The notes beneath the pieces were generated by a model, which was given only the letters and a program-made list of their open reading frames with translations, ran no database searches and had not been told where the DNA came from. From a virus, in the IMG/VR virus record IMGVR_UViG_3300036790_000306, positions 1 through 56,583 of that record: a DNA stretch of 56,583 nt, one strand, 5' to 3'. The position numbers were made by a program, and so were the translations under genes. Position 1 is the stretch's first letter. Every line of letters begins with the position of its first letter. This document shows, one piece after another, positions 1-56,583 of this stretch.

Positions 1-127
1 ATCAAGGCCAACTTCCTGATTTATGGACGTTCCGTCTTCGTGCTGCATTGCCTGGAAAATTGGACCGGCTTCCATGCACACCGAAACTTGGACCGGCTTC
101 CATGCACACCGAAACTCGGACCGCGGA
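1..127. repeat. Terminal direct repeat, left copy
   Basis: Bases 1-127 are identical to 56457-56583. An exact repeat of exactly 127 bases at contig ends is what a k=127 de Bruijn assembler leaves when it closes a circle, so the molecule is circular or circularly permuted. A true terminal redundancy cannot be excluded from sequence alone. Confidence 0.95.
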
Positions 128-141
128 TCTGGGAGAAATAA
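1..141 (+). CDS. Small protein crossing the contig join (3' part)
   Basis: This is the 3' end of the gene that starts at 56385. The frame enters at base 1 (as base 56457) and ends with TAA at 139-141. The segment encoded by the tandem repeat reads as WTGFHAHRN followed by DRLPCTPKL, the same DNA unit in two frames. Removing one 28-bp unit would replace the last residues by a different tail that stays open to about 214. Confidence 0.6.
   Translation: MKANFLIYGRSVFVLHCLENWTGFHAHRNLDRLPCTPKLGPRIWEK
61..116. repeat. Two tandem 28-bp repeats with a partial third
   Basis: A 28-base unit beginning TGGACCGGCTTCC occupies 61-88 and 89-116 without mismatch, followed by a degenerate start of a third unit (CGGACCG). 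Both lie inside the junction-spanning small gene. Because 28 is not a multiple of three, the two copies are read in different frames and the C terminus of that gene depends on copy number. Confidence 0.9.
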
Positions 142-355
142 CAAGGGCACGCTCATCGTGCAGGATTCCAACCTGCGGCTGCCGCGGCTTTTCCGGGGTT
201 CCGTACTTGCCTAAGCAGCGCGATGCCCGCTGGCTTTGGGCAGACCGAACCGCACGTATTCCGCAGTCCGGTTTCGGTTCTCAAAGGAACCTCTCGCCCA
301 ACAATGATCGTGCCCGAGCACATTTCGTGCCCAGGGCACATTATCGCCCATCACG
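142..355 (+). promoter_or_regulatory. Intergenic control region with paired palindromes
   Basis: I see no gene here. It holds GTGCCCAGGGCAC (327-339, perfect 6-bp arms around one base) and a related site with GTGC/GCAC arms (310-321), their centres about 17 bp apart. A third inverted repeat, GGTTC...GAACC, lies at 276-291. The two GTGCCC sites end 16 bp before the ATG at 356 and look like operators for the small-gene operon. No convincing -35/-10 pair was found. Confidence 0.4.
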
Positions 356-541
356 ATGATCGAACAACTCCAGCAGCTCTGCACCGTAACCTGGGACGGC
401 AACGTGATCAGCAAGCGCTATCGTGACCAGCTCGTCGAGGCCGGCTATGCGAAAGAGATGAATGGCTTCAACTTCATCACCGAAAACGGGCTGATAGTGC
501 TCAACAATCTCCATCTGCTTCCGAAGACCGTGAAGGCGTGA
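356..541 (+). CDS. Small conserved-looking phage protein
   Basis: A 61-residue protein. Its pattern (TWDGNVISKRYRDQLVEAG, then G-F-N-F-I-T-E-N-G) resembles small phage proteins in which a dipped helix-loop is followed by a two-stranded wing, but I cannot name a function. The stop overlaps the GTG start of the next gene in a GTGA tetramer, so it is the first member of a translationally coupled run of three genes. Confidence 0.65.
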   Translation: MIEQLQQLCTVTWDGNVISKRYRDQLVEAGYAKEMNGFNFITENGLIVLNNLHLLPKTVKA

Positions 542-957
542 GGGTGCTGAGACGCAATACGCATGTGGATCTTGCCACCGGTAGGCGGACGGACCAATTG
601 ATCGGTGATGGGCAAGTTGTAGATGTACCGCAGCAATTGTCGATTACAGCCAAGGATTTGGAGTTCCTACAGTCGCGCGAATTCTCTGGCGCTGAGATCG
701 TCGGCTTTCCACCCGCGACCGCAGCGCCGAAATGGATTCGCTTCGTTCCCACACCTTCCACTGGAAAGACAGAGCGTTGGGAAGTTGAAACGTTGACGGG
801 AAATCTACTCGGCCATGTTCGCTGGCACGGCGCCTGGCGGCAATATGCCTTCGATTCCCTGTTATCCGTCTACGAACCGCGATGCCTCCGTGATATCGCC
901 AATTTTTGCGAAACGAAGACTCGCGAGTATCGGAAGAATTGGAAGACGCGAAAGTGA
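538..957 (+). CDS. Conserved hypothetical protein with WRQYAF motif
   Basis: A 139-residue protein starting at GTG 538 (overlapping the previous stop). The C-terminal half carries LGHVRWHGAWRQYAFDS followed by a helix with C-L-R-D-I-A-N-F. This W-x-x-WRQY-x-F plus DI-x-x-F arrangement recurs in small phage and prophage proteins of unknown role. The N-terminal part is polar without recognisable motifs. It is coupled on both sides by 4-bp GTGA overlaps. Function unknown. Confidence 0.7.
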   Translation: MRVLRRNTHVDLATGRRTDQLIGDGQVVDVPQQLSITAKDLEFLQSREFSGAEIVGFPPATAAPKWIRFVPTPSTGKTERWEVETLTGNLLGHVRWHGAWRQYAFDSLLSVYEPRCLRDIANFCETKTREYRKNWKTRK

Positions 958-1094
958 ATTTGTTGCGATGGCTTAAGTGGCGCTGGTGGGACCGGGTATC
1001 ACTAGCGACAGCTGTGCGTCACGGAGTTCCTTTGGAAGCGTGGGAAGGTTACATCGCTAAATGGAAGGCCAGAGAACCTCAACTTTGGAGCTGA
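954..1094 (+). CDS. Small tryptophan-rich protein
   Basis: A 46-residue product from GTG 954, chosen because it overlaps the preceding stop as GTGA like its neighbours; an ATG at 906 would give 62 residues but a 52-bp overlap. The N terminus, MNLLRWLKWRWWDR, is strongly basic and aromatic, possibly an amphipathic membrane-surface helix. It is the last gene before the terminator at 1163. No family recognised. Confidence 0.55.
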   Translation: MNLLRWLKWRWWDRVSLATAVRHGVPLEAWEGYIAKWKAREPQLWS

Positions 1095-1162
1095 CACACT
1101 TAATCGATCGAGGGCAGATGCTTCGTTTGCCCCCTCACACTCGTGAAATAGTCGGCTCTCGA

Positions 1163-1214
1163 AAAGGCCGCGCAACCGGGAGTCTCCTCGTCGACCGAAG
1201 CGCGGCCTTTTTTT
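1163..1214 (+). terminator. Rho-independent terminator
   Basis: An 11-bp perfect stem (AAAGGCCGCGC at 1163-1173, partner at 1200-1210) is followed by a run of T. It ends the 356-1094 small-gene operon. Confidence 0.85.
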
Positions 1215-1221
1215 CAGAATA

Positions 1222-1431
1222 ATGGTTAGCGACGTTCCAGTGACGGATCGATTTTACGTTTCCGAGATTCTCCTCTGCCCTCTCTGTGTATCGCCGCTCG
1301 AAAGGCGCCCTCGGATCGCGCAGCCAGGGTCGCTGAAGTTCGTTCATCCGACATCTGCTTGCGAACGTAGTGGCAAGAGCTATTACTGTCCGGGAATCGA
1401 TCTTCAGGAAATGCCAAAGGAATTCCAGTGA
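1222..1431 (+). CDS. Small protein with Cys pair
   Basis: A 69-residue protein starting 8 nt after the terminator's T-run. It has CPLC near residue 19, a single Cys near 47 and another near 57, so a metal site is possible but the second pair is not a clean CxxC. The stop overlaps the next GTG start (GTGA). No known family recognised. Confidence 0.55.
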   Translation: MVSDVPVTDRFYVSEILLCPLCVSPLERRPRIAQPGSLKFVHPTSACERSGKSYYCPGIDLQEMPKEFQ

Positions 1432-1898
1432 TCGCGGAAAATCGACACTTTTCGGAATTGAGGAAAAACCCTGTCATAGAGGCTTGGATTGCCGAGTATC
1501 AAAAGGCTCCCCTCTTAAGGACGATTCCCGACTGTTGGCGATGTGGCTGGCCGCACAACGAACGCCTAATGTGCGGATCCGGATCTACGTTCGGCCAGGT
1601 CCGGCTCGGTGGCACGACCTACTATATCGACGCCTCCAACGTCGAGTTCATGCTGCAATTTGTGGAGAAACTCGGCCCCGGATTTCATTGGCGGGGCGAA
1701 GTTTACTTCGACGTGCGCAAAGGGAAAGTAGTTATCAGCCACGTGGAAGCCTACAACAACTGCCCGCACGTAAAAACATGGGAGATTACGTTGGGCGAAT
1801 GGCAGTCGATTGTGGAATCTGTCTCGTCGAAGCTACCAAACGGAGGAACCTTAAGATGCACTACTCAAACGGAAGAGCTGCCAAAGCTGGCGATCTAG
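1428..1898 (+). CDS. Hypothetical protein with CWRC motif
   Basis: A 156-residue protein from GTG 1428, coupled to the previous gene. A CWRC pair near residue 36 and a further Cys near 49 precede an alternating hydrophobic pattern (residues 55-110) suggestive of beta strands. Codon use looks normal. The 3' end overlaps the next gene by 43 bp and contains its ribosome-binding site. Function unknown. Confidence 0.6.
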   Translation: MIAENRHFSELRKNPVIEAWIAEYQKAPLLRTIPDCWRCGWPHNERLMCGSGSTFGQVRLGGTTYYIDASNVEFMLQFVEKLGPGFHWRGEVYFDVRKGKVVISHVEAYNNCPHVKTWEITLGEWQSIVESVSSKLPNGGTLRCTTQTEELPKLAI

Positions 1899-2176
1899 TA
1901 CGCGGCAAGGGTTACAACATCAAGCACGAGATCGTTGGACTTCTCGTGTACGCGAATCCCGGCGCTAGTGCCTGCAACTGCAAAGTTGCGACTGTGACAA
2001 AAGGGTCACCAGTTCTGAATAGCGCTTATGCCGAGCAGACCGCTAACGATTCGATTTTCTTGAGTCACGAAGGCGCGCCGAGTCTCTACCAGGTGATCGC
2101 GACGCTCGAGTACGGCCAGCTCGACGCATTCGTGGCGATCGATCCAGCAACAGGCGACGTCCTGCCGGCGGAGTAG
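1856..2176 (+). CDS. Conserved phage protein (GDLVRGKGYN type)
   Basis: A 106-residue protein. The ATG at 1856 is preceded by GGAGG at 1842, which fixes the start; a much longer upstream extension of the frame is not needed. The N terminus MHYSNGRAAKAGDLVRGKG matches a common small phage-protein pattern ('Y-x-N-G-x-A-K-x-GD'), and the C-terminal EYGQLDAFV resembles the end of the same proteins. It is probably a small beta-barrel. Biochemical role unknown. Confidence 0.75.
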   Translation: MHYSNGRAAKAGDLVRGKGYNIKHEIVGLLVYANPGASACNCKVATVTKGSPVLNSAYAEQTANDSIFLSHEGAPSLYQVIATLEYGQLDAFVAIDPATGDVLPAE

Positions 2177-2178
2177 TT

Positions 2179-2448
2179 TTGCTCACCGTCTTTTCTACTT
2201 TGCCAGTGAAAGTGAAGGTCGCCGTTGGCCGGTTTGATAGTAATAGCCACGGCCCGCTTGATGGGAAGACGGGCTTCCTCAGCTTCTGCGCGATCCGTGG
2301 ACCAAAGCTTAAGCACGTGAGGTTGACAGTTCATGCGCCAAGCACAGGGCATCGATTCATTCTCTACTTCCCTTCAGGCGCTTGGTGGCATCTAGATTTC
2401 TACTCTGATCGTCGACGATTTCCGTCCGACGTTCTCCGCAAAGCATAA
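2179..2448 (+). CDS. Hypothetical protein
   Basis: An 89-residue frame from a TTG at 2179, 2 nt after the previous stop. Beta-strand-like composition (VKVKVAVGRFDS, HRFILYFPSG, WWHLDFYSD) suggests a small folded domain. No ribosome-binding site decides the start. The tight packing between its neighbours supports coding. No family recognised. Confidence 0.5.
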   Translation: MLTVFSTLPVKVKVAVGRFDSNSHGPLDGKTGFLSFCAIRGPKLKHVRLTVHAPSTGHRFILYFPSGAWWHLDFYSDRRRFPSDVLRKA

Positions 2449-2457
2449 AGAGCTCCT

Positions 2458-2922
2458 TTGCCCAATGCAGCACCGAGCATCTGCCGCGACTGCAATCGAT
2501 CCGCCCGCATCGGCTCGCCTTATTGTGAATCACATCAGACCAACAACCGCGCTAGTGAAGAGAGCCGCGAGCGAAACCAGCGCCGACGTAATAGCGAGCT
2601 CAAGCGCCTTTACGACTGCGCAGCCTGGCGCAAACAAACGGTCCCGTTCATCCTCGCGCGAGATCCGCTTTGCCAACTCGCTCTCGTGTGCGAAGGCAAC
2701 GCAGCATCGACCGACGTTGACCACATCATCCGCGCCGAGATCTACATCGCCGAGCACGACGGCGATCGACTCACCTTCTACGATCGCGACAACCTCCGCG
2801 GCGTCTGCCACTCGTGCCACAGCCGCAAGACAGTGCTCGAAGAGCGCGGGCAGTGGCAAGAGCCGAAGCGCGCGGCCGGCTCGGCCGGCGGCCCGATTTC
2901 GGCGGTACTCCCAAGGCCATGA
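2458..2922 (+). CDS. HNH endonuclease next to terminase
   Basis: A 154-residue protein from TTG 2458. N-terminal Cys/His pairs (CRDC...YCESH) are followed by the HNH core: DVDHI (His of the beta-beta-alpha-metal motif), then N-L-R-G-V-C-H-S-C-H-S-R-K-T with zinc-binding CxxC and the final His. In HK97-like cos phages an HNH nuclease encoded beside the terminase is needed for efficient cos cleavage; the position directly upstream of the small terminase fits that role. A homing endonuclease is less likely because no intron or intein is seen. Confidence 0.88.
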   Translation: MPNAAPSICRDCNRSARIGSPYCESHQTNNRASEESRERNQRRRNSELKRLYDCAAWRKQTVPFILARDPLCQLALVCEGNAASTDVDHIIRAEIYIAEHDGDRLTFYDRDNLRGVCHSCHSRKTVLEERGQWQEPKRAAGSAGGPISAVLPRP

Positions 2923-3079
2923 ATTTTCAAAGAAAATTGTCTTTCTCGATCCTCGCAGCAACAGGGGGGGCGGCCAAAATCTCTGGCGCCGCCGCGGCGC
3001 CGACCGCAACGCAGCCACACACACATTTTCGCAGCAAAAGAATTTTTCAGTTTTGAACCGTTTTTGAGCTTTTAAGTCG
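2923..3079. promoter_or_regulatory. Intergenic region with perfect palindrome, candidate cos
   Basis: This noncoding stretch lies between the HNH gene and the small terminase. It contains GGCGCCGCCGCGGCGCC (2985-3001), 8-bp arms around one base, then a CA-rich and T-rich segment to the start codon at 3080. cos sites commonly lie just upstream of terS in this phage group, so the palindrome is a candidate nick or binding site. This is inference; overhang ends cannot be read from a closed contig. Confidence 0.35.
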
Positions 3080-3622
3080 ATGGGCGGAAAAGGATCCGGC
3101 GGAAAGAACCGCAAACCGGCAGCGATCAAGAAAGCTGAAGGCAACCGCGGTAAGAGGAAGTCAAAGTCATCGGTGACGCCCACTCTTCCGGGCGAGCCAG
3201 CGATGCCGGCATTCATGACACCGCGAATGAAAGCGGTCTGGAAGATCATGGTTCCAATTCTGAAGGAAAAAGGCGTACTCACCACAGACTGCGGAATCGC
3301 CCTTGGAACTCTCTGTTCTTCCTTCGTGCATTTCAGCGTGGCCGACGTCGACGTCGCCCACCGCGAAGAGAAAATCGACCTTAGGAAACGGCAACTCGAC
3401 GAGCTCGAAACCGAGATTGAGATTCTCTCGAAGCATCTTGGCGCGGCCGTTCGACGACGCAGCGACCTGCTCCGCCATCTGCGGGCAGCCTACCAGTCGT
3501 TTGGGCTCGATCCGTCATCCTCCAGTTCCGGCCCCGCGGATCCAAAAACTCCCGCCCAGATGAAGAACAGGTTCGATCAGATCCTCAGCTCCCAGAGCGA
3601 CAAAGACGAAGTTGTGAACTAA
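3080..3622 (+). CDS. terS: Terminase small subunit, P27 family
   Basis: A 180-residue DNA-recognition subunit. The basic Gly/Lys N terminus (GGKGSGGKNRKPAAIKKAEG) and the block P-A-F-M-T-P-R-M-K-A-V-W-K-I-M-V-P-I-L (about 52-75) are typical of phage terminase_4/P27-type subunits. A coiled-coil helix runs about residues 95-135, then a proline/serine-rich tail. It would bind the packaging site and recruit the large subunit encoded 3 bp downstream. Confidence 0.9.
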   Translation: MGGKGSGGKNRKPAAIKKAEGNRGKRKSKSSVTPTLPGEPAMPAFMTPRMKAVWKIMVPILKEKGVLTTDCGIALGTLCSSFVHFSVADVDVAHREEKIDLRKRQLDELETEIEILSKHLGAAVRRRSDLLRHLRAAYQSFGLDPSSSSSGPADPKTPAQMKNRFDQILSSQSDKDEVVN

Positions 3623-3625
3623 AAA

Positions 3626-5467
3626 GTGATTCGCCACCAAACATCCTGGAAGACGTCGGCCGCCGAGGTCCTTCTCGCGAAGCATTGTAAGCGGATCCCG
3701 ACCGTAGGCCGTTATTGCCTCGACGTCCTGACCGGGAACATCGCGGCCGGGCGAATGGTTTTTCTCGCCGTAGAGCGATTCCTGAAGGATCTTCAACGCA
3801 GCGAAGCGAAGGACCCGGCATTCCCCTATTACTTCGACCAGGGCGGCGCCGTCTCGATCATCAAGTATTTCAGAGACCTCTGCCCATTCAATCTCGTTCC
3901 GTTTCAGCAGTTCATCGCGGGGAATCTGTTCGGCTGGAAAAAAGTCGGCGTCGAATGCGAGATTCACCCGAACGGCCACCGGCGGTTTCAGACGGCCTAC
4001 ATTGAAATCGGAAAAGGTAGTGGCAAGACGCCGTTCGCCGCTGGGATCGGAACCTATGGAACCTGCGCAGACGGTGAGCCTGCCGCGGAAGTTTATGTCG
4101 CGGCTCCGTCGAAGGAGCAAGCGGCCGTTTGCTTCCGCGATGCGGTGCGTATTGTCGATGGCGACGATAACCATACGGAGCTTCACAGGATCTTTAAAAA
4201 GTTCGGCTGTTCGCACAAGATGCTCTCCGGAAACCTTTCCGCCGGCACCTCGTTCATGCGCCCAGTTTCGGCCGAGCACAAGACCCTCGATGGACCTCGG
4301 CCGCACATGGTGATCGCCGACGAAGTGCACGAACACCCGAATACGATCGTGCTCGACAAACTCACCGCCGGATTCAAGGCTCGACACCAGCCGATGTCGA
4401 TCGAGATCACCAACTCCGGATTCGACCGAGAGACAATCTGCTTCTATCACCACGATTACAGCCGGCAGGTGCTTGAGGGGATCGTGACCAACGAGGGTTG
4501 GTTTGCTTTCGTGTGCCAACTGGATGTTTGCGAGGAATGCCGCGCGAAGGGCAAAGAACAGCCGAGCTGCGACCAGTGCGATTCCTGGCTCGATCCGGAC
4601 GTCTGGATCAAACCGAATCCTGGTCTGGGCACAATTCTTCAAATCGAGTATCTCGAAAAGCAGGTAAAGGAAGCGCTGGAAATGCCTGCTACGGCCAGCC
4701 TGAAACAGCGCCTCAACTTCTGCATCTGGACCCAATCGGAGTCCCGCGCGATCTCGCCCGATCAGTGGAGGCAATGCGCCGGCGAGGGATCGGCCGACCC
4801 GGTGGCCTGGCGCGCCGCGCAACTCGAGGCGCTCAAGGGAAAGAGTTGCGTAGGGGCAATGGATCTCGCTTCTACGATGGACATCGCGGCCACCGCTTTC
4901 TTTTTCCCCAAGCAGGATGGAGTCCCAAACACGGTCCTGTTGCCGTTCTTCTTCATTCCGGCGGCGGCCGCTGAACAGCACGTAATGAAGAACCGCGTAC
5001 CTATCGATCTCTGGGTGAAGCAAGGCTTCATCTCTGAAACTCCCGGGAATGTCGTCGACTACGACTTTATCCAGGCCCACATCAAGCAAATGGGGGAGAA
5101 CTACGATGTCGGCGAGATCGGCTTCGATCCGTGGAACGCTCAGGATCTCACGACGCGCCTGCTTCGCGACGGATTCAAGATGGTCAAGCACCCTCAGACT
5201 CTCGAAAAGCTAAGCGAGCCGACTAAGCACTTGTTAAAGATGATCGCGGGATCCGAATTCGAGCACGGCAACAATCCCGTGCTCGCCTGGATGGCCGACA
5301 ACCTGGTGACGTGGTCCGACGCCTCGGGTAGTCTACGCCCGATCAAACCGAACAGTCCTAACTCTCCGAAGAAAATTGACGGCATGGTCGCAGCAATCAT
5401 GGCCGATTCCCGCATGAGCGCGAATCCCGAGCCTGACCCGGAAAGCAGCCGGCCGTTTTTCGTATGA
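3626..5467 (+). CDS. terL: Terminase large subunit (ATPase/nuclease)
   Basis: A 613-residue packaging motor starting at GTG 3626. Walker A is IGKGSGKT (128-135) and Walker B MVIADE (228-233). The nuclease half begins near 405 with a MDLAST metal-binding motif; IGFDPWN and KKIDGMVAA follow as in Terminase_1 proteins. Between the two domains lies an unusual zinc-ribbon-like insertion, CX2C at 302/305 and CX2C at 315/318. The ATGA at its end couples it to the next gene. Together with the HNH and P27 subunit it predicts cos packaging. Confidence 0.95.
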   Translation: MIRHQTSWKTSAAEVLLAKHCKRIPTVGRYCLDVLTGNIAAGRMVFLAVERFLKDLQRSEAKDPAFPYYFDQGGAVSIIKYFRDLCPFNLVPFQQFIAGNLFGWKKVGVECEIHPNGHRRFQTAYIEIGKGSGKTPFAAGIGTYGTCADGEPAAEVYVAAPSKEQAAVCFRDAVRIVDGDDNHTELHRIFKKFGCSHKMLSGNLSAGTSFMRPVSAEHKTLDGPRPHMVIADEVHEHPNTIVLDKLTAGFKARHQPMSIEITNSGFDRETICFYHHDYSRQVLEGIVTNEGWFAFVCQLDVCEECRAKGKEQPSCDQCDSWLDPDVWIKPNPGLGTILQIEYLEKQVKEALEMPATASLKQRLNFCIWTQSESRAISPDQWRQCAGEGSADPVAWRAAQLEALKGKSCVGAMDLASTMDIAATAFFFPKQDGVPNTVLLPFFFIPAAAAEQHVMKNRVPIDLWVKQGFISETPGNVVDYDFIQAHIKQMGENYDVGEIGFDPWNAQDLTTRLLRDGFKMVKHPQTLEKLSEPTKHLLKMIAGSEFEHGNNPVLAWMADNLVTWSDASGSLRPIKPNSPNSPKKIDGMVAAIMADSRMSANPEPDPESSRPFFV

Positions 5468-5637
5468 AACTTTTGCGCAAGCTGGATCCATTCGACGCGC
5501 TGCACATCGCGGGTCTTGGCGCCATCGTGTGGGGTGTCTGGCAGATCCATCACCCCTCGGCGTGGATCGTGGCTGGTCTGGCAGCGGCCTCGTATTCGTT
5601 TCTGGCATCTGCCGGCCGGAGGCACCTGGAACCATGA
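5464..5637 (+). CDS. Small two-helix membrane protein
   Basis: A 57-residue protein from ATG 5464 (ATGA overlap with terL) and ending in an ATGA overlap with the next gene. It has two hydrophobic segments, about 13-27 (HIAGLGAIVWGVWQI) and 31-48, separated by HHPSA, so a hairpin in the membrane is likely. Such micro membrane proteins after terL are frequent in siphoviruses but have no assigned role. Confidence 0.75.
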   Translation: MKLLRKLDPFDALHIAGLGAIVWGVWQIHHPSAWIVAGLAAASYSFLASAGRRHLEP

Positions 5638-5873
5638 GAACCAACATCCGCCTGCAAGTAATTTTGCGTGACAACAAGCGAGTCTCGAAGATCGTGCGCA
5701 CCCCTCCGGGAAGAGTGTTCACGGAATCCGGGATTGAGAGCGTGCTTCGTTCGGAAGCGGAGATGGTAGAGAAGTTTTTCCCCGGCCGCGAGTTTCGCAT
5801 GGTCCCTCTCTCCGGCGGAACATTCAACTTTGTCGAAATCGCGAAAGAGAAAGAGGCGGAGGTGGCTTCCTAG
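5634..5873 (+). CDS. Small head-module protein, unknown
   Basis: A 79-residue protein, coupled by ATGA to the preceding gene and abutting the portal start. Basic N-terminal half (NIRLQVILRDNKRVSKIVRT), acidic C terminus. It looks like a small mixed alpha/beta domain; no motif identifies it. Conserved position between terL and portal suggests a packaging or portal accessory role, which is inference. Confidence 0.65.
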   Translation: MRTNIRLQVILRDNKRVSKIVRTPPGRVFTESGIESVLRSEAEMVEKFFPGREFRMVPLSGGTFNFVEIAKEKEAEVAS

Positions 5874-7424
5874 ATGGCCATCCTGCGCAACCTGTTCGAT
5901 GGTGCGATGCAGATACGCGCCGACCTGGGCGGCACGCCGGCGCCCTGGGACGATTTCTGGTATCAGCCGATCGGTACCAGGTCGGCGAGCGGTATTCGGG
6001 TAACTCCGGAGTCGGCAAAGCAAGTCTCCACAGTTCTGGCGTGCGTCAACAAAATCGCCAAGACGTTGGCAATGCTGCCGCTGAAGATTTACACGGAGAT
6101 GCCGGATGGCGGGAAAAAGGTAGCTCGCACTGATCCGCTATTCGACGTTCTATATTTACGGCCCAACAACCTACAGACGCCCTTTGAGTGGCGGCAGATG
6201 ATGCAGGGCCATCTGGAACTCCGGGGCAATTCCTACTCTGAAATCATTCCTGGGAAGAAACGGGCCGTCGATCAGTTGCTTCCGATGCACCCGGATCGGG
6301 TAAACCCCGAGCAGTTGCAGAGCGGGCGAATCCGGTATCGCTACAACGACCCACTGACCGGAACCGATCGCTTCCTGGCGCAGGAGCAGGTTTTTCACCT
6401 GCGCAACTTCATGGACAATGGAATCGAGGGCCAATCCACGGTGACCATGGCCACCGACACGATCGGTCTGTCCCTGGCGGCGCAGGACAACTTCGGGCGG
6501 TTTCTAAAAAACGATTCCCGCGCGCAAAGTGTGCTCACTGGCGCCCAGTTCAAGACCAAACAGGACAAACTGTCATTCCGCGAGGATTGGCAGGAACAGC
6601 ACACGGGAGAGAACCGTTACAAGGTAGCGGTGCTCCCCCCGGGCATGGATATCAAAACGATCGGAGTTACTCAGAAGGACGCACAGCTTCTCGATGCACG
6701 GAAGTTCAGTCGAATCGAGATCTGCTCTCTCTTCGACGTGCCGCCCCACCTGATCGGCGAAACCGAAAAGACCGCGACTTACGCCAGCGTGGAGCAGTTC
6801 AACATCCTCTTCGTAACCTTCTGTATTCTGCCGCGGATGGTTCTCTGGGAACAAAAGATTCAACAGCAGCTGATGTGTCGCGACGCAAACTTTCCTAAAT
6901 TTTCGATCAACGCCCTGCTGCGCGGCGATACGGCCGCACGATTCAACGCCTATAAAATCGCGATCCAAAACGGCTGGATGTCGCAGAACGACGTGTGTAT
7001 CGCCGAGGATTTGAACCCAATCCCAGATGGCGACAACTATTGGCGCCCGCTCAACTGGGCTCGTCTCGGCGACGTGCATACATCCGTAAAGCCGGCCAAG
7101 AACGACGATCCAGATGCGCAATCCACCACCGGCGGACAGGCGGCCAAGGTAGACGATCGTCTCCGCCTTCTCGCAATTGCTGGCGCCGAGCGTTGTGTGC
7201 GCAAAGAAGAAGGGGCCGCGCGGCGCATGGCGGAGCGTGGCAGTTCGCGCGCGGAGATTCACGAGTTTTACCGCGATCACGCGGAGTTCATCGGCAAGGT
7301 TCTGAAGATCACGCCGGAAAAGGCGCAAGCATACTGCGAACGAAGGGCCAACAACTCTTCCCTGCCGGACCGTGATTCCTCGATTGTGGAATTGACGACG
7401 CTCGCCCTGGGAGGCCTTCAGTAA
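5874..7424 (+). CDS. Portal protein, HK97 family
   Basis: A 516-residue protein forming the dodecameric vertex channel. Typical motifs are V-S-T-V-L-A-C-V-N-K-I-A-K-T-L-A-M-L-P near 45-65, L-E-L-R-G-N-S-Y near 115, the P-D-R-V segment, and F-S-R-I-E-I-C-S-L-F-D-V-P-P-H-L-I-G near 280-297. The last 100 residues are a charged, helical extension beyond the usual core (family about 400-450 residues). It begins immediately at the stop of the preceding gene. Confidence 0.95.
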   Translation: MAILRNLFDGAMQIRADLGGTPAPWDDFWYQPIGTRSASGIRVTPESAKQVSTVLACVNKIAKTLAMLPLKIYTEMPDGGKKVARTDPLFDVLYLRPNNLQTPFEWRQMMQGHLELRGNSYSEIIPGKKRAVDQLLPMHPDRVNPEQLQSGRIRYRYNDPLTGTDRFLAQEQVFHLRNFMDNGIEGQSTVTMATDTIGLSLAAQDNFGRFLKNDSRAQSVLTGAQFKTKQDKLSFREDWQEQHTGENRYKVAVLPPGMDIKTIGVTQKDAQLLDARKFSRIEICSLFDVPPHLIGETEKTATYASVEQFNILFVTFCILPRMVLWEQKIQQQLMCRDANFPKFSINALLRGDTAARFNAYKIAIQNGWMSQNDVCIAEDLNPIPDGDNYWRPLNWARLGDVHTSVKPAKNDDPDAQSTTGGQAAKVDDRLRLLAIAGAERCVRKEEGAARRMAERGSSRAEIHEFYRDHAEFIGKVLKITPEKAQAYCERRANNSSLPDRDSSIVELTTLALGGLQ

Positions 7425-7664
7425 ATGCGCATCATCTTCGAGGTTCCCGATTTGTCGGTGACGAGGCGCGCGGCTGCTCGGCAAATAGCTGCGCTCGAAA
7501 AAGCTGGCGTAATTAGGCAGATTGCTTTTGATCCGTGGGCTGAGATTGCAACGATTCATGAACTAAAGAATCTTGGATTCCCCGCGGCCAAACTAACAGA
7601 AGTAAGGCTCACGTCGAAGCAGAAGCATCTTCTTTCGCCACTTCCATCTGGAGGCATTCAGTGA
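7425..7664 (+). CDS. Hypothetical protein after portal
   Basis: A 79-residue protein starting at the base after the portal stop and overlapping the next GTG by 4 bp. Pattern: beta strand (MRIIFEVPD), helix (RRAAARQIAALEKAG), strand, helix. This beta-alpha-beta arrangement could be a small regulatory or scaffold domain. No family recognised. Confidence 0.6.
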   Translation: MRIIFEVPDLSVTRRAAARQIAALEKAGVIRQIAFDPWAEIATIHELKNLGFPAAKLTEVRLTSKQKHLLSPLPSGGIQ

Positions 7665-8122
7665 AAGGCAACTTAGATGTCATCAAGGCTCTCGAAGCGG
7701 CGGCCGCGCAGGAAGCCCACCTCAATCTCCAGTATCGACTCGACGCCCGATCTTTGAAGTTCATGGGGCTGAAGAAGCTCACTTGCAAAATGAAGAAATT
7801 CGGCGACGGCGCCCACTGCTTTCTCAAGCTCCTCACCGATCGGACTCTCTTTCTCGGTGGAGATCCCGGATACGATATCGCTCCCGTCGTCGAGCAGACC
7901 AGCGTCACAGCGTTGCTGAAGAACGCGCTGGCCCTTGAAATGGCGGTTGTCGATCCCTATGAGCAGAACGTTCAGCTCTCGATGAAGGCTCTCGACGACA
8001 CAACGCGCAATCTCTTCGAGCACCTGCTGAAGTGGCACCAGAAACATATTGGCTGGCTGGAGCAGCAATTGCGCCTGATCGATGGACTGGGCGAAACCGA
8101 ATACATGGCCGAGAAGCTGTAG
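7661..8122 (+). CDS. Bacterioferritin-like protein
   Basis: A 153-residue protein close to the length of bacterioferritin (about 155-160). It begins MKGNLDVIKAL, like the Bfr start MKGD-x-x-VI, and keeps LKKL, R-T-L-F-L-G-G-D-P, NALALE and H-I-G-W-L-E at matching positions. By hand alignment to E. coli Bfr, ferroxidase ligands E18, E94 (here E93) and H130 (here H129) are kept, while E51 is Ala, H54 is Phe and E127 is His126; heme ligand M52 is His. It should fold as a four-helix ferritin but may not oxidise iron normally. It is coupled to neighbours in the portal-protease interval. Whether it is a virion part or an iron-handling moron is open. Confidence 0.8.
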   Translation: MKGNLDVIKALEAAAAQEAHLNLQYRLDARSLKFMGLKKLTCKMKKFGDGAHCFLKLLTDRTLFLGGDPGYDIAPVVEQTSVTALLKNALALEMAVVDPYEQNVQLSMKALDDTTRNLFEHLLKWHQKHIGWLEQQLRLIDGLGETEYMAEKL

Positions 8123-8169
8123 CGGAACAATCTGCGATTTTTTATTTTCCCTTCAACGGAGACAAACCC

Positions 8170-9426
8170 ATGGCAATGACACTGAGATCACCAAACGGCT
8201 CTGCGGCGCCGAAGCGCATGTTTGCTGCGGCGACAAAGAACGGCGAACTAGAACTGATGATCTACGACTCGATCGGAGAGTCATTCTGGGGCGGTGGCGT
8301 GACGGCCGAGTCGATCAAGCAGAAGCTCGACGAGGCTGGGGACGTGAGCAAGATCTCGGTGCGCATCAATTCGCCAGGCGGCGACGTGTTCGAAGGCAGC
8401 GCGATCTATTCCCTGCTCTCGCAGCACAAGGCTCCGGTCGAATGCTTCGTTGACGGGTTGGCTGCTTCGGCTGCATTCACGATCGCGATGGCCGCGGACA
8501 CGATTCACATCTCGGAGTCGGCGATGATGATGTGCCACAACGCCTGGGGAATGTGCATAGGCGAGGCCTCCGACATGGAGAAGACGGCCGATGTGCTCAG
8601 TAAGGTCTCGGGCACGATGCGTGACATCTACTCGAAACGCAGCGGGATGAAAGCCAGCGACGCCCAGGATCTCATGGACGCCGAGACCTGGATGACGGCC
8701 GAAGAGGCGGTCCAGTACGGCTTCGCCGACGATGTGATCGAGCGCGACGACGAAGACGACGACGCGGCGAAGGCTCTGGCCGCGTCCTACGATCTGTCCA
8801 AGTTCAAGAATGCGGGAAAGAGATTCCACGCCGGCGCGACGGGAAGCGAAGACTGGCCGCTCTCGGAACAAGATCACGCCTGGTCAAGCAGTGCGGCCGA
8901 TTCAAGGATCCGCAAATGGGCGTCTTCCGATGGCTCCGGAGATAAAGACAAGATCGACTGGGCGAAATATCGCAGCGTTCATTTCTGGTACGACGACAAA
9001 AACGATGAGCAATTCGGCGCCTACAAGCTGATGTTCTGCGACGTTCTCAGCGGGCAAGTGACCGCGGTTTGGAGGGGCATCACAGCCTGCGCCGCCGTCA
9101 TGCAAGGCAGCCGCGGCGGGGTCGATATCCCGGAATCGGACAAGGACGGGGTGAAGGCCAAGATCGCCGTCTACTACAAAAAGGCAGCCAAGAAGTACGA
9201 CGACGATGCCATCAAGGTGCCGTGGGAGGCTTCTGCGGAAGACGTTGAGCCGGATGAGGGCGATGACTGTCCGTGTTCCTGTCCACCGTGTAAGGCCAAC
9301 GACTGCGCCTCCTGCGATAACCCTGATTGCGACGACCCAAACTGCGATCACGAGGACAAAGAGAACAAGGCGAAGCTCGCCGAAGTCGAGCTGATCCGGC
9401 AGCAGATAGAGGTTCTGTCGCTCTAG
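8170..9426 (+). CDS. ClpP-type head maturation protease, Cys-rich tail
   Basis: A 418-residue protein. The ATG at 8170 is chosen because a GGAGA lies at 8158; the open frame extends upstream but overlaps the previous gene. Residues 25-195 are an S14 Clp fold: RINSPGGDVFEG, catalytic Ser100 in GLAASAAF, His123 in MMMCHNAW. Residues 228-353 are a second domain (WAKYRSVHFWYDD, QGSRGGVDIPE) found fused to phage head proteases. The end is new to me: eight cysteines between 367 and 392, then a coiled coil. It should process scaffold or capsid. Confidence 0.9.
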   Translation: MAMTLRSPNGSAAPKRMFAAATKNGELELMIYDSIGESFWGGGVTAESIKQKLDEAGDVSKISVRINSPGGDVFEGSAIYSLLSQHKAPVECFVDGLAASAAFTIAMAADTIHISESAMMMCHNAWGMCIGEASDMEKTADVLSKVSGTMRDIYSKRSGMKASDAQDLMDAETWMTAEEAVQYGFADDVIERDDEDDDAAKALAASYDLSKFKNAGKRFHAGATGSEDWPLSEQDHAWSSSAADSRIRKWASSDGSGDKDKIDWAKYRSVHFWYDDKNDEQFGAYKLMFCDVLSGQVTAVWRGITACAAVMQGSRGGVDIPESDKDGVKAKIAVYYKKAAKKYDDDAIKVPWEASAEDVEPDEGDDCPCSCPPCKANDCASCDNPDCDDPNCDHEDKENKAKLAEVELIRQQIEVLSL

Positions 9427-9463
9427 AAAACAAGTTCACTCAAACATTTTTAGGTTTTCACAA

Positions 9464-9519
9464 GGAAGCCGACGCTTCCCGAGCAAATCGGCGCTCACGC
9501 ATTGATGTCCGTCGACATC
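9464..9519 (+). promoter_or_regulatory. Two hairpins in the capsid-gene leader
   Basis: The 145-bp gap before the major capsid gene has two perfect 6-bp hairpins, GGAAGC-CGAC-GCTTCC (9464-9479) and GATGTC-CGTC-GACATC (9504-9519), followed by an AAGGAGAAAG ribosome site. They may stabilise or process the capsid mRNA. No promoter is evident. Confidence 0.5.
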
Positions 9520-9571
9520 TGATGCCGCACGCCAAGTTCGAGCACGAAAACTACACAAGGAGAAAGACTTT

Positions 9572-10927
9572 ATGAAGAACAACATCAACGCTCTGCGGCA
9601 GAGAAAGATCGATGCCGCAAACAAAGCGAATGCCATTCTCGCGAGCGCCGCGACGGGCCTGACGGATGAGCAGCGCACGCAACTCACCGCCATCAAGACC
9701 GAACTCGCGCAGATCGAGGCGGACATTCAACTCACCGAATCTTTCCTGCAGGACGAACTCGATCCCGCCGCTCCTCTGGCCGTCACCCACAAACAGGCTG
9801 GCAATAGCAAGATCCACGCGAAGCTTTCGGATCAGATGCTTGCCTCCGGCATGAAGCCCACCCAGAAGAGCGATTCCCTGGCTCCATTCGCTTCGCTCGC
9901 CGAACAACTGCGCGCGGTCTTCAATGCCGGACGCAGTAGCGGAGCAAACATCGATGCGCGCTTGCTCGAAGTTCAGGCCGCTCTCGGTGGCAACGAATCC
10001 GTGCCGGCCGAGGGCGGTTTCCTCGTCATTCCGGAATTCGCCCAGGGGCTGATCAAGCGCACCTACGATGTTGCTCTCATCTCGAGCAAATGCTTCAAGA
10101 TGCCGATGGCATCGAGCCGCCTGGTTATGCATGCGGTCGACGAAGACAGCCGTAAGGACGGCAGCCGGTGGGGCGGAATTCTGGCCTACTTTCTGTCTGA
10201 AGCTGGCACTTACACTCCCACCAAGCCGAAATTCCGCGAGATGCAATTCGTCGCCAACAAGCTGATTGCCCTCAGCTATGCGACCGAAGAGCAACTCGCC
10301 GACGGCCCGGCGTGGGAATCCTATGTGAACGAAGCGGTTCCACAGGAATTGGCCTTCCAGATTGACACGGCCGTCTATAGCGGTCCAGGCGCCGGCGCTC
10401 CGCTTGGCATTCAGAATAGCGGCGCGGTCGTAGTCGTCCCTAAGACTGCCGGCCAAGCCGCCGCCACAATTACGACCGCCAACATCATCCAGATGTGGTC
10501 GCAGATGTGGGCACGCAGCCGAGCCAGTGCGTGTTGGTTCATCAACCAGGACATCGAGCCGCAGCTCATCCCGTTGACCCTGGGCTCACCGTCCCTGGCG
10601 CAGATTCTGCTTTACACCGCGCCGGGAATCAACGGCAACCCCGGACCATACGGCAAGTTGTTCGGCCGCGATGTGATCCCGGTCGAACAGGCGTCGACGC
10701 TCGGAACGCAGGGCGACATCATGCTGGCCGATATGACGCAGTACATCCTGGCGCAGCGTGCCGACGTTCGGGCCGATACTTCGATCCACGTGGCCTTCCT
10801 GACAGGCGAGCAGGCTTTCCGCTTCATGCTCCGCCTCGACGGTCAGCCGACCTGGAAGAAGCCTTTGACCCCGTATCAGGGCTTCGCGGTCAAATCTCCA
10901 TTCGTCACCCTGGCGACGCGCAGCTAA
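9572..10927 (+). CDS. Major capsid protein, HK97 fold
   Basis: A 451-residue protein with an N-terminal delta domain (coiled coil about 5-60) and linker to about 135, where the protease would cut, followed by the capsid core: EGGFLVIPEFAQGLIKR, RWGGILAYFLSEAG, the helix ATEEQLADGPAWESYVNEAVP, SGPGAGAPLGI and the C-terminal DGQPTWKKPLTPYQG. It has its own strong ribosome-binding site. Order protease then capsid is standard; scaffold function is presumably in the delta domain because no separate scaffold gene is seen. Confidence 0.95.
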   Translation: MKNNINALRQRKIDAANKANAILASAATGLTDEQRTQLTAIKTELAQIEADIQLTESFLQDELDPAAPLAVTHKQAGNSKIHAKLSDQMLASGMKPTQKSDSLAPFASLAEQLRAVFNAGRSSGANIDARLLEVQAALGGNESVPAEGGFLVIPEFAQGLIKRTYDVALISSKCFKMPMASSRLVMHAVDEDSRKDGSRWGGILAYFLSEAGTYTPTKPKFREMQFVANKLIALSYATEEQLADGPAWESYVNEAVPQELAFQIDTAVYSGPGAGAPLGIQNSGAVVVVPKTAGQAAATITTANIIQMWSQMWARSRASACWFINQDIEPQLIPLTLGSPSLAQILLYTAPGINGNPGPYGKLFGRDVIPVEQASTLGTQGDIMLADMTQYILAQRADVRADTSIHVAFLTGEQAFRFMLRLDGQPTWKKPLTPYQGFAVKSPFVTLATRS

Positions 10928-10971
10928 GTAAAGCTGAGCGGAATTTTGGGTCTAGGTTCGTCATCTCAATT

Positions 10972-10988
10972 CTGACCTGAGAGGTCAG
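10972..10988 (+). other. Small hairpin before the next structural gene
   Basis: CTGACCT-GAG-AGGTCAG forms a perfect 7-bp stem 15 nt upstream of the ATG at 11004; the GGGGAAGG after it acts as ribosome site. It could modulate relative expression of capsid and downstream gene. Confidence 0.45.
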
Positions 10989-11003
10989 GGGAAGGTTTTT
11001 TCA

Positions 11004-11492
11004 ATGAGTGCAAAAGGAATTTACGTAGCGCAAGAGTGTCACGTTGTGAATCTCATTCCGCCAGTTAGTCTGAGCGCCACAACTACCACCACGCAGTTCA
11101 GCATGAAAGGATGGAGGCACGCCAGCATCATCCTTCAATTCGGAGTCACCGGGACGCCTCCGGGTGTCACGCTGAACACGTCCGACAACGGGTCACCCGC
11201 AAACACCACCAGCGGTATTCCGTTCAACCTGCATAAATGCGAGACCGCCTATCTCTCCACAGGTGGCGATGTGCTCGGCCCTCGCGTTGCCGAATCCGCG
11301 TCCGGTTTCACGGCCTCGGCTACGGACAACATCTTTTACGTGATCGAACTGGATGCCGACACGCTGCCGGCAGGACAGGATTACGTCGACGTCGTATTAA
11401 CCAGCCCGACAACCTGCCTTACCAGCGCGGTCGTCGTCCTGTCGGCTGGACGATTCGAACACGATCAGAGCGAAACCGTTCTGACGTTCTAG
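11004..11492 (+). CDS. Putative head decoration/stabilisation protein
   Basis: A 162-residue protein directly after the capsid gene. It is rich in Thr/Ser/Val with alternating beta pattern (SMKGWRHASIILQFG, NIFYVIELDADTLP, YVDVVLTSPT), typical of a jelly-roll or Ig-like decoration protein, and lacks helices. Position and its own terminator suggest high expression. The decoration role is inference from place and fold pattern; no family recognised. Confidence 0.6.
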   Translation: MSAKGIYVAQECHVVNLIPPVSLSATTTTTQFSMKGWRHASIILQFGVTGTPPGVTLNTSDNGSPANTTSGIPFNLHKCETAYLSTGGDVLGPRVAESASGFTASATDNIFYVIELDADTLPAGQDYVDVVLTSPTTCLTSAVVVLSAGRFEHDQSETVLTF

Positions 11493-11526
11493 CCACCAGG
11501 CGACTGCTGGAGGCTAGGGCAAACGA

Positions 11527-11617
11527 AGACCAGAAAGAACCTGTTCTGGTCTAACAGGCCCGTCAAACGAAGGGGCGGCTCACTCGAGTCCGAGCAATGA
11601 TCCGCCCCCTCGTTTTT
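11527..11617 (+). terminator. Tandem hairpins ending the head operon
   Basis: Two stems: AGACCAGA (11527-11534) pairs with 11545-11552, and CGAAGGGGCGG (11568-11578) pairs with CCGCCCCCTCG (11602-11612, one mismatch), followed by TTTTT. The second is a rho-independent terminator, probably leaky because essential connector genes follow. Confidence 0.8.
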
Positions 11618-11636
11618 CTCTCTCATAGGAGTTTTC

Positions 11637-11846
11637 ATGCTAGTGCGTCTAAACATCGGTCGAAAGGCCGGCGAAGTTCAGGACATCGAACCCTCAGCTG
11701 CGCGCCGGATGATCGCCGACGGCCGCGCGAGCGAAGTCGTCTACGAAAGCGGCGAAAGCAAGCCCGAAGGGGTTGCGCAGCTCGCACATCAAACGGCCGC
11801 TGAACCGTCTGCTGAACCTCAATCCACCGCCAAGAAGAAACGTTAA
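11637..11846 (+). CDS. Small head-module protein
   Basis: A 69-residue protein from ATG 11637 with GGAG upstream. The start pattern (RLNIGRKAGEVQDIEPSAARRMIADGRA) is a common small phage protein between capsid and connector genes: a short beta hairpin and a helix ending A-x-G-x-A. The C-terminal tail is Ala/Ser/Lys-rich and disordered. Role unknown; likely a virion or assembly accessory. Confidence 0.75.
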   Translation: MLVRLNIGRKAGEVQDIEPSAARRMIADGRASEVVYESGESKPEGVAQLAHQTAAEPSAEPQSTAKKKR

Positions 11847-11862
11847 GCGCTCTAAAACCACT

Positions 11863-12537
11863 ATGGACGATGTAGTTCTCATCACGCCGCCGGCTTTCGA
11901 GCCGATCACCCTCACTCAGCTGAAGAGCCACGCGAAAGTCTTCACCACCGCGGACGACTCCTATATTTCCACGGTGATCATTCCGGCATCGCGCCAGGCG
12001 GTCGAAGATGAACTGAACCGGGCCCTCATCACGCAGACATGGCTCTTGAAGCGCGATGGATTTCCCGGCTTCGATCCGAAATATGACACGCAGGGCTATC
12101 CCACGATCGTGATTCCGAAACCGCCATTTCAGGCGATCGGGTTCTTCACGTATGTGGACGTTGCCGGCGTCACGCAAACGTTGCAGCAATGCAATCCCGA
12201 TGGCACTACGCCAGGCGACCAGTATTATGGCTACCAAATCGACCCAGGAAGCGAGACCCAACCGGCGCGCCTAATTCCGCCCTGGGCGCGGCCGTGGCCT
12301 CCTTCGCGGCGTCTCCCAATGAGCGTGCAGGTCCAGTTCTCTTGCGGCTATGGGCCGTCGGCCGATTCACCGCCCGTTTGGATCTCGGGCTCCATGCCCC
12401 CGGTCTTCATCCAGGCAATTCTGATGCAGGGGGCCCATCTCTATTACAACCGAGAAGCTGTCGTCGACAACGGCGGGAAAGAACTGGCGAGAGGCATCTC
12501 GTCGCTCCTGAGCCGATACGTGAACCACATCGCATGA
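11863..12537 (+). CDS. Head-tail connector, gp6-like
   Basis: A 224-residue protein from ATG 11863. The N-terminal pattern P-I-T-L-T-Q-L-K-S-H-A-K-V, then D-D-S-Y-I-S-T-V-I-I-P-A-S-R-Q-A-V-E-D, matches the helical core of HK97 gp6-type connectors (Phage_connect). A Pro/Arg-rich insertion and a C-terminal helix follow. It would form a ring below the portal. The stop is ATGA-coupled to a glycosyltransferase gene, which is not a usual neighbour. Confidence 0.8.
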   Translation: MDDVVLITPPAFEPITLTQLKSHAKVFTTADDSYISTVIIPASRQAVEDELNRALITQTWLLKRDGFPGFDPKYDTQGYPTIVIPKPPFQAIGFFTYVDVAGVTQTLQQCNPDGTTPGDQYYGYQIDPGSETQPARLIPPWARPWPPSRRLPMSVQVQFSCGYGPSADSPPVWISGSMPPVFIQAILMQGAHLYYNREAVVDNGGKELARGISSLLSRYVNHIA

Positions 12538-13262
12538 TGCCTAACTGGAAACCTCGCTGGGGCGCGAATTTGCCTGACTACATTCCCCTGGTCTCGGCCG
12601 TGTGCGTCACCGCGGACCGGCGCGAGTTCCTTCGTGCCGCAATTGATTGCTATCTCGCGCAGGACTACCCGCACAAGGAATTGGTCGTCGTCGACGACGG
12701 GAAAGATCGAGTCGGCGACTTATTGCTCGGCATCCCCGGCTGTACGTACTTTGAGGGGCCGACAGACGGCCCGAGAGAAAAGATCGGCGTGAAGCGCAAT
12801 ATTGGCGCCGGCCTAGCCACTGGAAAGATCATCTGCCATTGGGACGATGATGACTGGTCAGCTCCCGGCCGCATGCGCGACCAGGTCGAGCGAATGCTCG
12901 CGTCTGGAAAAGAAGTGAGCGGGTATAACGCGATGATCTTTTGGGATGGCGAGCAGGCTTTCCGCTATCAGGGAATCCAGGATTATTCGCTAGGCTCGGC
13001 TCTATGCTACCGCAAAGAGTTCTGGGAGCAGCACCGCTTCATCGCGGAAGATCATCGGCGCTGGGAAGACAACGTGTTCGTGCAGCAGGCGCGAAACGAC
13101 GATCAGATTATTTGTGTGGACGCCGGCAAGTTGATGGTCGCACGGATTCACGCCGGCAACACCGCTCCCAAGAAACCGCGCGAAAGCCCGCAACAGTGGC
13201 AGCCAGTGGATCGAAGCGAGATCCCAGAGTCGTTCTTCGCTACGGAGGCTTTGTGTCGGTGA
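12534..13262 (+). CDS. Glycosyltransferase, GT2-like (GT-A fold)
   Basis: A 242-residue enzyme from ATG 12534 (ATGA overlap; ATG 12537 also possible). Features: P-L-V-S-A-V-C-V-T-A-D-R-R at the first strand, ELVVVDDG (49-56), K-R-N-I-G near 87, and the metal/nucleotide-sugar motif CHWDDDDWSAP (101-111). It should transfer an activated sugar. It is cytosolic with no membrane segment and opens an eight-gene coupled cassette inside the connector module. Acceptor unknown; virion proteins are the natural candidates. Confidence 0.88.
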   Translation: MMPNWKPRWGANLPDYIPLVSAVCVTADRREFLRAAIDCYLAQDYPHKELVVVDDGKDRVGDLLLGIPGCTYFEGPTDGPREKIGVKRNIGAGLATGKIICHWDDDDWSAPGRMRDQVERMLASGKEVSGYNAMIFWDGEQAFRYQGIQDYSLGSALCYRKEFWEQHRFIAEDHRRWEDNVFVQQARNDDQIICVDAGKLMVARIHAGNTAPKKPRESPQQWQPVDRSEIPESFFATEALCR

Positions 13263-13675
13263 AGATGTTCTACTTCGGGCCGTGGGATGAAGCGGGCCAT
13301 TACCTATTCGACGAACAAGGCTATGGCGTCCGAACGAAAGACCGCGGGGCATTCCCATGGGATGAGTACAGCGGAGAGTCGGGCATAGACGGAGTGTTGC
13401 AGCCGGGATGCTTCCGAAAATTTGACCGCTGGATGCACGGGGATCAACTGGAAGGCCAAGCACTGCTCCATCACAGGTCTGGATGGACGGCGCTCTCATT
13501 CTGGGATCGCAGCGTAGACAAGCGCGGGAACTGCAACAGCACCTATTTCGCGGAAGGCACCTTTACCTTCGACGAGATGGTAGCGATGGCGAAAGAACGA
13601 TTCGCCTATCGCTGGAACAAGATGCCATTTCAAGTTGTAAATGTCACGCCGGCCGCTGTCGCCGCCACCCTATGA
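13259..13675 (+). CDS. Hypothetical protein in glycan cassette
   Basis: A 138-residue protein from GTG 13259 (GTGA overlap). It begins KMFYFGPWDEAGHYLFDEQGYG and is rich in aromatic residues, with HHRSGWTALSFWDRSVD and RGNCNSTYFAEG. This looks like a compact beta-rich domain. Its ATGA overlap with the methyltransferase indicates it works with the cassette. No family recognised. Confidence 0.65.
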   Translation: MKMFYFGPWDEAGHYLFDEQGYGVRTKDRGAFPWDEYSGESGIDGVLQPGCFRKFDRWMHGDQLEGQALLHHRSGWTALSFWDRSVDKRGNCNSTYFAEGTFTFDEMVAMAKERFAYRWNKMPFQVVNVTPAAVAATL

Positions 13676-14127
13676 AGCTCAACCTCGGTTGTTCGGATCG
13701 CCACTTCCCCGGCTACACGAATGTCGATGTCTGCGCGCCGGCGGATGTGCTTGCAGATCTGAATGCGACGTGGCCCTGGGAGAATTCGATTGTCGACGAG
13801 ATCCGCGCTTGGGATCTCATCGAGCACCTGCGCTCGCCAATTAATACGATGAATGAGGCCTGGCGCGTGCTCAAGCCTGGCGGCATCTTCGACATCGAAG
13901 TGCCGACAACGGACGGCCGCGGCTGGGCGCAGGATCCCGGCCACATCTGCTGGCCACCGTGGAATCGAAACAGCTTCTTCTACTACGAACACGACAATCC
14001 GCACCTGACGCGCTTTGCACCGGCGAACGGCGTCCGTTGTGCTTTCCGGATTGTCAAGGAAGACGAAAGGATGCTCGCGGACCGAGTTAGTAAGTTGCGC
14101 ATCATCCTTGAAGCGGTGAAGGCGTGA
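13672..14127 (+). CDS. SAM-dependent methyltransferase, class I
   Basis: A 151-residue protein. Motif I is KLNLGCSDRHFPGYTNVDV at the very N terminus, then D-L-I-E-H-L-R and N-E-A-W-R-V-L-K-P-G-G-I-F as in Methyltransf_11 proteins. It is shorter than the family average (about 200) and probably lacks a cap domain. In this cassette it may methylate the sugar or its precursor. Coupled on both sides by 4-bp overlaps. Confidence 0.85.
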   Translation: MKLNLGCSDRHFPGYTNVDVCAPADVLADLNATWPWENSIVDEIRAWDLIEHLRSPINTMNEAWRVLKPGGIFDIEVPTTDGRGWAQDPGHICWPPWNRNSFFYYEHDNPHLTRFAPANGVRCAFRIVKEDERMLADRVSKLRIILEAVKA

Positions 14128-14288
14128 TCGGCTATCGGAACAGGCCTTCATTCGACATGGCTCTGCTCAAAGGCGCGGTGCTGGAGATCGAGCAGCCACC
14201 TCGAGATATCTGCTGCAAGATCGGTTATTTCGCTGGGGTGATCTATCCAACCCGGCCGTGGCCCGATCCTCCGAGTCTCAAATCATGA
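14124..14288 (+). CDS. Small protein in glycan cassette
   Basis: A 54-residue product from GTG 14124 (GTGA overlap) ending in an ATGA overlap with the next gene. The double overlap is the main evidence that it is real. Residues 12-24 form an acidic helix and DICCKIGYFAG follows with adjacent cysteines. No family recognised. Confidence 0.55.
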   Translation: MIGYRNRPSFDMALLKGAVLEIEQPPRDICCKIGYFAGVIYPTRPWPDPPSLKS

Positions 14289-14941
14289 GCTTCTCCGTCA
14301 TCATCCCATCGCGCAGCGCAGCGAACCTGGTGCCTTGCGTCCAGGCGCTGCGGAATTGTGAGCCAGTGACTCCGATCATCGTGATCGACGACGGAATCGA
14401 CTGGAGCGCAGCCTGGCACCTGAAATCGCAGCTTACGGTCATTCCCGGAGTAAAGCCGTTCGTTTTCGCCCGCAACGTCAACCTCGGCATTCGGGCCTGC
14501 TGGGGCGACGTGATCCTGCTCAACGATGACGCGCTCCTCGAAACTCCCTACGGCTTTCACGAGTTGGAGCAAGCGAGCCGTGCGCATCCGGAATTCGGCG
14601 TGATCTCGGCAGTCACGAATCTAGCCGGCAATCTCGCGCAGAGACCGCAAGATGTCGGGCTGCGACTCGAACAGCGCAGCGTGGCCTTCGTGTGTGTCTA
14701 TATCCCGCGCGGCACACTGAATCGCGTCGGTCTGCTGGATGAGCGCTTCACGGCCTATGGCTGGGAAGACAACGACTACTGCCGCCGCGTACGCGAAGCA
14801 AGTCTCGAGGTCGGCATCTTCGACGACTGTTTTGTCGATCACGCTTCGCTTCATTCGACCTTTCGCGGGCTGCCTCATACGCCGGGCGATATCAGCCTCG
14901 GGCGCGAGATTTACCGGAATAAATGGGGGGATACGGCATGA
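14285..14941 (+). CDS. Glycosyltransferase family 2-like
   Basis: A 218-residue GT-A enzyme. FSVIIPSRSAANL at the start, PIIVIDDG (30-37), FARNVNLGIRAC (61-72), the DxD-like LLNDDALLE (78-86), and a C-terminal GWEDNDYCRR (about 156-165) that is the usual catalytic 'ED' helix of rhamnosyl-type GT2 enzymes. No transmembrane segment. Likely adds a sugar in the same pathway as the other two transferases of the cassette. Confidence 0.88.
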   Translation: MSFSVIIPSRSAANLVPCVQALRNCEPVTPIIVIDDGIDWSAAWHLKSQLTVIPGVKPFVFARNVNLGIRACWGDVILLNDDALLETPYGFHELEQASRAHPEFGVISAVTNLAGNLAQRPQDVGLRLEQRSVAFVCVYIPRGTLNRVGLLDERFTAYGWEDNDYCRRVREASLEVGIFDDCFVDHASLHSTFRGLPHTPGDISLGREIYRNKWGDTA

Positions 14942-15681
14942 TCGCGGTCTACACCGTTATCGTCGCGAACTACGACAACCTGGCAACCCTTCCGGTCCAG
15001 GCGATCGCGCCCAGCGTACGCTATGTGTGTTTCTCCGATCGCCCGCGGCAAGTGAGACCATGGGAAATCCAGCCTTTTCCGCAGCTTCTCGCGAACCCGC
15101 ACCGCATGTCGCGGATCCCGAAGATGCTGCCACATCTTTTGCTTCCCGAGGCAGAAATCTCCGTCTACCTGGACGGCGCCTTCACTCTTTGCGCCCCTCC
15201 AAAGCAGATGGTCGCTGAACTTTTAGGCGATGCCGACGTAGCCCTTTTTCGACACCCTACGAATCACAGCATTCACGACGAGCGGAACTTCTACCAGAAT
15301 CTGCACGGTTACGTGCCGGACGATGTTGAAGCTGAATACCGGAAATATTGCGCTCTCGAGATCCCGATCAGCGGAGAGTTTTGGGCCGGAGGCTTTATCC
15401 TGCGACGCCACAACGCGAAGGTCGAAAAGTTCAACGAGCTGTGGATGCACGCGTTTCTGAGCGGTTCGAACAATGACCAATTTTCTCTCTACTACGCGCT
15501 GAGCACGATGATTCGCGAAGAAGGGCTGAAAGTGCACGGGCTTCCCGGCTATTACAGCGCCCAGGGCCGGCTGGGCTACCACTTCCATGCGAATGCCGGC
15601 GATCCCGGCAATCAGGTGCTCGTCTCCGAGAATTGCAACTGGAAAGAACGTACCGACCGTATCCATCAAATCTGTGAATAG
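14938..15681 (+). CDS. DUF616/TOD1-like glycosyltransferase-type protein
   Basis: A 247-residue protein from ATG 14938 (ATGA overlap). The pattern AVYTVIVANYDNL, then YVCFSDRP, W-E-I-Q-P-F-P, NPHRMSRIPKMLPH, and SVYLDGAF with a DxD-like site matches DUF616-type proteins, which are related to capsule and cell-wall glycosyltransferases. The FRHP-x-N and GEFWAGGFILRRHN segments are also as expected. It is likely a further transferase. Confidence 0.8.
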   Translation: MIAVYTVIVANYDNLATLPVQAIAPSVRYVCFSDRPRQVRPWEIQPFPQLLANPHRMSRIPKMLPHLLLPEAEISVYLDGAFTLCAPPKQMVAELLGDADVALFRHPTNHSIHDERNFYQNLHGYVPDDVEAEYRKYCALEIPISGEFWAGGFILRRHNAKVEKFNELWMHAFLSGSNNDQFSLYYALSTMIREEGLKVHGLPGYYSAQGRLGYHFHANAGDPGNQVLVSENCNWKERTDRIHQICE

Positions 15682-16861
15682 CTTCGACTTTTACGATACG
15701 TTGGTGGCCCGTCGCAGCATCGTCGACTGCCACTACTCGATCGACGACGAACTCAGCAATCTTATCCCCGTGCGCGAAATGATTTCCGAAGTCGCTCCCG
15801 AAGACATGGTGATTTCCGATTTCGGTGATCCGGATACTGTGCGCCGCGGCCTGCGTGAAGTGTGTGGCTTGAACAATCCATGCCACGTGTCGCCGGAAGA
15901 CAAATTCACGGGACGCGCCTGGCAGCTGTACCGTCCACTGCTGCACACCGGAGACAACCCGCACTCCGATCGGGAGACCGCTGCACGGGCTGGGATTAAG
16001 TCGAGGCTCGTGAACCATGCGCAGGTTTCGCCAATCGAGAAACATTTGATCGACTCCGGATTTGAAGCGCTCGGAAAGCTTATACGCGAAGCGAGGCTTT
16101 CGAGCTTCGACTCTTCGAATCGCGATCTCCAGTTGTGCCAGATCCAACTGAATTTTCCGTTTCTCTTTCTGGCGTCGATGCTGCTCGATCGGCTCATGGC
16201 CGCAGGGAAATACACGGATGCGCTCATGTCAAGCCGCGATTGCTGCCTGTGGGGCGACTTGCAAAAGCGCGTCGCCGAACTCGGTGGGCGTTCTTATCGC
16301 ACCCATTATTTCTATACCAGCCGCAAAGCCCGTACCGAACCAAGCGCAGCGTATCTGGAATATGTAAATGGCATTCTCAGCGGCGGAGGCGCTGTGGTCG
16401 TCGATCTGTGCGGGTATGGCCACTCATTGCCGGAACTACTCGATCGAACTACTGAACCGGACGCCCCCGTGTGTCTGGCGGTCCGATATCCGCATCCGAA
16501 GCGCAGTCGCGCGCAATATTTTGTGGCCTTTGGGGACAGCTTGATCGAGCGACTGAATGTGGCCCGGCATCCCCGCATTGTCGACGTCGCCCGGTCCGAG
16601 GGGACATGGGCGCCGTGCTACTCGAACCCTCTCAGCATCGACTGGGTCGGATCTGCACGAATTCAGGCCGCACATGAGGCTTTCCAACACACCCTTGCCT
16701 GCACGAATCGCTACGAGGGCGAGTTGCTCGGTCTACTTTCAGGCGCTAGCGACTCGGCCATCAAAAAGACGATGGGCTACTTGCTATCCAGCATGGAAGA
16801 GCGGCGAGCCCAGATATTGACTGAAGATTTTGTCCACCAGGAGAGCATAGCCGGATGCTGA
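15674..16861 (+). CDS. HAD-superfamily protein, COG5610-like
   Basis: A 395-residue protein. GTG 15674 overlaps the preceding stop by 8 bp and puts the motif NSFDFYDTLVARR at the N terminus, a HAD motif I-like D-x-x-D-T as in COG5610 proteins that accompany glycosyltransferases. A second half carries SSRDCCLWGDLQKR, YFYTSRKA and VVVDLCGYGHSL, where a Rossmann-like strand binds the next substrate. It probably acts on a phosphorylated sugar or as a transferase partner; the chemistry is not fixed by sequence. Confidence 0.7.
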   Translation: MNSFDFYDTLVARRSIVDCHYSIDDELSNLIPVREMISEVAPEDMVISDFGDPDTVRRGLREVCGLNNPCHVSPEDKFTGRAWQLYRPLLHTGDNPHSDRETAARAGIKSRLVNHAQVSPIEKHLIDSGFEALGKLIREARLSSFDSSNRDLQLCQIQLNFPFLFLASMLLDRLMAAGKYTDALMSSRDCCLWGDLQKRVAELGGRSYRTHYFYTSRKARTEPSAAYLEYVNGILSGGGAVVVDLCGYGHSLPELLDRTTEPDAPVCLAVRYPHPKRSRAQYFVAFGDSLIERLNVARHPRIVDVARSEGTWAPCYSNPLSIDWVGSARIQAAHEAFQHTLACTNRYEGELLGLLSGASDSAIKKTMGYLLSSMEERRAQILTEDFVHQESIAGC

Positions 16862-17613
16862 TCACTGGCATGATGCGCGTCAAGAACGAAGCGCGGTGGA
16901 TCGCCGACGTTCTGCGCTCGGCCCTAGTCGTTTGCGATCGCGTTTACGTGCTCGACGATCATTCGACAGATGACACAGGAGAAATCTGCCGCAGTTTCGG
17001 AGAACGACTGCGTGTTTACAGCTCGCCCTTCTCGGGCCTCGATGAAGCTCGCGACAAGAATTTTCTGTTGGATGCGATCCGACTGGCTGGTGAGGCTGAC
17101 TGGATATTGGCGATCGATGGCGACGAGGTGCTCGGCAATCCGGGCGCGGTGCGCGCTTCCGTTGCCAGCGGGTCGTCTGACAGCTATGCACTCCGGGTGC
17201 TTTATCTCTGGGATCGGCCCGACCAGGTGCGAGCCGACGGCGTGTATTCGCGTTTCTGGCGGCCGTCATTGTTTCGCGCGCGCGCCGGCGTTAATTTCCG
17301 CGCGACCGCCAACGGCGGTAACTTTCACTGCGGCAATGTCCCGCAGGAACTCGCGAGATCCTCGCAGCGCTCCGATGCCTTCCTTTTGCACTTCGGCTAC
17401 ATGGCCGCGCGCGATCGGCGGCGCAAATTCGACTGGTACAACCGGAACGATCCGAACAATGTCGCCGAAGATCAGTATGTCCACGTGATCCAGGGAGATC
17501 CGGGAGGTCCGCCGGCGCATGTTCGTCTTCGTCACGCTGGACCGCTCACGCTAGCGCCGCTCAACACGTGGGCGCCGGCACAAGCGAATACGGTTCCGAT
17601 GGGAGTGGCCTAA
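16855..17613 (+). CDS. Glycosyltransferase family 2, WaaE-like
   Basis: A 252-residue protein with ITGMMRVKNEARWIADVLRS at the start, YVLDDHSTDDT (31-41), a D-E-A-R-D-K-N-F segment and the catalytic DWILAIDGDEVL (82-93). This is the pattern of GT2 enzymes that elongate LPS cores and O-antigens. Its 7-bp overlap with the previous gene and abutment to the head-tail adaptor show the cassette is co-transcribed with virion genes. Confidence 0.88.
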   Translation: MLITGMMRVKNEARWIADVLRSALVVCDRVYVLDDHSTDDTGEICRSFGERLRVYSSPFSGLDEARDKNFLLDAIRLAGEADWILAIDGDEVLGNPGAVRASVASGSSDSYALRVLYLWDRPDQVRADGVYSRFWRPSLFRARAGVNFRATANGGNFHCGNVPQELARSSQRSDAFLLHFGYMAARDRRRKFDWYNRNDPNNVAEDQYVHVIQGDPGGPPAHVRLRHAGPLTLAPLNTWAPAQANTVPMGVA

Positions 17614-17997
17614 GTGCCTCTTCGCCGGCTTTCGCGGCGCGGCTCCGGCGCGACGGTTGCGATCGGCGGCATGGACAAGCTGATCACCATCGAGACGCGC
17701 ACCGGCACAAATTCTTACGGGCAGTCGGGCGGACCATGGACTGATTTCGCAACCAACCTCTGGGCGAAGATGGATCACGTTTCCGGCTCAGAGATTGTCA
17801 ATCAGACAGAATATTCCGCCGAAGTCACGGATCTGTTCACCACGCCCTACGTTCCCGGAGTAACTCCGAGGATGCGGATCAAGTTCGTGGACATCGACGG
17901 TAAAACGCGCTATTTCGACATTCTCTTTCCCCGGAATGTGGAGGAGCACGGGATGTTCCTTCTTCTTCTGGCCAAAGAAATCTACTCGAACACCTAA
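17614..17997 (+). CDS. Head-tail adaptor (head closure)
   Basis: A 127-residue protein from GTG 17614. TRTGTNSYGQSGGPWTDF, LWAKMDHVSGSE, then YFDILFPRNVEEHGMFLLLLAKEI fit the small beta-barrel Phage_H_T_join/SPP1 gp16-like closure family (about 100-115 residues; a basic 18-residue N-terminal extension is added here). It would sit between connector and tail terminator. Confidence 0.8.
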   Translation: MPLRRLSRRGSGATVAIGGMDKLITIETRTGTNSYGQSGGPWTDFATNLWAKMDHVSGSEIVNQTEYSAEVTDLFTTPYVPGVTPRMRIKFVDIDGKTRYFDILFPRNVEEHGMFLLLLAKEIYSNT

Positions 17998-17998
17998 G

Positions 17999-20900
17999 AT
18001 GCCACTCCGCACCGATCTCGAGATCGTCCAGCTTCCCCTAACACTGCCAGACGTCGGCGGGCTCACTGGGGCGAACACGGTCGTCACCGATCCGGATTTT
18101 GGGGCGCAGATCGTTCGTCTCACGGACGGATCCTCGGGCAATGGCGCTTTTGATTCGATGCAGACGATCGACGACCCATCGGGGCGCCCGATGTGGAACG
18201 TCGACGACACGCTGCTGATCGTGCGCGACACAGGCTCTAATGGATGGCTCTTTCAATTCAATCCGTCGACGATGCAGGGTACGCAGCTCGGCAGCGCGGC
18301 GCCCTACAAGGTAAACGGGCACTATTGTTTTTCGCGAGTGCATGCCGGCGTTCTCTATGTGATGAACGGCAGCGCGCTGACGGCGATGACTTTCGCCATG
18401 GTCGGCGGCGTATGGACCTATCAGAACACGACGACGGTCTGCGACTTCGCGGCGATTCTCCCCGGAGGCTTCACAGTTAACTGGATCAGCGGGCTGACGA
18501 TTTCGGAAGAGGACACGGTATTCGCCGTTGCCTTTTCCCAAGGGAACCAGAACACAGGATTTTACGCGTGCCTATACAAGCCGGGCGCCGGCCTCCGGAT
18601 GATCAACACTCAAACGCTGGCCGTCACAGGCGATTGGGGAATGATCGGCACGGCCACGCTTCAGAATTCTTCGGCGACAGGTTTTTATTTGCACGGTGTG
18701 AACCAGCCGCCGAATCCGAATTACCTCACCCTCTCGCCAGTCGCCGGCGGCGGAGGCCATGGAAGTTTCGTCTGGCAGTCGGACACTCTGACGCTGACGC
18801 AGACGGGCCTCAGTGGTCATCATGGTCTCGGTTTTCTTAGCCTGTACACAGGGAATCCTGGCGGAGGTCAATACGACCAGGCGTTCTACGCGACACCCGC
18901 GGCTCACACCACGGTCATCCCCAAGCAAGCCGGACCACCAGGACTGCCGGCCAATCAAAGCCCGGCGCAAAGCTACACCGGTGATCAGCACAGCGCATTC
19001 TCTCCGATCGATATCGAAGACGAATCCCTGCTCTGGATTACGAACGGTGAGCCGAGTATTTTTCCTTTCACCAGTTGCTGGATGGGCGAGGTCCGCGGCC
19101 TCGATGTCACTGGCGCAATCTCCGGCTCCATGGGAACGGTCTACCGACTTTGCCACACCTTCAACAGTGGCCAGTCAACCGAATACATCGTCACGAACGC
19201 GCAGCTTGGCGTCTCGCGCACCGGAAACTTCATCGCCTTTACGAGCGACTGGGGCGGCGCCGGCACAATCGGCCCTCTCGGATCGACGAGTGGCGCTGCA
19301 TCGGGAACACTCGGCGTCGACGCGCGCGGCGACGTCTTCATTGCGAGAGTTCCGCAAGGATCGCTCGAAGTCTCCAGTCTCAATCTCGCTGACGGCGTTG
19401 TCGCTGATTCATACATGCAGACGCTCGATGCGGATGGCGGCGTTGCACCCTATAGCTGGGCGCTCACCGCGGGCACTCTTCCGGCAGGCCTGAGCCTTTC
19501 ATCTTCCGGATTGATCTCCGGCACTCCGACTTTGATCGGAAGCTCGAGCTTCACGGTCACGGTTACGGATTCCGAAGGAACGCCGGCGACGGCGATCGCG
19601 ACACTTAGCATCACGATCCAGCCGGCGCTCTCGGTGAGCACGTCGGTTCTTCCCGCCGGCACGACGGGCTCGGGGTACAGCCAGGTGCTCGCGGCCGCGG
19701 GTGGAGTTTCACCCTACACATGGTCTATCGCTTCGGGATCTCTGCCGCCAGGCCTTACGCTGGGCCCGGATGGGACGATTTCAGGAACACCGTCGCAGAC
19801 GGGGGCTTTCAGCTTCACCGTCGAAGTCGAGGATTCCGAGCAACCTTCGCCGGACACTGCGACCGGATCGGTCGCGATCACAATCGTGGCTCCGCCGCCG
19901 GCGCCCACAATTTTCGATTCGAACCTGGCTATCCTCGCATGGCTTCAAGCGAGCACCGCCTTGGCAGTTCTGGTGGGCACGAACATCTTCTCGCCAGTTT
20001 TACCGGAAGGCTTTTCGGCGATGGCGAGTGAAGCTCCGGATCCATCGCAACGAGCGGTCGTGGTACGCAGGCGCGGCGGCAGATCGAATCCGGAAGTTCC
20101 GGCCGTGCGCGATCCGAGCTTCGCCATCGAATGCTGGGCCATGGAATCGCCGGATGCCAGCCAGGTCTATGGAGTGATTCGCAACTTGATGCACGGGTCC
20201 ACCAGCATCAATCTGGGCTCGGCCGGTTTCATCATTCTTTCGCTCGAGGAAGTGCCAGAGCAGGACATCATCGATCCGGAAACACATTGGGCCATCTGCT
20301 TCGGCTACTACCACGTCAAGATGCGGGCGCCGGACCCAAGCGCCGTTCCCTATGCGCCGCAGTATTACTCGGGAGCTGGCGCACCCGTCACGCTGCACAA
20401 CGACAGCGATCTTTATTACGACACATCCACCGGGAATCTTTATGAACAGGTTTCCAGGGCTTGGCAACTCGTGGGCAACATTCCCCAGGGGACGGGCGGC
20501 GGAGGCAGCATCGTGCGATACGACAATCAGGATATTGGCGGCCTCACCCCGACTGGTAATCCCAACGTCTGGCAGTTGAGCGTGGCCTTCACTGCCAACG
20601 CGATGGTATTCCGCAATCAGGGCCTGCTGGCTCCCACGCTCGACTATTCAACCGCGGGCAACCTGATCACCTATGTGGTCACGCCAGCCAGCGACGATGT
20701 TCTCGCGGTCGTCACTGTTGTTTCTGGAAGCGGGGGAGGATCTGACATGCCGAGCATTAAATACCATCGCGTCGCAACCAGCGGCCTGAATACCGCGGTC
20801 ATCAAGGCATCTGCCGGCCTGATTACCGGCGGCACGATCACAAACGATACCGAGTACGAAATCTTTGTGAAGATCTATGACAGCGCGACCGCGCCGAATG

Positions 20901-21085
20901 TTGGCGTCGATGTCCCCGCGCAGACGATTGGCGTCCAGTCCGGCGTGTCGCTTCCGATCGACATCCCCGAAGGCGGACTCACCTACTCAAACGGCATTGC
21001 GATCGCAATCACCAAGGGAATGGCCGATGAGGATGCAACTCCAGTCGTGGCCGAAGATTGCGTAGTGGATATTTTCTACCAGTAA
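17999..21085 (+). CDS. Multidomain tail protein with tail-terminator domain
   Basis: A 1028-residue protein from ATG 17999. Domains in order: a beta-propeller-like region (about 1-455) of the bacterial exported type; two putative-Ig (He_PIG-like) repeats, about 457-541 and 543-631, each with LPxGLxL...GxISGTP; a DUF3168-like tail terminator (about 638-777: ILAWLQASTALAVLVGTNIF, FAIECWAME, SLEEVPEQDIIDPE); a small G-N-L-Y-E-Q module; a beta domain after a Gly/Ser linker; and a C-terminal beta-sandwich (about 917-1028) shared with the products at 21985 and 23192. Tail terminators are normally about 140 residues alone, so this fusion is unusual. No signal peptide. Confidence 0.75.
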   Translation: MPLRTDLEIVQLPLTLPDVGGLTGANTVVTDPDFGAQIVRLTDGSSGNGAFDSMQTIDDPSGRPMWNVDDTLLIVRDTGSNGWLFQFNPSTMQGTQLGSAAPYKVNGHYCFSRVHAGVLYVMNGSALTAMTFAMVGGVWTYQNTTTVCDFAAILPGGFTVNWISGLTISEEDTVFAVAFSQGNQNTGFYACLYKPGAGLRMINTQTLAVTGDWGMIGTATLQNSSATGFYLHGVNQPPNPNYLTLSPVAGGGGHGSFVWQSDTLTLTQTGLSGHHGLGFLSLYTGNPGGGQYDQAFYATPAAHTTVIPKQAGPPGLPANQSPAQSYTGDQHSAFSPIDIEDESLLWITNGEPSIFPFTSCWMGEVRGLDVTGAISGSMGTVYRLCHTFNSGQSTEYIVTNAQLGVSRTGNFIAFTSDWGGAGTIGPLGSTSGAASGTLGVDARGDVFIARVPQGSLEVSSLNLADGVVADSYMQTLDADGGVAPYSWALTAGTLPAGLSLSSSGLISGTPTLIGSSSFTVTVTDSEGTPATAIATLSITIQPALSVSTSVLPAGTTGSGYSQVLAAAGGVSPYTWSIASGSLPPGLTLGPDGTISGTPSQTGAFSFTVEVEDSEQPSPDTATGSVAITIVAPPPAPTIFDSNLAILAWLQASTALAVLVGTNIFSPVLPEGFSAMASEAPDPSQRAVVVRRRGGRSNPEVPAVRDPSFAIECWAMESPDASQVYGVIRNLMHGSTSINLGSAGFIILSLEEVPEQDIIDPETHWAICFGYYHVKMRAPDPSAVPYAPQYYSGAGAPVTLHNDSDLYYDTSTGNLYEQVSRAWQLVGNIPQGTGGGGSIVRYDNQDIGGLTPTGNPNVWQLSVAFTANAMVFRNQGLLAPTLDYSTAGNLITYVVTPASDDVLAVVTVVSGSGGGSDMPSIKYHRVATSGLNTAVIKASAGLITGGTITNDTEYEIFVKIYDSATAPNVGVDVPAQTIGVQSGVSLPIDIPEGGLTYSNGIAIAITKGMADEDATPVVAEDCVVDIFYQ

Positions 21086-21089
21086 GAAT

Positions 21090-21593
21090 ATGAGCCGAAA
21101 ACGAATATTCGCCCTTGCCGGAATCATACTGGGCTCGTTCCTGCTTATGGCTTTCGGGCGAAACCTGCTCGACTTAACATCGCAGGTCAAGAACGTTCTC
21201 GGGCCGGCTAACGGCGGGACGGGGCTCACCTCAATAAGTTCTTTCTGTGTACCCGGTGGTTTTCAACCTCTGACCGACGGCACGACCGTCGACTGGCCCG
21301 TGAACGGCCAAATGTGCGGCAATGCTTCGCTTCTTCTCACTGCTCACGGCGGAAGTCGAACACTAATTGTCAGCGGATTGGTGGATGGAGGTTCTTACGT
21401 TCTCACAATCCAGCAAGACGGAACTGGCGGTGAGGGAATCGCTCTCGGGACCGGGTGCACCTGGAAGGTTTCCAACGGGGGAGCCGGAACGATTGCGCCG
21501 AGTACCGGGCCGAATGCCATCGACGTCATGGCCTGGACTTACAAAGCGAACGGTTCAACTTGTCTAGTCGATTTCGCTACCAACTTCAACTAG
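21090..21593 (+). CDS. Exported or anchored beta-rich protein
   Basis: A 167-residue protein 4 bp after the previous stop. Residues 5-23 (RIFALAGIILGSFLLMAFG) form a signal peptide or anchor after a basic MSRKR. The mature part starts with LGPANGGTGLTSI, the NGGTG pattern common in phage tail-fibre and baseplate proteins, followed by a Gly/Thr-rich beta domain. First of six consecutive exported-type genes. Confidence 0.75.
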   Translation: MSRKRIFALAGIILGSFLLMAFGRNLLDLTSQVKNVLGPANGGTGLTSISSFCVPGGFQPLTDGTTVDWPVNGQMCGNASLLLTAHGGSRTLIVSGLVDGGSYVLTIQQDGTGGEGIALGTGCTWKVSNGGAGTIAPSTGPNAIDVMAWTYKANGSTCLVDFATNFN

Positions 21594-21598
21594 GACGT

Positions 21599-21931
21599 GT
21601 GCGCAGCTTTCTTTATCGCGGCATTCTGCTGGCTTGCCTGGCCACGCATGGCCTCAGCCAGCGGCAGGTGTTCTTCGGCCACAACCAGCATCATTCTCAC
21701 GTCGGGCACTACGTCACGCTCTCATGGTCGCAGTCCGGATATATCACCGGGAACAATGTTTACCGCGGGACGCAAGATGGTGGACCTTACATCCAGATTT
21801 TCTCCTCCGGGTTCCCAATCACCGCCTATGTCGACAACGGATGCCTCGGGACATGTTTCTACGTGGTAACTGCCGTGAACCCCAACGGCGAATCCGCATA
21901 TTCGGACCAGGCAACAGCTGTTGTGCCGTGA
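21599..21931 (+). CDS. Exported fibronectin-III-like protein
   Basis: A 110-residue protein from GTG 21599, chosen because it starts 5 bp after the previous stop and gives a signal peptide (MRSFLYRGILLACLATHGLSQ). The remainder matches one FN3-type fold: VTLSWSQSG, YRGTQDGGPY, ITAYVDNG, CFYVVTAVNPNGESAYS. A Cys pair (GCLGTC) may form a disulfide after export. A tiny secreted adhesion-type module. Confidence 0.7.
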   Translation: MRSFLYRGILLACLATHGLSQRQVFFGHNQHHSHVGHYVTLSWSQSGYITGNNVYRGTQDGGPYIQIFSSGFPITAYVDNGCLGTCFYVVTAVNPNGESAYSDQATAVVP

Positions 21932-21984
21932 CTCATTTTTTGATCCACATCGCCAAAACAACCAAGGAGAAGGAAAACGAACCT

Positions 21985-22785
21985 ATGAAACATTTCTTGA
22001 GAATTTTCGCACTCGGCACTCAAACAGCGCTATCCCTGCTGCTCTGCGCGAGTTTCTGTCTCGCTCAGCAAGGCATCAACATCCAAAACGTCGGTGGCTC
22101 TGCGACGCAGACCGGAAACGGTACCAACACCGGAGCACTCCGCGTAGCGATCGCTTCCGACAACACGGCTTTCTCCGTCAACGCGGCCTCGACTCTGAGT
22201 GCCGAAACCACCAAGGTTATCGGAACCGTCAGAAACGTCGGCAACGTTGGCGGGGTCTTCGATACGACGCCTGGCGCGACCGCTCCCGCGAATGCGCTGT
22301 TCGTTGGCGGCGTTTACAACACTTCTGCGCCAACTCCGTCGACCGGGCAGATGGAGCCGTTCCAGCTCGACTCGGCCGCCAATCTGAAAGTTAGCTGCAT
22401 CACGGGATGCAGCTCTGGGGGGACCTCGACGCTAGTGCCTGGCACGTCTGGCGGCGTCACTCCGTTTCATGCGGTCGCCGCAGCCTCGACGAATGCGACG
22501 TCTCTCAAGGCAAGCGCCGGGCAACTCTACGGAGCGTCGATTTACAACAACGCGACGTACCCGGTTTATTGGAAGTTTTACAACAAGGCGTCCTCGCCGA
22601 CTGTTGGAACCGACACCGTGGTCTTCGAAGTCCCGGTGCAGTCTGGGACAGAGCGCGAGATCCATACTGAGCAAGGGATCGTGTTCGGGACTGGCATCGC
22701 GTATGCACTCACGAAGGGAATTACCGACGCGGATACTACGGCGGTCTTGCTGAGCGATGCGGAGATCAGCGGATTTTACAAATGA
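21985..22785 (+). CDS. Exported protein with shared C-terminal beta-sandwich
   Basis: A 266-residue protein from ATG 21985, with AAGGAGAAGG upstream. A clear Sec signal ends LCASFCLA-QQ (cleavage about 28). The middle has GALRVAIASDNTAFSV, a strand pattern typical of phage tail proteins. The C terminus (about 150-266: LKASAGQLYG, FYNKASSPTVGTD, VQSG, ALTKGITDADTT) is a paralogue of the last domain of the 17999 product. So a virion-type domain is attached to an export signal. Confidence 0.8.
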   Translation: MKHFLRIFALGTQTALSLLLCASFCLAQQGINIQNVGGSATQTGNGTNTGALRVAIASDNTAFSVNAASTLSAETTKVIGTVRNVGNVGGVFDTTPGATAPANALFVGGVYNTSAPTPSTGQMEPFQLDSAANLKVSCITGCSSGGTSTLVPGTSGGVTPFHAVAAASTNATSLKASAGQLYGASIYNNATYPVYWKFYNKASSPTVGTDTVVFEVPVQSGTEREIHTEQGIVFGTGIAYALTKGITDADTTAVLLSDAEISGFYK

Positions 22786-23195
22786 ATCGCACTGTCCTCG
22801 TCATCGCATGTTCGGTTGTCTTGGGCGGACTGATGGCGGCGCAGAAGGTGGAAACGGTTCCACCGTCTGTTCCGCCAGCCGCCACAAGTCCCGTTGCGTC
22901 TTTCCTCGAGCCGCCAGCTCCATTTCCTGGACTCATCGTCAGCGATCCAATCTATCCTTTCCCGCCTGAAAAGAAGGCCAAGTTCCGGGACGCCCAGGTC
23001 GCGTTTCTCAATCTCGAATTGGAGATTAGGAAGCATGAGCTGGAGATCATGGAGTGCAAGCTGAAGCAAAAAGACGCGGTGCAGCGGATGCAGTCCATCG
23101 CGTACGACTTTGCGCTCGACAAAAAGATCGACATGGGCAAGTACGAGATGGATGGCGATAAGGTCGAGTGGCGACCTGGAAAGAAAAGCCAATGA
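22782..23195 (+). CDS. Exported Pro-rich coiled-coil protein
   Basis: A 137-residue protein coupled by ATGA. A signal peptide (MNRTVLVIACSVVLGGLMAA) is followed by a Pro/Ser/Val-rich linker (25-60) and a charged coiled coil (about 68-115). No catalytic motif. It could be a periplasmic spacer or oligomerisation unit for the neighbouring exported proteins; that is inference. Confidence 0.7.
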   Translation: MNRTVLVIACSVVLGGLMAAQKVETVPPSVPPAATSPVASFLEPPAPFPGLIVSDPIYPFPPEKKAKFRDAQVAFLNLELEIRKHELEIMECKLKQKDAVQRMQSIAYDFALDKKIDMGKYEMDGDKVEWRPGKKSQ

Positions 23196-23632
23196 AGCGG
23201 CGACTCGGAATAGTTTTCATTCTTGCCGCCTGCGTGAGCGCGTGGGCGCAGCAGTCGGTCACGCCGGGGACGACGCCGAACACGGCGAACACAGCCCAGC
23301 GATGCACGCTCGTTTCAGCGGCCTCAAACAACGCGACCAACTGCAAAGGGTCAGCCGGGAATGTCTACGGCTTTCGCTTCGTCAACACAACCGGCACGAT
23401 TTACTACCTTCGGATGTACAACACCTCCTCCTCGCCGACGTGCAGCTCGGCCACGGGGTTCATCGAGACGATTCCGATTCCGGCATCCACGGGTGGAGCG
23501 GGCCTGGTCGCGATCGAGCCGATGGGCGAAGGCTATTCAACGGGCATCAGTTTTTGCCTGACCGGCGGATCGAGTTCCACGGATAACACCAACGCCGCGA
23601 CCGGCGTCTTCGGAACAATTCTCTACCAGTGA
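23192..23632 (+). CDS. Exported beta-sandwich protein, paralogue
   Basis: A 146-residue protein from ATG 23192 (ATGA overlap). The signal MKRRLGIVFILAACVSAWA-QQ is followed directly by the shared beta-sandwich: NNATNCKGSAGNVYG, RMYNTSSSPTC, ISFCLTGG, ending ILYQ like the 17999 product ends FYQ. It is the minimal version of the domain, with added cysteines that could form a disulfide in the periplasm. Confidence 0.75.
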   Translation: MKRRLGIVFILAACVSAWAQQSVTPGTTPNTANTAQRCTLVSAASNNATNCKGSAGNVYGFRFVNTTGTIYYLRMYNTSSSPTCSSATGFIETIPIPASTGGAGLVAIEPMGEGYSTGISFCLTGGSSSTDNTNAATGVFGTILYQ

Positions 23633-25938
23633 AATTTCGTCACATATTTTTGTTGGCTTTCGTGCTGGCTACGCTGCCGGCTTTTGGGCAGCTCGTGCTC
23701 GTCGGAGGATGTTCGGCGACGGCGGCGACGAGCTGCACGCCGGCGACGGTCGGGGGCCACAGTTTTGCCTCTGGGCAACTCATCTATACATTTGCATTCC
23801 GCACGGCGACGACAGCACCGACTCTTTCCTCGAGTCCGACTTTTACCGCGCTCGACACCGCTAGCGCGAGCGCCAGTTCGTTTCGATCGGGATGCGCGGT
23901 TTCAACCAGCGGCTCGCCATCCTCCGGGACGTGGGCGAATGCCACGCGCGTCGTCACCCTGATTTATAGCGGCTCTCCGGCCACAACGACCGCAAATTGC
24001 GCGTCAAGCGGTGTCGGTGGGAAAACGACGGCCGGCACATCAGGGACGACGAGCACCATCACGTACACGGGCATCACCTTGACGCATGGCGATGGGAGTT
24101 CATGGGTCATCGGCGCGGCCGGGGGCAGCGCGGCTGTTTGCACTCCAGCCACGATTCTTCATTCAGAAGAAAGCGCCACCGACCTCGTCGGCAACGATAC
24201 GAATGGCGGCGTGACCAGCTTCTCGACGCTCACCTGCACAGGCAGCGCGGGAAACTGGAAGTCAGATACGGTCGAACTTCTTTCTACGACTCTGGCCACG
24301 CCGACTTACACGCCCGACGCGGGCGGCTTTACCACGGTCGGCGGGGTTTACGTGACGATAGGGCTCGCCGGCGGAGCCACAGGCTGCTACACCACGGACA
24401 ATTCGACGCCGACTGCATCGGCTGGCTCCTGCACGCATGGATCGCCTTACTCGGCGCCGGTGCTGATCTCGACATCTGGCACGGTTCTTCAGGCGATCGC
24501 GACCGAGACCGGTTTTGCCAATAGTGCGGTAAAGAATTCGACTTTCACCCTGACGACGCCGTTTTCGATGCTTTCTCTGATGGGGACGGGGGTCGGCGGA
24601 TTTGCGGGAGGTCTCTCACTCCCGGTCGGATGGCTCGCCGTAGAAGATAATGGCGACGGCGATGATTGCAGCGGAACTACCACGAGTTGCAGTCCTACCA
24701 AGTTTGCGCCTGTTCAATCCGGCGATTTGGTCATTATCTGCGCTGGGTTGCCAGCGAACGACACGATCAGCACAATTACTGGCACCACCGGCGGGTCGTG
24801 GCAAACCATGTCCGGCGGACACGGATTTTCTGCAACCGCTGGAGGCTTCGACTGCCAATTCAATGCGGGGTTAACCGCAGGCACATTTACGCCGACCGTG
24901 ACGCTTACGACGCAAGACCTCGGGTATGTGCTGAAGGTAGAGATTCAGCCGCCAGCAGGCTACACGGCATCATTTGATGTTGCAACAAATGGCAGCGCTT
25001 CAAGCTGCACAACGTGCACCGGCCCTAGCATCTCGTTGTCTGCTACTGATGCTGTTGTTTATGTCTGGGCAGAAGCTAACAGCCCTGTCTTTCCGTTCAC
25101 ATTTTCCTCGCCGTTTATAACAGGGCTGTCAAATGAAGGCATCGCCACAAATGTAAGTGGAACGGTGCAACCGACTGCCGGCCAGTCTCCGGCTGGCGAC
25201 GCTGCCTTTGTAGCCATGGCGTTTAAAAGTTCTGCTGGTACGTTCAGTGTTCCAGCTCCTGTATTTACTTGGGTGGCTTTAACTGCCGTCCCAGGTGGCG
25301 AATCCTGTGGGCCAGCTTGCCCGGCGATTACTCTAAACGGTACTCCCGCGGCAGGCGATCTATTGTTCGTTCAAGCTGCCGATCTCCAAAATGGGGGTTA
25401 CATCTCTTCGATTAACGATGGTCATAGCGGCGCCTTTACGATTCCCAGCCCAGGCAGCACCTGCGCGGTTCAGGTTGTTAACAATGCAAGCGCCTGGTGG
25501 AATAATAGCTGCGCTTGGGAAGTTCTTCCTGCCGGCGTAACCCAGATCACTCCAACAATGGCCGCAAGCGGGCAGACCGGCTTCTTGATTTATCAGGTGC
25601 ATCGCAACGATGGCCATACGTGGGCACTCGATGCACAGAATTCGACTACCATCAGTTCTCCAAGCACGACATCCGTTGCGTGCCCATCGCTGTCGGTATC
25701 AGGAACAAACGAGGTTATCTTTCAGCAAGGCTCGAACCAAGGACAAATGTGGGGAGGAAGTCCGAATTACTACATTCAGCCCTATATAAACGATTCCGGT
25801 TGGAGCAACGCCGTGTTACAGGGAAATGCGCAAGGAGCCGCGGGCTTCAACATGACGCAGTATTATCAGTGCGTTTGGATGTCGGTGCAACAGGGTGCGG
25901 CCAATCCCGTGGCTATGTACGCGGTGGCCTTCAAATGA
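23629..25938 (+). CDS. Large exported repeat adhesin-like protein
   Basis: A 769-residue protein from GTG 23629 (GTGA overlap). A signal peptide ends PAFG-QL near 21. The mature chain is Thr/Ser/Gly-rich beta repeats: a first unit (about 25-200), a CHB_HEX_C-like module (about 215-305: TPDAGGFTTVGGVYVTI, CYTTDNSTPTASAG), and two further large units (about 330-540, 545-769), each closing with a V-A-x-x-F-K type strand. Paired cysteines occur throughout. It resembles a surface adhesin or carbohydrate-binding protein rather than an enzyme. Confidence 0.75.
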   Translation: MKFRHIFLLAFVLATLPAFGQLVLVGGCSATAATSCTPATVGGHSFASGQLIYTFAFRTATTAPTLSSSPTFTALDTASASASSFRSGCAVSTSGSPSSGTWANATRVVTLIYSGSPATTTANCASSGVGGKTTAGTSGTTSTITYTGITLTHGDGSSWVIGAAGGSAAVCTPATILHSEESATDLVGNDTNGGVTSFSTLTCTGSAGNWKSDTVELLSTTLATPTYTPDAGGFTTVGGVYVTIGLAGGATGCYTTDNSTPTASAGSCTHGSPYSAPVLISTSGTVLQAIATETGFANSAVKNSTFTLTTPFSMLSLMGTGVGGFAGGLSLPVGWLAVEDNGDGDDCSGTTTSCSPTKFAPVQSGDLVIICAGLPANDTISTITGTTGGSWQTMSGGHGFSATAGGFDCQFNAGLTAGTFTPTVTLTTQDLGYVLKVEIQPPAGYTASFDVATNGSASSCTTCTGPSISLSATDAVVYVWAEANSPVFPFTFSSPFITGLSNEGIATNVSGTVQPTAGQSPAGDAAFVAMAFKSSAGTFSVPAPVFTWVALTAVPGGESCGPACPAITLNGTPAAGDLLFVQAADLQNGGYISSINDGHSGAFTIPSPGSTCAVQVVNNASAWWNNSCAWEVLPAGVTQITPTMAASGQTGFLIYQVHRNDGHTWALDAQNSTTISSPSTTSVACPSLSVSGTNEVIFQQGSNQGQMWGGSPNYYIQPYINDSGWSNAVLQGNAQGAAGFNMTQYYQCVWMSVQQGAANPVAMYAVAFK

Positions 25939-25941
25939 GAA

Positions 25942-26610
25942 TCAGTCGCGATGTTTCGCAAACACATCGCCGTAATAGATATGCTTGGGTACGACTGAGA
26001 GCAATGGCACCATCTCTTCGGCCGCGACCCACCGGTCCAATTCAAGCTTCGTCTTTTCCCCGAGAGCAAAATTAAATTCATACCCTGGGAGAAGGTTGAT
26101 GCAGCAAACAGCCACACTCAACGCGAGCGGCGCGAATTCGAAACTCGCAACTTCTGGCCGAAATGACATTCCCCGAAGCACTTCAGCATCAAAGCCTTCG
26201 GTGTCAATTTTTACGTATCTGGGAAGACCGTAGCGTTTTGCCATCACATCGAGAGTTGAGATCGGGACCTGAATTGACTCGGAGCACTGCGCACTTCTTG
26301 CCCACGCTGGCGACAACGTGCTCCGATCGCCTTTCCCCGTTCCGACGTAGAGTTCTGCCGTTCCTTCCTGTTGCCCCATCGCACAGGACTCAATTTGGAC
26401 GTTCTTCCCGGTGAAGCGATTTTCTAGAATTTCGACATTTTTCGGGTCTGGCTCGATCGCGACGACCCTCGCGCCAGCGCCCAATAAGGCCTCCGTGTAG
26501 TTTCCGACGTTGGCTCCCACGTCAAAGACTAAATCGTCCGGTCTTACGAATTGAGAGTAAAACGAGCGGCGACTTGGATCGAACAGGGCATGATAGACAG
26601 CGCGAAGCAT
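25942..26610 (-). CDS. FkbM-family methyltransferase (antisense moron)
   Basis: A 222-residue enzyme on the minus strand. LVFDVGANVGNYTEALLGAGARVVAIEPDP (28-57 in the chain, SAM-binding strand-loop) and YVKIDTEGFDAEVLRGM are hallmark FkbM motifs. Family members O-methylate sugars and small molecules. It is convergent with the exported block (3-bp gap), is more AT-rich than its neighbours, and has its own promoter at 26620. It is likely a moron acting on a glycan. Confidence 0.9.
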   Translation of the reverse strand: MLRAVYHALFDPSRRSFYSQFVRPDDLVFDVGANVGNYTEALLGAGARVVAIEPDPKNVEILENRFTGKNVQIESCAMGQQEGTAELYVGTGKGDRSTLSPAWARSAQCSESIQVPISTLDVMAKRYGLPRYVKIDTEGFDAEVLRGMSFRPEVASFEFAPLALSVAVCCINLLPGYEFNFALGEKTKLELDRWVAAEEMVPLLSVVPKHIYYGDVFAKHRD

Positions 26611-26619
26611 AGGGCAGTG

Positions 26620-26648
26620 ATTCTATCCGAATTTCGACTTAGTAACTA
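26620..26648 (-). promoter_or_regulatory. Promoter for FkbM gene, near-leaderless
   Basis: On the minus strand a TAGAAT -10 (26620-26625) lies 9 nt before the ATG. The -35 (TAGTTA, 26643-26648, 17-bp spacer) is weak. The transcript should start within 3 nt of the start codon. Confidence 0.45.
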
Positions 26649-26671
26649 GATTAAATATTGATTTACGAGCC

Positions 26672-26836
26672 ATGTCTCTTTTCGGGAAACTCGTGCGAAC
26701 CGCGGTGAACGTGGCCGTCTTACCGGTCGAAGTCGCGCGCGATGTCGTGACGCTCGGCGGAATCGCTACCGGAGAGCCGAAGCCGTATACGGGGCAGCGC
26801 CTCGAGCAGTTGAAGGACGAAGCCGAAGACGAATAG
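26672..26836 (+). CDS. Small conserved tail-module protein
   Basis: A 54-residue protein: MSLFGKLVRTAVNVAVLPV, then VVTLGGIATGEPKPYTGQR and LEQLKDEAED. This amphipathic, Val-rich start and acidic end is a recurrent small protein in phage tail regions and in some integrated elements. It may bind membrane or virion surface. No function is established that I know of. Confidence 0.7.
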   Translation: MSLFGKLVRTAVNVAVLPVEVARDVVTLGGIATGEPKPYTGQRLEQLKDEAEDE

Positions 26837-26869
26837 TCCCCTCTCTCCGAACGCTCCAAAACAATCTCC

Positions 26870-27331
26870 ATGCCTCTCGTACTTGAACCCATCGTCGACA
26901 CCACTGGCGACGATGTCGGCTTGAAAGCTTCGATCGCGCTCAATCTTCGCGAGCAGATTCATGCTGCCGGCGTGCTCGCCACACAGGAAGTCTTCGAGCA
27001 GCAAATTCTGCCGGCGGCCAAAGCGGGCTCCCCCGTCGGCGGCCATCTCGATCCGCATCCTGGCAAGAATCGGGATTCGATCGAGGTCAGCTTCCACGAC
27101 AACCCCGAAACCGGATGGATTTCGGCCTGGCTCTCCACGCATTCGGGGTATGGCTGGCTGATCGAGCACGGCACCAGTCATAACCGGCGACTGACGCAGC
27201 TCGCAAAGCGGCGGCGCCGTCACCCAGTCGTGAACGATCGGACGCGTGCGCAGCCATACATTTACCCGGCCATGACGCAGTTCGTCGGGACCATCGCTGA
27301 ACGCCAGCGAGAGATTTTGGAAAGCACCTGA
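26870..27331 (+). CDS. HK97 gp10-like head-tail/minor tail protein
   Basis: A 153-residue protein. The motif S-G-Y-G-W-L-I-E-H-G-T-S (about 95-106) and the terminal R-A-Q-P-Y-I-Y-P-A-M are characteristic of the HK97-gp10_like family, which participates in head-tail joining or tail completion. It is located just before the tail tube gene as expected. Confidence 0.85.
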   Translation: MPLVLEPIVDTTGDDVGLKASIALNLREQIHAAGVLATQEVFEQQILPAAKAGSPVGGHLDPHPGKNRDSIEVSFHDNPETGWISAWLSTHSGYGWLIEHGTSHNRRLTQLAKRRRRHPVVNDRTRAQPYIYPAMTQFVGTIAERQREILEST

Positions 27332-27379
27332 TTTTGGAAAGAACGTAAGCAACTCAATTCCTTTTAGGAGAACAAGACC

Positions 27380-27967
27380 ATGGCTGAACCAACCGCAACT
27401 CAAATCATCGCAGGGCCTGCAACTTTGTACGTGGCTCCGCTCGGAACCGCGCTACCCGCAACAAGTTCGCCCGCCACCTGGCCTCCCACGTGGCCCGCGG
27501 GATGGCAACAGGCCGGCTACACCGAAAAGGGTGTCGATCTGATCTATACGCCAACCGTCAAGGGATTCACTCCGGACGAAGAAGCCACCGAGGTTTATGA
27601 CATCCTCGAAAAGCAGAAGGCCGAAATCTCAACCGTCCTGTGGGAAGCCACGATCGAGAACTACAACCGAGTTGTCTCGGCCGGTGTATTCACCGACGAC
27701 GGAGCGGTTCGCAAACTGGCGGTTGGCGGCTTGGCGTTGCGCTATTCGATGATCGGCTTCCAGGGGCCGGCGCCGGTCTCGGATTCAATGTCGAGCCCTG
27801 CGTCGACGCCAACGGGTCGCGTGATCATCATGCAAAAGGCGATCGTCACCAGCGCGATTTCGATCAACATGAGCCGTCAAGAAATCCAGAAGTTCAACGT
27901 CAAATGGGATGCCCGCAAGATCTCCGGCCAGGATCTCTACGATCTGTTCGAGTTCTATCACCTCTAG
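27380..27967 (+). CDS. Major tail (tube) protein
   Basis: A 195-residue protein with its own SD (AGGAGAACAAG). The order G-P-A-T-L-Y-V-A-P, W-Q-Q-A-G-Y-T-E-K-G-V-D-L, the loop with EATEVYDILEKQKAEISTVLWEATIENYN, and GRVIIMQKAIVTSAISINMSRQ matches phage tail-tube proteins of siphoviruses. It is followed by a strong hairpin, consistent with high expression. Confidence 0.85.
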   Translation: MAEPTATQIIAGPATLYVAPLGTALPATSSPATWPPTWPAGWQQAGYTEKGVDLIYTPTVKGFTPDEEATEVYDILEKQKAEISTVLWEATIENYNRVVSAGVFTDDGAVRKLAVGGLALRYSMIGFQGPAPVSDSMSSPASTPTGRVIIMQKAIVTSAISINMSRQEIQKFNVKWDARKISGQDLYDLFEFYHL

Positions 27968-28003
27968 AGTTCGGCTTCCCTTCCTTCTCTCCTAAAAGGC
28001 TCG

Positions 28004-28029
28004 CCGGCGAGTCGCACGCGACTCGCCGG
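28004..28029 (+). terminator. Strong hairpin after tail tube gene
   Basis: CCGGCGAGTCG-CACG-CGACTCGCCGG forms a perfect 11-bp stem in the 103-bp gap. No T-run follows, so it is more likely an mRNA-stabilising or attenuating hairpin than a full terminator. Confidence 0.55.
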
Positions 28030-28070
28030 TCGGCTTCACTTAGGAAGATATTTTTCACCTGGAGAAAACG

Positions 28071-28517
28071 ATGGCGAAAGAACGTACCGAAGAGCAGGTG
28101 CTCAGCAAGGCCCCGCTCAAAGTCAAGCTCGGCAACGTAGACTACGAACTGCCGATCCTAGCAATTACCCGCATGGGCGAATGGCGGAAGAAAGTTATCG
28201 CGACCGCCAAAGAGATCGGCGAGTTGGGAGTTTCGCTGCTCGGTCTGGGACAAGCCTTCCTCGCCTTTCCCGAAAAGATCGTGGAGCTGGTTTTTGCCTA
28301 TGCTCCGAACTTGCCGAAAGACAAAATCATGGACGCGGAAAATGGGGCGACCGAAGAACAGTTCGCGCTGGCCTTCTCTCAGATTGAGAGCGTCGCTTTC
28401 CCTTATCAGCGCCAGGTCTCGTTGATGAAATCGCTGGCGACGATCCAGAGCCTTTCACCCTCGGAGAAGTCTACGAATTCATCCTCGCCGAGTACGGACT
28501 CACGCCAGATCATGTGA
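28071..28517 (+). CDS. Tail assembly chaperone, upstream (G) frame
   Basis: A 148-residue protein, ATG 28071 with CTGGAGAAAACG upstream. Charged N terminus, then LPILAITRMGEWRKKVIATAKEIG and a helical C-terminal half, as in siphovirus tail assembly chaperones. The 3' part overlaps another open frame that is reached by a -1 shift at 28397-28403. Normal termination yields the short form, which coats the tape measure. Confidence 0.8.
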   Translation: MAKERTEEQVLSKAPLKVKLGNVDYELPILAITRMGEWRKKVIATAKEIGELGVSLLGLGQAFLAFPEKIVELVFAYAPNLPKDKIMDAENGATEEQFALAFSQIESVAFPYQRQVSLMKSLATIQSLSPSEKSTNSSSPSTDSRQIM

Positions 28518-28750
28518 ACCGGCGGTTCACCGACGAGATGCTGGCGCTGATCCTCCTTTCCCGGACGCGCAAGATCCGCAAAGAACGAAAACGAATGGAA
28601 GAACTCAAACGCAGAGACGGCGACGGCCAGTACGCCGGCGATCGTCCGCCGCGGTTTGTCTCGCACAGTGAATTTTTTGCTCCGATGTTAACTCCAACCT
28701 TAGCCAATCCGAACGCGCTCCGCTTTAAGCGCATTCAAGTCGTCGCCTAG
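28071..28750 (+). CDS. Tail assembly chaperone G-T fusion by -1 frameshift
   Basis: Slippage at TTTCCCT joins residues 1-111 of the first frame to 115 residues of the -1 frame, predicted 226 residues. The -1 frame is open from 28388 (after a TGA at 28385) and reads PFTLGEVYEFILAEYGLT, then RRFTDEMLALILLSRTRK, clear protein sequence that begins before any start codon. The only in-frame start, GTG 28514, would cut off this conserved-looking part. The G/GT pair is standard in long-tailed phages just before the tape measure. Confidence 0.85.
28397..28403 (+). promoter_or_regulatory. Slippery heptamer T TTC CCT
   Basis: Canonical X-XXY-YYZ layout in the zero frame (codons TTC CCT at 28398-28403), re-pairing as TTT CCC in the -1 frame. 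It lies 10 nt after the last -1-frame stop, so a shift here gives a continuous fusion. Confidence 0.8.
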
Positions 28751-28753
28751 CCT

Positions 28754-31700
28754 ATGCCACTCACAGTCTTCGACGCCGTCGGCAAATTCTCAGCCGACAC
28801 CAGCGATCTCGACCAATTCATCGTCAAGCTCGAACAGGGTCTGAGCAATGCCTCCGAAAAAGCGGCGGCGGCGACGCAGGCGCTTAAAGCCGCGCAAGAC
28901 GAATTCCGTACCTCAATCCGTGCGGTTTCGGCCGCCGGCGGCGATACCACCGAAAATCTGACGAAACTGGCGGACGCCGAAAAGAACCTCACCCTCGCTG
29001 CAGAGGCCTCTCGGCGAGAACATGCCTCACTCAAGAAAGAATTGACCGACACGGGCTCCGCTGGCAAGCAGATGGAGTATTCCTTCCGCGAGGCGCGCGG
29101 CTCGATCGCCCTAGTCGGCGAGCAACTCGGTGTTCACATCCCGCGCGAGTTGAGCATGCTGCTTGCTCACATCCCCTTGGTTGGCGCGGCATTCTCAGCG
29201 ATGCTCCCTCTTGTCGGTGTGGTTGCCGCGATCGGCATAATTGCCAGCCTGATCGAAAAACACGAGAAACTCGTCGAGGCCCAGCGCCATGCCACGGAAG
29301 CCTCAGAGTCTTTGCAGATTAAGCAGGCTGATCTTGCGCTCGGGCTGCACGCAGCCAATCTTCAACTTGAAGATCAGATTGCGAAGCTCGAAGGGCGCCC
29401 AGAGACGAACAAACTTCAGATTGCCATGATCGCTGTCAAAAAGGCAGTTGATGAACTCGCAACCACCTATGCCACCGATTTCTCGAAGATGGATGCGGAA
29501 CTCGAAAAGCAGCAAGGGATCTGGCAGCAACTGGAGGATGACGCAAAGGGGATGCTCGCTGAACTATTCCCCGAAGCCGTTTTCGCAGGACTAATTAAGG
29601 ACCAGCAGGAACAGGTCGCTGGAAATTACGCTATCCAGGAATCCCTCAAGCAGGTCATCGGATGGCAAGAGAAGCTCAACATCGCGCGGCGCAAGCTGGC
29701 CGATATTGACCCTGCCAAGGATCTTGATTCCTGGAAAACCGCGGCCGGCGTGGTGGCGACCCTCGCCGGAAATGTGCAGTCTGCCGCCGATGCCGCTCAT
29801 GCGGCTGTGAAAAAGGTAAAACCCGACGCCACCGAACTCCTGGCTGCACTGACCGACAAAGCCATCACGGCCAGAGGCGAATGGTCCGCGATGGCCGAGA
29901 AGCTGAAATCGGTCGGCCTAGAAATCAAGAAAGTTCATCAGGAGATGGCGAACGATGCGGCCGAGCGCGCCGCCAAACTCGCGGAACAGGCACTCAGCAA
30001 ACAAATCGAAGATATCAAAACTTGGGAGGAGGCTCAGCGTCGTGCTTCGCAAACAGCCGCTCACGGCGCGGCGATGTGGGCCGTGGCGCAGATTCAGGCC
30101 GCCGACGCTGCTGCGATTGCTCACGAGGATTACCTGAGACGTCTCGTGCAGATTTACACCAAGGCCGGCGATGCGGAGAAAGAACAGGAAGCGCAGGCCA
30201 AGCTCGATGTTCTCGTAAAGACCAACCAAAACGCCGCTCTTAAAGCGCTCGACGAAGAAATTCAGAAACACCAGCAGGCCATGCGTAAAGTTCGCGATGA
30301 ATATAACAATCTCATCGCGGCGAACGTAGATAAGGAATGGGAGAAAACGCAGCGAGCCGTCGAGGGTCTGACGCACGCCGAAGAGGAACTCTCGAAGGTC
30401 GAAACAAAGGCGGCGGAAACTCAGCTCGCGGCAAAGTATCGCGACCAGGAGTCGGCCATTCAGAAACTCGCCCAGATGCGGCTTATCACCGAGCAGCAGA
30501 TGTATGACCGCCTGACCCTTCTCGCGCGTCAACAGGCGAACGATGAGGAGGAAATCCTCGAAAAGCAACTTGCAAAGCAGCAGGCCGATTTGCAGACCGC
30601 GCAAGCCAAGCTCGCGGCTGAGAAGAACAGCCCCTTTGTCAGCCAGGCGCAGATCGTCGAGACCGAAACCAACCTGACGAAGATCAAGGCGGCCGTCGTC
30701 GCGACGCAAAGCCAGATTACCCAGGCGGAAGATAGATATCGCAAGCAAACCGAAGCCGACGATAAGAGCCATTATGGGCGAGCGCTCAATCTCGCCACGG
30801 CGTACGGCAATGAACTTCTGGCCGAGCAGCTCCGCGAGAATCATGCGTTGCTATTGACTGCACAGTTGAATCTCAACGATGCGAAGGCCCGCGGTCAGGA
30901 CACGACGGCTATTCAGCAGCAGGTTAATGGCTTTAAACAGAATGAGCAGGCGCTCACGAAAGAGGCTCAGGGCCGTAAGATCGTCGCCGGCGATTTGCAA
31001 AAGGAGACACAACTCCTTCTGCTGGCAGCGCAGGCTCAATTGGCGGACGCGAAGAACCGCGGCCTGGATAGTGTCGCCATTGAAAAGCAAATTGTGGATC
31101 TCCAGAAATTACTTAATCTGCTTCAGAAACAGCCCACTGAGATGAAAAACGCAACCGGCGCGATGGCCGGCTTCAGGATGGCATGGCAAGATCTCGGGGC
31201 AACGATGAAGAATGTCCAGAACGAAATGTCCCAAGCATATGCATCCGCGATCATGGGCGCACTACAAAGTGGCAAGTCCCTCGGGGCAGCGTTAGAGCAA
31301 GCCACCAAACAAGTGCTGGAAAATCTCGCAACTCAGGCCCTCGCAAAATCTATCTTCTACACAGCGCAGGGAATCGCGGATTCGATCTGGAATCCAGCGT
31401 GGGCATCCATGGATTTTGCGGCAGCAGCGGAGTTTGCCGTAGTGGCAGGCATGGCTGGGGCGGTGGGTCTCGCGATGCCCGGCGGCGGCAGCGGCAGCGG
31501 ATCTGGAGCAGGCGGTCCTGTTGCCGGCCAGGGCGGTGGGAACGTGCAACTCGGTAGCGGCAGCGGCAGCCAGCAAAATCAGGGAATCACGCATCTCGCC
31601 GGCGGAGGCATAGTCACCCACCAGATCATGGTCGGAGACAGCGACTCCGGTGGAGATGCAAACGAAGCTGTAGTGCCACTTGAGAATCCCTCCGCACTCG

Positions 31701-32107
31701 ATGCGATCAGCGCCGCGTTCATGCCATCACTGGCCCGGGCTCTGGCCGCGCCGGCAAATCAGGACCGGACTTATCCCACGATCCCAACCAGCCTTCTTGC
31801 ACCTTCCACGATGAGCGCGGCCGCATCAGCCATGATGTCCCCTTCCGCGGCCGGACCGGCGCCGACCTTTCCGGAGGCGTCGCCCTCGGATACCGACGAC
31901 CGCATGGAGAAGTTCGCTGATCACCTCGAGTCCCGGCTATCTTCGAGCGGCAGCGGAGACGTTCACATTCACATGCCGAACCTAAAAGGCGTGGTCTCGC
32001 CGGAGTCCATCAAGAAGGTGTTCAAGCAGGCGGGGCGCATGGTGCAGAACCGGCAGCTCACCATCAATGCGACGAACTCGCTACGTGTGACGCGAAGGTC
32101 GCAGTAA
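28754..32107 (+). CDS. Tape measure protein
   Basis: A 1117-residue protein that sets tail length, 3 bp after the chaperone frame. Almost entirely helical and Ala/Gln/Lys/Glu-rich coiled coil (30-110 and 170-830), with a hydrophobic hairpin at about 138-168 and a second apolar, Gly-rich region near 880-950 that could insert into the membrane. The C terminus is Ser/Gly-rich. At about 1.5 angstrom per residue it predicts a tail near 165 nm. Confidence 0.92.
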   Translation: MPLTVFDAVGKFSADTSDLDQFIVKLEQGLSNASEKAAAATQALKAAQDEFRTSIRAVSAAGGDTTENLTKLADAEKNLTLAAEASRREHASLKKELTDTGSAGKQMEYSFREARGSIALVGEQLGVHIPRELSMLLAHIPLVGAAFSAMLPLVGVVAAIGIIASLIEKHEKLVEAQRHATEASESLQIKQADLALGLHAANLQLEDQIAKLEGRPETNKLQIAMIAVKKAVDELATTYATDFSKMDAELEKQQGIWQQLEDDAKGMLAELFPEAVFAGLIKDQQEQVAGNYAIQESLKQVIGWQEKLNIARRKLADIDPAKDLDSWKTAAGVVATLAGNVQSAADAAHAAVKKVKPDATELLAALTDKAITARGEWSAMAEKLKSVGLEIKKVHQEMANDAAERAAKLAEQALSKQIEDIKTWEEAQRRASQTAAHGAAMWAVAQIQAADAAAIAHEDYLRRLVQIYTKAGDAEKEQEAQAKLDVLVKTNQNAALKALDEEIQKHQQAMRKVRDEYNNLIAANVDKEWEKTQRAVEGLTHAEEELSKVETKAAETQLAAKYRDQESAIQKLAQMRLITEQQMYDRLTLLARQQANDEEEILEKQLAKQQADLQTAQAKLAAEKNSPFVSQAQIVETETNLTKIKAAVVATQSQITQAEDRYRKQTEADDKSHYGRALNLATAYGNELLAEQLRENHALLLTAQLNLNDAKARGQDTTAIQQQVNGFKQNEQALTKEAQGRKIVAGDLQKETQLLLLAAQAQLADAKNRGLDSVAIEKQIVDLQKLLNLLQKQPTEMKNATGAMAGFRMAWQDLGATMKNVQNEMSQAYASAIMGALQSGKSLGAALEQATKQVLENLATQALAKSIFYTAQGIADSIWNPAWASMDFAAAAEFAVVAGMAGAVGLAMPGGGSGSGSGAGGPVAGQGGGNVQLGSGSGSQQNQGITHLAGGGIVTHQIMVGDSDSGGDANEAVVPLENPSALDAISAAFMPSLARALAAPANQDRTYPTIPTSLLAPSTMSAAASAMMSPSAAGPAPTFPEASPSDTDDRMEKFADHLESRLSSSGSGDVHIHMPNLKGVVSPESIKKVFKQAGRMVQNRQLTINATNSLRVTRRSQ

Positions 32108-32112
32108 ACGCA

Positions 32113-32661
32113 TCACGGGCTTTTAACCGATTCGTCGATTAAAACCCGACACCCTCCATCGTCGATATAGTAGGTGTTTCCAACTTGGCTATCAGGATGC
32201 TTCCCGAACAACACCTCCTCCGCCATGACGCGACAGGCTGCCTTCGCATCTGCCCATTGCTTCATGATTGTGTTCCCGTGAGCGTTGTTTTCCGCCATTC
32301 CTGAGAGATATACGTGGCTAGTTAGCTTCACATTTTTTAAGAGACGCCACGTTGCTACATCCCCGACAAGACTAGAGTCGCTCAGCTCTATACCAACATC
32401 GCGCTCTAATGGTTGAAAGTGTTCATCCCAGGAATCGAGGATCGAGTTGCAAGTCAGTTGCTCATCTTTGCTCATAAATCCATGGCATTGCTTCATTGAC
32501 TCATCGATCAAAGCTAAGTACAGCACGCCGATCTTCCGCATATATTTCGAGACAGGCCACTTTGGTAATTCAGGAGTTTTCGCCTTTTTCGAGCGGGGAT
32601 CCGTTTGTGCTATCGCGGAAAGCGTTAGCAGAATTACGAGAACGGCTCTTGATCTTTTCAT
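32113..32661 (-). CDS. Exported protein (antisense moron)
   Basis: A 182-residue protein on the minus strand. The ATG at 32661 is chosen over an upstream one because it starts a signal peptide (MKRSRAVLVILLTLSAIA-QT) and sits 8 nt from a good promoter. The mature part is helical with four to five cysteines (KQCHGFMSKDEQLTC, AACRVM, GGCRVLI), possibly disulfide-bonded. The region has lower GC than flanking tail genes, suggesting recent acquisition. Candidate periplasmic superinfection-exclusion factor; unproven. Confidence 0.7.
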   Translation of the reverse strand: MKRSRAVLVILLTLSAIAQTDPRSKKAKTPELPKWPVSKYMRKIGVLYLALIDESMKQCHGFMSKDEQLTCNSILDSWDEHFQPLERDVGIELSDSSLVGDVATWRLLKNVKLTSHVYLSGMAENNAHGNTIMKQWADAKAACRVMAEEVLFGKHPDSQVGNTYYIDDGGCRVLIDESVKSP

Positions 32662-32669
32662 CGCGAGGC

Positions 32670-32698
32670 ATTCTAGCCTGCTGGGTGGTTCTCGGCAA
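32670..32698 (-). promoter_or_regulatory. Promoter for exported moron, leaderless
   Basis: Minus-strand TTGCCG (32693-32698), 17-bp spacer, TAGAAT (32670-32675), then 8 nt to the ATG. Transcription should begin at or within a base or two of the start codon. Confidence 0.65.
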
Positions 32699-32770
32699 TA
32701 GCCAAATCTTTGCACCACTTATGCAGCACTTAGTAACCGCAGATCTCGCGCGCAGATCGCAATAAAAGCC

Positions 32771-33838
32771 ATGGGCTACCAGACAGTAGAAACCTTCGAC
32801 CACTACAACACCGCATTCCTTGGATCGATGTTTGATTCCGTGAACGGCTCGCCGCTCGTCTCGTCGAGCTACGCGCGCTTCCCGGCCATTGGCGGATTTC
32901 CGAATCAAGGCGTCTTCGTGCCCAGCGGATCCGCGCTGCGCAGGAATCTGAAATCCAACGCCGCAACCCTGATTGCCTTCATGACCTTCGGAGTCCCTAG
33001 CCTTCCAGGTTCTCCCCAGGTCATCCTTCCCTTCTGGGATGCTGGCACGATGCAGTGTTTCCTTGGTCTCACCGCGACCGGCGCTTTACAGTTTTTTACG
33101 CAGGTCCCAACCTTTGCGCCAATCGCGATCGGTCCGTCGAGCTCCTTCGGACTCATCACGGCATCCAGCAAAGCTGTTCATGGAATCGAAGTGCAAGTCA
33201 CCTTTTCAGCGAGCGGCGGATCGGTCGAATGCTATCTCAATGGAGCTCTCGTGATCACGCTCACCGGCGGCTTGAACACGATCAAGAGCGCGAATTCCTT
33301 CGCCAACCAGATCGGCATCAATGCGCCGCCGGGAGCGGGTTATAACAACGGCCTCAGTATCTATTGCGATTACCTGCGGGTCTGGGATACGACCGGCAGC
33401 TACCAGAATGCGCTGGTCGGCTTCGACGTCCGGAAGCTCACGAAGCTGGCGGCCGGCGCCGGCGACCTCACCCAATGGACGCCAAACGGAGCTACCTTCA
33501 ACTGGCAATGCACGAATGAAGCCTCGCCCGATGGCGACACGACTTACGTCTCTTCGACGAGCACGAATTACGACTCCTACGCGATGGGAACATCGGGGTT
33601 CAGCGGAGTTCCGTCGATGACCGTCGTAAAAAGCATCGCCCGCAAGGATGACGGAGCGACGAGGACCTTGCAGATCGGCGTCCGGTCGAGTTCGACGAAC
33701 GGGCTCGGCTCGGCGTTCACGATGAGTTCCGCTTTTGCCGTCCTCGACACCTGCATCTCGGTCGATCCGGCAACTGGCTCGCCGCCCACAGCGGCCGCTG
33801 CCGACGCTTTCCAGCACCTGAAGTTCGAAGCTTCCTAA
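32771..33838 (+). CDS. Tail protein with LamG-like domain
   Basis: A 355-residue protein right after the tape measure region. VETFDHYNTAFLGSMFDSV at the start and V-E-C-Y-L-N-G-A-L-V-I-T (about 160) followed by a CDYLRVWD strand suggest a concanavalin/LamG-type jelly roll, as in distal tail proteins of related siphoviruses. The C-terminal third is a second beta domain (LQIGVRSSSTNG). No enzymatic motif. Confidence 0.65.
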   Translation: MGYQTVETFDHYNTAFLGSMFDSVNGSPLVSSSYARFPAIGGFPNQGVFVPSGSALRRNLKSNAATLIAFMTFGVPSLPGSPQVILPFWDAGTMQCFLGLTATGALQFFTQVPTFAPIAIGPSSSFGLITASSKAVHGIEVQVTFSASGGSVECYLNGALVITLTGGLNTIKSANSFANQIGINAPPGAGYNNGLSIYCDYLRVWDTTGSYQNALVGFDVRKLTKLAAGAGDLTQWTPNGATFNWQCTNEASPDGDTTYVSSTSTNYDSYAMGTSGFSGVPSMTVVKSIARKDDGATRTLQIGVRSSSTNGLGSAFTMSSAFAVLDTCISVDPATGSPPTAAAADAFQHLKFEAS

Positions 33839-33839
33839 A

Positions 33840-34469
33840 ATGGCGATCCGCGACACACAAGATGTACTAATCACCGAGCAGCAGTGGACCTCGGGAACAC
33901 TGCGCGTCACGCAGGACGCCCTGTTCGTCGAGTTCCAGAGCACAAACGGGAATCTTAGGGTCACGCAGGACGCGCTGCTCATCGAGTTCAAGACTGCAAA
34001 CGCCAAGCTTCGCGTCACCCAGGACGCGATGATCTACGAATATCCCTTCATCAATGCGATGTTCGTTTACCAGGCGCCGGGCGCCAGCGTATTGACCGGT
34101 TTTACTCCCGTCTTTCCGCCGGTGAAGCGTCAACCGCTCGCCCTGTGGGGCCTCGAGGCGGTCCGTCACGATTCGTTAACGACCGATGGAATCAAGCGCT
34201 CAGTGTTGGAGCGGATCGACAACGTCACGACGCTGACCTTTCCTTACGTCGCGGAAAGCGATATGGCGGCCTGGAAAGCTTTCGAGGAGTATGCGGTCGG
34301 CGGAGGAACCTTCGCCTATCGGCCGAACGCGAACGACTGGGCCACCAACCCATGGGACAACACGGGATTTTCGACCTTCAAGCTGATCGACATGGACTGG
34401 AAGCCGAAGTTTGAAGCGCCGTTAGCGTTTTCGCTCGAGATGAAACTGAAGCTCGTAAAGGACATGTGA
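33840..34469 (+). CDS. Distal tail protein with 18-residue repeats
   Basis: A 209-residue protein starting 1 bp after the previous stop. Residues 3-74 hold four copies of an exact 18-residue period with core L-R-V-T-Q-D-A-L (starting at 3, 21, 39 and 57), probably a beta-solenoid or hairpin stack. Residues 75-209 are paralogous to the 34728 product (shared GIK-x-x-VLERID, A-W-K-x-F, FAYRPNA). Likely baseplate ring component with a repeat arm. Confidence 0.75.
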   Translation: MAIRDTQDVLITEQQWTSGTLRVTQDALFVEFQSTNGNLRVTQDALLIEFKTANAKLRVTQDAMIYEYPFINAMFVYQAPGASVLTGFTPVFPPVKRQPLALWGLEAVRHDSLTTDGIKRSVLERIDNVTTLTFPYVAESDMAAWKAFEEYAVGGGTFAYRPNANDWATNPWDNTGFSTFKLIDMDWKPKFEAPLAFSLEMKLKLVKDM

Positions 34470-34487
34470 GCCGATTCGCGCGCAGCT

Positions 34488-34673
34488 TCATGAAGTGCTC
34501 ATCTTTTTTTTCGATGCCGGGATGAACTCTTTTCCGCATTTCGGACACAGGAATCGGTTGCGGTCGAGCAAAAGCAGGCCGGGGGTGCCGGAACGCATCT
34601 TCTCGCCGCACTCCGTACAGACGATGAAAAGCGAGTTCTTAATAGCAGCTAGATTGACCCTGTCGCGCGGCAT
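34488..34673 (-). CDS. Zinc-ribbon protein (antisense moron)
   Basis: A 61-residue protein on the minus strand between two paralogous tail genes. VCTECGEKMRS and FLCPKCGKEFIPA give CX2C-X21-CX2C, a classic zinc ribbon, with a basic tail. It has its own extended -10 promoter. It may bind nucleic acid or a host polymerase; no specific family assigned. Confidence 0.7.
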   Translation of the reverse strand: MPRDRVNLAAIKNSLFIVCTECGEKMRSGTPGLLLLDRNRFLCPKCGKEFIPASKKKMSTS

Positions 34674-34682
34674 CAGGCAGCC

Positions 34683-34713
34683 ATTCTCGCAGGAATCCTG
34701 TGTGATCCGTCAA
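34683..34713 (-). promoter_or_regulatory. Extended -10 promoter for zinc-ribbon gene
   Basis: Minus-strand TTGACG (34708-34713), 19-bp spacer, TGC-GAGAAT extended -10 (34683-34691), then 9 nt to the ATG. Leaderless-type arrangement. Confidence 0.5.
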
Positions 34714-34727
34714 GCCGTCCACCTTCA

Positions 34728-35153
34728 ATGACTGTTCCCTACATTCAGTGCATGTTCATCTATCCGGCCGGGAGCCCGGTGGCGAACGTGCAGTTCACGC
34801 CCACGCTTCCGCCGACCGGCAAACAGCCGCTCGACGGCCTAGCCGCGACGCGCCACGACTCGATCACCAGCTCCGGGATTAAGCAGGCGGTGCTCGAGCG
34901 CATCGATGACATGATGACGCTGACTTTTACAATGGTCCCGCAAAGCGACCTGCCGGCGTGGAAGACGTTCATGCTGTACGCGCTCGCCGGCGGCATATTC
35001 GCGTACCGGCCGAATGCAACCGACAACACGAACTGGAATGACTACACGATTGAGTCGCAGGACTGGACGCCGAAGTTTATCGCGCCAGGTTATTTCAGTT
35101 TCGAGTTTCAGTGCCGGATGCTCGTAGGATCTCCGCAGGTGTCAGGAAGCTGA
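34728..35153 (+). CDS. Distal tail/baseplate protein, paralogue
   Basis: A 141-residue protein paralogous to residues 75-209 of the preceding tail protein: ATRHDSITSSGIKQAVLERIDD, P-A-W-K-T-F, G-G-I-F-A-Y-R-P-N-A, D-W-T-P-K-F. It lacks the 18-residue repeats. The pair suggests a hetero-oligomeric ring or a recent duplication split by an antisense gene. Confidence 0.75.
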   Translation: MTVPYIQCMFIYPAGSPVANVQFTPTLPPTGKQPLDGLAATRHDSITSSGIKQAVLERIDDMMTLTFTMVPQSDLPAWKTFMLYALAGGIFAYRPNATDNTNWNDYTIESQDWTPKFIAPGYFSFEFQCRMLVGSPQVSGS

Positions 35154-35332
35154 TGGATCCGAAGTTAGCGCATTTTCGTCAACGAAGACGCATGGCCCGC
35201 GAAGCACGTCGCGCTCGAAAATTGGGACAGAACGTTTTTGAATACAGGATGCGGCAACTATCGAGGCGGCTTGGAGAAGGCCAAGAGCTTCGACTCGGGA
35301 GAGACGGTTACCAGCTTCCCTCCTCTATTTGA
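35153..35332 (+). CDS. Small basic protein, uncertain
   Basis: A 59-residue frame from ATG 35153 (overlapping the previous TGA by 1 bp). Very Arg-rich helix (RRRMAREARRARKLG). Its last 75 bp are antisense to the 3' end of the 35258-35554 gene, so either the genes truly overlap tail to tail or this one is spurious. Kept at low confidence because of the tight junction. Confidence 0.4.
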   Translation: MDPKLAHFRQRRRMAREARRARKLGQNVFEYRMRQLSRRLGEGQELRLGRDGYQLPSSI

Positions 35333-35554
35333 GCAGTTATGGTCCGCACAGCCGTCGCACATGTAATAGCCGCGATGATCGCGCTCGTGATAAACGATCG
35401 TGGTTGCTGGACTCCCACAGGCGATGTATCGGGAGCGGCTAAATATTGAAGCTTCTTGGCACATGGAGCCCGCGGGAATCTCGATAAGTGGGATCTCGCC
35501 GGCAGTGGGGATTGTCATCTTCGGTCGAAAATCAGCCACTAATTTGTCGGCCAT
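35258..35554 (-). CDS. Zinc-finger-like protein (antisense moron)
   Basis: A 98-residue protein on the minus strand. Cys and His residues are spaced as C-x-x-E, YIACGSPATTIVYHERD and YYMCDGCADHNCSNRGG, the pattern of small phage proteins with C-x(n)-CxxC-xxH sites. Start 35554 is preferred to 35566 because of the promoter 10 nt upstream. A long continuation of the frame to 36616 is an antisense shadow of the hub gene. Confidence 0.7.
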   Translation of the reverse strand: MADKLVADFRPKMTIPTAGEIPLIEIPAGSMCQEASIFSRSRYIACGSPATTIVYHERDHRGYYMCDGCADHNCSNRGGKLVTVSPESKLLAFSKPPR

Positions 35555-35564
35555 AGTGCCCAAC

Positions 35565-35592
35565 ATCCTAGCATGATCGCCGCCACCGTCAA
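35565..35592 (-). promoter_or_regulatory. Promoter inside hub gene start for antisense gene
   Basis: Minus-strand TTGACG (35587-35592), 16-bp spacer, TAGGAT (35565-35570), then 10 nt to ATG 35554. It overlaps the first codons of the plus-strand gene at 35573. Confidence 0.6.
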
Positions 35593-36964
35593 TTTCCAGA
35601 CAGCGCTTGCCGCATACACGTCGGGCAAGATCATCGTGCAGGTCGCGATCGCCGGCTATTCGCGCGTCTTCACGAACTACGATGACGGCCTTTCGGGGCA
35701 CTATCGCTGGATCGTCTCGGTCGACGATCTCGATCTCACCGTGCAGGACCTCGACGGCGGAGCCGACCAGCGCACCGGCGGCGTCACTGTGCAGGATGTG
35801 GGCGGAGCGATCACTGGAGATTTCCCCGGCTTCATTTTCGAAGGCAAGCAACTCACGATTCAGATCGGCTTCCCCGGGCTCGCGCAGGGAGACTTCTGCA
35901 CAGTCTTCACGGGTTTCATAGATACGGTCAGCTCCGCCAACGCCAACTCGGAATACTACATTCAGTTTTCCGACGCACAGGTGCAGCTCGCGGCCGTCGT
36001 CTTTCAAACCGGCGACGATGGCAGTCCCACATCTTCGACGAACGTGCGCACCGTGAGTGGGCATCCGCTCGACATGTTGCTCGAGATCTGCCGGGAACTG
36101 AATGTGCCGGCCGACACGACGACGATCGAAGCCTACCGCGATGGTCCTTTCGCGGGCACGATCTTCACGTTCTTTCTGACGCAGGCGCCGGCGGCCGCAG
36201 ACTTCATCAAAGCGCAGCTCATGAAACCCCTGGGCGGCTACATGTGGATCAACGCCGCGGGCTTGCTCACGGTGCGGTTCTTCTATCCGCTCGCCGGTCC
36301 GGTCGCGATCGGTTCCTTCGGCCCATCGAATTGGGAGGGCATCCCTGAAGCCGGGCAGACCGACATGGTCAACACCGTGCAGATCCAGTTCGATCTCGAC
36401 GATGCGACAGCGAACAGTAATTCTAGCGGCAACTATCTCTCGTCGGTCACGGAAGAGTACAACCCCAGCTATCTGCTCTACGGCAATCTTTCGAGCGAGA
36501 TGACGATAAATGCCGACGGCCTGCGCTCGGCCTTTCAGGGTTTCTTCATCGCGGGCCTGACGGCGATTCTGATCTTCATGCGCTACGGCTTCAAGAATCT
36601 CACTTTCGACAGCCAAAGCTCCGGAGGAACAAACCCCGATTCAATCTGGAACACACTGCTCTATGAGCCTGGCGATATCGTTTCCGTGACCCATCCGCAA
36701 GTGCCCGATCGCAAAGCGGGCGTGATCGGCATCACGAACAAGCTTTTCGAGATCCTCAACAAGACGATCAAATTCACGGAAGGCAAACTCGCCTACACCA
36801 TGATCGATGCGAGTTACCTGAATAATTTTGGCCTCTATAAGATCACTCCGCCGGGCGAGCCTCTTTACGTCGCCGACTCCAGCGCTAATAAGGCTCAGTA
36901 CATGTACTTCTGCGGATCCAACGGCGAGTATTCGAACGGAGACGCGGGGCACACTCTTGGCTAA
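35573..36964 (+). CDS. Baseplate hub/tail-associated protein
   Basis: A 463-residue protein. Beta-rich throughout, with early domain (V-S-V-D-D-L-D-L-T-V-Q-D-L) and the C-terminal NNFGLYKITPPGEPLY followed by Y-M-Y-F-C-G-S-N-G-E-Y, a pattern seen at the ends of siphovirus tail hub proteins. No lysozyme or peptidase motif. It lies between distal tail ring genes and the fibre genes, the usual place of a central hub. Confidence 0.65.
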   Translation: MIAATVNFQTALAAYTSGKIIVQVAIAGYSRVFTNYDDGLSGHYRWIVSVDDLDLTVQDLDGGADQRTGGVTVQDVGGAITGDFPGFIFEGKQLTIQIGFPGLAQGDFCTVFTGFIDTVSSANANSEYYIQFSDAQVQLAAVVFQTGDDGSPTSSTNVRTVSGHPLDMLLEICRELNVPADTTTIEAYRDGPFAGTIFTFFLTQAPAAADFIKAQLMKPLGGYMWINAAGLLTVRFFYPLAGPVAIGSFGPSNWEGIPEAGQTDMVNTVQIQFDLDDATANSNSSGNYLSSVTEEYNPSYLLYGNLSSEMTINADGLRSAFQGFFIAGLTAILIFMRYGFKNLTFDSQSSGGTNPDSIWNTLLYEPGDIVSVTHPQVPDRKAGVIGITNKLFEILNKTIKFTEGKLAYTMIDASYLNNFGLYKITPPGEPLYVADSSANKAQYMYFCGSNGEYSNGDAGHTLG

Positions 36965-36971
36965 CAGTCCT

Positions 36972-37133
36972 ATGGCACGCGTGATCCTCATCTCGGTAGA
37001 GGTGGAAGTTGCGGCAGAGGTTGAAAATCTGGTGACTCTTCGGACCGAGTATCTGCTGCGCATCGCCGTGCGAACCGAAGACCGAATAATTCTGCGCGAG
37101 AGCTTCGCGATCGTTTCCGAGCAAGACTACTAA
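36972..37133 (+). CDS. Small tail-module protein
   Basis: A 53-residue protein from ATG 36972, its stop overlapping the next ATG (TAATG). Regular beta-strand sequence (VILISVEVEVAAEVENLV, YLLRIAVRTEDRIILRESF). Probably a small beta-hairpin protein bridging hub and the next baseplate protein. No family recognised. Confidence 0.65.
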   Translation: MARVILISVEVEVAAEVENLVTLRTEYLLRIAVRTEDRIILRESFAIVSEQDY

Positions 37134-39412
37134 TGTCTCAACCACCCTTCATTCAGAAAATTGACGGCTCGAATGCGAACGCCAACTCCCTGACCCTAAC
37201 TCCGTCCGCAACGACCGGCACCGCCCCCGGAGAATTGCTTCTCGTCGGCGTTATTCTGAACACGAACGGATCGCAGTCTCCCCAGCAAGTTGCCGGCATC
37301 ATCGACAGCCAGGGCACGCCAAGCGTTGGCTCTCCGGCCGTGTCCACAGGCGTTCCCGTCAATAACTGGGTCTTCCTCGGCAGCGCGAATAACAATGGCA
37401 TGCGCATGGAATGGTGGGCTTGCAAAGGCCCGCAGCCGATCACCTTCCTCACCATCAATCTCACGGGTCTTCAGTCGATCATCGCCTTCATGCTCGAATA
37501 TTCCGGCGCCGGCGGCGTGAACTTCCCGAGCTTCCAGGCTCTTCAAACAAACCAGAACACGATCGCCACGCAGTTCATCGTCGAGACCGCCGCCGTCAAT
37601 CCCAACTCGGGCTCGGAGCTGATGATTGGACTGTTTTCCGCGCTTGGGGATACGTTCAACGCGAGCCCGCCAACGCCGGCGAGTTCTCCGCAGACAGTCC
37701 GGTCGACCAATTCCCTTTCGATCCCGCCGGCGCTCTCTTACCAGGTGATCGAGCAAGGAACTCCAGCGAGCGTCGGCTCTTTCACTGGAGGCGGCGAAAC
37801 GGTCGCGCTGGCCGTTGGCGCGCTGAATATCACGGCGGAGAGCGCGACGCAGCTCGCCACGCCTACCAACGTCTCCGAGAGCACGATTCAGTGTTTCTAC
37901 CTGATGATCTCGGGTGGCCTGATCCTGAACACGCCGCCGGGATTTTCAGATCAACCGGACGCATCGCTCGCCGACGGCAAGTACGCGCTCGGAGGGCAGC
38001 TGGCAAAGATCTCCTCGAATGCCGCGCTCGGTATGTGCCGCATGGAGGTATTCTCGGGACTTTTCCAAAACGGACAGAACGCCTCCGGGCCGTGGATCTC
38101 GCCCGTCGACGGCTACACCTACCAGGCGAACGAACTGCTTTACATCTGGGGAATCTGGTCGACCGCGAATCCCTCGAGCGGCTGGGTGTCGGGAATGGCG
38201 CTCTGGTACTGCAACTGGAATGTCGACCAGGAAACCGGCGACGTGACCTGCGAGGAGTGGTACGGATCGGACGCGCAGAAGTGGACCTCGAACGATGGCA
38301 CGCTCCAGGTCTTCGTCATCGCGCAGCGCCAGAAGAACACTCTCACGGTTTCAGAAACTCCGGTCTGGGCGCAGCAGCAGGCGTCGGGCTTCGTTACCGA
38401 TCTTGCCTATTCCACCGACCTCTTGACCGCGATGAACCGCAACTCGAAGTTCGCGGTGATCGGCCAGGAGTGCATCTTCATGGGCGCATTCCACAACGGC
38501 CAGACCGTCCCGCGGCCGGTGAGTCCCGCCGATGACTATGAATATGCCTATTCGGAGGCGAAATTCACTTTCTCCTGGATGTTTACCACGGAGACGGATA
38601 ACGGCGAACAAGAAGTCACGCCGCTGACGTGGGATACCCCGGGATACAACCTGGCAACGCTTGGCGCCTCAATCAATGCCTCGAGTGGGGTCGTGAGTTG
38701 CGGGGTTGGCTTAGGTGGTTACGCGGGACAGGGCAACACGGGACTCCTCACCGGCTACGGCATGATCGCCGTTTTCGCCTTCTGCCAGCGCTCGCGCACG
38801 GGCGCCCCTTCGCCGGCGGCAAACTCGTTCGCGGAAATCAATAACGACATTTTCTATCCGGGAGCCACTCTCCCGGCCGGCATCGGTGCGCAGATCGTCA
38901 ACAACATCAATGAGGCGGCTTGCAGCCCTGAATTTTTTGGCCCGACTCTCTATGAGTTTGGAGCAACCATCCCGACTCCGGTCTCTCCGATCGACGGCTA
39001 TGTGTATCAGCGCTCGGAGCTGGCCTACATCTGGGAGTGGGGAGAAATGGTCGCCTATCCCTCCTGGCCGCCTCCAACCTCAGCCAATCAGCGCACAGCC
39101 CTATTCTCCGCGCAGGTCAATCAGGAAACGGGAGTCGTCGAAAACACGATTAGCGTGGTGGGCTCGAACACGCTGTACACCTCGGTCGTCTGGAGGCTTG
39201 CGCCTGGCGGCCCATACATTCCCTACACGGCGCCAGGAAGCGGCGGAGGCGGCGGATCGGGCACCGTCGCCGCGATCAGCGTGATCGTGGTCGGCATGCG
39301 CAGCGCGCAGCAATCCGAAGTCTCAGGGACGGGATCGACTTCCCCCAGCGGTTCGGCTTCGGAGATCTCCGACCAGACACCCTCGGGTCAATTTTTGGTG
39401 AACGGAATTTAG
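37133..39412 (+). CDS. Large baseplate/fibre protein with three repeats
   Basis: A 759-residue protein. The first 240 residues are a jelly-roll-like beta domain. Three repeats follow with the motif NGQ/ATIP...SPxDxYxYxxxEL (about 313-345, 453-490 and 610-642), each preceding a Trp-rich strand set (YIWGIWST, FSWMFTT, YIWEWGE). The C terminus has a Gly/Ser linker, a V-I-V-V-G-M-R strand and a Ser-rich end. Likely contacts host or trimerises fibres. Confidence 0.7.
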   Translation: MSQPPFIQKIDGSNANANSLTLTPSATTGTAPGELLLVGVILNTNGSQSPQQVAGIIDSQGTPSVGSPAVSTGVPVNNWVFLGSANNNGMRMEWWACKGPQPITFLTINLTGLQSIIAFMLEYSGAGGVNFPSFQALQTNQNTIATQFIVETAAVNPNSGSELMIGLFSALGDTFNASPPTPASSPQTVRSTNSLSIPPALSYQVIEQGTPASVGSFTGGGETVALAVGALNITAESATQLATPTNVSESTIQCFYLMISGGLILNTPPGFSDQPDASLADGKYALGGQLAKISSNAALGMCRMEVFSGLFQNGQNASGPWISPVDGYTYQANELLYIWGIWSTANPSSGWVSGMALWYCNWNVDQETGDVTCEEWYGSDAQKWTSNDGTLQVFVIAQRQKNTLTVSETPVWAQQQASGFVTDLAYSTDLLTAMNRNSKFAVIGQECIFMGAFHNGQTVPRPVSPADDYEYAYSEAKFTFSWMFTTETDNGEQEVTPLTWDTPGYNLATLGASINASSGVVSCGVGLGGYAGQGNTGLLTGYGMIAVFAFCQRSRTGAPSPAANSFAEINNDIFYPGATLPAGIGAQIVNNINEAACSPEFFGPTLYEFGATIPTPVSPIDGYVYQRSELAYIWEWGEMVAYPSWPPPTSANQRTALFSAQVNQETGVVENTISVVGSNTLYTSVVWRLAPGGPYIPYTAPGSGGGGGSGTVAAISVIVVGMRSAQQSEVSGTGSTSPSGSASEISDQTPSGQFLVNGI

Positions 39413-40288
39413 ATGGGCGGCTATAGCTCACTTACGGAACAACCGACAAACTTCACTGCGACGACACCGGCTGCTCCGGGCGGCGCGGTTAACGTGGTCC
39501 CGCAGGCGGATGCTCCTACGCCGCCTCCGACGAGCGTGGTGCGTAATTTCTCCGCTTACGTGCCGCCGATGACAAGCTCGAATCCGGGCGCGGTCCCGAC
39601 CCCGCCGAACGATCCAACCAAGTTTCTTGATGGAACTGGCCATTGGACGAAGCCGAGCGGCGGAGGCGGTTCGGGTAATCAAAATATTTCTTACTACCTA
39701 TCGCCCACGTCGATCATTCCGCCGGAGATCAGCTCTCCCGCGGGCCTCAATTGGGCATACCGGGTCAATGCCACTTACGCATTCAATGACAACGGGGCTC
39801 TGGTCATCACGACGTTCAGCTCCGGAGGAACGCCGGAGATCCTCGGCGAACTCACTCCAGTTGGGAATTACGACGCTATCGGATGCTTTGGCGCGAATCC
39901 ATCGCTCATCAGCGGCCAGACGACTATTTTCGGAATTGCGCTCTGGGATTCGGGCAGCGGCAAGGTGGTCTCGTTTGAGCTGAACATGTCGCAGGGCACG
40001 GTGCCGCAGCTCGTGCTCGCGCACCTGTCGAGCTTCACGACCTTCGTCACCAGCCCCTATGCCATCAACAACTACCTCGGTCTCGGGCAGCCGATCTGGC
40101 TGCGCATCAATTGCAGTTCCGGAAAGTACACCTTCTACGTAAGCGTCGACGGCCAGTCCTGGGACCAGGCGTACCAGGAAAGCACGACGGCTTACATGCC
40201 GGCGGCCGCCGATCACGTCGGAATCGAGTACTACAACAAGGCGTCGACGCCAGCGAATGTCGTGATCCCGCACCTCTTCGTGGGATAG
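39413..40288 (+). CDS. Tail fibre, possible receptor-binding protein
   Basis: A 291-residue protein starting at the base after the previous stop. The N-terminal 90 residues are Pro/Thr-rich and end with FLDGTGHWTKPSGGGGSG, a common attachment linker in tail fibres ('FLxGxGxW'). Residues 100-291 form a lectin-like beta jelly roll (W-L-R-I-N-C-S-S-G-K-Y-T-F-Y-V-S-V-D-G; DHVGIEYY). Last structural gene before lysis, typical of receptor-binding proteins. Confidence 0.7.
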   Translation: MGGYSSLTEQPTNFTATTPAAPGGAVNVVPQADAPTPPPTSVVRNFSAYVPPMTSSNPGAVPTPPNDPTKFLDGTGHWTKPSGGGGSGNQNISYYLSPTSIIPPEISSPAGLNWAYRVNATYAFNDNGALVITTFSSGGTPEILGELTPVGNYDAIGCFGANPSLISGQTTIFGIALWDSGSGKVVSFELNMSQGTVPQLVLAHLSSFTTFVTSPYAINNYLGLGQPIWLRINCSSGKYTFYVSVDGQSWDQAYQESTTAYMPAAADHVGIEYYNKASTPANVVIPHLFVG

Positions 40289-40327
40289 CCGGCTCGAAAA
40301 CTTTCTTAAGCAACTACGGGGACACAC

Positions 40328-40789
40328 ATGATGCAGCCTGACCTATCGACGCCTTCCGCACGTCTCGCCCTCGTCACTCCGCACGCCATGAAATACGGGC
40401 TCGACCCAAAGATCGTCGCGGCGGTGTGCGAACAAGAGAGTAGCTGGAATCCATTCGCTATCCGTTTTGAGCCCGCTTTTGAGGCGCGCTACATCAAGCC
40501 CGCGATTCCGTCCGCGCCCACCACACGCGAGATGACTGAGGCTATGAGCTTCGGCCTGATGCAGATCATGGGCGAGGTTGCGATCGAGTTCGGATGGCGC
40601 GGGAATTTCCTGAGCGAACTCTGCGATCCGGACACAGGCGTCGAATTCGGCTGCAAGAAATTGCAGAAATGTTTTTTCATTCACGGCGGCGATGAAGACT
40701 GCTCGCTGCTCGCCTACAACGGCGGCAGAAATCCGAATTACGGACAGCAGGTTTTAGCAAGAGTCAAAAACTACGAGGTGACCACATGA
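40328..40789 (+). CDS. Endolysin, lytic transglycosylase (SLT-type)
   Basis: A 153-residue peptidoglycan-cleaving enzyme. CEQESSWNPFAIRFEP places the catalytic Glu37; AMSFGLMQIMGEVA is the GLMQ motif and SLLAYNGG the substrate-binding loop, as in GH23/SLT lysozymes. No signal peptide, so it needs a holin. Coupled to the next gene by an ATGA overlap. Confidence 0.9.
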   Translation: MMQPDLSTPSARLALVTPHAMKYGLDPKIVAAVCEQESSWNPFAIRFEPAFEARYIKPAIPSAPTTREMTEAMSFGLMQIMGEVAIEFGWRGNFLSELCDPDTGVEFGCKKLQKCFFIHGGDEDCSLLAYNGGRNPNYGQQVLARVKNYEVTT

Positions 40790-41082
40790 ACAAGCTGAGT
40801 GAGCTGAAAGCCGTTATCACATCGACCTGGCATTCCCTTTCCCCGGCGTGGCAGGCAACGGTTGTCGTCGCCGTAAGCGCGGCGGGGACATTCCTCGGAG
40901 ATCAGGCGGGCAGATATCTCCTCGATCCCTCAAGCGCGTGCTGGACGTGGCCCTGCTTGCGGCATTTGCTTGTTGCGGCGGTCGGCGCTGGAGTTGTGGC
41001 CGGGAAAGCCTTCTACATGCGCCCGGGCCCCGGTCCGAAGGCCGCGGCGCCTGCGCTGCCCGTGGCGGATCCAGCGAAGTGA
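40786..41082 (+). CDS. Holin-like membrane protein
   Basis: A 98-residue protein. Two hydrophobic segments, about 22-38 (WQATVVVAVSAAGTFLG) and 59-78, with a short loop containing two cysteines and a Pro/Ala-rich basic tail. Position right after the endolysin and the two-helix form suggest a class II holin. Overlaps the next GTG by 4 bp. Confidence 0.7.
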   Translation: MNKLSELKAVITSTWHSLSPAWQATVVVAVSAAGTFLGDQAGRYLLDPSSACWTWPCLRHLLVAAVGAGVVAGKAFYMRPGPGPKAAAPALPVADPAK

Positions 41083-41726
41083 AAAAGGCACTCGAGTTCG
41101 CATCCGTTTGCGCGCTGATCGCGATCGCCTTTTTCTTTATCGTTCTCTCGCTCGGAGTAACCTCCGTCTCGCGCGAGCTCGTCGGCACGCTGGCGGCAGT
41201 GCACAAAACCGCGGACGCCGGCACGGCCGCGGCCGCGGACCTGCACCCGGCGATCGTTGATCTTCGGCGCACAATCCTCGTCGCCGGCGGGACACTTAAC
41301 CTCGCGCGGCAGACGATGCGCAATGAGCAGACTACGATTCGCGAGGGGAACGCGCAGACGATCGCGACTATGAAGAACGTCGACGAGCTCGTCGCCGGCG
41401 TCGACAAAAGCCAGCGCGAAATCACTGAGCATGCCGATAAAGCGCTGGCCTCGATCGAGACAATCGAAACAACGATCGAGCCGGTCCTCGCTTCAGTTCC
41501 TCCCGTGTTGGCCCAGACGCGCGAGGATATCGCCGCGCTCGAACCTGTAATCGCGGCCGCCAAGCCGGTCCTCGATAACACCGCAGCGACGATGGCAAAT
41601 GCCGATCGCATCTCTGCGGATCTCGCGACGTTCACTGATAACGCGGTGAAGCCGAAGCCCTGGTACAAGCGCGCCGCCGGCTACGTCTGGGCGCCGGTGA
41701 AGCTGGCCGCAATTTTTGCAAAGTAA
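41079..41726 (+). CDS. Membrane-anchored coiled-coil lysis-module protein
   Basis: A 215-residue protein from GTG 41079 (GTGA overlap). A signal anchor (residues 6-30, SVCALIAIAFFFIVLSLG) is followed by about 150 residues of Ala/Thr-rich coiled coil without Pro breaks and a basic aromatic end (KPKPWYKRAAGYVWAPVKLA). It could span the periplasm like an i-spanin or tether lysis proteins; no lipobox partner is seen. Role inferred only from neighbourhood. Confidence 0.65.
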   Translation: MKKALEFASVCALIAIAFFFIVLSLGVTSVSRELVGTLAAVHKTADAGTAAAADLHPAIVDLRRTILVAGGTLNLARQTMRNEQTTIREGNAQTIATMKNVDELVAGVDKSQREITEHADKALASIETIETTIEPVLASVPPVLAQTREDIAALEPVIAAAKPVLDNTAATMANADRISADLATFTDNAVKPKPWYKRAAGYVWAPVKLAAIFAK

Positions 41727-41749
41727 TTAAAACCTCGGAGGAATCACAA

Positions 41750-42202
41750 ATGAGCACAACCGCAGTTACACCCGCAGCAGTGAAAACCAAAACAACGTTC
41801 TGGCACAAAGTGGAAGCCGCCCTCAAGAAGATCTTCGGTTCTTCGACCTGGGAGCAAACCGCAATTTCGGTTCTCACTTATGCCGGCCCGATTCTCCAGA
41901 CGGTCGTCGCGCTCGCTGCCGGCGGACCGGCTGAAGCTCTTGTCGCCGCGGCCATCGCCACAGCCAAGAGCGATCTCGGCGTAGCGGCCGCGATCGTGAA
42001 TGGAGTGACCAGCACGCCGGCGCCGAACGAGGTCGCACTGTTCGTGAACTCGATGAACAGCATCAAGTCGAACCTCACCGGACTGCTCACCGCAGCTGAA
42101 GTGAAGAATTCCGGAAAGCAAGCAGAGATCACGTCGGCCGTTAATCTGATCGTCGACGAAATCGATGCTTGCGTGGCGCACGCGCCGGCAACGCAGAGCT
42201 AA
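41750..42202 (+). CDS. Small hydrophobic protein after lysis genes
   Basis: A 150-residue protein with a clear GGAGGAATCAC ribosome site. A helical N terminus (FWHKVEAALKKIFG) precedes an apolar stretch (about 45-80, AISVLTYAGPILQTVVALAAGGPAEALVAAAI in the chain) and an amphipathic C-terminal helix. Perhaps an antiholin or membrane-associated structural protein. The stop overlaps the convergent 42199 gene by 4 bp. Confidence 0.65.
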   Translation: MSTTAVTPAAVKTKTTFWHKVEAALKKIFGSSTWEQTAISVLTYAGPILQTVVALAAGGPAEALVAAAIATAKSDLGVAAAIVNGVTSTPAPNEVALFVNSMNSIKSNLTGLLTAAEVKNSGKQAEITSAVNLIVDEIDACVAHAPATQS

Positions 42203-42627
42203 CCCGCCTTCACTAGCTTCCCTTCCCCGCTGTCCCCCTGGATCGTCTGGGGGGCGGGGAGGGCCATCACCCGCTCAAGATCGTTCAACGCCTTCTGAAC
42301 TTTCGGCTCGCTCAAGGAAGGCACGGAGTATCCCATGTCTTTCCGCAGGGCAAGCCAACTGTGTAGGCCATAAGCGAAGTCATTGGCGATCATCTCTCGG
42401 ACTAATCCGTAGACGACAAAGTTGAGGGGTTGAGTCCTCTGTGGTGGTTCATCTCCCTTCGCCATTAGATCGCAGCATGTCACACAAATGGACACCGAGG
42501 CTGATGGTGAGCGTGCATTTTCATCGAGGCCGACTGCTCGCAGGCGTATGTCAGCAACAAAAGCCACATCTCTTGGTTCGACCATCTGGCAACACTTCAG
42601 GCAGGGAGCGGCTTGGCGGATCGGCAT
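42199..42627 (-). CDS. Cys-pair protein on minus strand
   Basis: A 142-residue protein on the minus strand with an SD (GGAGAAAACG) before ATG 42627. N-terminal CLKCC and a later CVTCCDLMAKG resemble a split zinc-binding site; the C-terminal half is helical (YGLVREMIANDFAYGLHSWLALRKDMG). It ends convergently with the lysis operon. Unlike the four other antisense genes it has a normal leader, with a palindrome in it. Confidence 0.7.
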   Translation of the reverse strand: MPIRQAAPCLKCCQMVEPRDVAFVADIRLRAVGLDENARSPSASVSICVTCCDLMAKGDEPPQRTQPLNFVVYGLVREMIANDFAYGLHSWLALRKDMGYSVPSLSEPKVQKALNDLERVMALPAPQTIQGDSGEGKLVKAG

Positions 42628-42655
42628 AATTCGTTTTCTCCAGTGTTTATCATTG

Positions 42656-42670
42656 TGGAAACCATTTCCA
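42656..42670. promoter_or_regulatory. Palindrome between divergent genes
   Basis: TGGAAA-CCA-TTTCCA (perfect 6-bp arms) sits 28 bp upstream of the minus gene start and 142 bp upstream of the LuxR-type gene. It would fall between possible -35 and -10 (GATAAA) elements of the minus promoter, so an operator is plausible. Confidence 0.4.
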
Positions 42671-42811
42671 AAATGCTTTCGGGAATGCGAAAGTAGTGTA
42701 CCTGACTGCTCTTGGTGGGAGAACCTCCATGGTAAACAAGATTACCTTCGATTCGAATTCACACCGGCGTCACGTCCGGTTTTTGAATGGGCGCGGATAA
42801 GATCGCCTCGA

Positions 42812-43048
42812 ATGATCGATTTCGCTCAAATCAAATTCACGCCGCGCGATCGCGAGATCCTCGACTGGCTCCTGCTCGGCATGTCGAACAAAGAGATCGC
42901 GGCGAAGCTCTCCATTTCTGACCGTACAGTTAAGCAACATCTGCGAACGATATTTCTCCGCGCGGGAATTAGCGAAGGGCGAAAAAGAGTACGACTAGCG
43001 ACCGCCGCTATTATCGCCCAGCGGTCCGAAACGCAGGTCAGCGCATGA
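42812..43048 (+). CDS. LuxR-type (GerE) HTH protein, stand-alone
   Basis: A 78-residue protein. FTPRDREILDWLLLGMSNKEIAAKLSISDRTVKQHLRTIF (about 9-48) is a complete four-helix LuxR/GerE DNA-binding domain with the usual 'NKEIA', 'S-x-x-TVK-x-H' features and no sensory domain, as in single-domain regulators. Start ATG 42812 is the first that fits the domain. It would regulate phage or host promoters; target unknown. Confidence 0.85.
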   Translation: MIDFAQIKFTPRDREILDWLLLGMSNKEIAAKLSISDRTVKQHLRTIFLRAGISEGRKRVRLATAAIIAQRSETQVSA

Positions 43049-43458
43049 GTACGGCGGCCGCTGCAAAGCCGATCCTCGTGGTCACGAAGGACGAGCTCCT
43101 CGAGCTCGCAGAATGGGAGCGCAAATACGCCGATGCGAAGAAGCGCACCAGCGCCGCGGAAAAGGAAGTCAACTTCCGCCGGCAGGCGCTCGCCGAAAAA
43201 GTTCTCGGCTTAAAATCCTCCGACGAGATGAAGAAGCTCTCGCCCCGACAGGTCGACAAACTGTTCACTGATCGACGCGCAGAAGGCGACTGGAAGCCAG
43301 AGCGAGGCGCGCCCATATTTTCCTTCGTAGAGACAAGCCACGGATCCTATCCGGCCTGGAAGCAGATCTACATCGGAGAATTTGGCGAGAGCGCCGCCGC
43401 CGGCATCGTCAACGACACTCCGGTCACGCATTCCTACGCAGTTGAAGTGACGACATGA
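43045..43458 (+). CDS. Hypothetical protein, coiled-coil
   Basis: A 137-residue protein, ATGA-coupled to the HTH gene. A coiled coil (about 15-55, LLELAEWERKYADAKKRTSAAEKEV in the chain) precedes PRQVDKLFTDRR and a small beta region (APIFSFVETSHGSYPAWKQIYIG). No known family. It may work with the HTH protein. Confidence 0.6.
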   Translation: MSTAAAAKPILVVTKDELLELAEWERKYADAKKRTSAAEKEVNFRRQALAEKVLGLKSSDEMKKLSPRQVDKLFTDRRAEGDWKPERGAPIFSFVETSHGSYPAWKQIYIGEFGESAAAGIVNDTPVTHSYAVEVTT

Positions 43459-43577
43459 TCTTCAGCCACTCGGGGCCGACCGAGATACACAAAGCCGAAA
43501 GGGAACGAGGCGAAGCGCCCAGGTGGACGGTCCTCGCTTCCTTTCTAATTTTTCCCGCCGCAGTCCTCGCATCGTAA
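43455..43577 (+). CDS. Micro membrane protein
   Basis: A 40-residue product from ATG 43455 (ATGA overlap). A charged N-terminal half is followed by a C-terminal hydrophobic segment (WTVLASFLIFPAAVLAS). Supported by the overlap and topology only. Confidence 0.5.
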   Translation: MIFSHSGPTEIHKAERERGEAPRWTVLASFLIFPAAVLAS

Positions 43578-43671
43578 CCTGGCGCGCCGACAGCGCACCG
43601 CGCACTGAAGTGCAATGCAAAGCGGGTCGGCTTCCCGGTTACTCCCCGCACGCGCGTTAGCTTTCCCGCCT

Positions 43672-43708
43672 TCCTGCAGATCGCGTACAGCTCTCGATTC
43701 TCACCGGC
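43672..43708. repeat. 37-bp near-copy of a HerA-gene segment
   Basis: Matches 47633-47669 with one mismatch; 30 bases (43679-43708 and 47640-47669) are identical. In the HerA gene it encodes part of the first winged-helix repeat; here it is in noncoding DNA. Confidence 0.9.
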
Positions 43709-43723
43709 CTCACGGTTTCAGCG

Positions 43724-43780
43724 TCTCGATTTTCCGCACACCTCGCATTTTTCCGCACGGCTCTGATTTTTCCGCACGCA
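43724..43780. repeat. Three 19-bp iteron-like direct repeats
   Basis: The core CCGCAC starts at 43734, 43753 and 43772, an exact 19-bp period, each preceded by four or five T. Possible initiator or partition binding sites. Confidence 0.75.
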
Positions 43781-44209
43781 GCCCCTTGTTCCGGCTCCAT
43801 CGTCGCGCACAAAGGTGTGGCCCTTGGTTTGCTTTGCCGCCTCTCAGGCAAGTTGTTGGGGTTGTTCTTGGGGGTTGGGTGTCCAAAATAGGCGCGCGTT
43901 GTTGGCGCGCCGCCGAAGTGGTGTTGATGTTGCTTTTGACGGACCTGTGCGCCGCTGTGAATTTTTGGGGCTACAGGGTCTCTCTCCCTAAGATCAAGAG
44001 CTTAAAAGCTTTTTCGGTAGCTAAAATTGCAGGTCCAACTAGCTATTTATGCAGGTCTAGAGGGCTGCAATTATTGCCCTTCAAAAAGCGCTCGTCGCGC
44101 AGCTGGCGTGGCGAAAGTTAGGCGCAGGCACCAAGGATGCAACCCCCCACCGAGGGTGCGCTGGGCTTGTGGAAATCTCTACTGGCGGGATGGCGGCCCG
44201 AAAAAAACC

Positions 44210-44239
44210 TTGCTTTTTACATACGGCTAAGCATATAAG
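44210..44239 (+). promoter_or_regulatory. Leaderless promoter for 44248 gene
   Basis: TTGCTT (44210-44215), 18-bp spacer, TATAAG (44234-44239), then 8 nt to ATG 44248. No SD, so the mRNA probably starts at the AUG. Confidence 0.65.
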
Positions 44240-44247
44240 TCTCGGTC

Positions 44248-44421
44248 ATGGCGAAACCGGCGGCGGTCACACGAGAATCAATCCTGAAGGAACTCGGCAG
44301 GATTGGCGGAAAAGCTCGGGCCAAAAAGTTGAGCGGCGAACGGCGAAGCGAGGTCGCCCGGATCGCCGCTCGTGCACGCTGGGATAAACGCGGTCAACAA
44401 GAGAGGCAGGCAATAGCGTGA
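44248..44421 (+). CDS. Small basic protein, GGKARAKKL family
   Basis: A 57-residue protein: ELGRIGGKARAKKLSGERRSEVARIAARARW. This 'GG-x-A-R-x-x-x-L-x-x-E-R-R-x-x-x-A-x-x-A-A-x-A-R-W' pattern is frequent in small proteins of mobile elements, perhaps DNA-binding. A relative is encoded at 53649 (RLGGLAR, TAAERRKLA). Both have leaderless promoters, suggesting a shared regulatory role. Function not established. Confidence 0.75.
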   Translation: MAKPAAVTRESILKELGRIGGKARAKKLSGERRSEVARIAARARWDKRGQQERQAIA

Positions 44422-44607
44422 CCTGTCCGGAAATGAACACTTTTACCCGCATAAACACTGGCGCGTCCGATCACGCCATACAACAGGTATTATGTGAAAT
44501 CAGCCCGGAGCCTCCAAATCTCCGGCTTTCTGAACCCGTAACAACCCCCACAAATTCGCAGCCGTACCTGGTTCGGCTATTTATTTTCTCCGGTCCCGAG
44601 GAAGCAA
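44422..44607. other. Intergenic region, no gene seen
   Basis: A 186-bp stretch. A frame from GTG 44418 is open through it but has unlikely composition and overlaps the next gene in another frame. No promoter or hairpin stands out. Confidence 0.4.
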
Positions 44608-44844
44608 ATGGCCAGCTCAAAGCACTTCTTGCGGCGCGTCGCGCACCGCGAAATCAAAACCTATGCGTTCGTCAGCGAAGTCCTCGAGTGTGGGCACCGG
44701 AAAGACGTGCAACCCGAAGCCGATCCGCTGACAGCGAAGCTCCGCCACTGCGAACAGTGCGCGAAGGCCGTGCTGGAGCCGCCCAAGAAGCAGCCGGCAT
44801 ACGCGCCGCGCATTCCAGCCTGGCGCAGAGACAATGCAGCCTAA
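44608..44844 (+). CDS. Small zinc-binding protein
   Basis: A 78-residue protein starting with the GAGGAAGCAAATGG context. EVLECGHRKDV and RHCEQCAKAV give a C-x-H ... CxxC four-ligand site typical of small phage zinc fingers. Basic N-terminal helix (KHFLRRVAHREIK). Function unknown. Confidence 0.7.
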   Translation: MASSKHFLRRVAHREIKTYAFVSEVLECGHRKDVQPEADPLTAKLRHCEQCAKAVLEPPKKQPAYAPRIPAWRRDNAA

Positions 44845-44925
44845 ATTTTAAGAAAGGGAGTTAGAAAAACAAACGGCGCGGAAGTCATCCGCGCCGCGCA
44901 CAACCGTCGCCCGACCGCCAAAGTC

Positions 44926-45780
44926 ATGGCAACATCAAGAGCAGACTACCCCAATTCGGAGCATTTCCCTAGCGCAAAAAGCGGCCACGTCTGGACCAAA
45001 AAGCAGATCCTCGATCTGATCCAGAGGGCTGATTTCAGCGAGCGGCGGCCTGCGAAAATCCGGGTCAAAGTGGAGGGCAAATGGACGGTCAAGGAAGGCC
45101 ATCGCTACTACGGCCGCTATCACATGAACCGGTTCCTGCTTTCCGTATGGAAAGCTTCGACGGCGCCGAATGGCAAGGAAATATTTTTCTTTGCGGGCGT
45201 GCCCAAGTACCGCCGCGAGGCCCACCTTTCCGACCGGCAGACGCGCTACAAGATCAAGGAAATCCGCGAGCGCTTCCGCGTCATCACAGACACCACGAAG
45301 CAGCGGGCCGATGGCCGCAGTCCTCGCACTTACGAATTCCATCCGCAAGTTCTGCAACGCCTCAGGCCGCACCGTTCTCCCAAAGCCGCGCCCCTGACGC
45401 CTCAAGCGGTTCCCGCCGCGCCGCCAGTTCAGCAACCACCGCGCCACGCGAAGAATCCTTTCGCAAAAACGCTGCGCTCTGGCGATGCCCGCAGGCTTAC
45501 CGAATGCATGGGGCGGTTGATGCTCGGCAGTCCAGATCTCGCGCCAATGTTACGCGACAAAGCGATGGCGGTCGCGACCGGACGATGCAGTCTGCGGATT
45601 CAGGATGTCGAGCAATACCTGCGGGATTGCCCGTGGGACTTCCAGGACTGGAAAATCGCGAAGGCCACTGAAGCCAAAAACGGCGTGAAGGGCCAGTGCG
45701 CGCGACACCCGGAATCCGGCCTCACGCAATGGGGAACGTGCTGGGGCTGCTACCAAGAGTCGTACAGCTCCGATCCGTGA
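44926..45780 (+). CDS. Putative replication initiator-like protein
   Basis: A 284-residue protein. The N-terminal half (KKQILDLIQRADFSERRPAK; KEIRERFRVITDTTKQRADG) looks like winged-helix DNA binding; a Pro-rich linker (150-175) follows; the helical C-terminal domain (180-245) ends with a zinc-ribbon-like CARHP...CWGCYQ. This two-domain form is similar to phage replication initiators, and it lies beside the iteron region. The role is inference; no enzymatic motif is present. Confidence 0.55.
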   Translation: MATSRADYPNSEHFPSAKSGHVWTKKQILDLIQRADFSERRPAKIRVKVEGKWTVKEGHRYYGRYHMNRFLLSVWKASTAPNGKEIFFFAGVPKYRREAHLSDRQTRYKIKEIRERFRVITDTTKQRADGRSPRTYEFHPQVLQRLRPHRSPKAAPLTPQAVPAAPPVQQPPRHAKNPFAKTLRSGDARRLTECMGRLMLGSPDLAPMLRDKAMAVATGRCSLRIQDVEQYLRDCPWDFQDWKIAKATEAKNGVKGQCARHPESGLTQWGTCWGCYQESYSSDP

Positions 45781-45808
45781 GAACTCCCGGGCTTTAATAT
45801 TCGGCCCG

Positions 45809-45855
45809 TCTGGGGTGCAGATGGGGGATGTTGCTGCACCTCAGATTTTTCTTTT
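45809..45855 (+). terminator. Rho-independent terminator
   Basis: TCTG-G-GGTGCAG pairs with CTGCACC-T-CAGA (11 pairs, one mismatch) followed by TTTTTCTTTT. It ends the operon containing the initiator-like gene. Confidence 0.85.
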
Positions 45856-45883
45856 AAGTCGCAGTCAGTGAGGGGACACTCCA

Positions 45884-46003
45884 GTGCTGAAAACTCTTTT
45901 TCAATTCGTCGGAGTTTTTCTCGTCGTTGTCGGAGCCCTCTGCGTCCTGAGTTTCTGCCACGCGGCAGCGCAAGCGATCCAGCCGGAGGATGAACGTCAA
46001 TGA
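45884..46003 (+). CDS. Micro membrane protein upstream of HerA ATPase (1)
   Basis: A 39-residue product from GTG 45884. One hydrophobic helix (LFQFVGVFLVVVGALCVLSF) and a short polar end, so it could be a bitopic protein or a short signal-like peptide. Its stop overlaps the next ATG (ATGA). Evidence is topology plus coupling. Confidence 0.6.
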   Translation: MLKTLFQFVGVFLVVVGALCVLSFCHAAAQAIQPEDERQ

Positions 46004-46155
46004 AAGCTTCTCGCGGTTTCACCGCAAAGCTCAGCATCGCCTGGCTGATCGTCCTCATGGTCCTCGCCTGGTACGGCCATCCGCTTACAGCCGGCTGCAT
46101 TGGCGGCCTCCCCTGGCTACTTCATCGCAAGTTCGAACGGAGGCGATCGCGGTGA
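46000..46155 (+). CDS. Micro membrane protein upstream of HerA ATPase (2)
   Basis: A 51-residue product from ATG 46000. Two apolar segments (about 11-25 and 29-43) and an Arg-rich tail, FERRRSR, probably cytosolic. The stop overlaps the GTG of the ATPase, so the three genes are translationally coupled. The pair may anchor the ATPase at the membrane. Confidence 0.65.
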   Translation: MKASRGFTAKLSIAWLIVLMVLAWYGHPLTAGCIGGLPWLLHRKFERRRSR

Positions 46156-48056
46156 GCAAACTTCCCTTCCCAGAGCGCGTACTGCATCAGCACGCCGCAA
46201 CGCTCGGCAAAACCGGCTCCGGAAAATCCTCAGCGCTGCGCGTGATCGTCGAGCATCTTCTCGACAAAGGGCGCCGCGTCTGCATCGTCGATCCGAAGGG
46301 CGACTGGTGGGGATTGAAGTCTTCGGCCGACGGCAAGAGCGCCGGCTATCCCGTCATCATGTTTGGCGACTTCAAGGAACCACGCGCGACCGACGTTCCG
46401 ATCAACGATCGCAGCGGCAAGCACGTTGCTGAATTGATCGCCACCGGAAACCGGCCGGCCGTTCTCGGTTTCCGCGGATGGATGCCGGCGCAGCTCGTGC
46501 GCTTCTGGCTGGATTTTGCGCCGGCTCTCTTCAACGCAAACGAAGGCGAGCTCTACGTCATCATCGACGAGGTTCACAACTTCGCGCCGAAGGGAAAGAT
46601 TTTCGATCCGGACGCCGGCAAGTGCCTGCACTGGACCAATCGCATCATGAGCGAGGGCCGCGGGCTTGGGCTCACGTTCTTCATCGCGTCGCAGCGGCCG
46701 CAGAAGGTCCACAATGACACGCTCGACAATTGCGAGACTCTGATCGCCATGCGCGTGGCTCACCCGGCCGCGCGTGAATCCCTCAAAGACTGGATGGACG
46801 GCAACGGCGACCCAGCCAAGGGCAAAGAAATTCTCGCCACACTCGCACAATTGAAACGCGGTGAAGCCTGGGTGTGGTCACCGGAGAACGAATTCGGTCC
46901 GTCGCGCGTGAAGTTCCCGATGTTCTCGACGTTCGATTCTTTTGCTCCGCCGCAACTGCAAAAGAAAGTCTCTCAAGCTGGCTGGTCGGAAATAGATCTG
47001 GACCAGGTCAAACAGAAACTCGCCTCAGTGATCGCAGAGGCGAAGGCCAACGACCCGAAGGAGTTGAAGGCTGAGATCCTCCGGCTGAAACAGGATCTCG
47101 CGAAAAAGCCCGTGCCGGTTGCGACACTCACGGCGAGCGATCGCAAGATCGCCGCGCAGGCCGCAAAGGCTTCTGTTGCCACGCTCACCGAGCAGCAGAA
47201 GATTATCGAGCAAATGCGAGCGGAAGTGGAGGACGCGATGAAGGTCATCGCCAAGATCACGGCATTTGGATTCGAGCAGACGAAAGTGAATCCGAAGCAG
47301 TTGGAACAAGCGGTCGAGAAAGCAGTTGAGGAGCTCGGACGCTCGATCGCCGCCGCATCCGACATTCGGCGTAAGGAATTCGATCAGCTCAAACGCGAGG
47401 CCCAGTCGCTTTTGAAGAGCCTGGAGCGCATCATCGACAAGAAGCTCGATATCCGCGTCGATGTTGTGCGCGCACAGCCGCCTTTTGTCCTAGGAGCTGT
47501 TCCGCCAGCTCCCCGCACGCCGCGAGTCGCAGAGCATCGGTCTCCGCCCGCTCCGGTCGCGGGCGGCGTATCCAGCAACGGCTCGCTTGACAAGGGTGAG
47601 AAGGCGCTCCTGCTCGCGGCCGCGCAATGCCATCCTGCCGATCGCGTACAGCTCTCGATTCTCACCGGCTACAAAAAGTCCACCCGTAATCGCTATATCC
47701 AGTTTTTGCAGGCGAAGGGTTACGTCGAGGACCGCAACGAGAAAATTCTTCCGACGTCCGAAGGAATGGCAGCTCTCGGTGCTGACTACTCCCCACTCCC
47801 GACAGGCGCCGAACTGCAACGCTATTGGCTCGACCGCTTACCAGAGGGGGAGAAAAAGATTCTGGCCTTCGTCCTTGGAGCCGGCGGCTCCGCAGTCGAT
47901 CGAGAGGCGATCAGCGAAGCGACGGGCTACATGAAGTCCACGCGGAATCGCTATATCCAGTTTTTGCAGGCCCGTCACCTGCTGAAAGAAGGCGGAGTGG
48001 GCGTAGTCGAGCCGGCCGCAATGCTTTTCGACGGAGCCGCGGAAAGGTCTGCCTGA
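46152..48056 (+). CDS. HerA/FtsK-type ATPase with tandem winged-helix repeats
   Basis: A 634-residue protein from GTG 46152 (GTGA overlap; an upstream extension would cross two coupled genes). Walker A GKTGSGKS (19-26), VDPKGDWWG (46-54), Walker B LYVIIDEVHNF (134-144) and IASQRPQ (178-184) identify a HerA/DUF87-like hexameric DNA motor. A coiled coil spans about 283-470. Two homologous C-terminal domains (about 478-545 and 563-634) each contain STRNRYIQFLQA. Unlike terminase it lacks a nuclease. Likely DNA translocation in replication or segregation. Confidence 0.85.
   Translation: MSKLPFPERVLHQHAATLGKTGSGKSSALRVIVEHLLDKGRRVCIVDPKGDWWGLKSSADGKSAGYPVIMFGDFKEPRATDVPINDRSGKHVAELIATGNRPAVLGFRGWMPAQLVRFWLDFAPALFNANEGELYVIIDEVHNFAPKGKIFDPDAGKCLHWTNRIMSEGRGLGLTFFIASQRPQKVHNDTLDNCETLIAMRVAHPAARESLKDWMDGNGDPAKGKEILATLAQLKRGEAWVWSPENEFGPSRVKFPMFSTFDSFAPPQLQKKVSQAGWSEIDLDQVKQKLASVIAEAKANDPKELKAEILRLKQDLAKKPVPVATLTASDRKIAAQAAKASVATLTEQQKIIEQMRAEVEDAMKVIAKITAFGFEQTKVNPKQLEQAVEKAVEELGRSIAAASDIRRKEFDQLKREAQSLLKSLERIIDKKLDIRVDVVRAQPPFVLGAVPPAPRTPRVAEHRSPPAPVAGGVSSNGSLDKGEKALLLAAAQCHPADRVQLSILTGYKKSTRNRYIQFLQAKGYVEDRNEKILPTSEGMAALGADYSPLPTGAELQRYWLDRLPEGEKKILAFVLGAGGSAVDREAISEATGYMKSTRNRYIQFLQARHLLKEGGVGVVEPAAMLFDGAAERSA
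47688..47970. repeat. Intragenic duplication in HerA gene
   Basis: The 25 bases at 47688-47712 recur identically at 47946-47970. They encode the shared NRYIQFLQA of the two winged-helix repeats. Identity at DNA level, higher than in flanking codons, suggests recent duplication or gene conversion. Confidence 0.85.
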
Positions 48057-48057
48057 T

Positions 48058-48285
48058 ATGTCCTCTACTCTCGTCTTCGCGCCTGCGCCTCACAAGCCGC
48101 CAACGCAGTTGAAGCTCGTCTCCGCGCAGCCTGTGAGGTTTGACGCGGCCTTCATCGAACGCCGGATGCGCGAGCACCACGAATGGCAGGATCGTCTCGC
48201 TGCCGAAGCCGCGTCGGAAATCATTGCCGAAGTCGCGCTCGGGCTTCAGTACGTCGAAGATGTTCGCGCGCGGAGACTTTCATGA
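48058..48285 (+). CDS. Small hypothetical protein
   Basis: A 75-residue protein 1 bp after the ATPase stop. A Pro-rich N terminus (APAPHKPPTQLK) and one long charged helix (residues 30-70). Its stop overlaps the next ATG. No family recognised. Confidence 0.6.
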   Translation: MSSTLVFAPAPHKPPTQLKLVSAQPVRFDAAFIERRMREHHEWQDRLAAEAASEIIAEVALGLQYVEDVRARRLS

Positions 48286-48470
48286 CCTCCCCCATCCCCA
48301 CCCCGCTCGACACCCGTCTCTACCAGGAGATGCGCCACTGCATCCGCTGTGGAGGTCCACAACTGTTTATCCCGGTGGATGAGTACGAGTTCGGGCGTGC
48401 TGGATTCTGCTTTGGATGTGGGGAAGAAAAGATCGTGCCGTTCACGAGAGTGAATGGGGAGGCGGCGTGA
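48282..48470 (+). CDS. Small zinc-ribbon protein
   Basis: A 62-residue protein with HCIRCGGPQ and FCFGCGEE (CX2C-X~20-CX2C), a zinc ribbon. Coupled to both neighbours (ATGA, GTGA). Perhaps an accessory of the following methyltransferase. Confidence 0.7.
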   Translation: MTSPIPTPLDTRLYQEMRHCIRCGGPQLFIPVDEYEFGRAGFCFGCGEEKIVPFTRVNGEAA

Positions 48471-49288
48471 CTACCTGTCGCGTTTCGCCGGCGCCAGACG
48501 ACGTGATGAGCGGAGCCGTCGCTTTTGCCGGCCGAAGCGACACGTCTTTCACCGCGGATAGCGACACGTCGATTCCGCCAGGTTCGCGACGCGTTTCTGG
48601 ATCCGCAAGCGACCCGTCGCGAGGATCCGACGTCGACGCGCGACGCTGCTTTTGGTGCCGAGCCGTCCTTCCTGCAGAGAAACGACGCGATTCGAAATTT
48701 TGCGGGAAGTCCTGCCGGCAGGCCTCGTGGAGATTTCTTGTCGGTCGCGCCGATATCGAAGCGACGGATCGGCCGATGACTTTCGCCTATGCCGATCCGC
48801 CGTATCCGGGCAAGTCCCACTACTACGCCGAGCGCCGCGAAGTCGATCATGCGTCGCTCCTCGAGAGACTGACGCGAAACTATCCCGATGGCTGGGCTCT
48901 CTCTACGTCGTCGGAGGCCTTGCGCGACGTTCTGTCGCTTTGTCCTCGAGGAGTACGCATCTGCGCGTGGTTTAAAGGGCCGCGCCACACGAAGAGCCGC
49001 CGCGCCCTGGTTTCATGGGAGCCGGTAATTGTCGCAGGTGGCCGTCCGTTACGGGTAGATGTCGTTCAGGACCTAAGCGACGGATTGGTCGCGGTCGGCC
49101 GATTCAGAACGTTCCCCGGCGCGATGATCGGAATGAAGCCGCCGGCATTCGCAGAGTGGATGTTCCGGCAGCTCGGGGCGTCGCGTGTCGATCGACTCGA
49201 CGACTTATTTCCCGGCAGTGGCGCGATCGGTCGCGCTTGGGCCCGCTACACGGATAAAGAATTGGCGATCGCGGGAAGCGACGCCTAG
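48467..49288 (+). CDS. DNA methyltransferase with N-terminal zinc finger
   Basis: A 273-residue protein from GTG 48467 (GTGA overlap). After a Ser/Asp-rich disordered stretch, a Cys4 zinc finger (C61, C64, C79, C83) precedes the catalytic DPPY (110-113, YADPPYPG) and the SAM-binding LFPGSGAIG (247-255), an N6-adenine/N4-cytosine type enzyme. It is compact and lacks an evident target-recognition domain; the zinc finger may do this. Likely protects phage DNA from restriction or marks it. Confidence 0.8.
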   Translation: MTTCRVSPAPDDVMSGAVAFAGRSDTSFTADSDTSIPPGSRRVSGSASDPSRGSDVDARRCFWCRAVLPAEKRRDSKFCGKSCRQASWRFLVGRADIEATDRPMTFAYADPPYPGKSHYYAERREVDHASLLERLTRNYPDGWALSTSSEALRDVLSLCPRGVRICAWFKGPRHTKSRRALVSWEPVIVAGGRPLRVDVVQDLSDGLVAVGRFRTFPGAMIGMKPPAFAEWMFRQLGASRVDRLDDLFPGSGAIGRAWARYTDKELAIAGSDA

Positions 49289-49310
49289 AAACGTTCTTCC
49301 CGGAAACACC

Positions 49311-49352
49311 TCGGCCCGCGCTCAAGTTTCGATGACGTGAAGCGCGGGCCGA
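49311..49352 (+). terminator. Perfect 12-bp hairpin after methyltransferase gene
   Basis: TCGGCCCGCGCT (49311-49322) pairs fully with 49341-49352 across an 18-nt loop. No T-run, so terminator activity is uncertain; a processed or protein-bound hairpin is possible. Confidence 0.55.
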
Positions 49353-49355
49353 AGA

Positions 49356-49586
49356 TTGGAACTACTCGTGACGTTGATCCCATCTTACCTCAACCCCGAT
49401 TGGAGCTTGGTGAAGCTCATGGTTCAGATGCTATGGAAGATCAGTTTAGGTACGGGAGCTGTTCTCTCGATTCCTTGTGTCTACGCTTCAGAGGCGTGGG
49501 GCAAATCACTTCGGGTCCCTGCCCCTCAACTTTCACGCGTCGTGGTCAAAGCGGAAAAGGCAAAGGCGAGAAAGGCGGTCGCGTAA
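49356..49586 (+). CDS. Doubtful small protein
   Basis: A 76-residue frame from TTG 49356, 3 nt after the hairpin. Its only support is the end EKAKARKAVA, encoded by a 34-bp repeat that also ends the next gene in the same frame. Residues 1-50 have no recognisable features. May be partly decayed. Confidence 0.3.
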   Translation: MELLVTLIPSYLNPDWSLVKLMVQMLWKISLGTGAVLSIPCVYASEAWGKSLRVPAPQLSRVVVKAEKAKARKAVA

Positions 49587-49784
49587 ATGGCGGATTCAGA
49601 TGTTTGCGAATGCGGAGACTACCGAAGTCAGCACGAGGGCGGTCACGGCGCCTGCAAAATATGCCGATGGAGCTCGGCTCCCTATGACGGATGCGTGAAG
49701 TTCCGACTCCCGCGCCAAAGAATTCAGGTACCAAAATTTCCCGAGCCTCGAAAGGCAAAGGCGAGAAAGGCGGTCGCGTAAATG
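49556..49784. repeat. 34-bp direct repeats bracketing one gene
   Basis: 49556-49589 and 49751-49784 are identical, 195 bp apart. Each encodes the C-terminal KAKARKAVA, the stop codon and the next ATG. The unit between them is exactly one gene, so recombination would add or remove it cleanly. Confidence 0.9.
49587..49781 (+). CDS. Small zinc-finger protein (cassette-like)
   Basis: A 64-residue protein. VCECGDYRSQHEGGHGACKIC and, later, DGCVKFRLP match a common phage zinc-finger pattern (CxCGD-x-x-S-x-H-x-x-G-x-G-x-C-x-x-C). Basic tail from the 34-bp repeat. The frame directly follows the preceding stop (TAAATG). Confidence 0.75.
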   Translation: MADSDVCECGDYRSQHEGGHGACKICRWSSAPYDGCVKFRLPRQRIQVPKFPEPRKAKARKAVA

Positions 49785-50150
49785 TCTGACGAACGCATTC
49801 ACGAAATCATCTCGGAGTCGTTTAAGAAAATCGACAACGATCCCCCCGAAGCGGCTTACGACGCCATCAAGAAGGCTCTCCGGGCGTGGCAGGGGAATGC
49901 GGAGCACGCGTTCCGCACCTTTTACATGATGAAAGACGATCCCGATGCCGCTAACGCCGCCGTCCAGATTTTGAAATCACTCGACCTCAAGTTGGGGAAA
50001 GAAGACCTGCCTACAACGCGAGACGTGCTTACAAAGCTGATGGGGAAGTTTGAAGAGGCAACCACAGATGGAGATTTGTCTGATATCAAGCAGGAAGATA
50101 TCGGCGGCGTGTACCTGTGGCTTCTATGGGCAACTGAGGCCTCGGCATGA
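49782..50150 (+). CDS. Hypothetical helical protein
   Basis: A 122-residue acidic, helix-rich protein (IHEIISESFKKIDNDPPEA, NAAVQILKSLDLKLGKEDL). Starts in the second copy of the 34-bp repeat; its stop overlaps the next ATG. No family recognised. Confidence 0.6.
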   Translation: MSDERIHEIISESFKKIDNDPPEAAYDAIKKALRAWQGNAEHAFRTFYMMKDDPDAANAAVQILKSLDLKLGKEDLPTTRDVLTKLMGKFEEATTDGDLSDIKQEDIGGVYLWLLWATEASA

Positions 50151-50350
50151 CCGAGCACTACTCCAAGCAAACCGTCTCCGTCTCCGCCTTCTGCTCGAAG
50201 TGCAACAAGTCAACTGAGCACCGGGTAGACCACGGAAGAAAAGGCCCATGCCTTCGCTGCGTTGAAAAGCTGCAAGCCGATTTCACCTACCACGAGCAGG
50301 AGAAGCGCAAAGAGCAAAGGCAGGGAGTTCTGTTCAGGAGTGCATTTTGA
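50147..50350 (+). CDS. Small zinc-ribbon protein
   Basis: A 67-residue protein: FCSKCNKSTEHRV and GPCLRCVEKL give CX2C-X16-CX2C, then a charged helix. Typical of the many small zinc proteins in this operon. ATGA-coupled to the gene before. Confidence 0.7.
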   Translation: MTEHYSKQTVSVSAFCSKCNKSTEHRVDHGRKGPCLRCVEKLQADFTYHEQEKRKEQRQGVLFRSAF

Positions 50351-50361
50351 AAGGAGCAACG

Positions 50362-50751
50362 ATGGCGAAGTTTCGTAAGAAGCCGATTGTAATTGACGCA
50401 TCGCAGTGGTTTAAGAATGGCGATCATCAGAAGGACGGGACGGAGCGATTTCCGCCAAAAGCACCCACTGATGGGCGCGCAACGGGTGCTCCCACTGATC
50501 CCCGCTATACCGGAGAATTTGCCGGGGAGTTACTTGAGGGGAAAATTGTTCGCTATTTTCGGCGTCCCGACGTTCCCGGCGAAACTCCGTGTAAGCATTG
50601 CGGGAACACGATGCACGTTCACGGCTGGATTGACACGAAAGAAGGCGGTCACATTGTCTGCCCCGGCGACTGGATCATCACCGGAGTTCAGGGCGAGAAC
50701 TATCCCTGCAAGCCGGACATTTTCGTCGCGACTTACGAAGCGGTCGGGTAA
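50362..50751 (+). CDS. Conserved phage protein (FRKKPIVIDASQW type)
   Basis: A 129-residue protein. ATG 50362 is preceded by AAAGGAG; the frame opens slightly earlier. The start FRKKPIVIDASQW and the end GENYPCKPDIFVATYEAV bracket a central GGHIVCPGDWIITGV, a widely distributed small phage protein of unknown function. An internal CKHCGNTMHVHG adds a possible zinc site. Confidence 0.85.
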   Translation: MAKFRKKPIVIDASQWFKNGDHQKDGTERFPPKAPTDGRATGAPTDPRYTGEFAGELLEGKIVRYFRRPDVPGETPCKHCGNTMHVHGWIDTKEGGHIVCPGDWIITGVQGENYPCKPDIFVATYEAVG

Positions 50752-50755
50752 CGAG

Positions 50756-50857
50756 ATGGCGCGAGAGGACGGCCCGGTCAAATACTTCTGGGAAATTGCG
50801 GTTTCGACTCGGGCAGGGGCTCGCGCCTTTATTTTCTACGGAGCAGGGACCGCATGA
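50756..50857 (+). CDS. Micro protein, uncertain
   Basis: A 33-residue frame (ATG 50756) 4 nt after the previous stop, ending in an ATGA overlap with the next. Sequence KYFWEIAVSTRAGARAFIFYG may be a short amphipathic peptide. Confidence 0.45.
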   Translation: MAREDGPVKYFWEIAVSTRAGARAFIFYGAGTA

Positions 50858-51102
50858 CACAAGAACAGTGGGATGGGTCCCTACCCACAAACAGCGTGGA
50901 GACGGCCATGAGCGGAGGGGCGTGGAATCGTTTTCTGAGAATGCGAATGCAAATGTTTTACGGCACCGGAGACGTTCAGGTTGGCGGCTGGCGCGAGCGA
51001 ATGGATCGTGTTGATGAGGTTCTCGTGAAACTCGCGATGAGCAAATCGTGTGAGGGTAGGGACCCATCCCATCGGCCCTCGCTCAAAGCAACCGAGGCAT
51101 AG
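50854..51102 (+). CDS. Hypothetical protein bounded by inverted repeats
   Basis: An 82-residue protein from ATG 50854 (ATGA overlap). A basic helical middle (WNRFLRMRMQMFYG; WRERMDRVDEVLVKLA). The first and last ten codons contain the two arms of an 18-bp inverted repeat (reading WDGSLPT and GRDPSHR). No family recognised. Confidence 0.55.
   Translation: MTQEQWDGSLPTNSVETAMSGGAWNRFLRMRMQMFYGTGDVQVGGWRERMDRVDEVLVKLAMSKSCEGRDPSHRPSLKATEA
50869..51071. repeat. 18-bp inverted repeats flanking a small gene
   Basis: TGGGATGGGTCCCTACCC at 50869-50886 has its exact reverse complement at 51054-51071. The 167-bp interior could invert or form a long stem; or the ends could be a small mobile unit. Confidence 0.9.
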
Positions 51103-51105
51103 ACT

Positions 51106-51435
51106 ATGACCATCGACGGCTTAGTAACTCAATTTGAAGAGATCGGCTTGCGCGACTTCTCCTCCAAGGTTCAGATGCGGATCATGCTTCGTGTCTTGGG
51201 CGAGCAGGTCTCGGAAATCCGGCTCTCCGGCAACCGGCGATTACTCGACGCGACCGACTTCGCCGAATTGCTTCTCACCCTCGCCGACCGGATGCACATG
51301 CCCAATGTTCCGCCGCGAACGGTGCTGCAAGCCTTCTGCCCTCACTGCGGACACATCCACGAAAAGTCTGACTGTTGCGGGGTCTCCATGGGCGGAGCTG
51401 GGGCGTGCGACTGCAAGGCGGAGGTCACAGCATGA
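51106..51435 (+). CDS. Zinc-binding small protein
   Basis: A 109-residue protein. Helical N-terminal two thirds, then FCPHCGHIHEKSDCCG and ACDCKAE, a cysteine-rich end that could hold one or two zinc ions. ATGA overlap with the next gene. Function unknown. Confidence 0.65.
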   Translation: MTIDGLVTQFEEIGLRDFSSKVQMRIMLRVLGEQVSEIRLSGNRRLLDATDFAELLLTLADRMHMPNVPPRTVLQAFCPHCGHIHEKSDCCGVSMGGAGACDCKAEVTA

Positions 51436-51638
51436 GCGTGGTTCCAAAAGTGACGATGCAGATGTTGATTGATGCGGGCTTTAATGCGTTCGGCCTGCAA
51501 TTGTTCGCGGAAAGTTTCGCCGGAAGAATCGATCCCAAGAATCCGGATGGCGGACTTCCCTTCTCATTCTCGTTTCGCGGGCTGCGGTTCACAGTCGAGC
51601 GCGAACCTGGCGAAGAAATCGACACGGCACATCACTAG
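51432..51638 (+). CDS. Hypothetical protein
   Basis: A 68-residue protein (ATG 51432, ATGA overlap). Helix (VTMQMLIDAGFNAFGLQLFAES) then a strand pair (PFSFSFRGLRFTVERE). Small alpha-beta domain, no family recognised. Confidence 0.6.
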   Translation: MSVVPKVTMQMLIDAGFNAFGLQLFAESFAGRIDPKNPDGGLPFSFSFRGLRFTVEREPGEEIDTAHH

Positions 51639-51640
51639 CC

Positions 51641-51934
51641 ATGTGCCTCAAGATGCAATTCGCGGACGGCACCGTTGGTATCATCTGCGGGACGAGGCAA
51701 AAAGTGCGCTACTGCTCATGCGGACGGGCTTCCGATTTCCTCTGCGATTGGAAGATGAAAGAAAAGAAACCCGGCACCTGTGACCGCCCAGTCTGCAAAT
51801 CTCACGCCCAGCAAGTCGGCCCGGACAAGCACCTCTGCCAAGAGCACCGCAAAGCCTATGCCGATTGGTTGAAACGTCACCCCGAAGGCTTTTCGACGAA
51901 GCCCGCCGATCCCGCGCAGTTATCCCTTCTCTAA
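51641..51934 (+). CDS. Conserved phage zinc-binding protein
   Basis: A 97-residue protein. YCSCGRASDFLCDW, T-C-D-R-P-V-C-K-S-H and KHLCQEHRKAYADW form the C-x-C...C-D-W...C-x(4)-C-x-x-H...C-x-x-H pattern that recurs in phage genomes, probably binding two zincs. Last plus-strand gene before the structured RNA region. Confidence 0.85.
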   Translation: MCLKMQFADGTVGIICGTRQKVRYCSCGRASDFLCDWKMKEKKPGTCDRPVCKSHAQQVGPDKHLCQEHRKAYADWLKRHPEGFSTKPADPAQLSLL

Positions 51935-51980
51935 AGCGGCGCGGCCCACGAAAAAAGATGATCCTCGCAGAGACTCAAGA

Positions 51981-51986
51981 TATAAT
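51981..51986 (+). promoter_or_regulatory. Consensus -10 (TATAAT) for structured RNA
   Basis: A perfect TATAAT preceded by an A6 tract about 25 bp upstream. No good -35 is found at 16-18 bp. Transcription would start near 51993 and enter the structured noncoding region. Confidence 0.5.
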
Positions 51987-51989
51987 ACG

Positions 51990-52195
51990 CAAGTAGGGTA
52001 TGAGCCTATGAAGGCTCCCCCCGCTGTAAAGCGAAGGGGGCCTTCACGGCTGTGGCTGAAAGAGTGTGACCTCTAGCAACCACGAGGGTGAGGATAATTA
52101 GCATCCTCGCCTCCTTCCAGTCGTAAATTTGCCGTCTCACGACGACAGCGACTGGAAACCCTGGGTCAGGCGGGCTACGATAAGTAGCCCGCCTC
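51990..52195 (+). ncRNA. Candidate structured noncoding RNA
   Basis: About 200 bases with no protein frame but a series of helices: GAAGGC/C-rich arm with GGGGGCCTTC (about 52008-52044), GGTGAGGAT/ATCCTCGCC (about 52087-52111), CCAGTCG/CGACTGG (about 52118-52156), and a perfect 10-bp end hairpin GGCGGGCTAC-GATAA-GTAGCCCGCC (52169-52193). AGGGT near 51996 could pair with ACCCT near 52158 to close the domain. Bounded by a TATAAT and the end hairpin. Function unknown; could also be a leader or convergent terminator region. Confidence 0.55.
52169..52193. terminator. Perfect hairpin between convergent operons
   Basis: A 10-bp stem with GATAA loop separates the plus-strand operon and RNA from the minus-strand operon ending at 52200. 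No T-run on either side, so a bidirectional terminator is only probable. Confidence 0.5.
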
Positions 52196-52199
52196 CGAT

Positions 52200-52394
52200 T
52201 TAAATCTTCTCGTAAACACCTTTCTCCCCAACGACACGACGAAATTCTGGATTCTTGCCCCTCGACATGACTTCCCTTCCGTCCGGGTACAGGCGCACGG
52301 CTCCATTGAGGATGAGTTCGTAGCGCAGGGATGACGGCTTTGGTTCACGCTTCCACTGGTAGGGGGAACGGGGGATGGGGCGGCGGCGGATCAT
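52200..52394 (-). CDS. Small basic protein, last of minus operon
   Basis: A 64-residue protein on the minus strand, ATGA-coupled to the 52391 gene. Basic start MIRRRPIPRSPYQWKRE and a beta-rich remainder (YELILNGAVRLYPDGREV). The first ten codons exist as a second copy at 52694-52724. No family recognised. Confidence 0.6.
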   Translation of the reverse strand: MIRRRPIPRSPYQWKREPKPSSLRYELILNGAVRLYPDGREVMSRGKNPEFRRVVGEKGVYEKI

Positions 52395-52657
52395 GGCTGG
52401 CTTAGTTTTCGGACTTGAATCACGTCGCCGACGAGAACCTGCTCGAATCGTTGCGAGGCTAATGCATTCGGCGGAAGGCCCGTCAACCGCCCCTCTTCAT
52501 TGCAGTATGCGATTGGACGGGAGTGCGGAACGTGTTCGATGTATCCGCCGACCAACTTCTGCAATTCTGCGAGGGTGAACTTTTTCCCATCGGCGGGCTT
52601 AACCTCTTCGGCCATATCAGCGCCGACGCGATACAGAAAACCAATTTCAACTTTCAT
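52391..52657 (-). CDS. DUF3846-like protein
   Basis: An 88-residue protein on the minus strand. Start ATG 52657 is supported by GAGG 7 nt upstream; two earlier ATG codons are possible. KFTLAELQKLVGGYIEHVP, then YCNEEGRLTGLPPNALAS and VGDVIQV match the DUF3846 pattern seen in phages and plasmids. Function unknown. Confidence 0.75.
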   Translation of the reverse strand: MKVEIGFLYRVGADMAEEVKPADGKKFTLAELQKLVGGYIEHVPHSRPIAYCNEEGRLTGLPPNALASQRFEQVLVGDVIQVRKLSQP

Positions 52658-52679
52658 GGTCATCCTCAGTGGGTGCAAG

Positions 52680-52724
52680 TTAGAAAAGCGTTTGGGAACG
52701 GGGGATGGGGCGGCGACGGATCAT
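52680..52724 (-). pseudogene. 14-codon stub duplicating the start of the 52394 gene
   Basis: A 31-bp copy (52694-52724, one mismatch to 52364-52394) reproduces the codons M-I-R-R-R-P-I-P-R-S and then runs into a stop. It is ATGA-coupled to the 52721 gene, exactly as the intact gene is coupled to 52391. A remnant of gene duplication or deletion. Confidence 0.6.
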
Positions 52725-52978
52725 TTTGCTTCCAAGATTTGACGCACGATTCGGCGAAGTTCGGCGCGGGTGCGCGTGGCGAGTAGCTTGCGATTGTTTT
52801 CCGGCGACCGAGAGCCCTTGTGGGCCTGGCGCCAAGTGCCTAGCCACTTCCGGAGATAATCGGCGGACAGCGTAAGAAGTTCAATTTCGCCGCCACCCCC
52901 GCAAGCCCAACACGGAAGATAGTCTGGGCCGACTGCGCCTTCACCTTTGCATTCGGAACAGCTATAAACATCGGGCAT
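52721..52978 (-). CDS. DnaJ-type zinc-finger small protein
   Basis: An 85-residue protein on the minus strand. ATG 52978 is chosen because AAAGGAG precedes it. CSECKGEGAVGP and CWACGGGGE are two CxxCxGxG-like motifs as in the DnaJ Cys-rich domain, followed by a basic helical end (YLRKWLGTWRQAHKG). Likely zinc-binding; a partner or chaperone role is not shown. Confidence 0.75.
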   Translation of the reverse strand: MPDVYSCSECKGEGAVGPDYLPCWACGGGGEIELLTLSADYLRKWLGTWRQAHKGSRSPENNRKLLATRTRAELRRIVRQILEAK

Positions 52979-53298
52979 GGTTTCTCCTTTCAAGGGAACG
53001 GGGAATGAGCCTTTGTCGAAAGGGCATAGTGAACTTTCTCGGGGAATTCGTCCGTCACGGTGAAGTCGTCAGGCGATCTCGAAGGTTTTACGCGTCCCCA
53101 TCCTCCAGTTCGGGGTTGCCTGATACGCTGGAATTTCGTTTCCCCGGGGTTCAGGGAGTGCCGGAACGTCCCCCCTCTTGCTTCTGACACTCCCCTGATT
53201 TTCCCGGTTGCTCTGGCAACTAACCCAAATCCTCCTTTCCCCTGGTTGAAACCGAAAGGGTGATTTGGTGGTGCTTTCGGCGGTGGACTGCCGAAACG
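52979..53298. other. 320-bp region, no confident gene
   Basis: A minus-strand frame 52990-53190 (66 residues) is open but has unlikely composition and no ribosome site; its end repeats part of the 52694-52724 repeat. Plus-strand frames look spurious. I see no promoter. Confidence 0.4.
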
Positions 53299-53487
53299 TT
53301 AGGCTCCGTGCGCTTTGGCTTCACCGCGCATACAGAGTTCCGCATCAAGCAGCCGTGCCTGACGAATGCGGTCGAGAGCCGCTTCTGCGAAGAAAGTATC
53401 GACGCGGCGAATCTGCTCGTCTATTGCCGCGCCGAGCACCTGCGAGAAATCGGGGTGGGAGAAAACTGGTAGAGTGCTCTGAGCCAT
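53299..53487 (-). CDS. Small protein, first of minus operon
   Basis: A 62-residue protein on the minus strand with a strong AGGAGG 8 nt before ATG 53487. Helical (FSQVLGAAIDEQIRRVDTFFAEAALDRIRQARLLDAEL), acidic and basic in turn; no HTH. As first gene of the operon controlled by the 53565-53593 promoter it could be an early regulator or antirepressor. No family recognised. Confidence 0.65.
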   Translation of the reverse strand: MAQSTLPVFSHPDFSQVLGAAIDEQIRRVDTFFAEAALDRIRQARLLDAELCMRGEAKAHGA

Positions 53488-53525
53488 TGAAGCCTCCTGT
53501 TAGGCTTTGGTTGGTTAGGGCTGAT

Positions 53526-53544
53526 CGGGTGCTTCTAACACCCG
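53526..53544. other. Leader hairpin of the minus operon
   Basis: CGGGTG...CACCCG (6-bp stem, 7-nt loop) lies in the predicted 70-nt leader of the minus-strand operon, between promoter and AGGAGG. Possible attenuator or stability element. Confidence 0.4.
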
Positions 53545-53564
53545 GTCTGCCCGTCTACACAGGA

Positions 53565-53593
53565 ATCCTTGCACCTAGCCTGCTAGGTGTCAA
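53565..53593 (-). promoter_or_regulatory. Minus-strand promoter with operator in the spacer
   Basis: Perfect TTGACA -35 (53588-53593, minus strand), 17-bp spacer, AAGGAT -10 (53565-53570). The palindrome CACCTAGC-CT-GCTAGGTG (53572-53589) fills the spacer, so a bound repressor would block polymerase. Drives the 53487-52200 operon. Confidence 0.7.
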
Positions 53594-53612
53594 GCGTAAA
53601 GTGCGGCTCCCC

Positions 53613-53641
53613 TTGCATTCCTAGCCAGCTAGGTGTAACTT
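53613..53641 (+). promoter_or_regulatory. Plus-strand promoter with second operator in the spacer
   Basis: TTGCAT (53613-53618), 17-bp spacer, TAACTT (53636-53641), then 7 nt to ATG 53649: leaderless. The operator CCTAGC-CA-GCTAGG (53620-53633) fills the spacer. It shares the flanks CCTTGCA and TGT with the site at 53572, so both are bound by one regulator. Confidence 0.7.
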
Positions 53642-53648
53642 CTTGCGC

Positions 53649-53804
53649 ATGGACGTTCGAGAAATGGCCCGGCTAGGCGGATTGGCCCGTACAGCCTCGA
53701 TGACGGCCGCAGAGCGCCGGAAGCTCGCTATCAAGGCGTCCAAGGCTGCCGCCGCCGCTCGCACCAAGAAAGCGAAGCAAAAGAAGGCCAAGAAGTCGGC
53801 CTGA
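53649..53804 (+). CDS. Small basic protein, GGLAR family
   Basis: A 51-residue protein: MDVREMARLGGLARTAS, then AAERRKLAIKASKAA and a Lys-rich tail (KKAKQKKAKKSA). Related in pattern to the 44248 product. Leaderless start. Its place right at the operator region would suit a regulator binding the CCTAGC sites, but no HTH is evident and DNA binding is only inferred from charge. Confidence 0.7.
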   Translation: MDVREMARLGGLARTASMTAAERRKLAIKASKAAAAARTKKAKQKKAKKSA

Positions 53805-53936
53805 TGTTTGCCCTACAGACGAGGTACGATCGTGAACTCCGTGAAAAGCGCCAAGAAATCTGCGATCGCACACAGTAGGGCAAGCCATCCACAGCTATAC
53901 GTTAGAATTCCGGGCCACGACTGGCGAGGTCCGAGA

Positions 53937-54044
53937 ATGGCGAAGGCCAGCATCCGCATAAAGTCTGGCGAATATCAATATCTCACCTGGCGCGATGGCG
54001 ACCAGGTCCGTACCTTCTACCTCGGGAAAAAGCGCCAATCTTGA
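53937..54044 (+). CDS. Small DUF6788-like protein
   Basis: A 35-residue product from ATG 53937 with GAGG 7 nt upstream; a longer frame from 53808 is less likely. IRIKSGEYQYLTWRDGDQVRTFYLGK has the 'G-x-Y-x-Y-x-x-x-R-x-G-x-x-V-x-x-x-Y-L-G-K' strand pattern of a widely spread small domain. Function unknown. Confidence 0.6.
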   Translation: MAKASIRIKSGEYQYLTWRDGDQVRTFYLGKKRQS

Positions 54045-54307
54045 CCAACGCTTGCAGCTCGCCGGCGCCGGCGATCGCGCTCCTCGAGGAGATCGAGGCC
54101 TCGGATCCGTGTAGGTCAAAAACGAGTGTTCCGACCTAAAGTCCTTACTCGTTGGTAACTTGCTTCACTTCCCTGCTCAATCCTACTCTCCGAACTGGTT
54201 TCGAATCCGGCGGCTCTCTCCGCCACACGCCAGTCGATGCCTGGCATCAAAGCACATTCCCGCAACCTGGGGAGTAGTGCGTCCTTCCAAAGAATAACTC
54301 AAAACTT
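54045..54307. other. Noncoding region with pseudoknot and tRNA-end-like sequence
   Basis: No gene is seen. TAGGTC (54112-54117) can pair with GACCTA (54133-54138) and AACGAGT (54121-54127) with ACTCGTT (54147-54153); the two stems interleave as an H-type pseudoknot. At about 54198-54225 is a TTTCGAATCC followed by CTCTCTCCGCCA, like the 3' end of a tRNA-Ser gene but with wrong spacing, so not a tRNA; it is a possible attP. GATGCC-T-GGCATC (54236-54248) is operator-like. Confidence 0.4.
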
Positions 54308-54670
54308 ATGGCTGCAACCGATCTGGTTCCTTGCTTCTATACGGGACAGGACTATCGCCTGGAGCGTCCTGTCGAAGTGCGTACCCGCGCCGAAGTACGC
54401 GAATTGAAGGCGAAGAAACTCGGCAAGTTCGTCGACAACGGAAAGCTGTTCCTGTTCTTCAAGACGGTGGCGATTCGCCTCAATCGTTTTCTGGATGGAC
54501 CGCTCGGCACCGGCAACCTACTCCCCTTCGCGAAGCCACACAACTACGGCGACAGGCTGCACTACGAAATGCCGATGGCTGGCGATCGAACCACCTTTGC
54601 GCGCCACCGGCGCAAGCTCATTCACGTCTCAGGACGGATCGCCCCCGAGCTGCGCTTTCTTTCCGCGTGA
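54308..54670 (+). CDS. Hypothetical protein
   Basis: A 120-residue basic protein from ATG 54308. Beta-alpha pattern with RTRAEVRELKAKKLGKFVDNG and FFKTVAIRLNRFLDG; a C-terminal HRRKLIHVSGRI. No HTH. Its stop overlaps a GTG start (GTGA). No family recognised. Confidence 0.6.
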   Translation: MAATDLVPCFYTGQDYRLERPVEVRTRAEVRELKAKKLGKFVDNGKLFLFFKTVAIRLNRFLDGPLGTGNLLPFAKPHNYGDRLHYEMPMAGDRTTFARHRRKLIHVSGRIAPELRFLSA

Positions 54671-54762
54671 AAACCATCCCCTTCCGCCGTCGCGAAGATA
54701 TGGAACAAGCCAACGAAAGCTGCCTGATGCGTGTTCATGCAAATGCGCTACCGGCGCGCTGA
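54667..54762 (+). CDS. Micro protein, uncertain
   Basis: A 31-residue frame from GTG 54667 (GTGA overlap), overlapping the next gene start by 26 bp. Charged (FRRREDMEQANESC). Kept only because of the overlap pattern. Confidence 0.35.
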   Translation: MKTIPFRRREDMEQANESCLMRVHANALPAR

Positions 54763-55099
54763 TGATCTCAGGAAAAAGATCGATGGACTGGCAAGCAAGA
54801 AAACGCTCCGGGACATTGAGGCCGGGGCTGACCGCATCATGGACGAACATCTAGGCTACGGAATCCCGCAAAGCGAATCGCCGATTGATTTGGCGAAGCG
54901 GCTGAACACGTACAGAAAGCCCGATCGCAGCAAGCAATACCAGGATGCGAGCGCCGCAGCTCTCCTCAAATCGAATAATCACCTCTGGTGGCAGGCCCGG
55001 CTTCAGAAACAACGAATTTGGATTCTTGCGATGTTGGTTGGCTCCCAATGGGCGGCGATCGGCTGGCTAGCACACGAACTTCTCGCGAGACTGAAATGA
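54737..55099 (+). CDS. Hypothetical protein with C-terminal membrane segment
   Basis: A 120-residue protein, ATG 54737 (ATG 54743 also possible). Charged helices (RADDLRKKIDGLASKKTLRDIEAG) and one hydrophobic C-terminal helix (IWILAMLVGSQWAAIGWLAHELLA), i.e. a tail-anchored topology. ATGA overlap with the next gene. Confidence 0.6.
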   Translation: MQMRYRRADDLRKKIDGLASKKTLRDIEAGADRIMDEHLGYGIPQSESPIDLAKRLNTYRKPDRSKQYQDASAAALLKSNNHLWWQARLQKQRIWILAMLVGSQWAAIGWLAHELLARLK

Positions 55100-55395
55100 G
55101 CACCGCAACTCTAACCCACCCGGCCCGCGTAAACACCGCGCCGAAGCTTTCGCATGCTGATCGTCATGTCTGCTGCGACGAATGCGGGAAACGCCTCTCG
55201 GTTGTCCTTTGCGCCAAATGTCGAAGCCTCGATGGCGTCGCTAATAATATTGGCGATCAGCTCTGGGGTTGCCTGGAATGCGGAATGGTTCGACCATGGG
55301 GATGTCTCACGCCTCCCGATCCACGTCTCCGTCCCGCGCTCGGCTGCAAGGACTGCGACTCGGTCACTCGTCACCAGTTCATAGGTGTCGCATGA
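55096..55395 (+). CDS. Small protein with several Cys pairs
   Basis: A 99-residue protein from ATG 55096. CCDECGKRLSVVLCAKC, CLECGMVRPWGC and CKDC provide at least four CxxC-type pairs, i.e. two zinc ribbons. Coupled on both sides (ATGA). Possibly nucleic-acid-binding. Confidence 0.7.
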   Translation: MSTATLTHPARVNTAPKLSHADRHVCCDECGKRLSVVLCAKCRSLDGVANNIGDQLWGCLECGMVRPWGCLTPPDPRLRPALGCKDCDSVTRHQFIGVA

Positions 55396-55475
55396 ATCTC
55401 CTCCTCTTCCTGGACACCCACGGCCCTTTGTTCTTCGGAGCACTGCTCCTGATCTGCGCCGTGGTCTGTCGATAG
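55392..55475 (+). CDS. Micro membrane peptide
   Basis: A 27-residue product from ATG 55392 (ATGA overlap): NLLLFLDTHGPLFFGALLLICAVVC is a single hydrophobic helix. Too short for family assignment. Confidence 0.45.
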   Translation: MNLLLFLDTHGPLFFGALLLICAVVCR

Positions 55476-55500
55476 AGGCATCCCGATTGGATCGTCAGTC

Positions 55501-56361
55501 TTGGAATACCTTGAACCGGATGAGCTCGAGCGCGTGATCTCTGAGGCTGCAAAGCGATCGGATCGCGACCATGTTCTGTTCACTCTCCTCTTTCGCCACG
55601 GGATGCGCGTCTCCGAAGCCGTTGGCAACAAGACTCGCCTCCAGGGCACCTTCAGCAAGCGCGATCGAGCCGACGAAAGGGCTGTCGAATTCCCTGGCGC
55701 CACCGTCCGAGAAACTTCGCGAAAGTCGCGGCGCGGCCGCGTGACGGTCTACCAGGTGATCACGCCAAAGCCCGTTCTGACGGGCGGACTCTCCGCCGCG
55801 GATTTCGCCGACGGCTACATCGACGTGCGCCGGATAAAAGGTTCAAAGCGCACCGTGCAGGAGCTCGAGGGAGTGTCGACGAGGCCTCTTGTTGAAAAAT
55901 ACGTGCGAGAGCATCCAACAGGGCTTTTGTTTCCGATAACTCGAGTGCAGGTTTTTCGCCTGTTCCGGAAGTTCTGTCTTCGCGCCGGCATCCCCCGCCA
56001 CAAAGCGCATCCCCACATTCTCAAGCACACCCTCGGGCAATCGCTTCGCATTTCGGGAGCGAGCATGCCAGAGATCCAGACCGTGCTCGGGCATGCCTCG
56101 ATCGCATCGACCGGAGCATACACGGCCGTTGGGGCGAAGGAAGCAAATCAGGCGGTTAAGCGGATGGAATCACGGCGGGATGATGCCTCGCAGGTGGTCT
56201 CCGAGCAGGTTGAGTCCCTCGGCGGAATCGGCGTTGCAGAGGTATTGCGGCGCGTTTTGAGACAGTTAGAGCAAGGGCAGAAGCCGAAATCCGCGAAAAA
56301 GACGGGAAACCGCGGATCGGCCGCCAGACGCGATCCTCTGCCCTCTCCATCGGTCGGATAG
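55501..56361 (+). CDS. int: Tyrosine integrase lacking the N-terminal domain
   Basis: A 286-residue recombinase from TTG 55501. Catalytic residues: Arg36 (GMRVSEA), Lys116 (IKGSK), H172-I-L-K175-H176 (the usual HxLRH Arg is Lys), His198 (LGHASIAST) and Tyr207. The protein begins at the catalytic domain and lacks the arm-binding and core-binding domains usual for phage integrases (about 350-400 residues). A Lys/Gln-rich tail follows Tyr. It marks the phage as temperate; the attP is not identified. No SD at the start. Confidence 0.88.
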   Translation: MEYLEPDELERVISEAAKRSDRDHVLFTLLFRHGMRVSEAVGNKTRLQGTFSKRDRADERAVEFPGATVRETSRKSRRGRVTVYQVITPKPVLTGGLSAADFADGYIDVRRIKGSKRTVQELEGVSTRPLVEKYVREHPTGLLFPITRVQVFRLFRKFCLRAGIPRHKAHPHILKHTLGQSLRISGASMPEIQTVLGHASIASTGAYTAVGAKEANQAVKRMESRRDDASQVVSEQVESLGGIGVAEVLRRVLRQLEQGQKPKSAKKTGNRGSAARRDPLPSPSVG

Positions 56362-56384
56362 GTAACAAAATTACATTTTGTTAC
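56362..56384. promoter_or_regulatory. Perfect operator-like palindrome
   Basis: GTAACAAAAT (56362-56371) and its exact reverse complement (56375-56384) are separated by TAC. It occupies the whole 23-bp gap between the integrase stop and the ATG of the junction gene, and would control that gene or its translation. Confidence 0.75.
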
Positions 56385-56583
56385 ATGGAAGCCTCCAAAC
56401 AGCCCGATTCTCAGAAGAACTACCAGGAAAGGCTTGCGTTCCTACGCGCCGAGCAGATCAAGGCCAACTTCCTGATTTATGGACGTTCCGTCTTCGTGCT
56501 GCATTGCCTGGAAAATTGGACCGGCTTCCATGCACACCGAAACTTGGACCGGCTTCCATGCACACCGAAACTCGGACCGCGGA
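56385..56583 (+). CDS. Small protein crossing the contig join (5' part)
   Basis: The reading frame starts at the ATG at 56385, directly after a perfect operator-like palindrome, and runs across the circle join to a TAA at 139-141, giving 70 residues. I do not recognise a family. The N-terminal half is charged and predicted helical (roughly residues 8-28), then a hydrophobic stretch with FVLHCLENW follows. The C-terminal 25 residues are encoded by the 28-bp tandem repeat. It lies 23 bp after the integrase stop, a place where excision or lysogeny regulators often sit, but no HTH is visible. There is no Shine-Dalgarno sequence; the palindrome occupies the leader. Confidence 0.6.
   Translation, partial: MEASKQPDSQKNYQERLAFLRAEQIKANFLIYGRSVFVLHCLENWTGFHAHRNLDRLPCTPKLGPR
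56457..56583. repeat. Terminal direct repeat, right copy
   Basis: Exact copy of bases 1-127. The unique genome length is therefore 56,456 bp, and features near either end should be read across the join. Confidence 0.95.

What the first reader, a model, noticed from the sequence alone, without database searches (positions are those of the whole stretch)
21090..25938. Six consecutive phage genes encode exported proteins
Each of six coupled genes starts with a basic, hydrophobic signal sequence (five with clear cleavage sites, mostly before Gln; the first possibly an anchor) followed by beta-rich, adhesin-like domains (NGGTG fibre pattern, FN3-like, shared beta-sandwich, CHB_HEX_C-like, Thr/Ser repeats) or a coiled coil. 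Tail genes usually lack Sec signals. The block sits in the late operon between tail-terminator and tail-tube genes, so the proteins would be exported during lytic growth. They may decorate or modify the host envelope, block other phages, or be attached to virions after lysis. I know of no described system with this layout.
Basis: partly seen in the sequence, partly recalled or inferred. Interest (0 to 1): 0.88.

Follow-up and report, generated by a model that had tools for sequence, protein, structure and literature searches.

The report
Tailed phages that export fibre-like proteins
A virus of (probably acidobacterial) soil bacteria carries six adjacent genes whose fibre-like proteins are tagged for export through the host's membrane and are built with paired cysteines, and similar blocks recur in many uncultivated phages, hinting that some phages mature part of their particle's outer fibres outside the cytoplasm.

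Summary
Observation confirmed. In this 56.6-kb IMG/VR siphovirus, 6 of 63 genes tested start with a Sec/SPase-I-type signal, and they are the six consecutive genes at 21090-25938. Five have Gln at +1. Export is very likely real. Comparable cassettes of 3-7 adjacent signal-bearing genes recur in about 20 other viral contigs. Their mature proteins have an even cysteine number in 56 of 61 cases, against 59 of 123 for other genes of the same loci. None of 80 has a membrane segment in the mature part. The proteins are built from phage fibre-type modules. A beta-sandwich found in no Pfam or PHROG family is shared by g3 and g5 and, without a signal, by the C-terminus of the tail terminator. This signal-less version (N1) occurred only beside exported sandwich genes (15/15 loci, against 0/72 with other signal-less sandwiches). 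Relatives whose tail terminator lacks N1 have ordinary non-exported fibres, or nothing, in the slot. Best reading: exported, disulphide-bonded neck/collar fibres that dock on virions after lysis. Attachment to virions is inferred. The main rival is soluble secreted enzymes and adhesins. I found no description of such a system; the nearest precedent is five Q-rule genes in P. gingivalis phages.

The parts
17936..21085 (+). Tail-terminator fusion (better start 17999): N-terminal ~460 aa unknown, two He_PIG Ig domains, tail-terminator domain, C-terminal signal-less beta-sandwich 'N1' (about 20750-21082). No signal peptide. Proposed virion-borne acceptor.
   Evidence: PF05345 2.4e-23 and phrog_123 4.8e-5; sandwich match to g5 1.7e-4 and to g3 1.6e-18; N1 HMM E=4.5e-40
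21090..21593 (+). g1, 167 aa, signal or anchor (LLMAFG|R), NGGTG fibre motif, 4 Cys
21599..21934 (+). g2, 111 codons from GTG, signal ...THGLS|QRQ, 2 Cys in mature part; FN3-likeness not confirmed
21985..22785 (+). g3, 266 aa, signal ...FCLA|QQ; fibre-type N-terminal part (IASDNTA motif) with invariant C-TGC pair; exported sandwich of clade X1
22782..23195 (+). g4, 137 aa, signal ...GLMAA|QK; helical/coiled-coil-like small protein conserved beside X1 in relatives
23192..23632 (+). g5, 146 aa, signal ...VSAWA|QQ; exported sandwich of clade X2 with 4 Cys
23629..25938 (+). g6, 769 aa, signal ...PAFG|QL; several beta-rich domains plus Fn3_assoc/CHB_HEX_C-like domain; 20 Cys in mature part
25942..26610 (-). 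FkbM methyltransferase, opposite strand, absent from the same slot in relative G003; probably a separate insertion
   Evidence: PF05050 3.1e-15
26870..27331 (+). Neck1/tail-completion-like gene marking the right edge of the slot
   Evidence: phrog_5 3.3e-6
27380..27967 (+). Major tail tube protein
   Evidence: PF25681 1.8e-9

Best explanation
The block is a cassette of phage fibre/decoration proteins that are made late, sent through Sec by cleavable type-I signals into the host periplasm, fold there with disulphide bonds, and have no signal to go further, so they wait until lysis. At lysis they meet the progeny virions and, most likely, dock on the neck through the beta-sandwich family: the virion carries a signal-less sandwich (N1) fused to the tail terminator, and the exported sandwiches (g3, g5) are its partners. 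g4 and the variable genes (g1, g2, g6; glycosidases in relatives) would add a stalk, adhesins or enzymes. Well supported by computation: signals, export and paired cysteines, recurrence, the N1/cassette association. Inferred: disulphides as such, docking on virions, the neck as site, the adhesive or enzymatic role, and an acidobacterial host.
For: Exactly six of 63 tested genes with the signal rule, all adjacent. Even Cys counts in mature cassette proteins: 56/61 against 59/123 in other genes of 17 loci; by sequence family 29 even-majority against 4 odd, against 41/54 for other genes. Exported sandwiches carry 2 or 4 Cys (30/34), signal-less ones 0 or 1 (84/90). Mature N-terminal QQ and a C-TGC pair invariant in ten homologues. 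0 of 80 with a TM-like segment in the mature part. Fibre-type repeats (IASDNTA, MANSxPVxIASxQSA, GTFWQxTQPV, GGTG) occur in exported and signal-less phage proteins. N1 in 15/15 loci next to exported sandwiches, against 0/72 loci with other signal-less sandwiches. Same tail-tube lineage: tail terminators with N1 are followed by exported genes; those without N1 have an ordinary fibre in the slot (L157, L158) or fused to the terminator (L155), or nothing (L154, L162-L164); in L071 and L024 N1 is a separate gene beside the cassette.
Against: No virion proteomics exists; no cultured phage with an exported sandwich was found. Cassettes in L058, L059, L060, L062, L123, L126 and L139 lack a recognisable N1. 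Glycosidases in G003 and L024 could act free in solution. N1 and Cys associations are partly shared ancestry: the tree allows only 2 well-supported independent pairs for export against Cys pairs. N1 and X1 are sister clades, so adjacency could also reflect tandem duplication.
Confidence: 0.5

Rival explanations
1. Soluble secreted helpers: the proteins are exported and released at lysis as free adhesins and glycosidases that loosen or bind the extracellular matrix around the lysing cell and its neighbours, without joining virions.
For: Relative G003 ends its cassette with an exported apiosidase-like glycosidase (PF13204 1.1e-41, PF12904); L024 has an exported GH16-like protein with the motif ELDIAE (PF00722 E=0.002); L060 has a weak arabinofuranosidase hit. 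No anchors.
Against: Most members are fibre-type modules without enzyme signature; the strict pairing with a domain fused to a virion protein is not needed by this model; six coexported proteins are many for one enzyme function.
Confidence: 0.22
2. Host-envelope modification: the proteins stay in or on the infected cell's envelope and block superinfection or alter adhesion, as exported morons do.
For: Exported phage proteins with such roles are known in general (background knowledge); Q-rule signal genes of unknown function in P. gingivalis phages were suggested to modify the outer membrane (PMC10367356).
Against: No TM, convincing lipobox or other retention signal in the mature parts; position inside the head-to-tail gene order rather than in an accessory region; slot equivalence with fibres.
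Confidence: 0.15
3. The hydrophobic N-termini do not work as signals and the proteins are ordinary cytoplasmic virion parts.
For: Sandwich relatives in cultured phages (Caulobacter KSC, S2B, Cr30; Octadecabacter DB2; Synechococcus S-SRP01 and DSL-LC07) have no convincing signal.
Against: Clustering in six adjacent genes, Q at +1 in five, even-Cys signature across 33 sequence families, recurrence in other phages; Tat-like signals in some relatives.
Confidence: 0.03

Closest known systems
Q-rule signal-peptide genes of Porphyromonas gingivalis phages ('Nixviridae'), PMC10367356
   Same: Tailed-phage genes with SPase-I signals and Gln at +1, function unknown
   Different: Reported in a short passage; whether they form a late fibre-type cassette or pair with a tail-terminator domain was not reported in the passages I read. 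I did not compare the sequences.
Ordinary phage neck/tail fibres
   Same: Fibre-type repeats and modules; same slot next to the tail terminator in relatives L155, L157, L158
   Different: Those fibres have no signal; here every subunit gene has one and cysteines are paired
Exported phage morons (e.g. Lom, Bor of lambda; background knowledge)
   Same: Phage-encoded proteins with Sec signals
   Different: Those are single accessory genes for outer-membrane or lipoprotein products; here 3-7 adjacent late genes with soluble fibre-like products
Ena endospore appendages (Bacillus; PDB 7a02, 9i0y, 9t3p)
   Same: Best PDB fold match of the sandwich: jelly-roll-like subunit, disulphide-linked pili (Foldseek E 3.5e-3, VIA Z 8.5, rmsd 6.2)
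   Different: Weak, middling match; no sequence relation shown; polymerisation of the phage proteins untested; nucleoplasmin and a phage cement protein (7dou) score nearly as well
Filamentous-phage coat proteins (background knowledge)
   Same: Virion proteins that pass through the Sec or YidC route
   Different: Membrane-embedded assembly without lysis; unrelated proteins and virions

Membership tests
Sec/SPase-I exported proteins | n-region, hydrophobic core, -3/-1 cleavage motif | tested here: met
   Six of six by the rule (g1 ambiguous between signal and anchor); background 2.2%. SignalP not available.
Sec/SPase-I exported proteins | Mature protein shows adaptation to an oxidising compartment | tested here: met
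   Even Cys 56/61 against 59/123; window mature counts g1 4, g2 2, g3 2, g4 1, g5 4, g6 20
Q-rule substrates | Gln directly after the cleavage site | tested here: met
   g2-g6 five of five; QQ invariant in ten g3 homologues
Phage neck/tail fibres (virion proteins) | Fibre-type modules encoded in the neck/tail module | tested here: met
Phage neck/tail fibres (virion proteins) | Physically present on the virion | not testable with these tools
   Needs virion proteomics or cryo-EM
Exported morons (superinfection exclusion) | Retention in host envelope (TM, lipobox, OMP) | tested here: not met
   0 of 80 with mature TM segment; 4 lipobox-like, g5 among them, not conserved in g5 homologues. Outer-membrane barrels were not tested for.
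Exported morons (superinfection exclusion) | Blocks other phages | not testable with these tools
   Needs a host and infection assays
Ena-type disulphide-linked pili | Ena/DUF3992 sequence family | tested here: not met
   No Pfam hit to such a family for any of 72 sandwich members; no PDB sequence hit
Ena-type disulphide-linked pili | Jelly-roll subunit fold | tested here: inconclusive
   Foldseek E 3.5e-3, TM 0.5; VIA Z 8.5 but rmsd 6.2

The most novel reading that the evidence does not exclude
Two-compartment assembly of a tailed virion: the phage builds head and tail in the cytoplasm but matures its outer fibres in the periplasm, where the exported sandwich subunits (disulphide-linked, Ena-like fold) join into fibres that are capped or anchored by the tail-terminator-borne N1 sandwich when lysis brings both together.
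Probability: 0.15. Interest if true: 0.95.

Novelty: categorically new. Interest (0 to 1): 0.82.

Why it matters
Textbook tailed-phage particles are assembled wholly in the cytoplasm, where disulphides do not usually form. If late fibre-like proteins are exported by Sec (and perhaps Tat) and then joined to virions, phages have a second assembly compartment, and part of the virion would be missed by anyone who expects structural proteins to lack signals. Even if the proteins never join virions, a recurring late block of exported adhesins and glycosidases means these soil phages secrete a coordinated set of proteins at lysis. The even-cysteine signature gives a simple genome-wide test for exported phage proteins, and the N1/exported pairing names a concrete binding test.

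Tried and rejected
(1) C-terminal 'LGVG' tails of g6-like proteins as a sorting signal: rejected, also on signal-less relatives (L032, L048, L055). (2) g6 domain as a copy of tail protein 37133-39412: no support (hhalign probability 0.6%, single-sequence target). (3) Prophage in a named host: two genome-contig scans (exported sandwich, tail tube) found no relative, so the host stays inferred. (4) Independent-contrast test of export against Cys pairs: only 2 well-supported independent pairs, no power. (5) Lipoprotein reading of g5 (LAAC): not conserved in its homologues. (6) Full-length g3 structure: N-terminal half below pLDDT 50. (7) Proteomics of cultured sandwich phages: a term search of the S-SRP01 paper found none. 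(8) Single-protein search for g4 in viral contigs: none; its homologues were found by neighbourhood. (9) Sandwich in Pfam, PHROGs or PDB sequences: none.

Full report
WHAT IS THERE. The window is a 56,583-base IMG/VR viral record, GC 0.578. Its left half is a siphovirus late region: terminase 3626, portal 5874, protease 8032, major head protein 9572, adaptor 11773, a glycosyltransferase/methyltransferase group, head closure 17614, tail terminator inside 17936-21085, Neck1-like 26870, tail tube 27380, probable tape measure 28754 (the last by length and position). Between the tail terminator and Neck1 lie the six genes of the finding.

SIGNALS. No SignalP was available, so I used a fixed rule (positive n-region, 9-residue hydrophobic core, -3/-1 motif). 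Of 63 window genes tested, exactly the six pass, and they are consecutive. Over all open start codons of the window, 40 of 1846 pass. With refined starts, three further genes pass outside the block: 12534, 41079 and the minus-strand 32113-32661. Five of the six have Gln at +1. In ten homologues of g3 the mature N-terminus begins with an invariant QQ. g1 could be an anchor instead.

INDEPENDENT EVIDENCE FOR EXPORT. Proteins that fold outside the cytoplasm tend to have paired cysteines. In 17 loci with at least three adjacent signal genes, 56 of 61 Cys-containing mature cassette proteins have an even number. Among the other genes of the same loci it is 59 of 123. For proteins with at most 8 Cys it is 48 of 51 (binomial p 2e-11; homologues are not independent). 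Grouped into sequence families, 29 are even-majority and 4 odd, against 41 and 54 for other genes. Cysteines were not used to select loci or genes. Within the sandwich family, exported domains carry 0/1/2/4 Cys in 3/1/17/13 cases; signal-less ones carry 0/1/2/3 in 50/34/5/1. The Cys pairs sit at several different places in the fold. The label is phylogenetically clustered, so a contrast test on the tree has no power (2 supported pairs).

RECURRENCE. A close relative, G003 (head protein 78% identical), has five exported genes in the same slot, all with Gln at +1: sandwich, coiled coil, two more beta-rich proteins and an apiosidase-like glycosidase. L004 has three signal genes plus a sandwich gene cut by the contig end, at another place, next to head genes. 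Alignment-based scans of viral contigs gave 51 and 80 listed loci with the sandwich. Clusters of signal genes stand next to it in L016, L018, L019, L021, L024, L067, L068, L071 and L161 (tail-terminator or tail-tube kin of the window), and in other phage types (L020, L022, L023, L058-L060, L062, L063, L073, L094, L123, L126, L139); most other sandwich loci have none. In the window's kin the order is mostly conserved: tail terminator with N1, exported sandwich (X1), exported coiled coil, a third beta-rich exported protein, then a variable last gene. Some podovirus-type cassettes contain Tat-like signals (L023 3274, L060 9194, L063 2269, L123 10430).

THE SANDWICH AND ITS PARTNER. The domain is an eight-stranded beta-sandwich (AF2 pLDDT 82). 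It is in no Pfam or PHROG family and matches no solved structure by sequence. By fold it resembles, weakly, Ena endospore-appendage subunits, nucleoplasmin cores and a phage cement trimer, all oligomerising folds. The quick tree of 122 domains has two main exported clades (X1, with g3; X2, with g5) and a signal-less clade N1 that is sister to X1 (many forks unresolved). N1 is fused to the tail terminator in the window and eight of its kin and stands alone elsewhere. All 15 N1 loci of that tree have an exported sandwich gene close by; none of 72 loci with other signal-less sandwiches does. Within the tail-tube lineage, terminators with N1 are followed by exported genes. L154, whose terminator is 51% identical to the window's but lacks N1, has no exported gene. 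L157 and L158 have ordinary signal-less fibres in the slot, and L155 has one fused to the terminator. So the slot looks like a fibre slot, and the exported cassette comes together with the N1 domain.

HOW IT WORKS. Supported by computation: export and paired cysteines, fibre-type modules, absence of membrane segments in the mature parts (0 of 80), late position, N1 association. Inferred: the proteins collect in the periplasm, are freed at lysis, and bind virions through N1 at the neck, carrying adhesins or glycosidases. Confidence 0.5. The main rival is that they act free in the lysate (0.22), then envelope modification (0.15).

HOST. Not established; neither the exported sandwich nor the tail tube was found in the species-representative genomes scanned. 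The Gln-at-+1 habit is described as exclusive to Bacteroidetes (PMC10653852). In Granulicella tundricola plasmid pACIX901 (Acidobacteriota), 30 of 45 selected extracytoplasmic-type proteins with a hydrophobic N-terminal core show such a site. With GC 58% this fits an acidobacterial host.

PRIOR ART. Ten searches of open-access papers found no such cassette. The nearest is PMC10367356: five Q-rule signal genes of unknown function in P. gingivalis phages. Subscription journals were not searched, so novelty is provisional. I rate it categorically new because I know of no tailed phage with a late block of exported fibre-type proteins; if virion attachment fails, it would drop to a new variant of exported accessory proteins.

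Noticed in passing
L145, L146, L148-L150 (Granulicella tundricola pACIX901): Acidobacteriota appear to follow the 'Q-rule' (30 of 45 selected exported-type proteins with Gln after the cleavage motif), although the literature calls it exclusive to Bacteroidetes.
   Followed up: partly
window 32113-32661 (-): Opposite-strand gene between tape measure and next tail gene encodes another exported protein (MKRSRAVLVILLTLSAIA|QTD); L015 5982-6491 is an analogous opposite-strand exported gene in G001.
   Followed up: partly
window 12534-17613: Cluster of glycosyltransferases and a methyltransferase between adaptor and head-closure genes, also in relatives G003, L067 and L154; may glycosylate virion or host.
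   Followed up: no
window 25942-26610 (-): FkbM methyltransferase inserted on the opposite strand right after the block.
   Followed up: no
window 17999-19900: The tail terminator carries an N-terminal extension of about 640 aa with two He_PIG Ig domains, absent from the terminator of G003.
   Followed up: partly
L063 301-495, L123 6886-7077, L139 3671-3859, L060 7515-7724: Very small exported proteins (about 43-47 mature residues) with exactly two Cys inside podovirus-type cassettes.
   Followed up: no
L033 7389-15961 (record 2831495660): Another phage type has exported sandwich and other signal-bearing large proteins (one with a weak GDSL hit) near its tail genes.
   Followed up: no
L018, L021, L024, L058, L059, L023, L022, L032, L048, L055: Conserved C-terminal '(T/S)LGVG'-like tail on g6-like proteins, exported or not.
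   Followed up: partly
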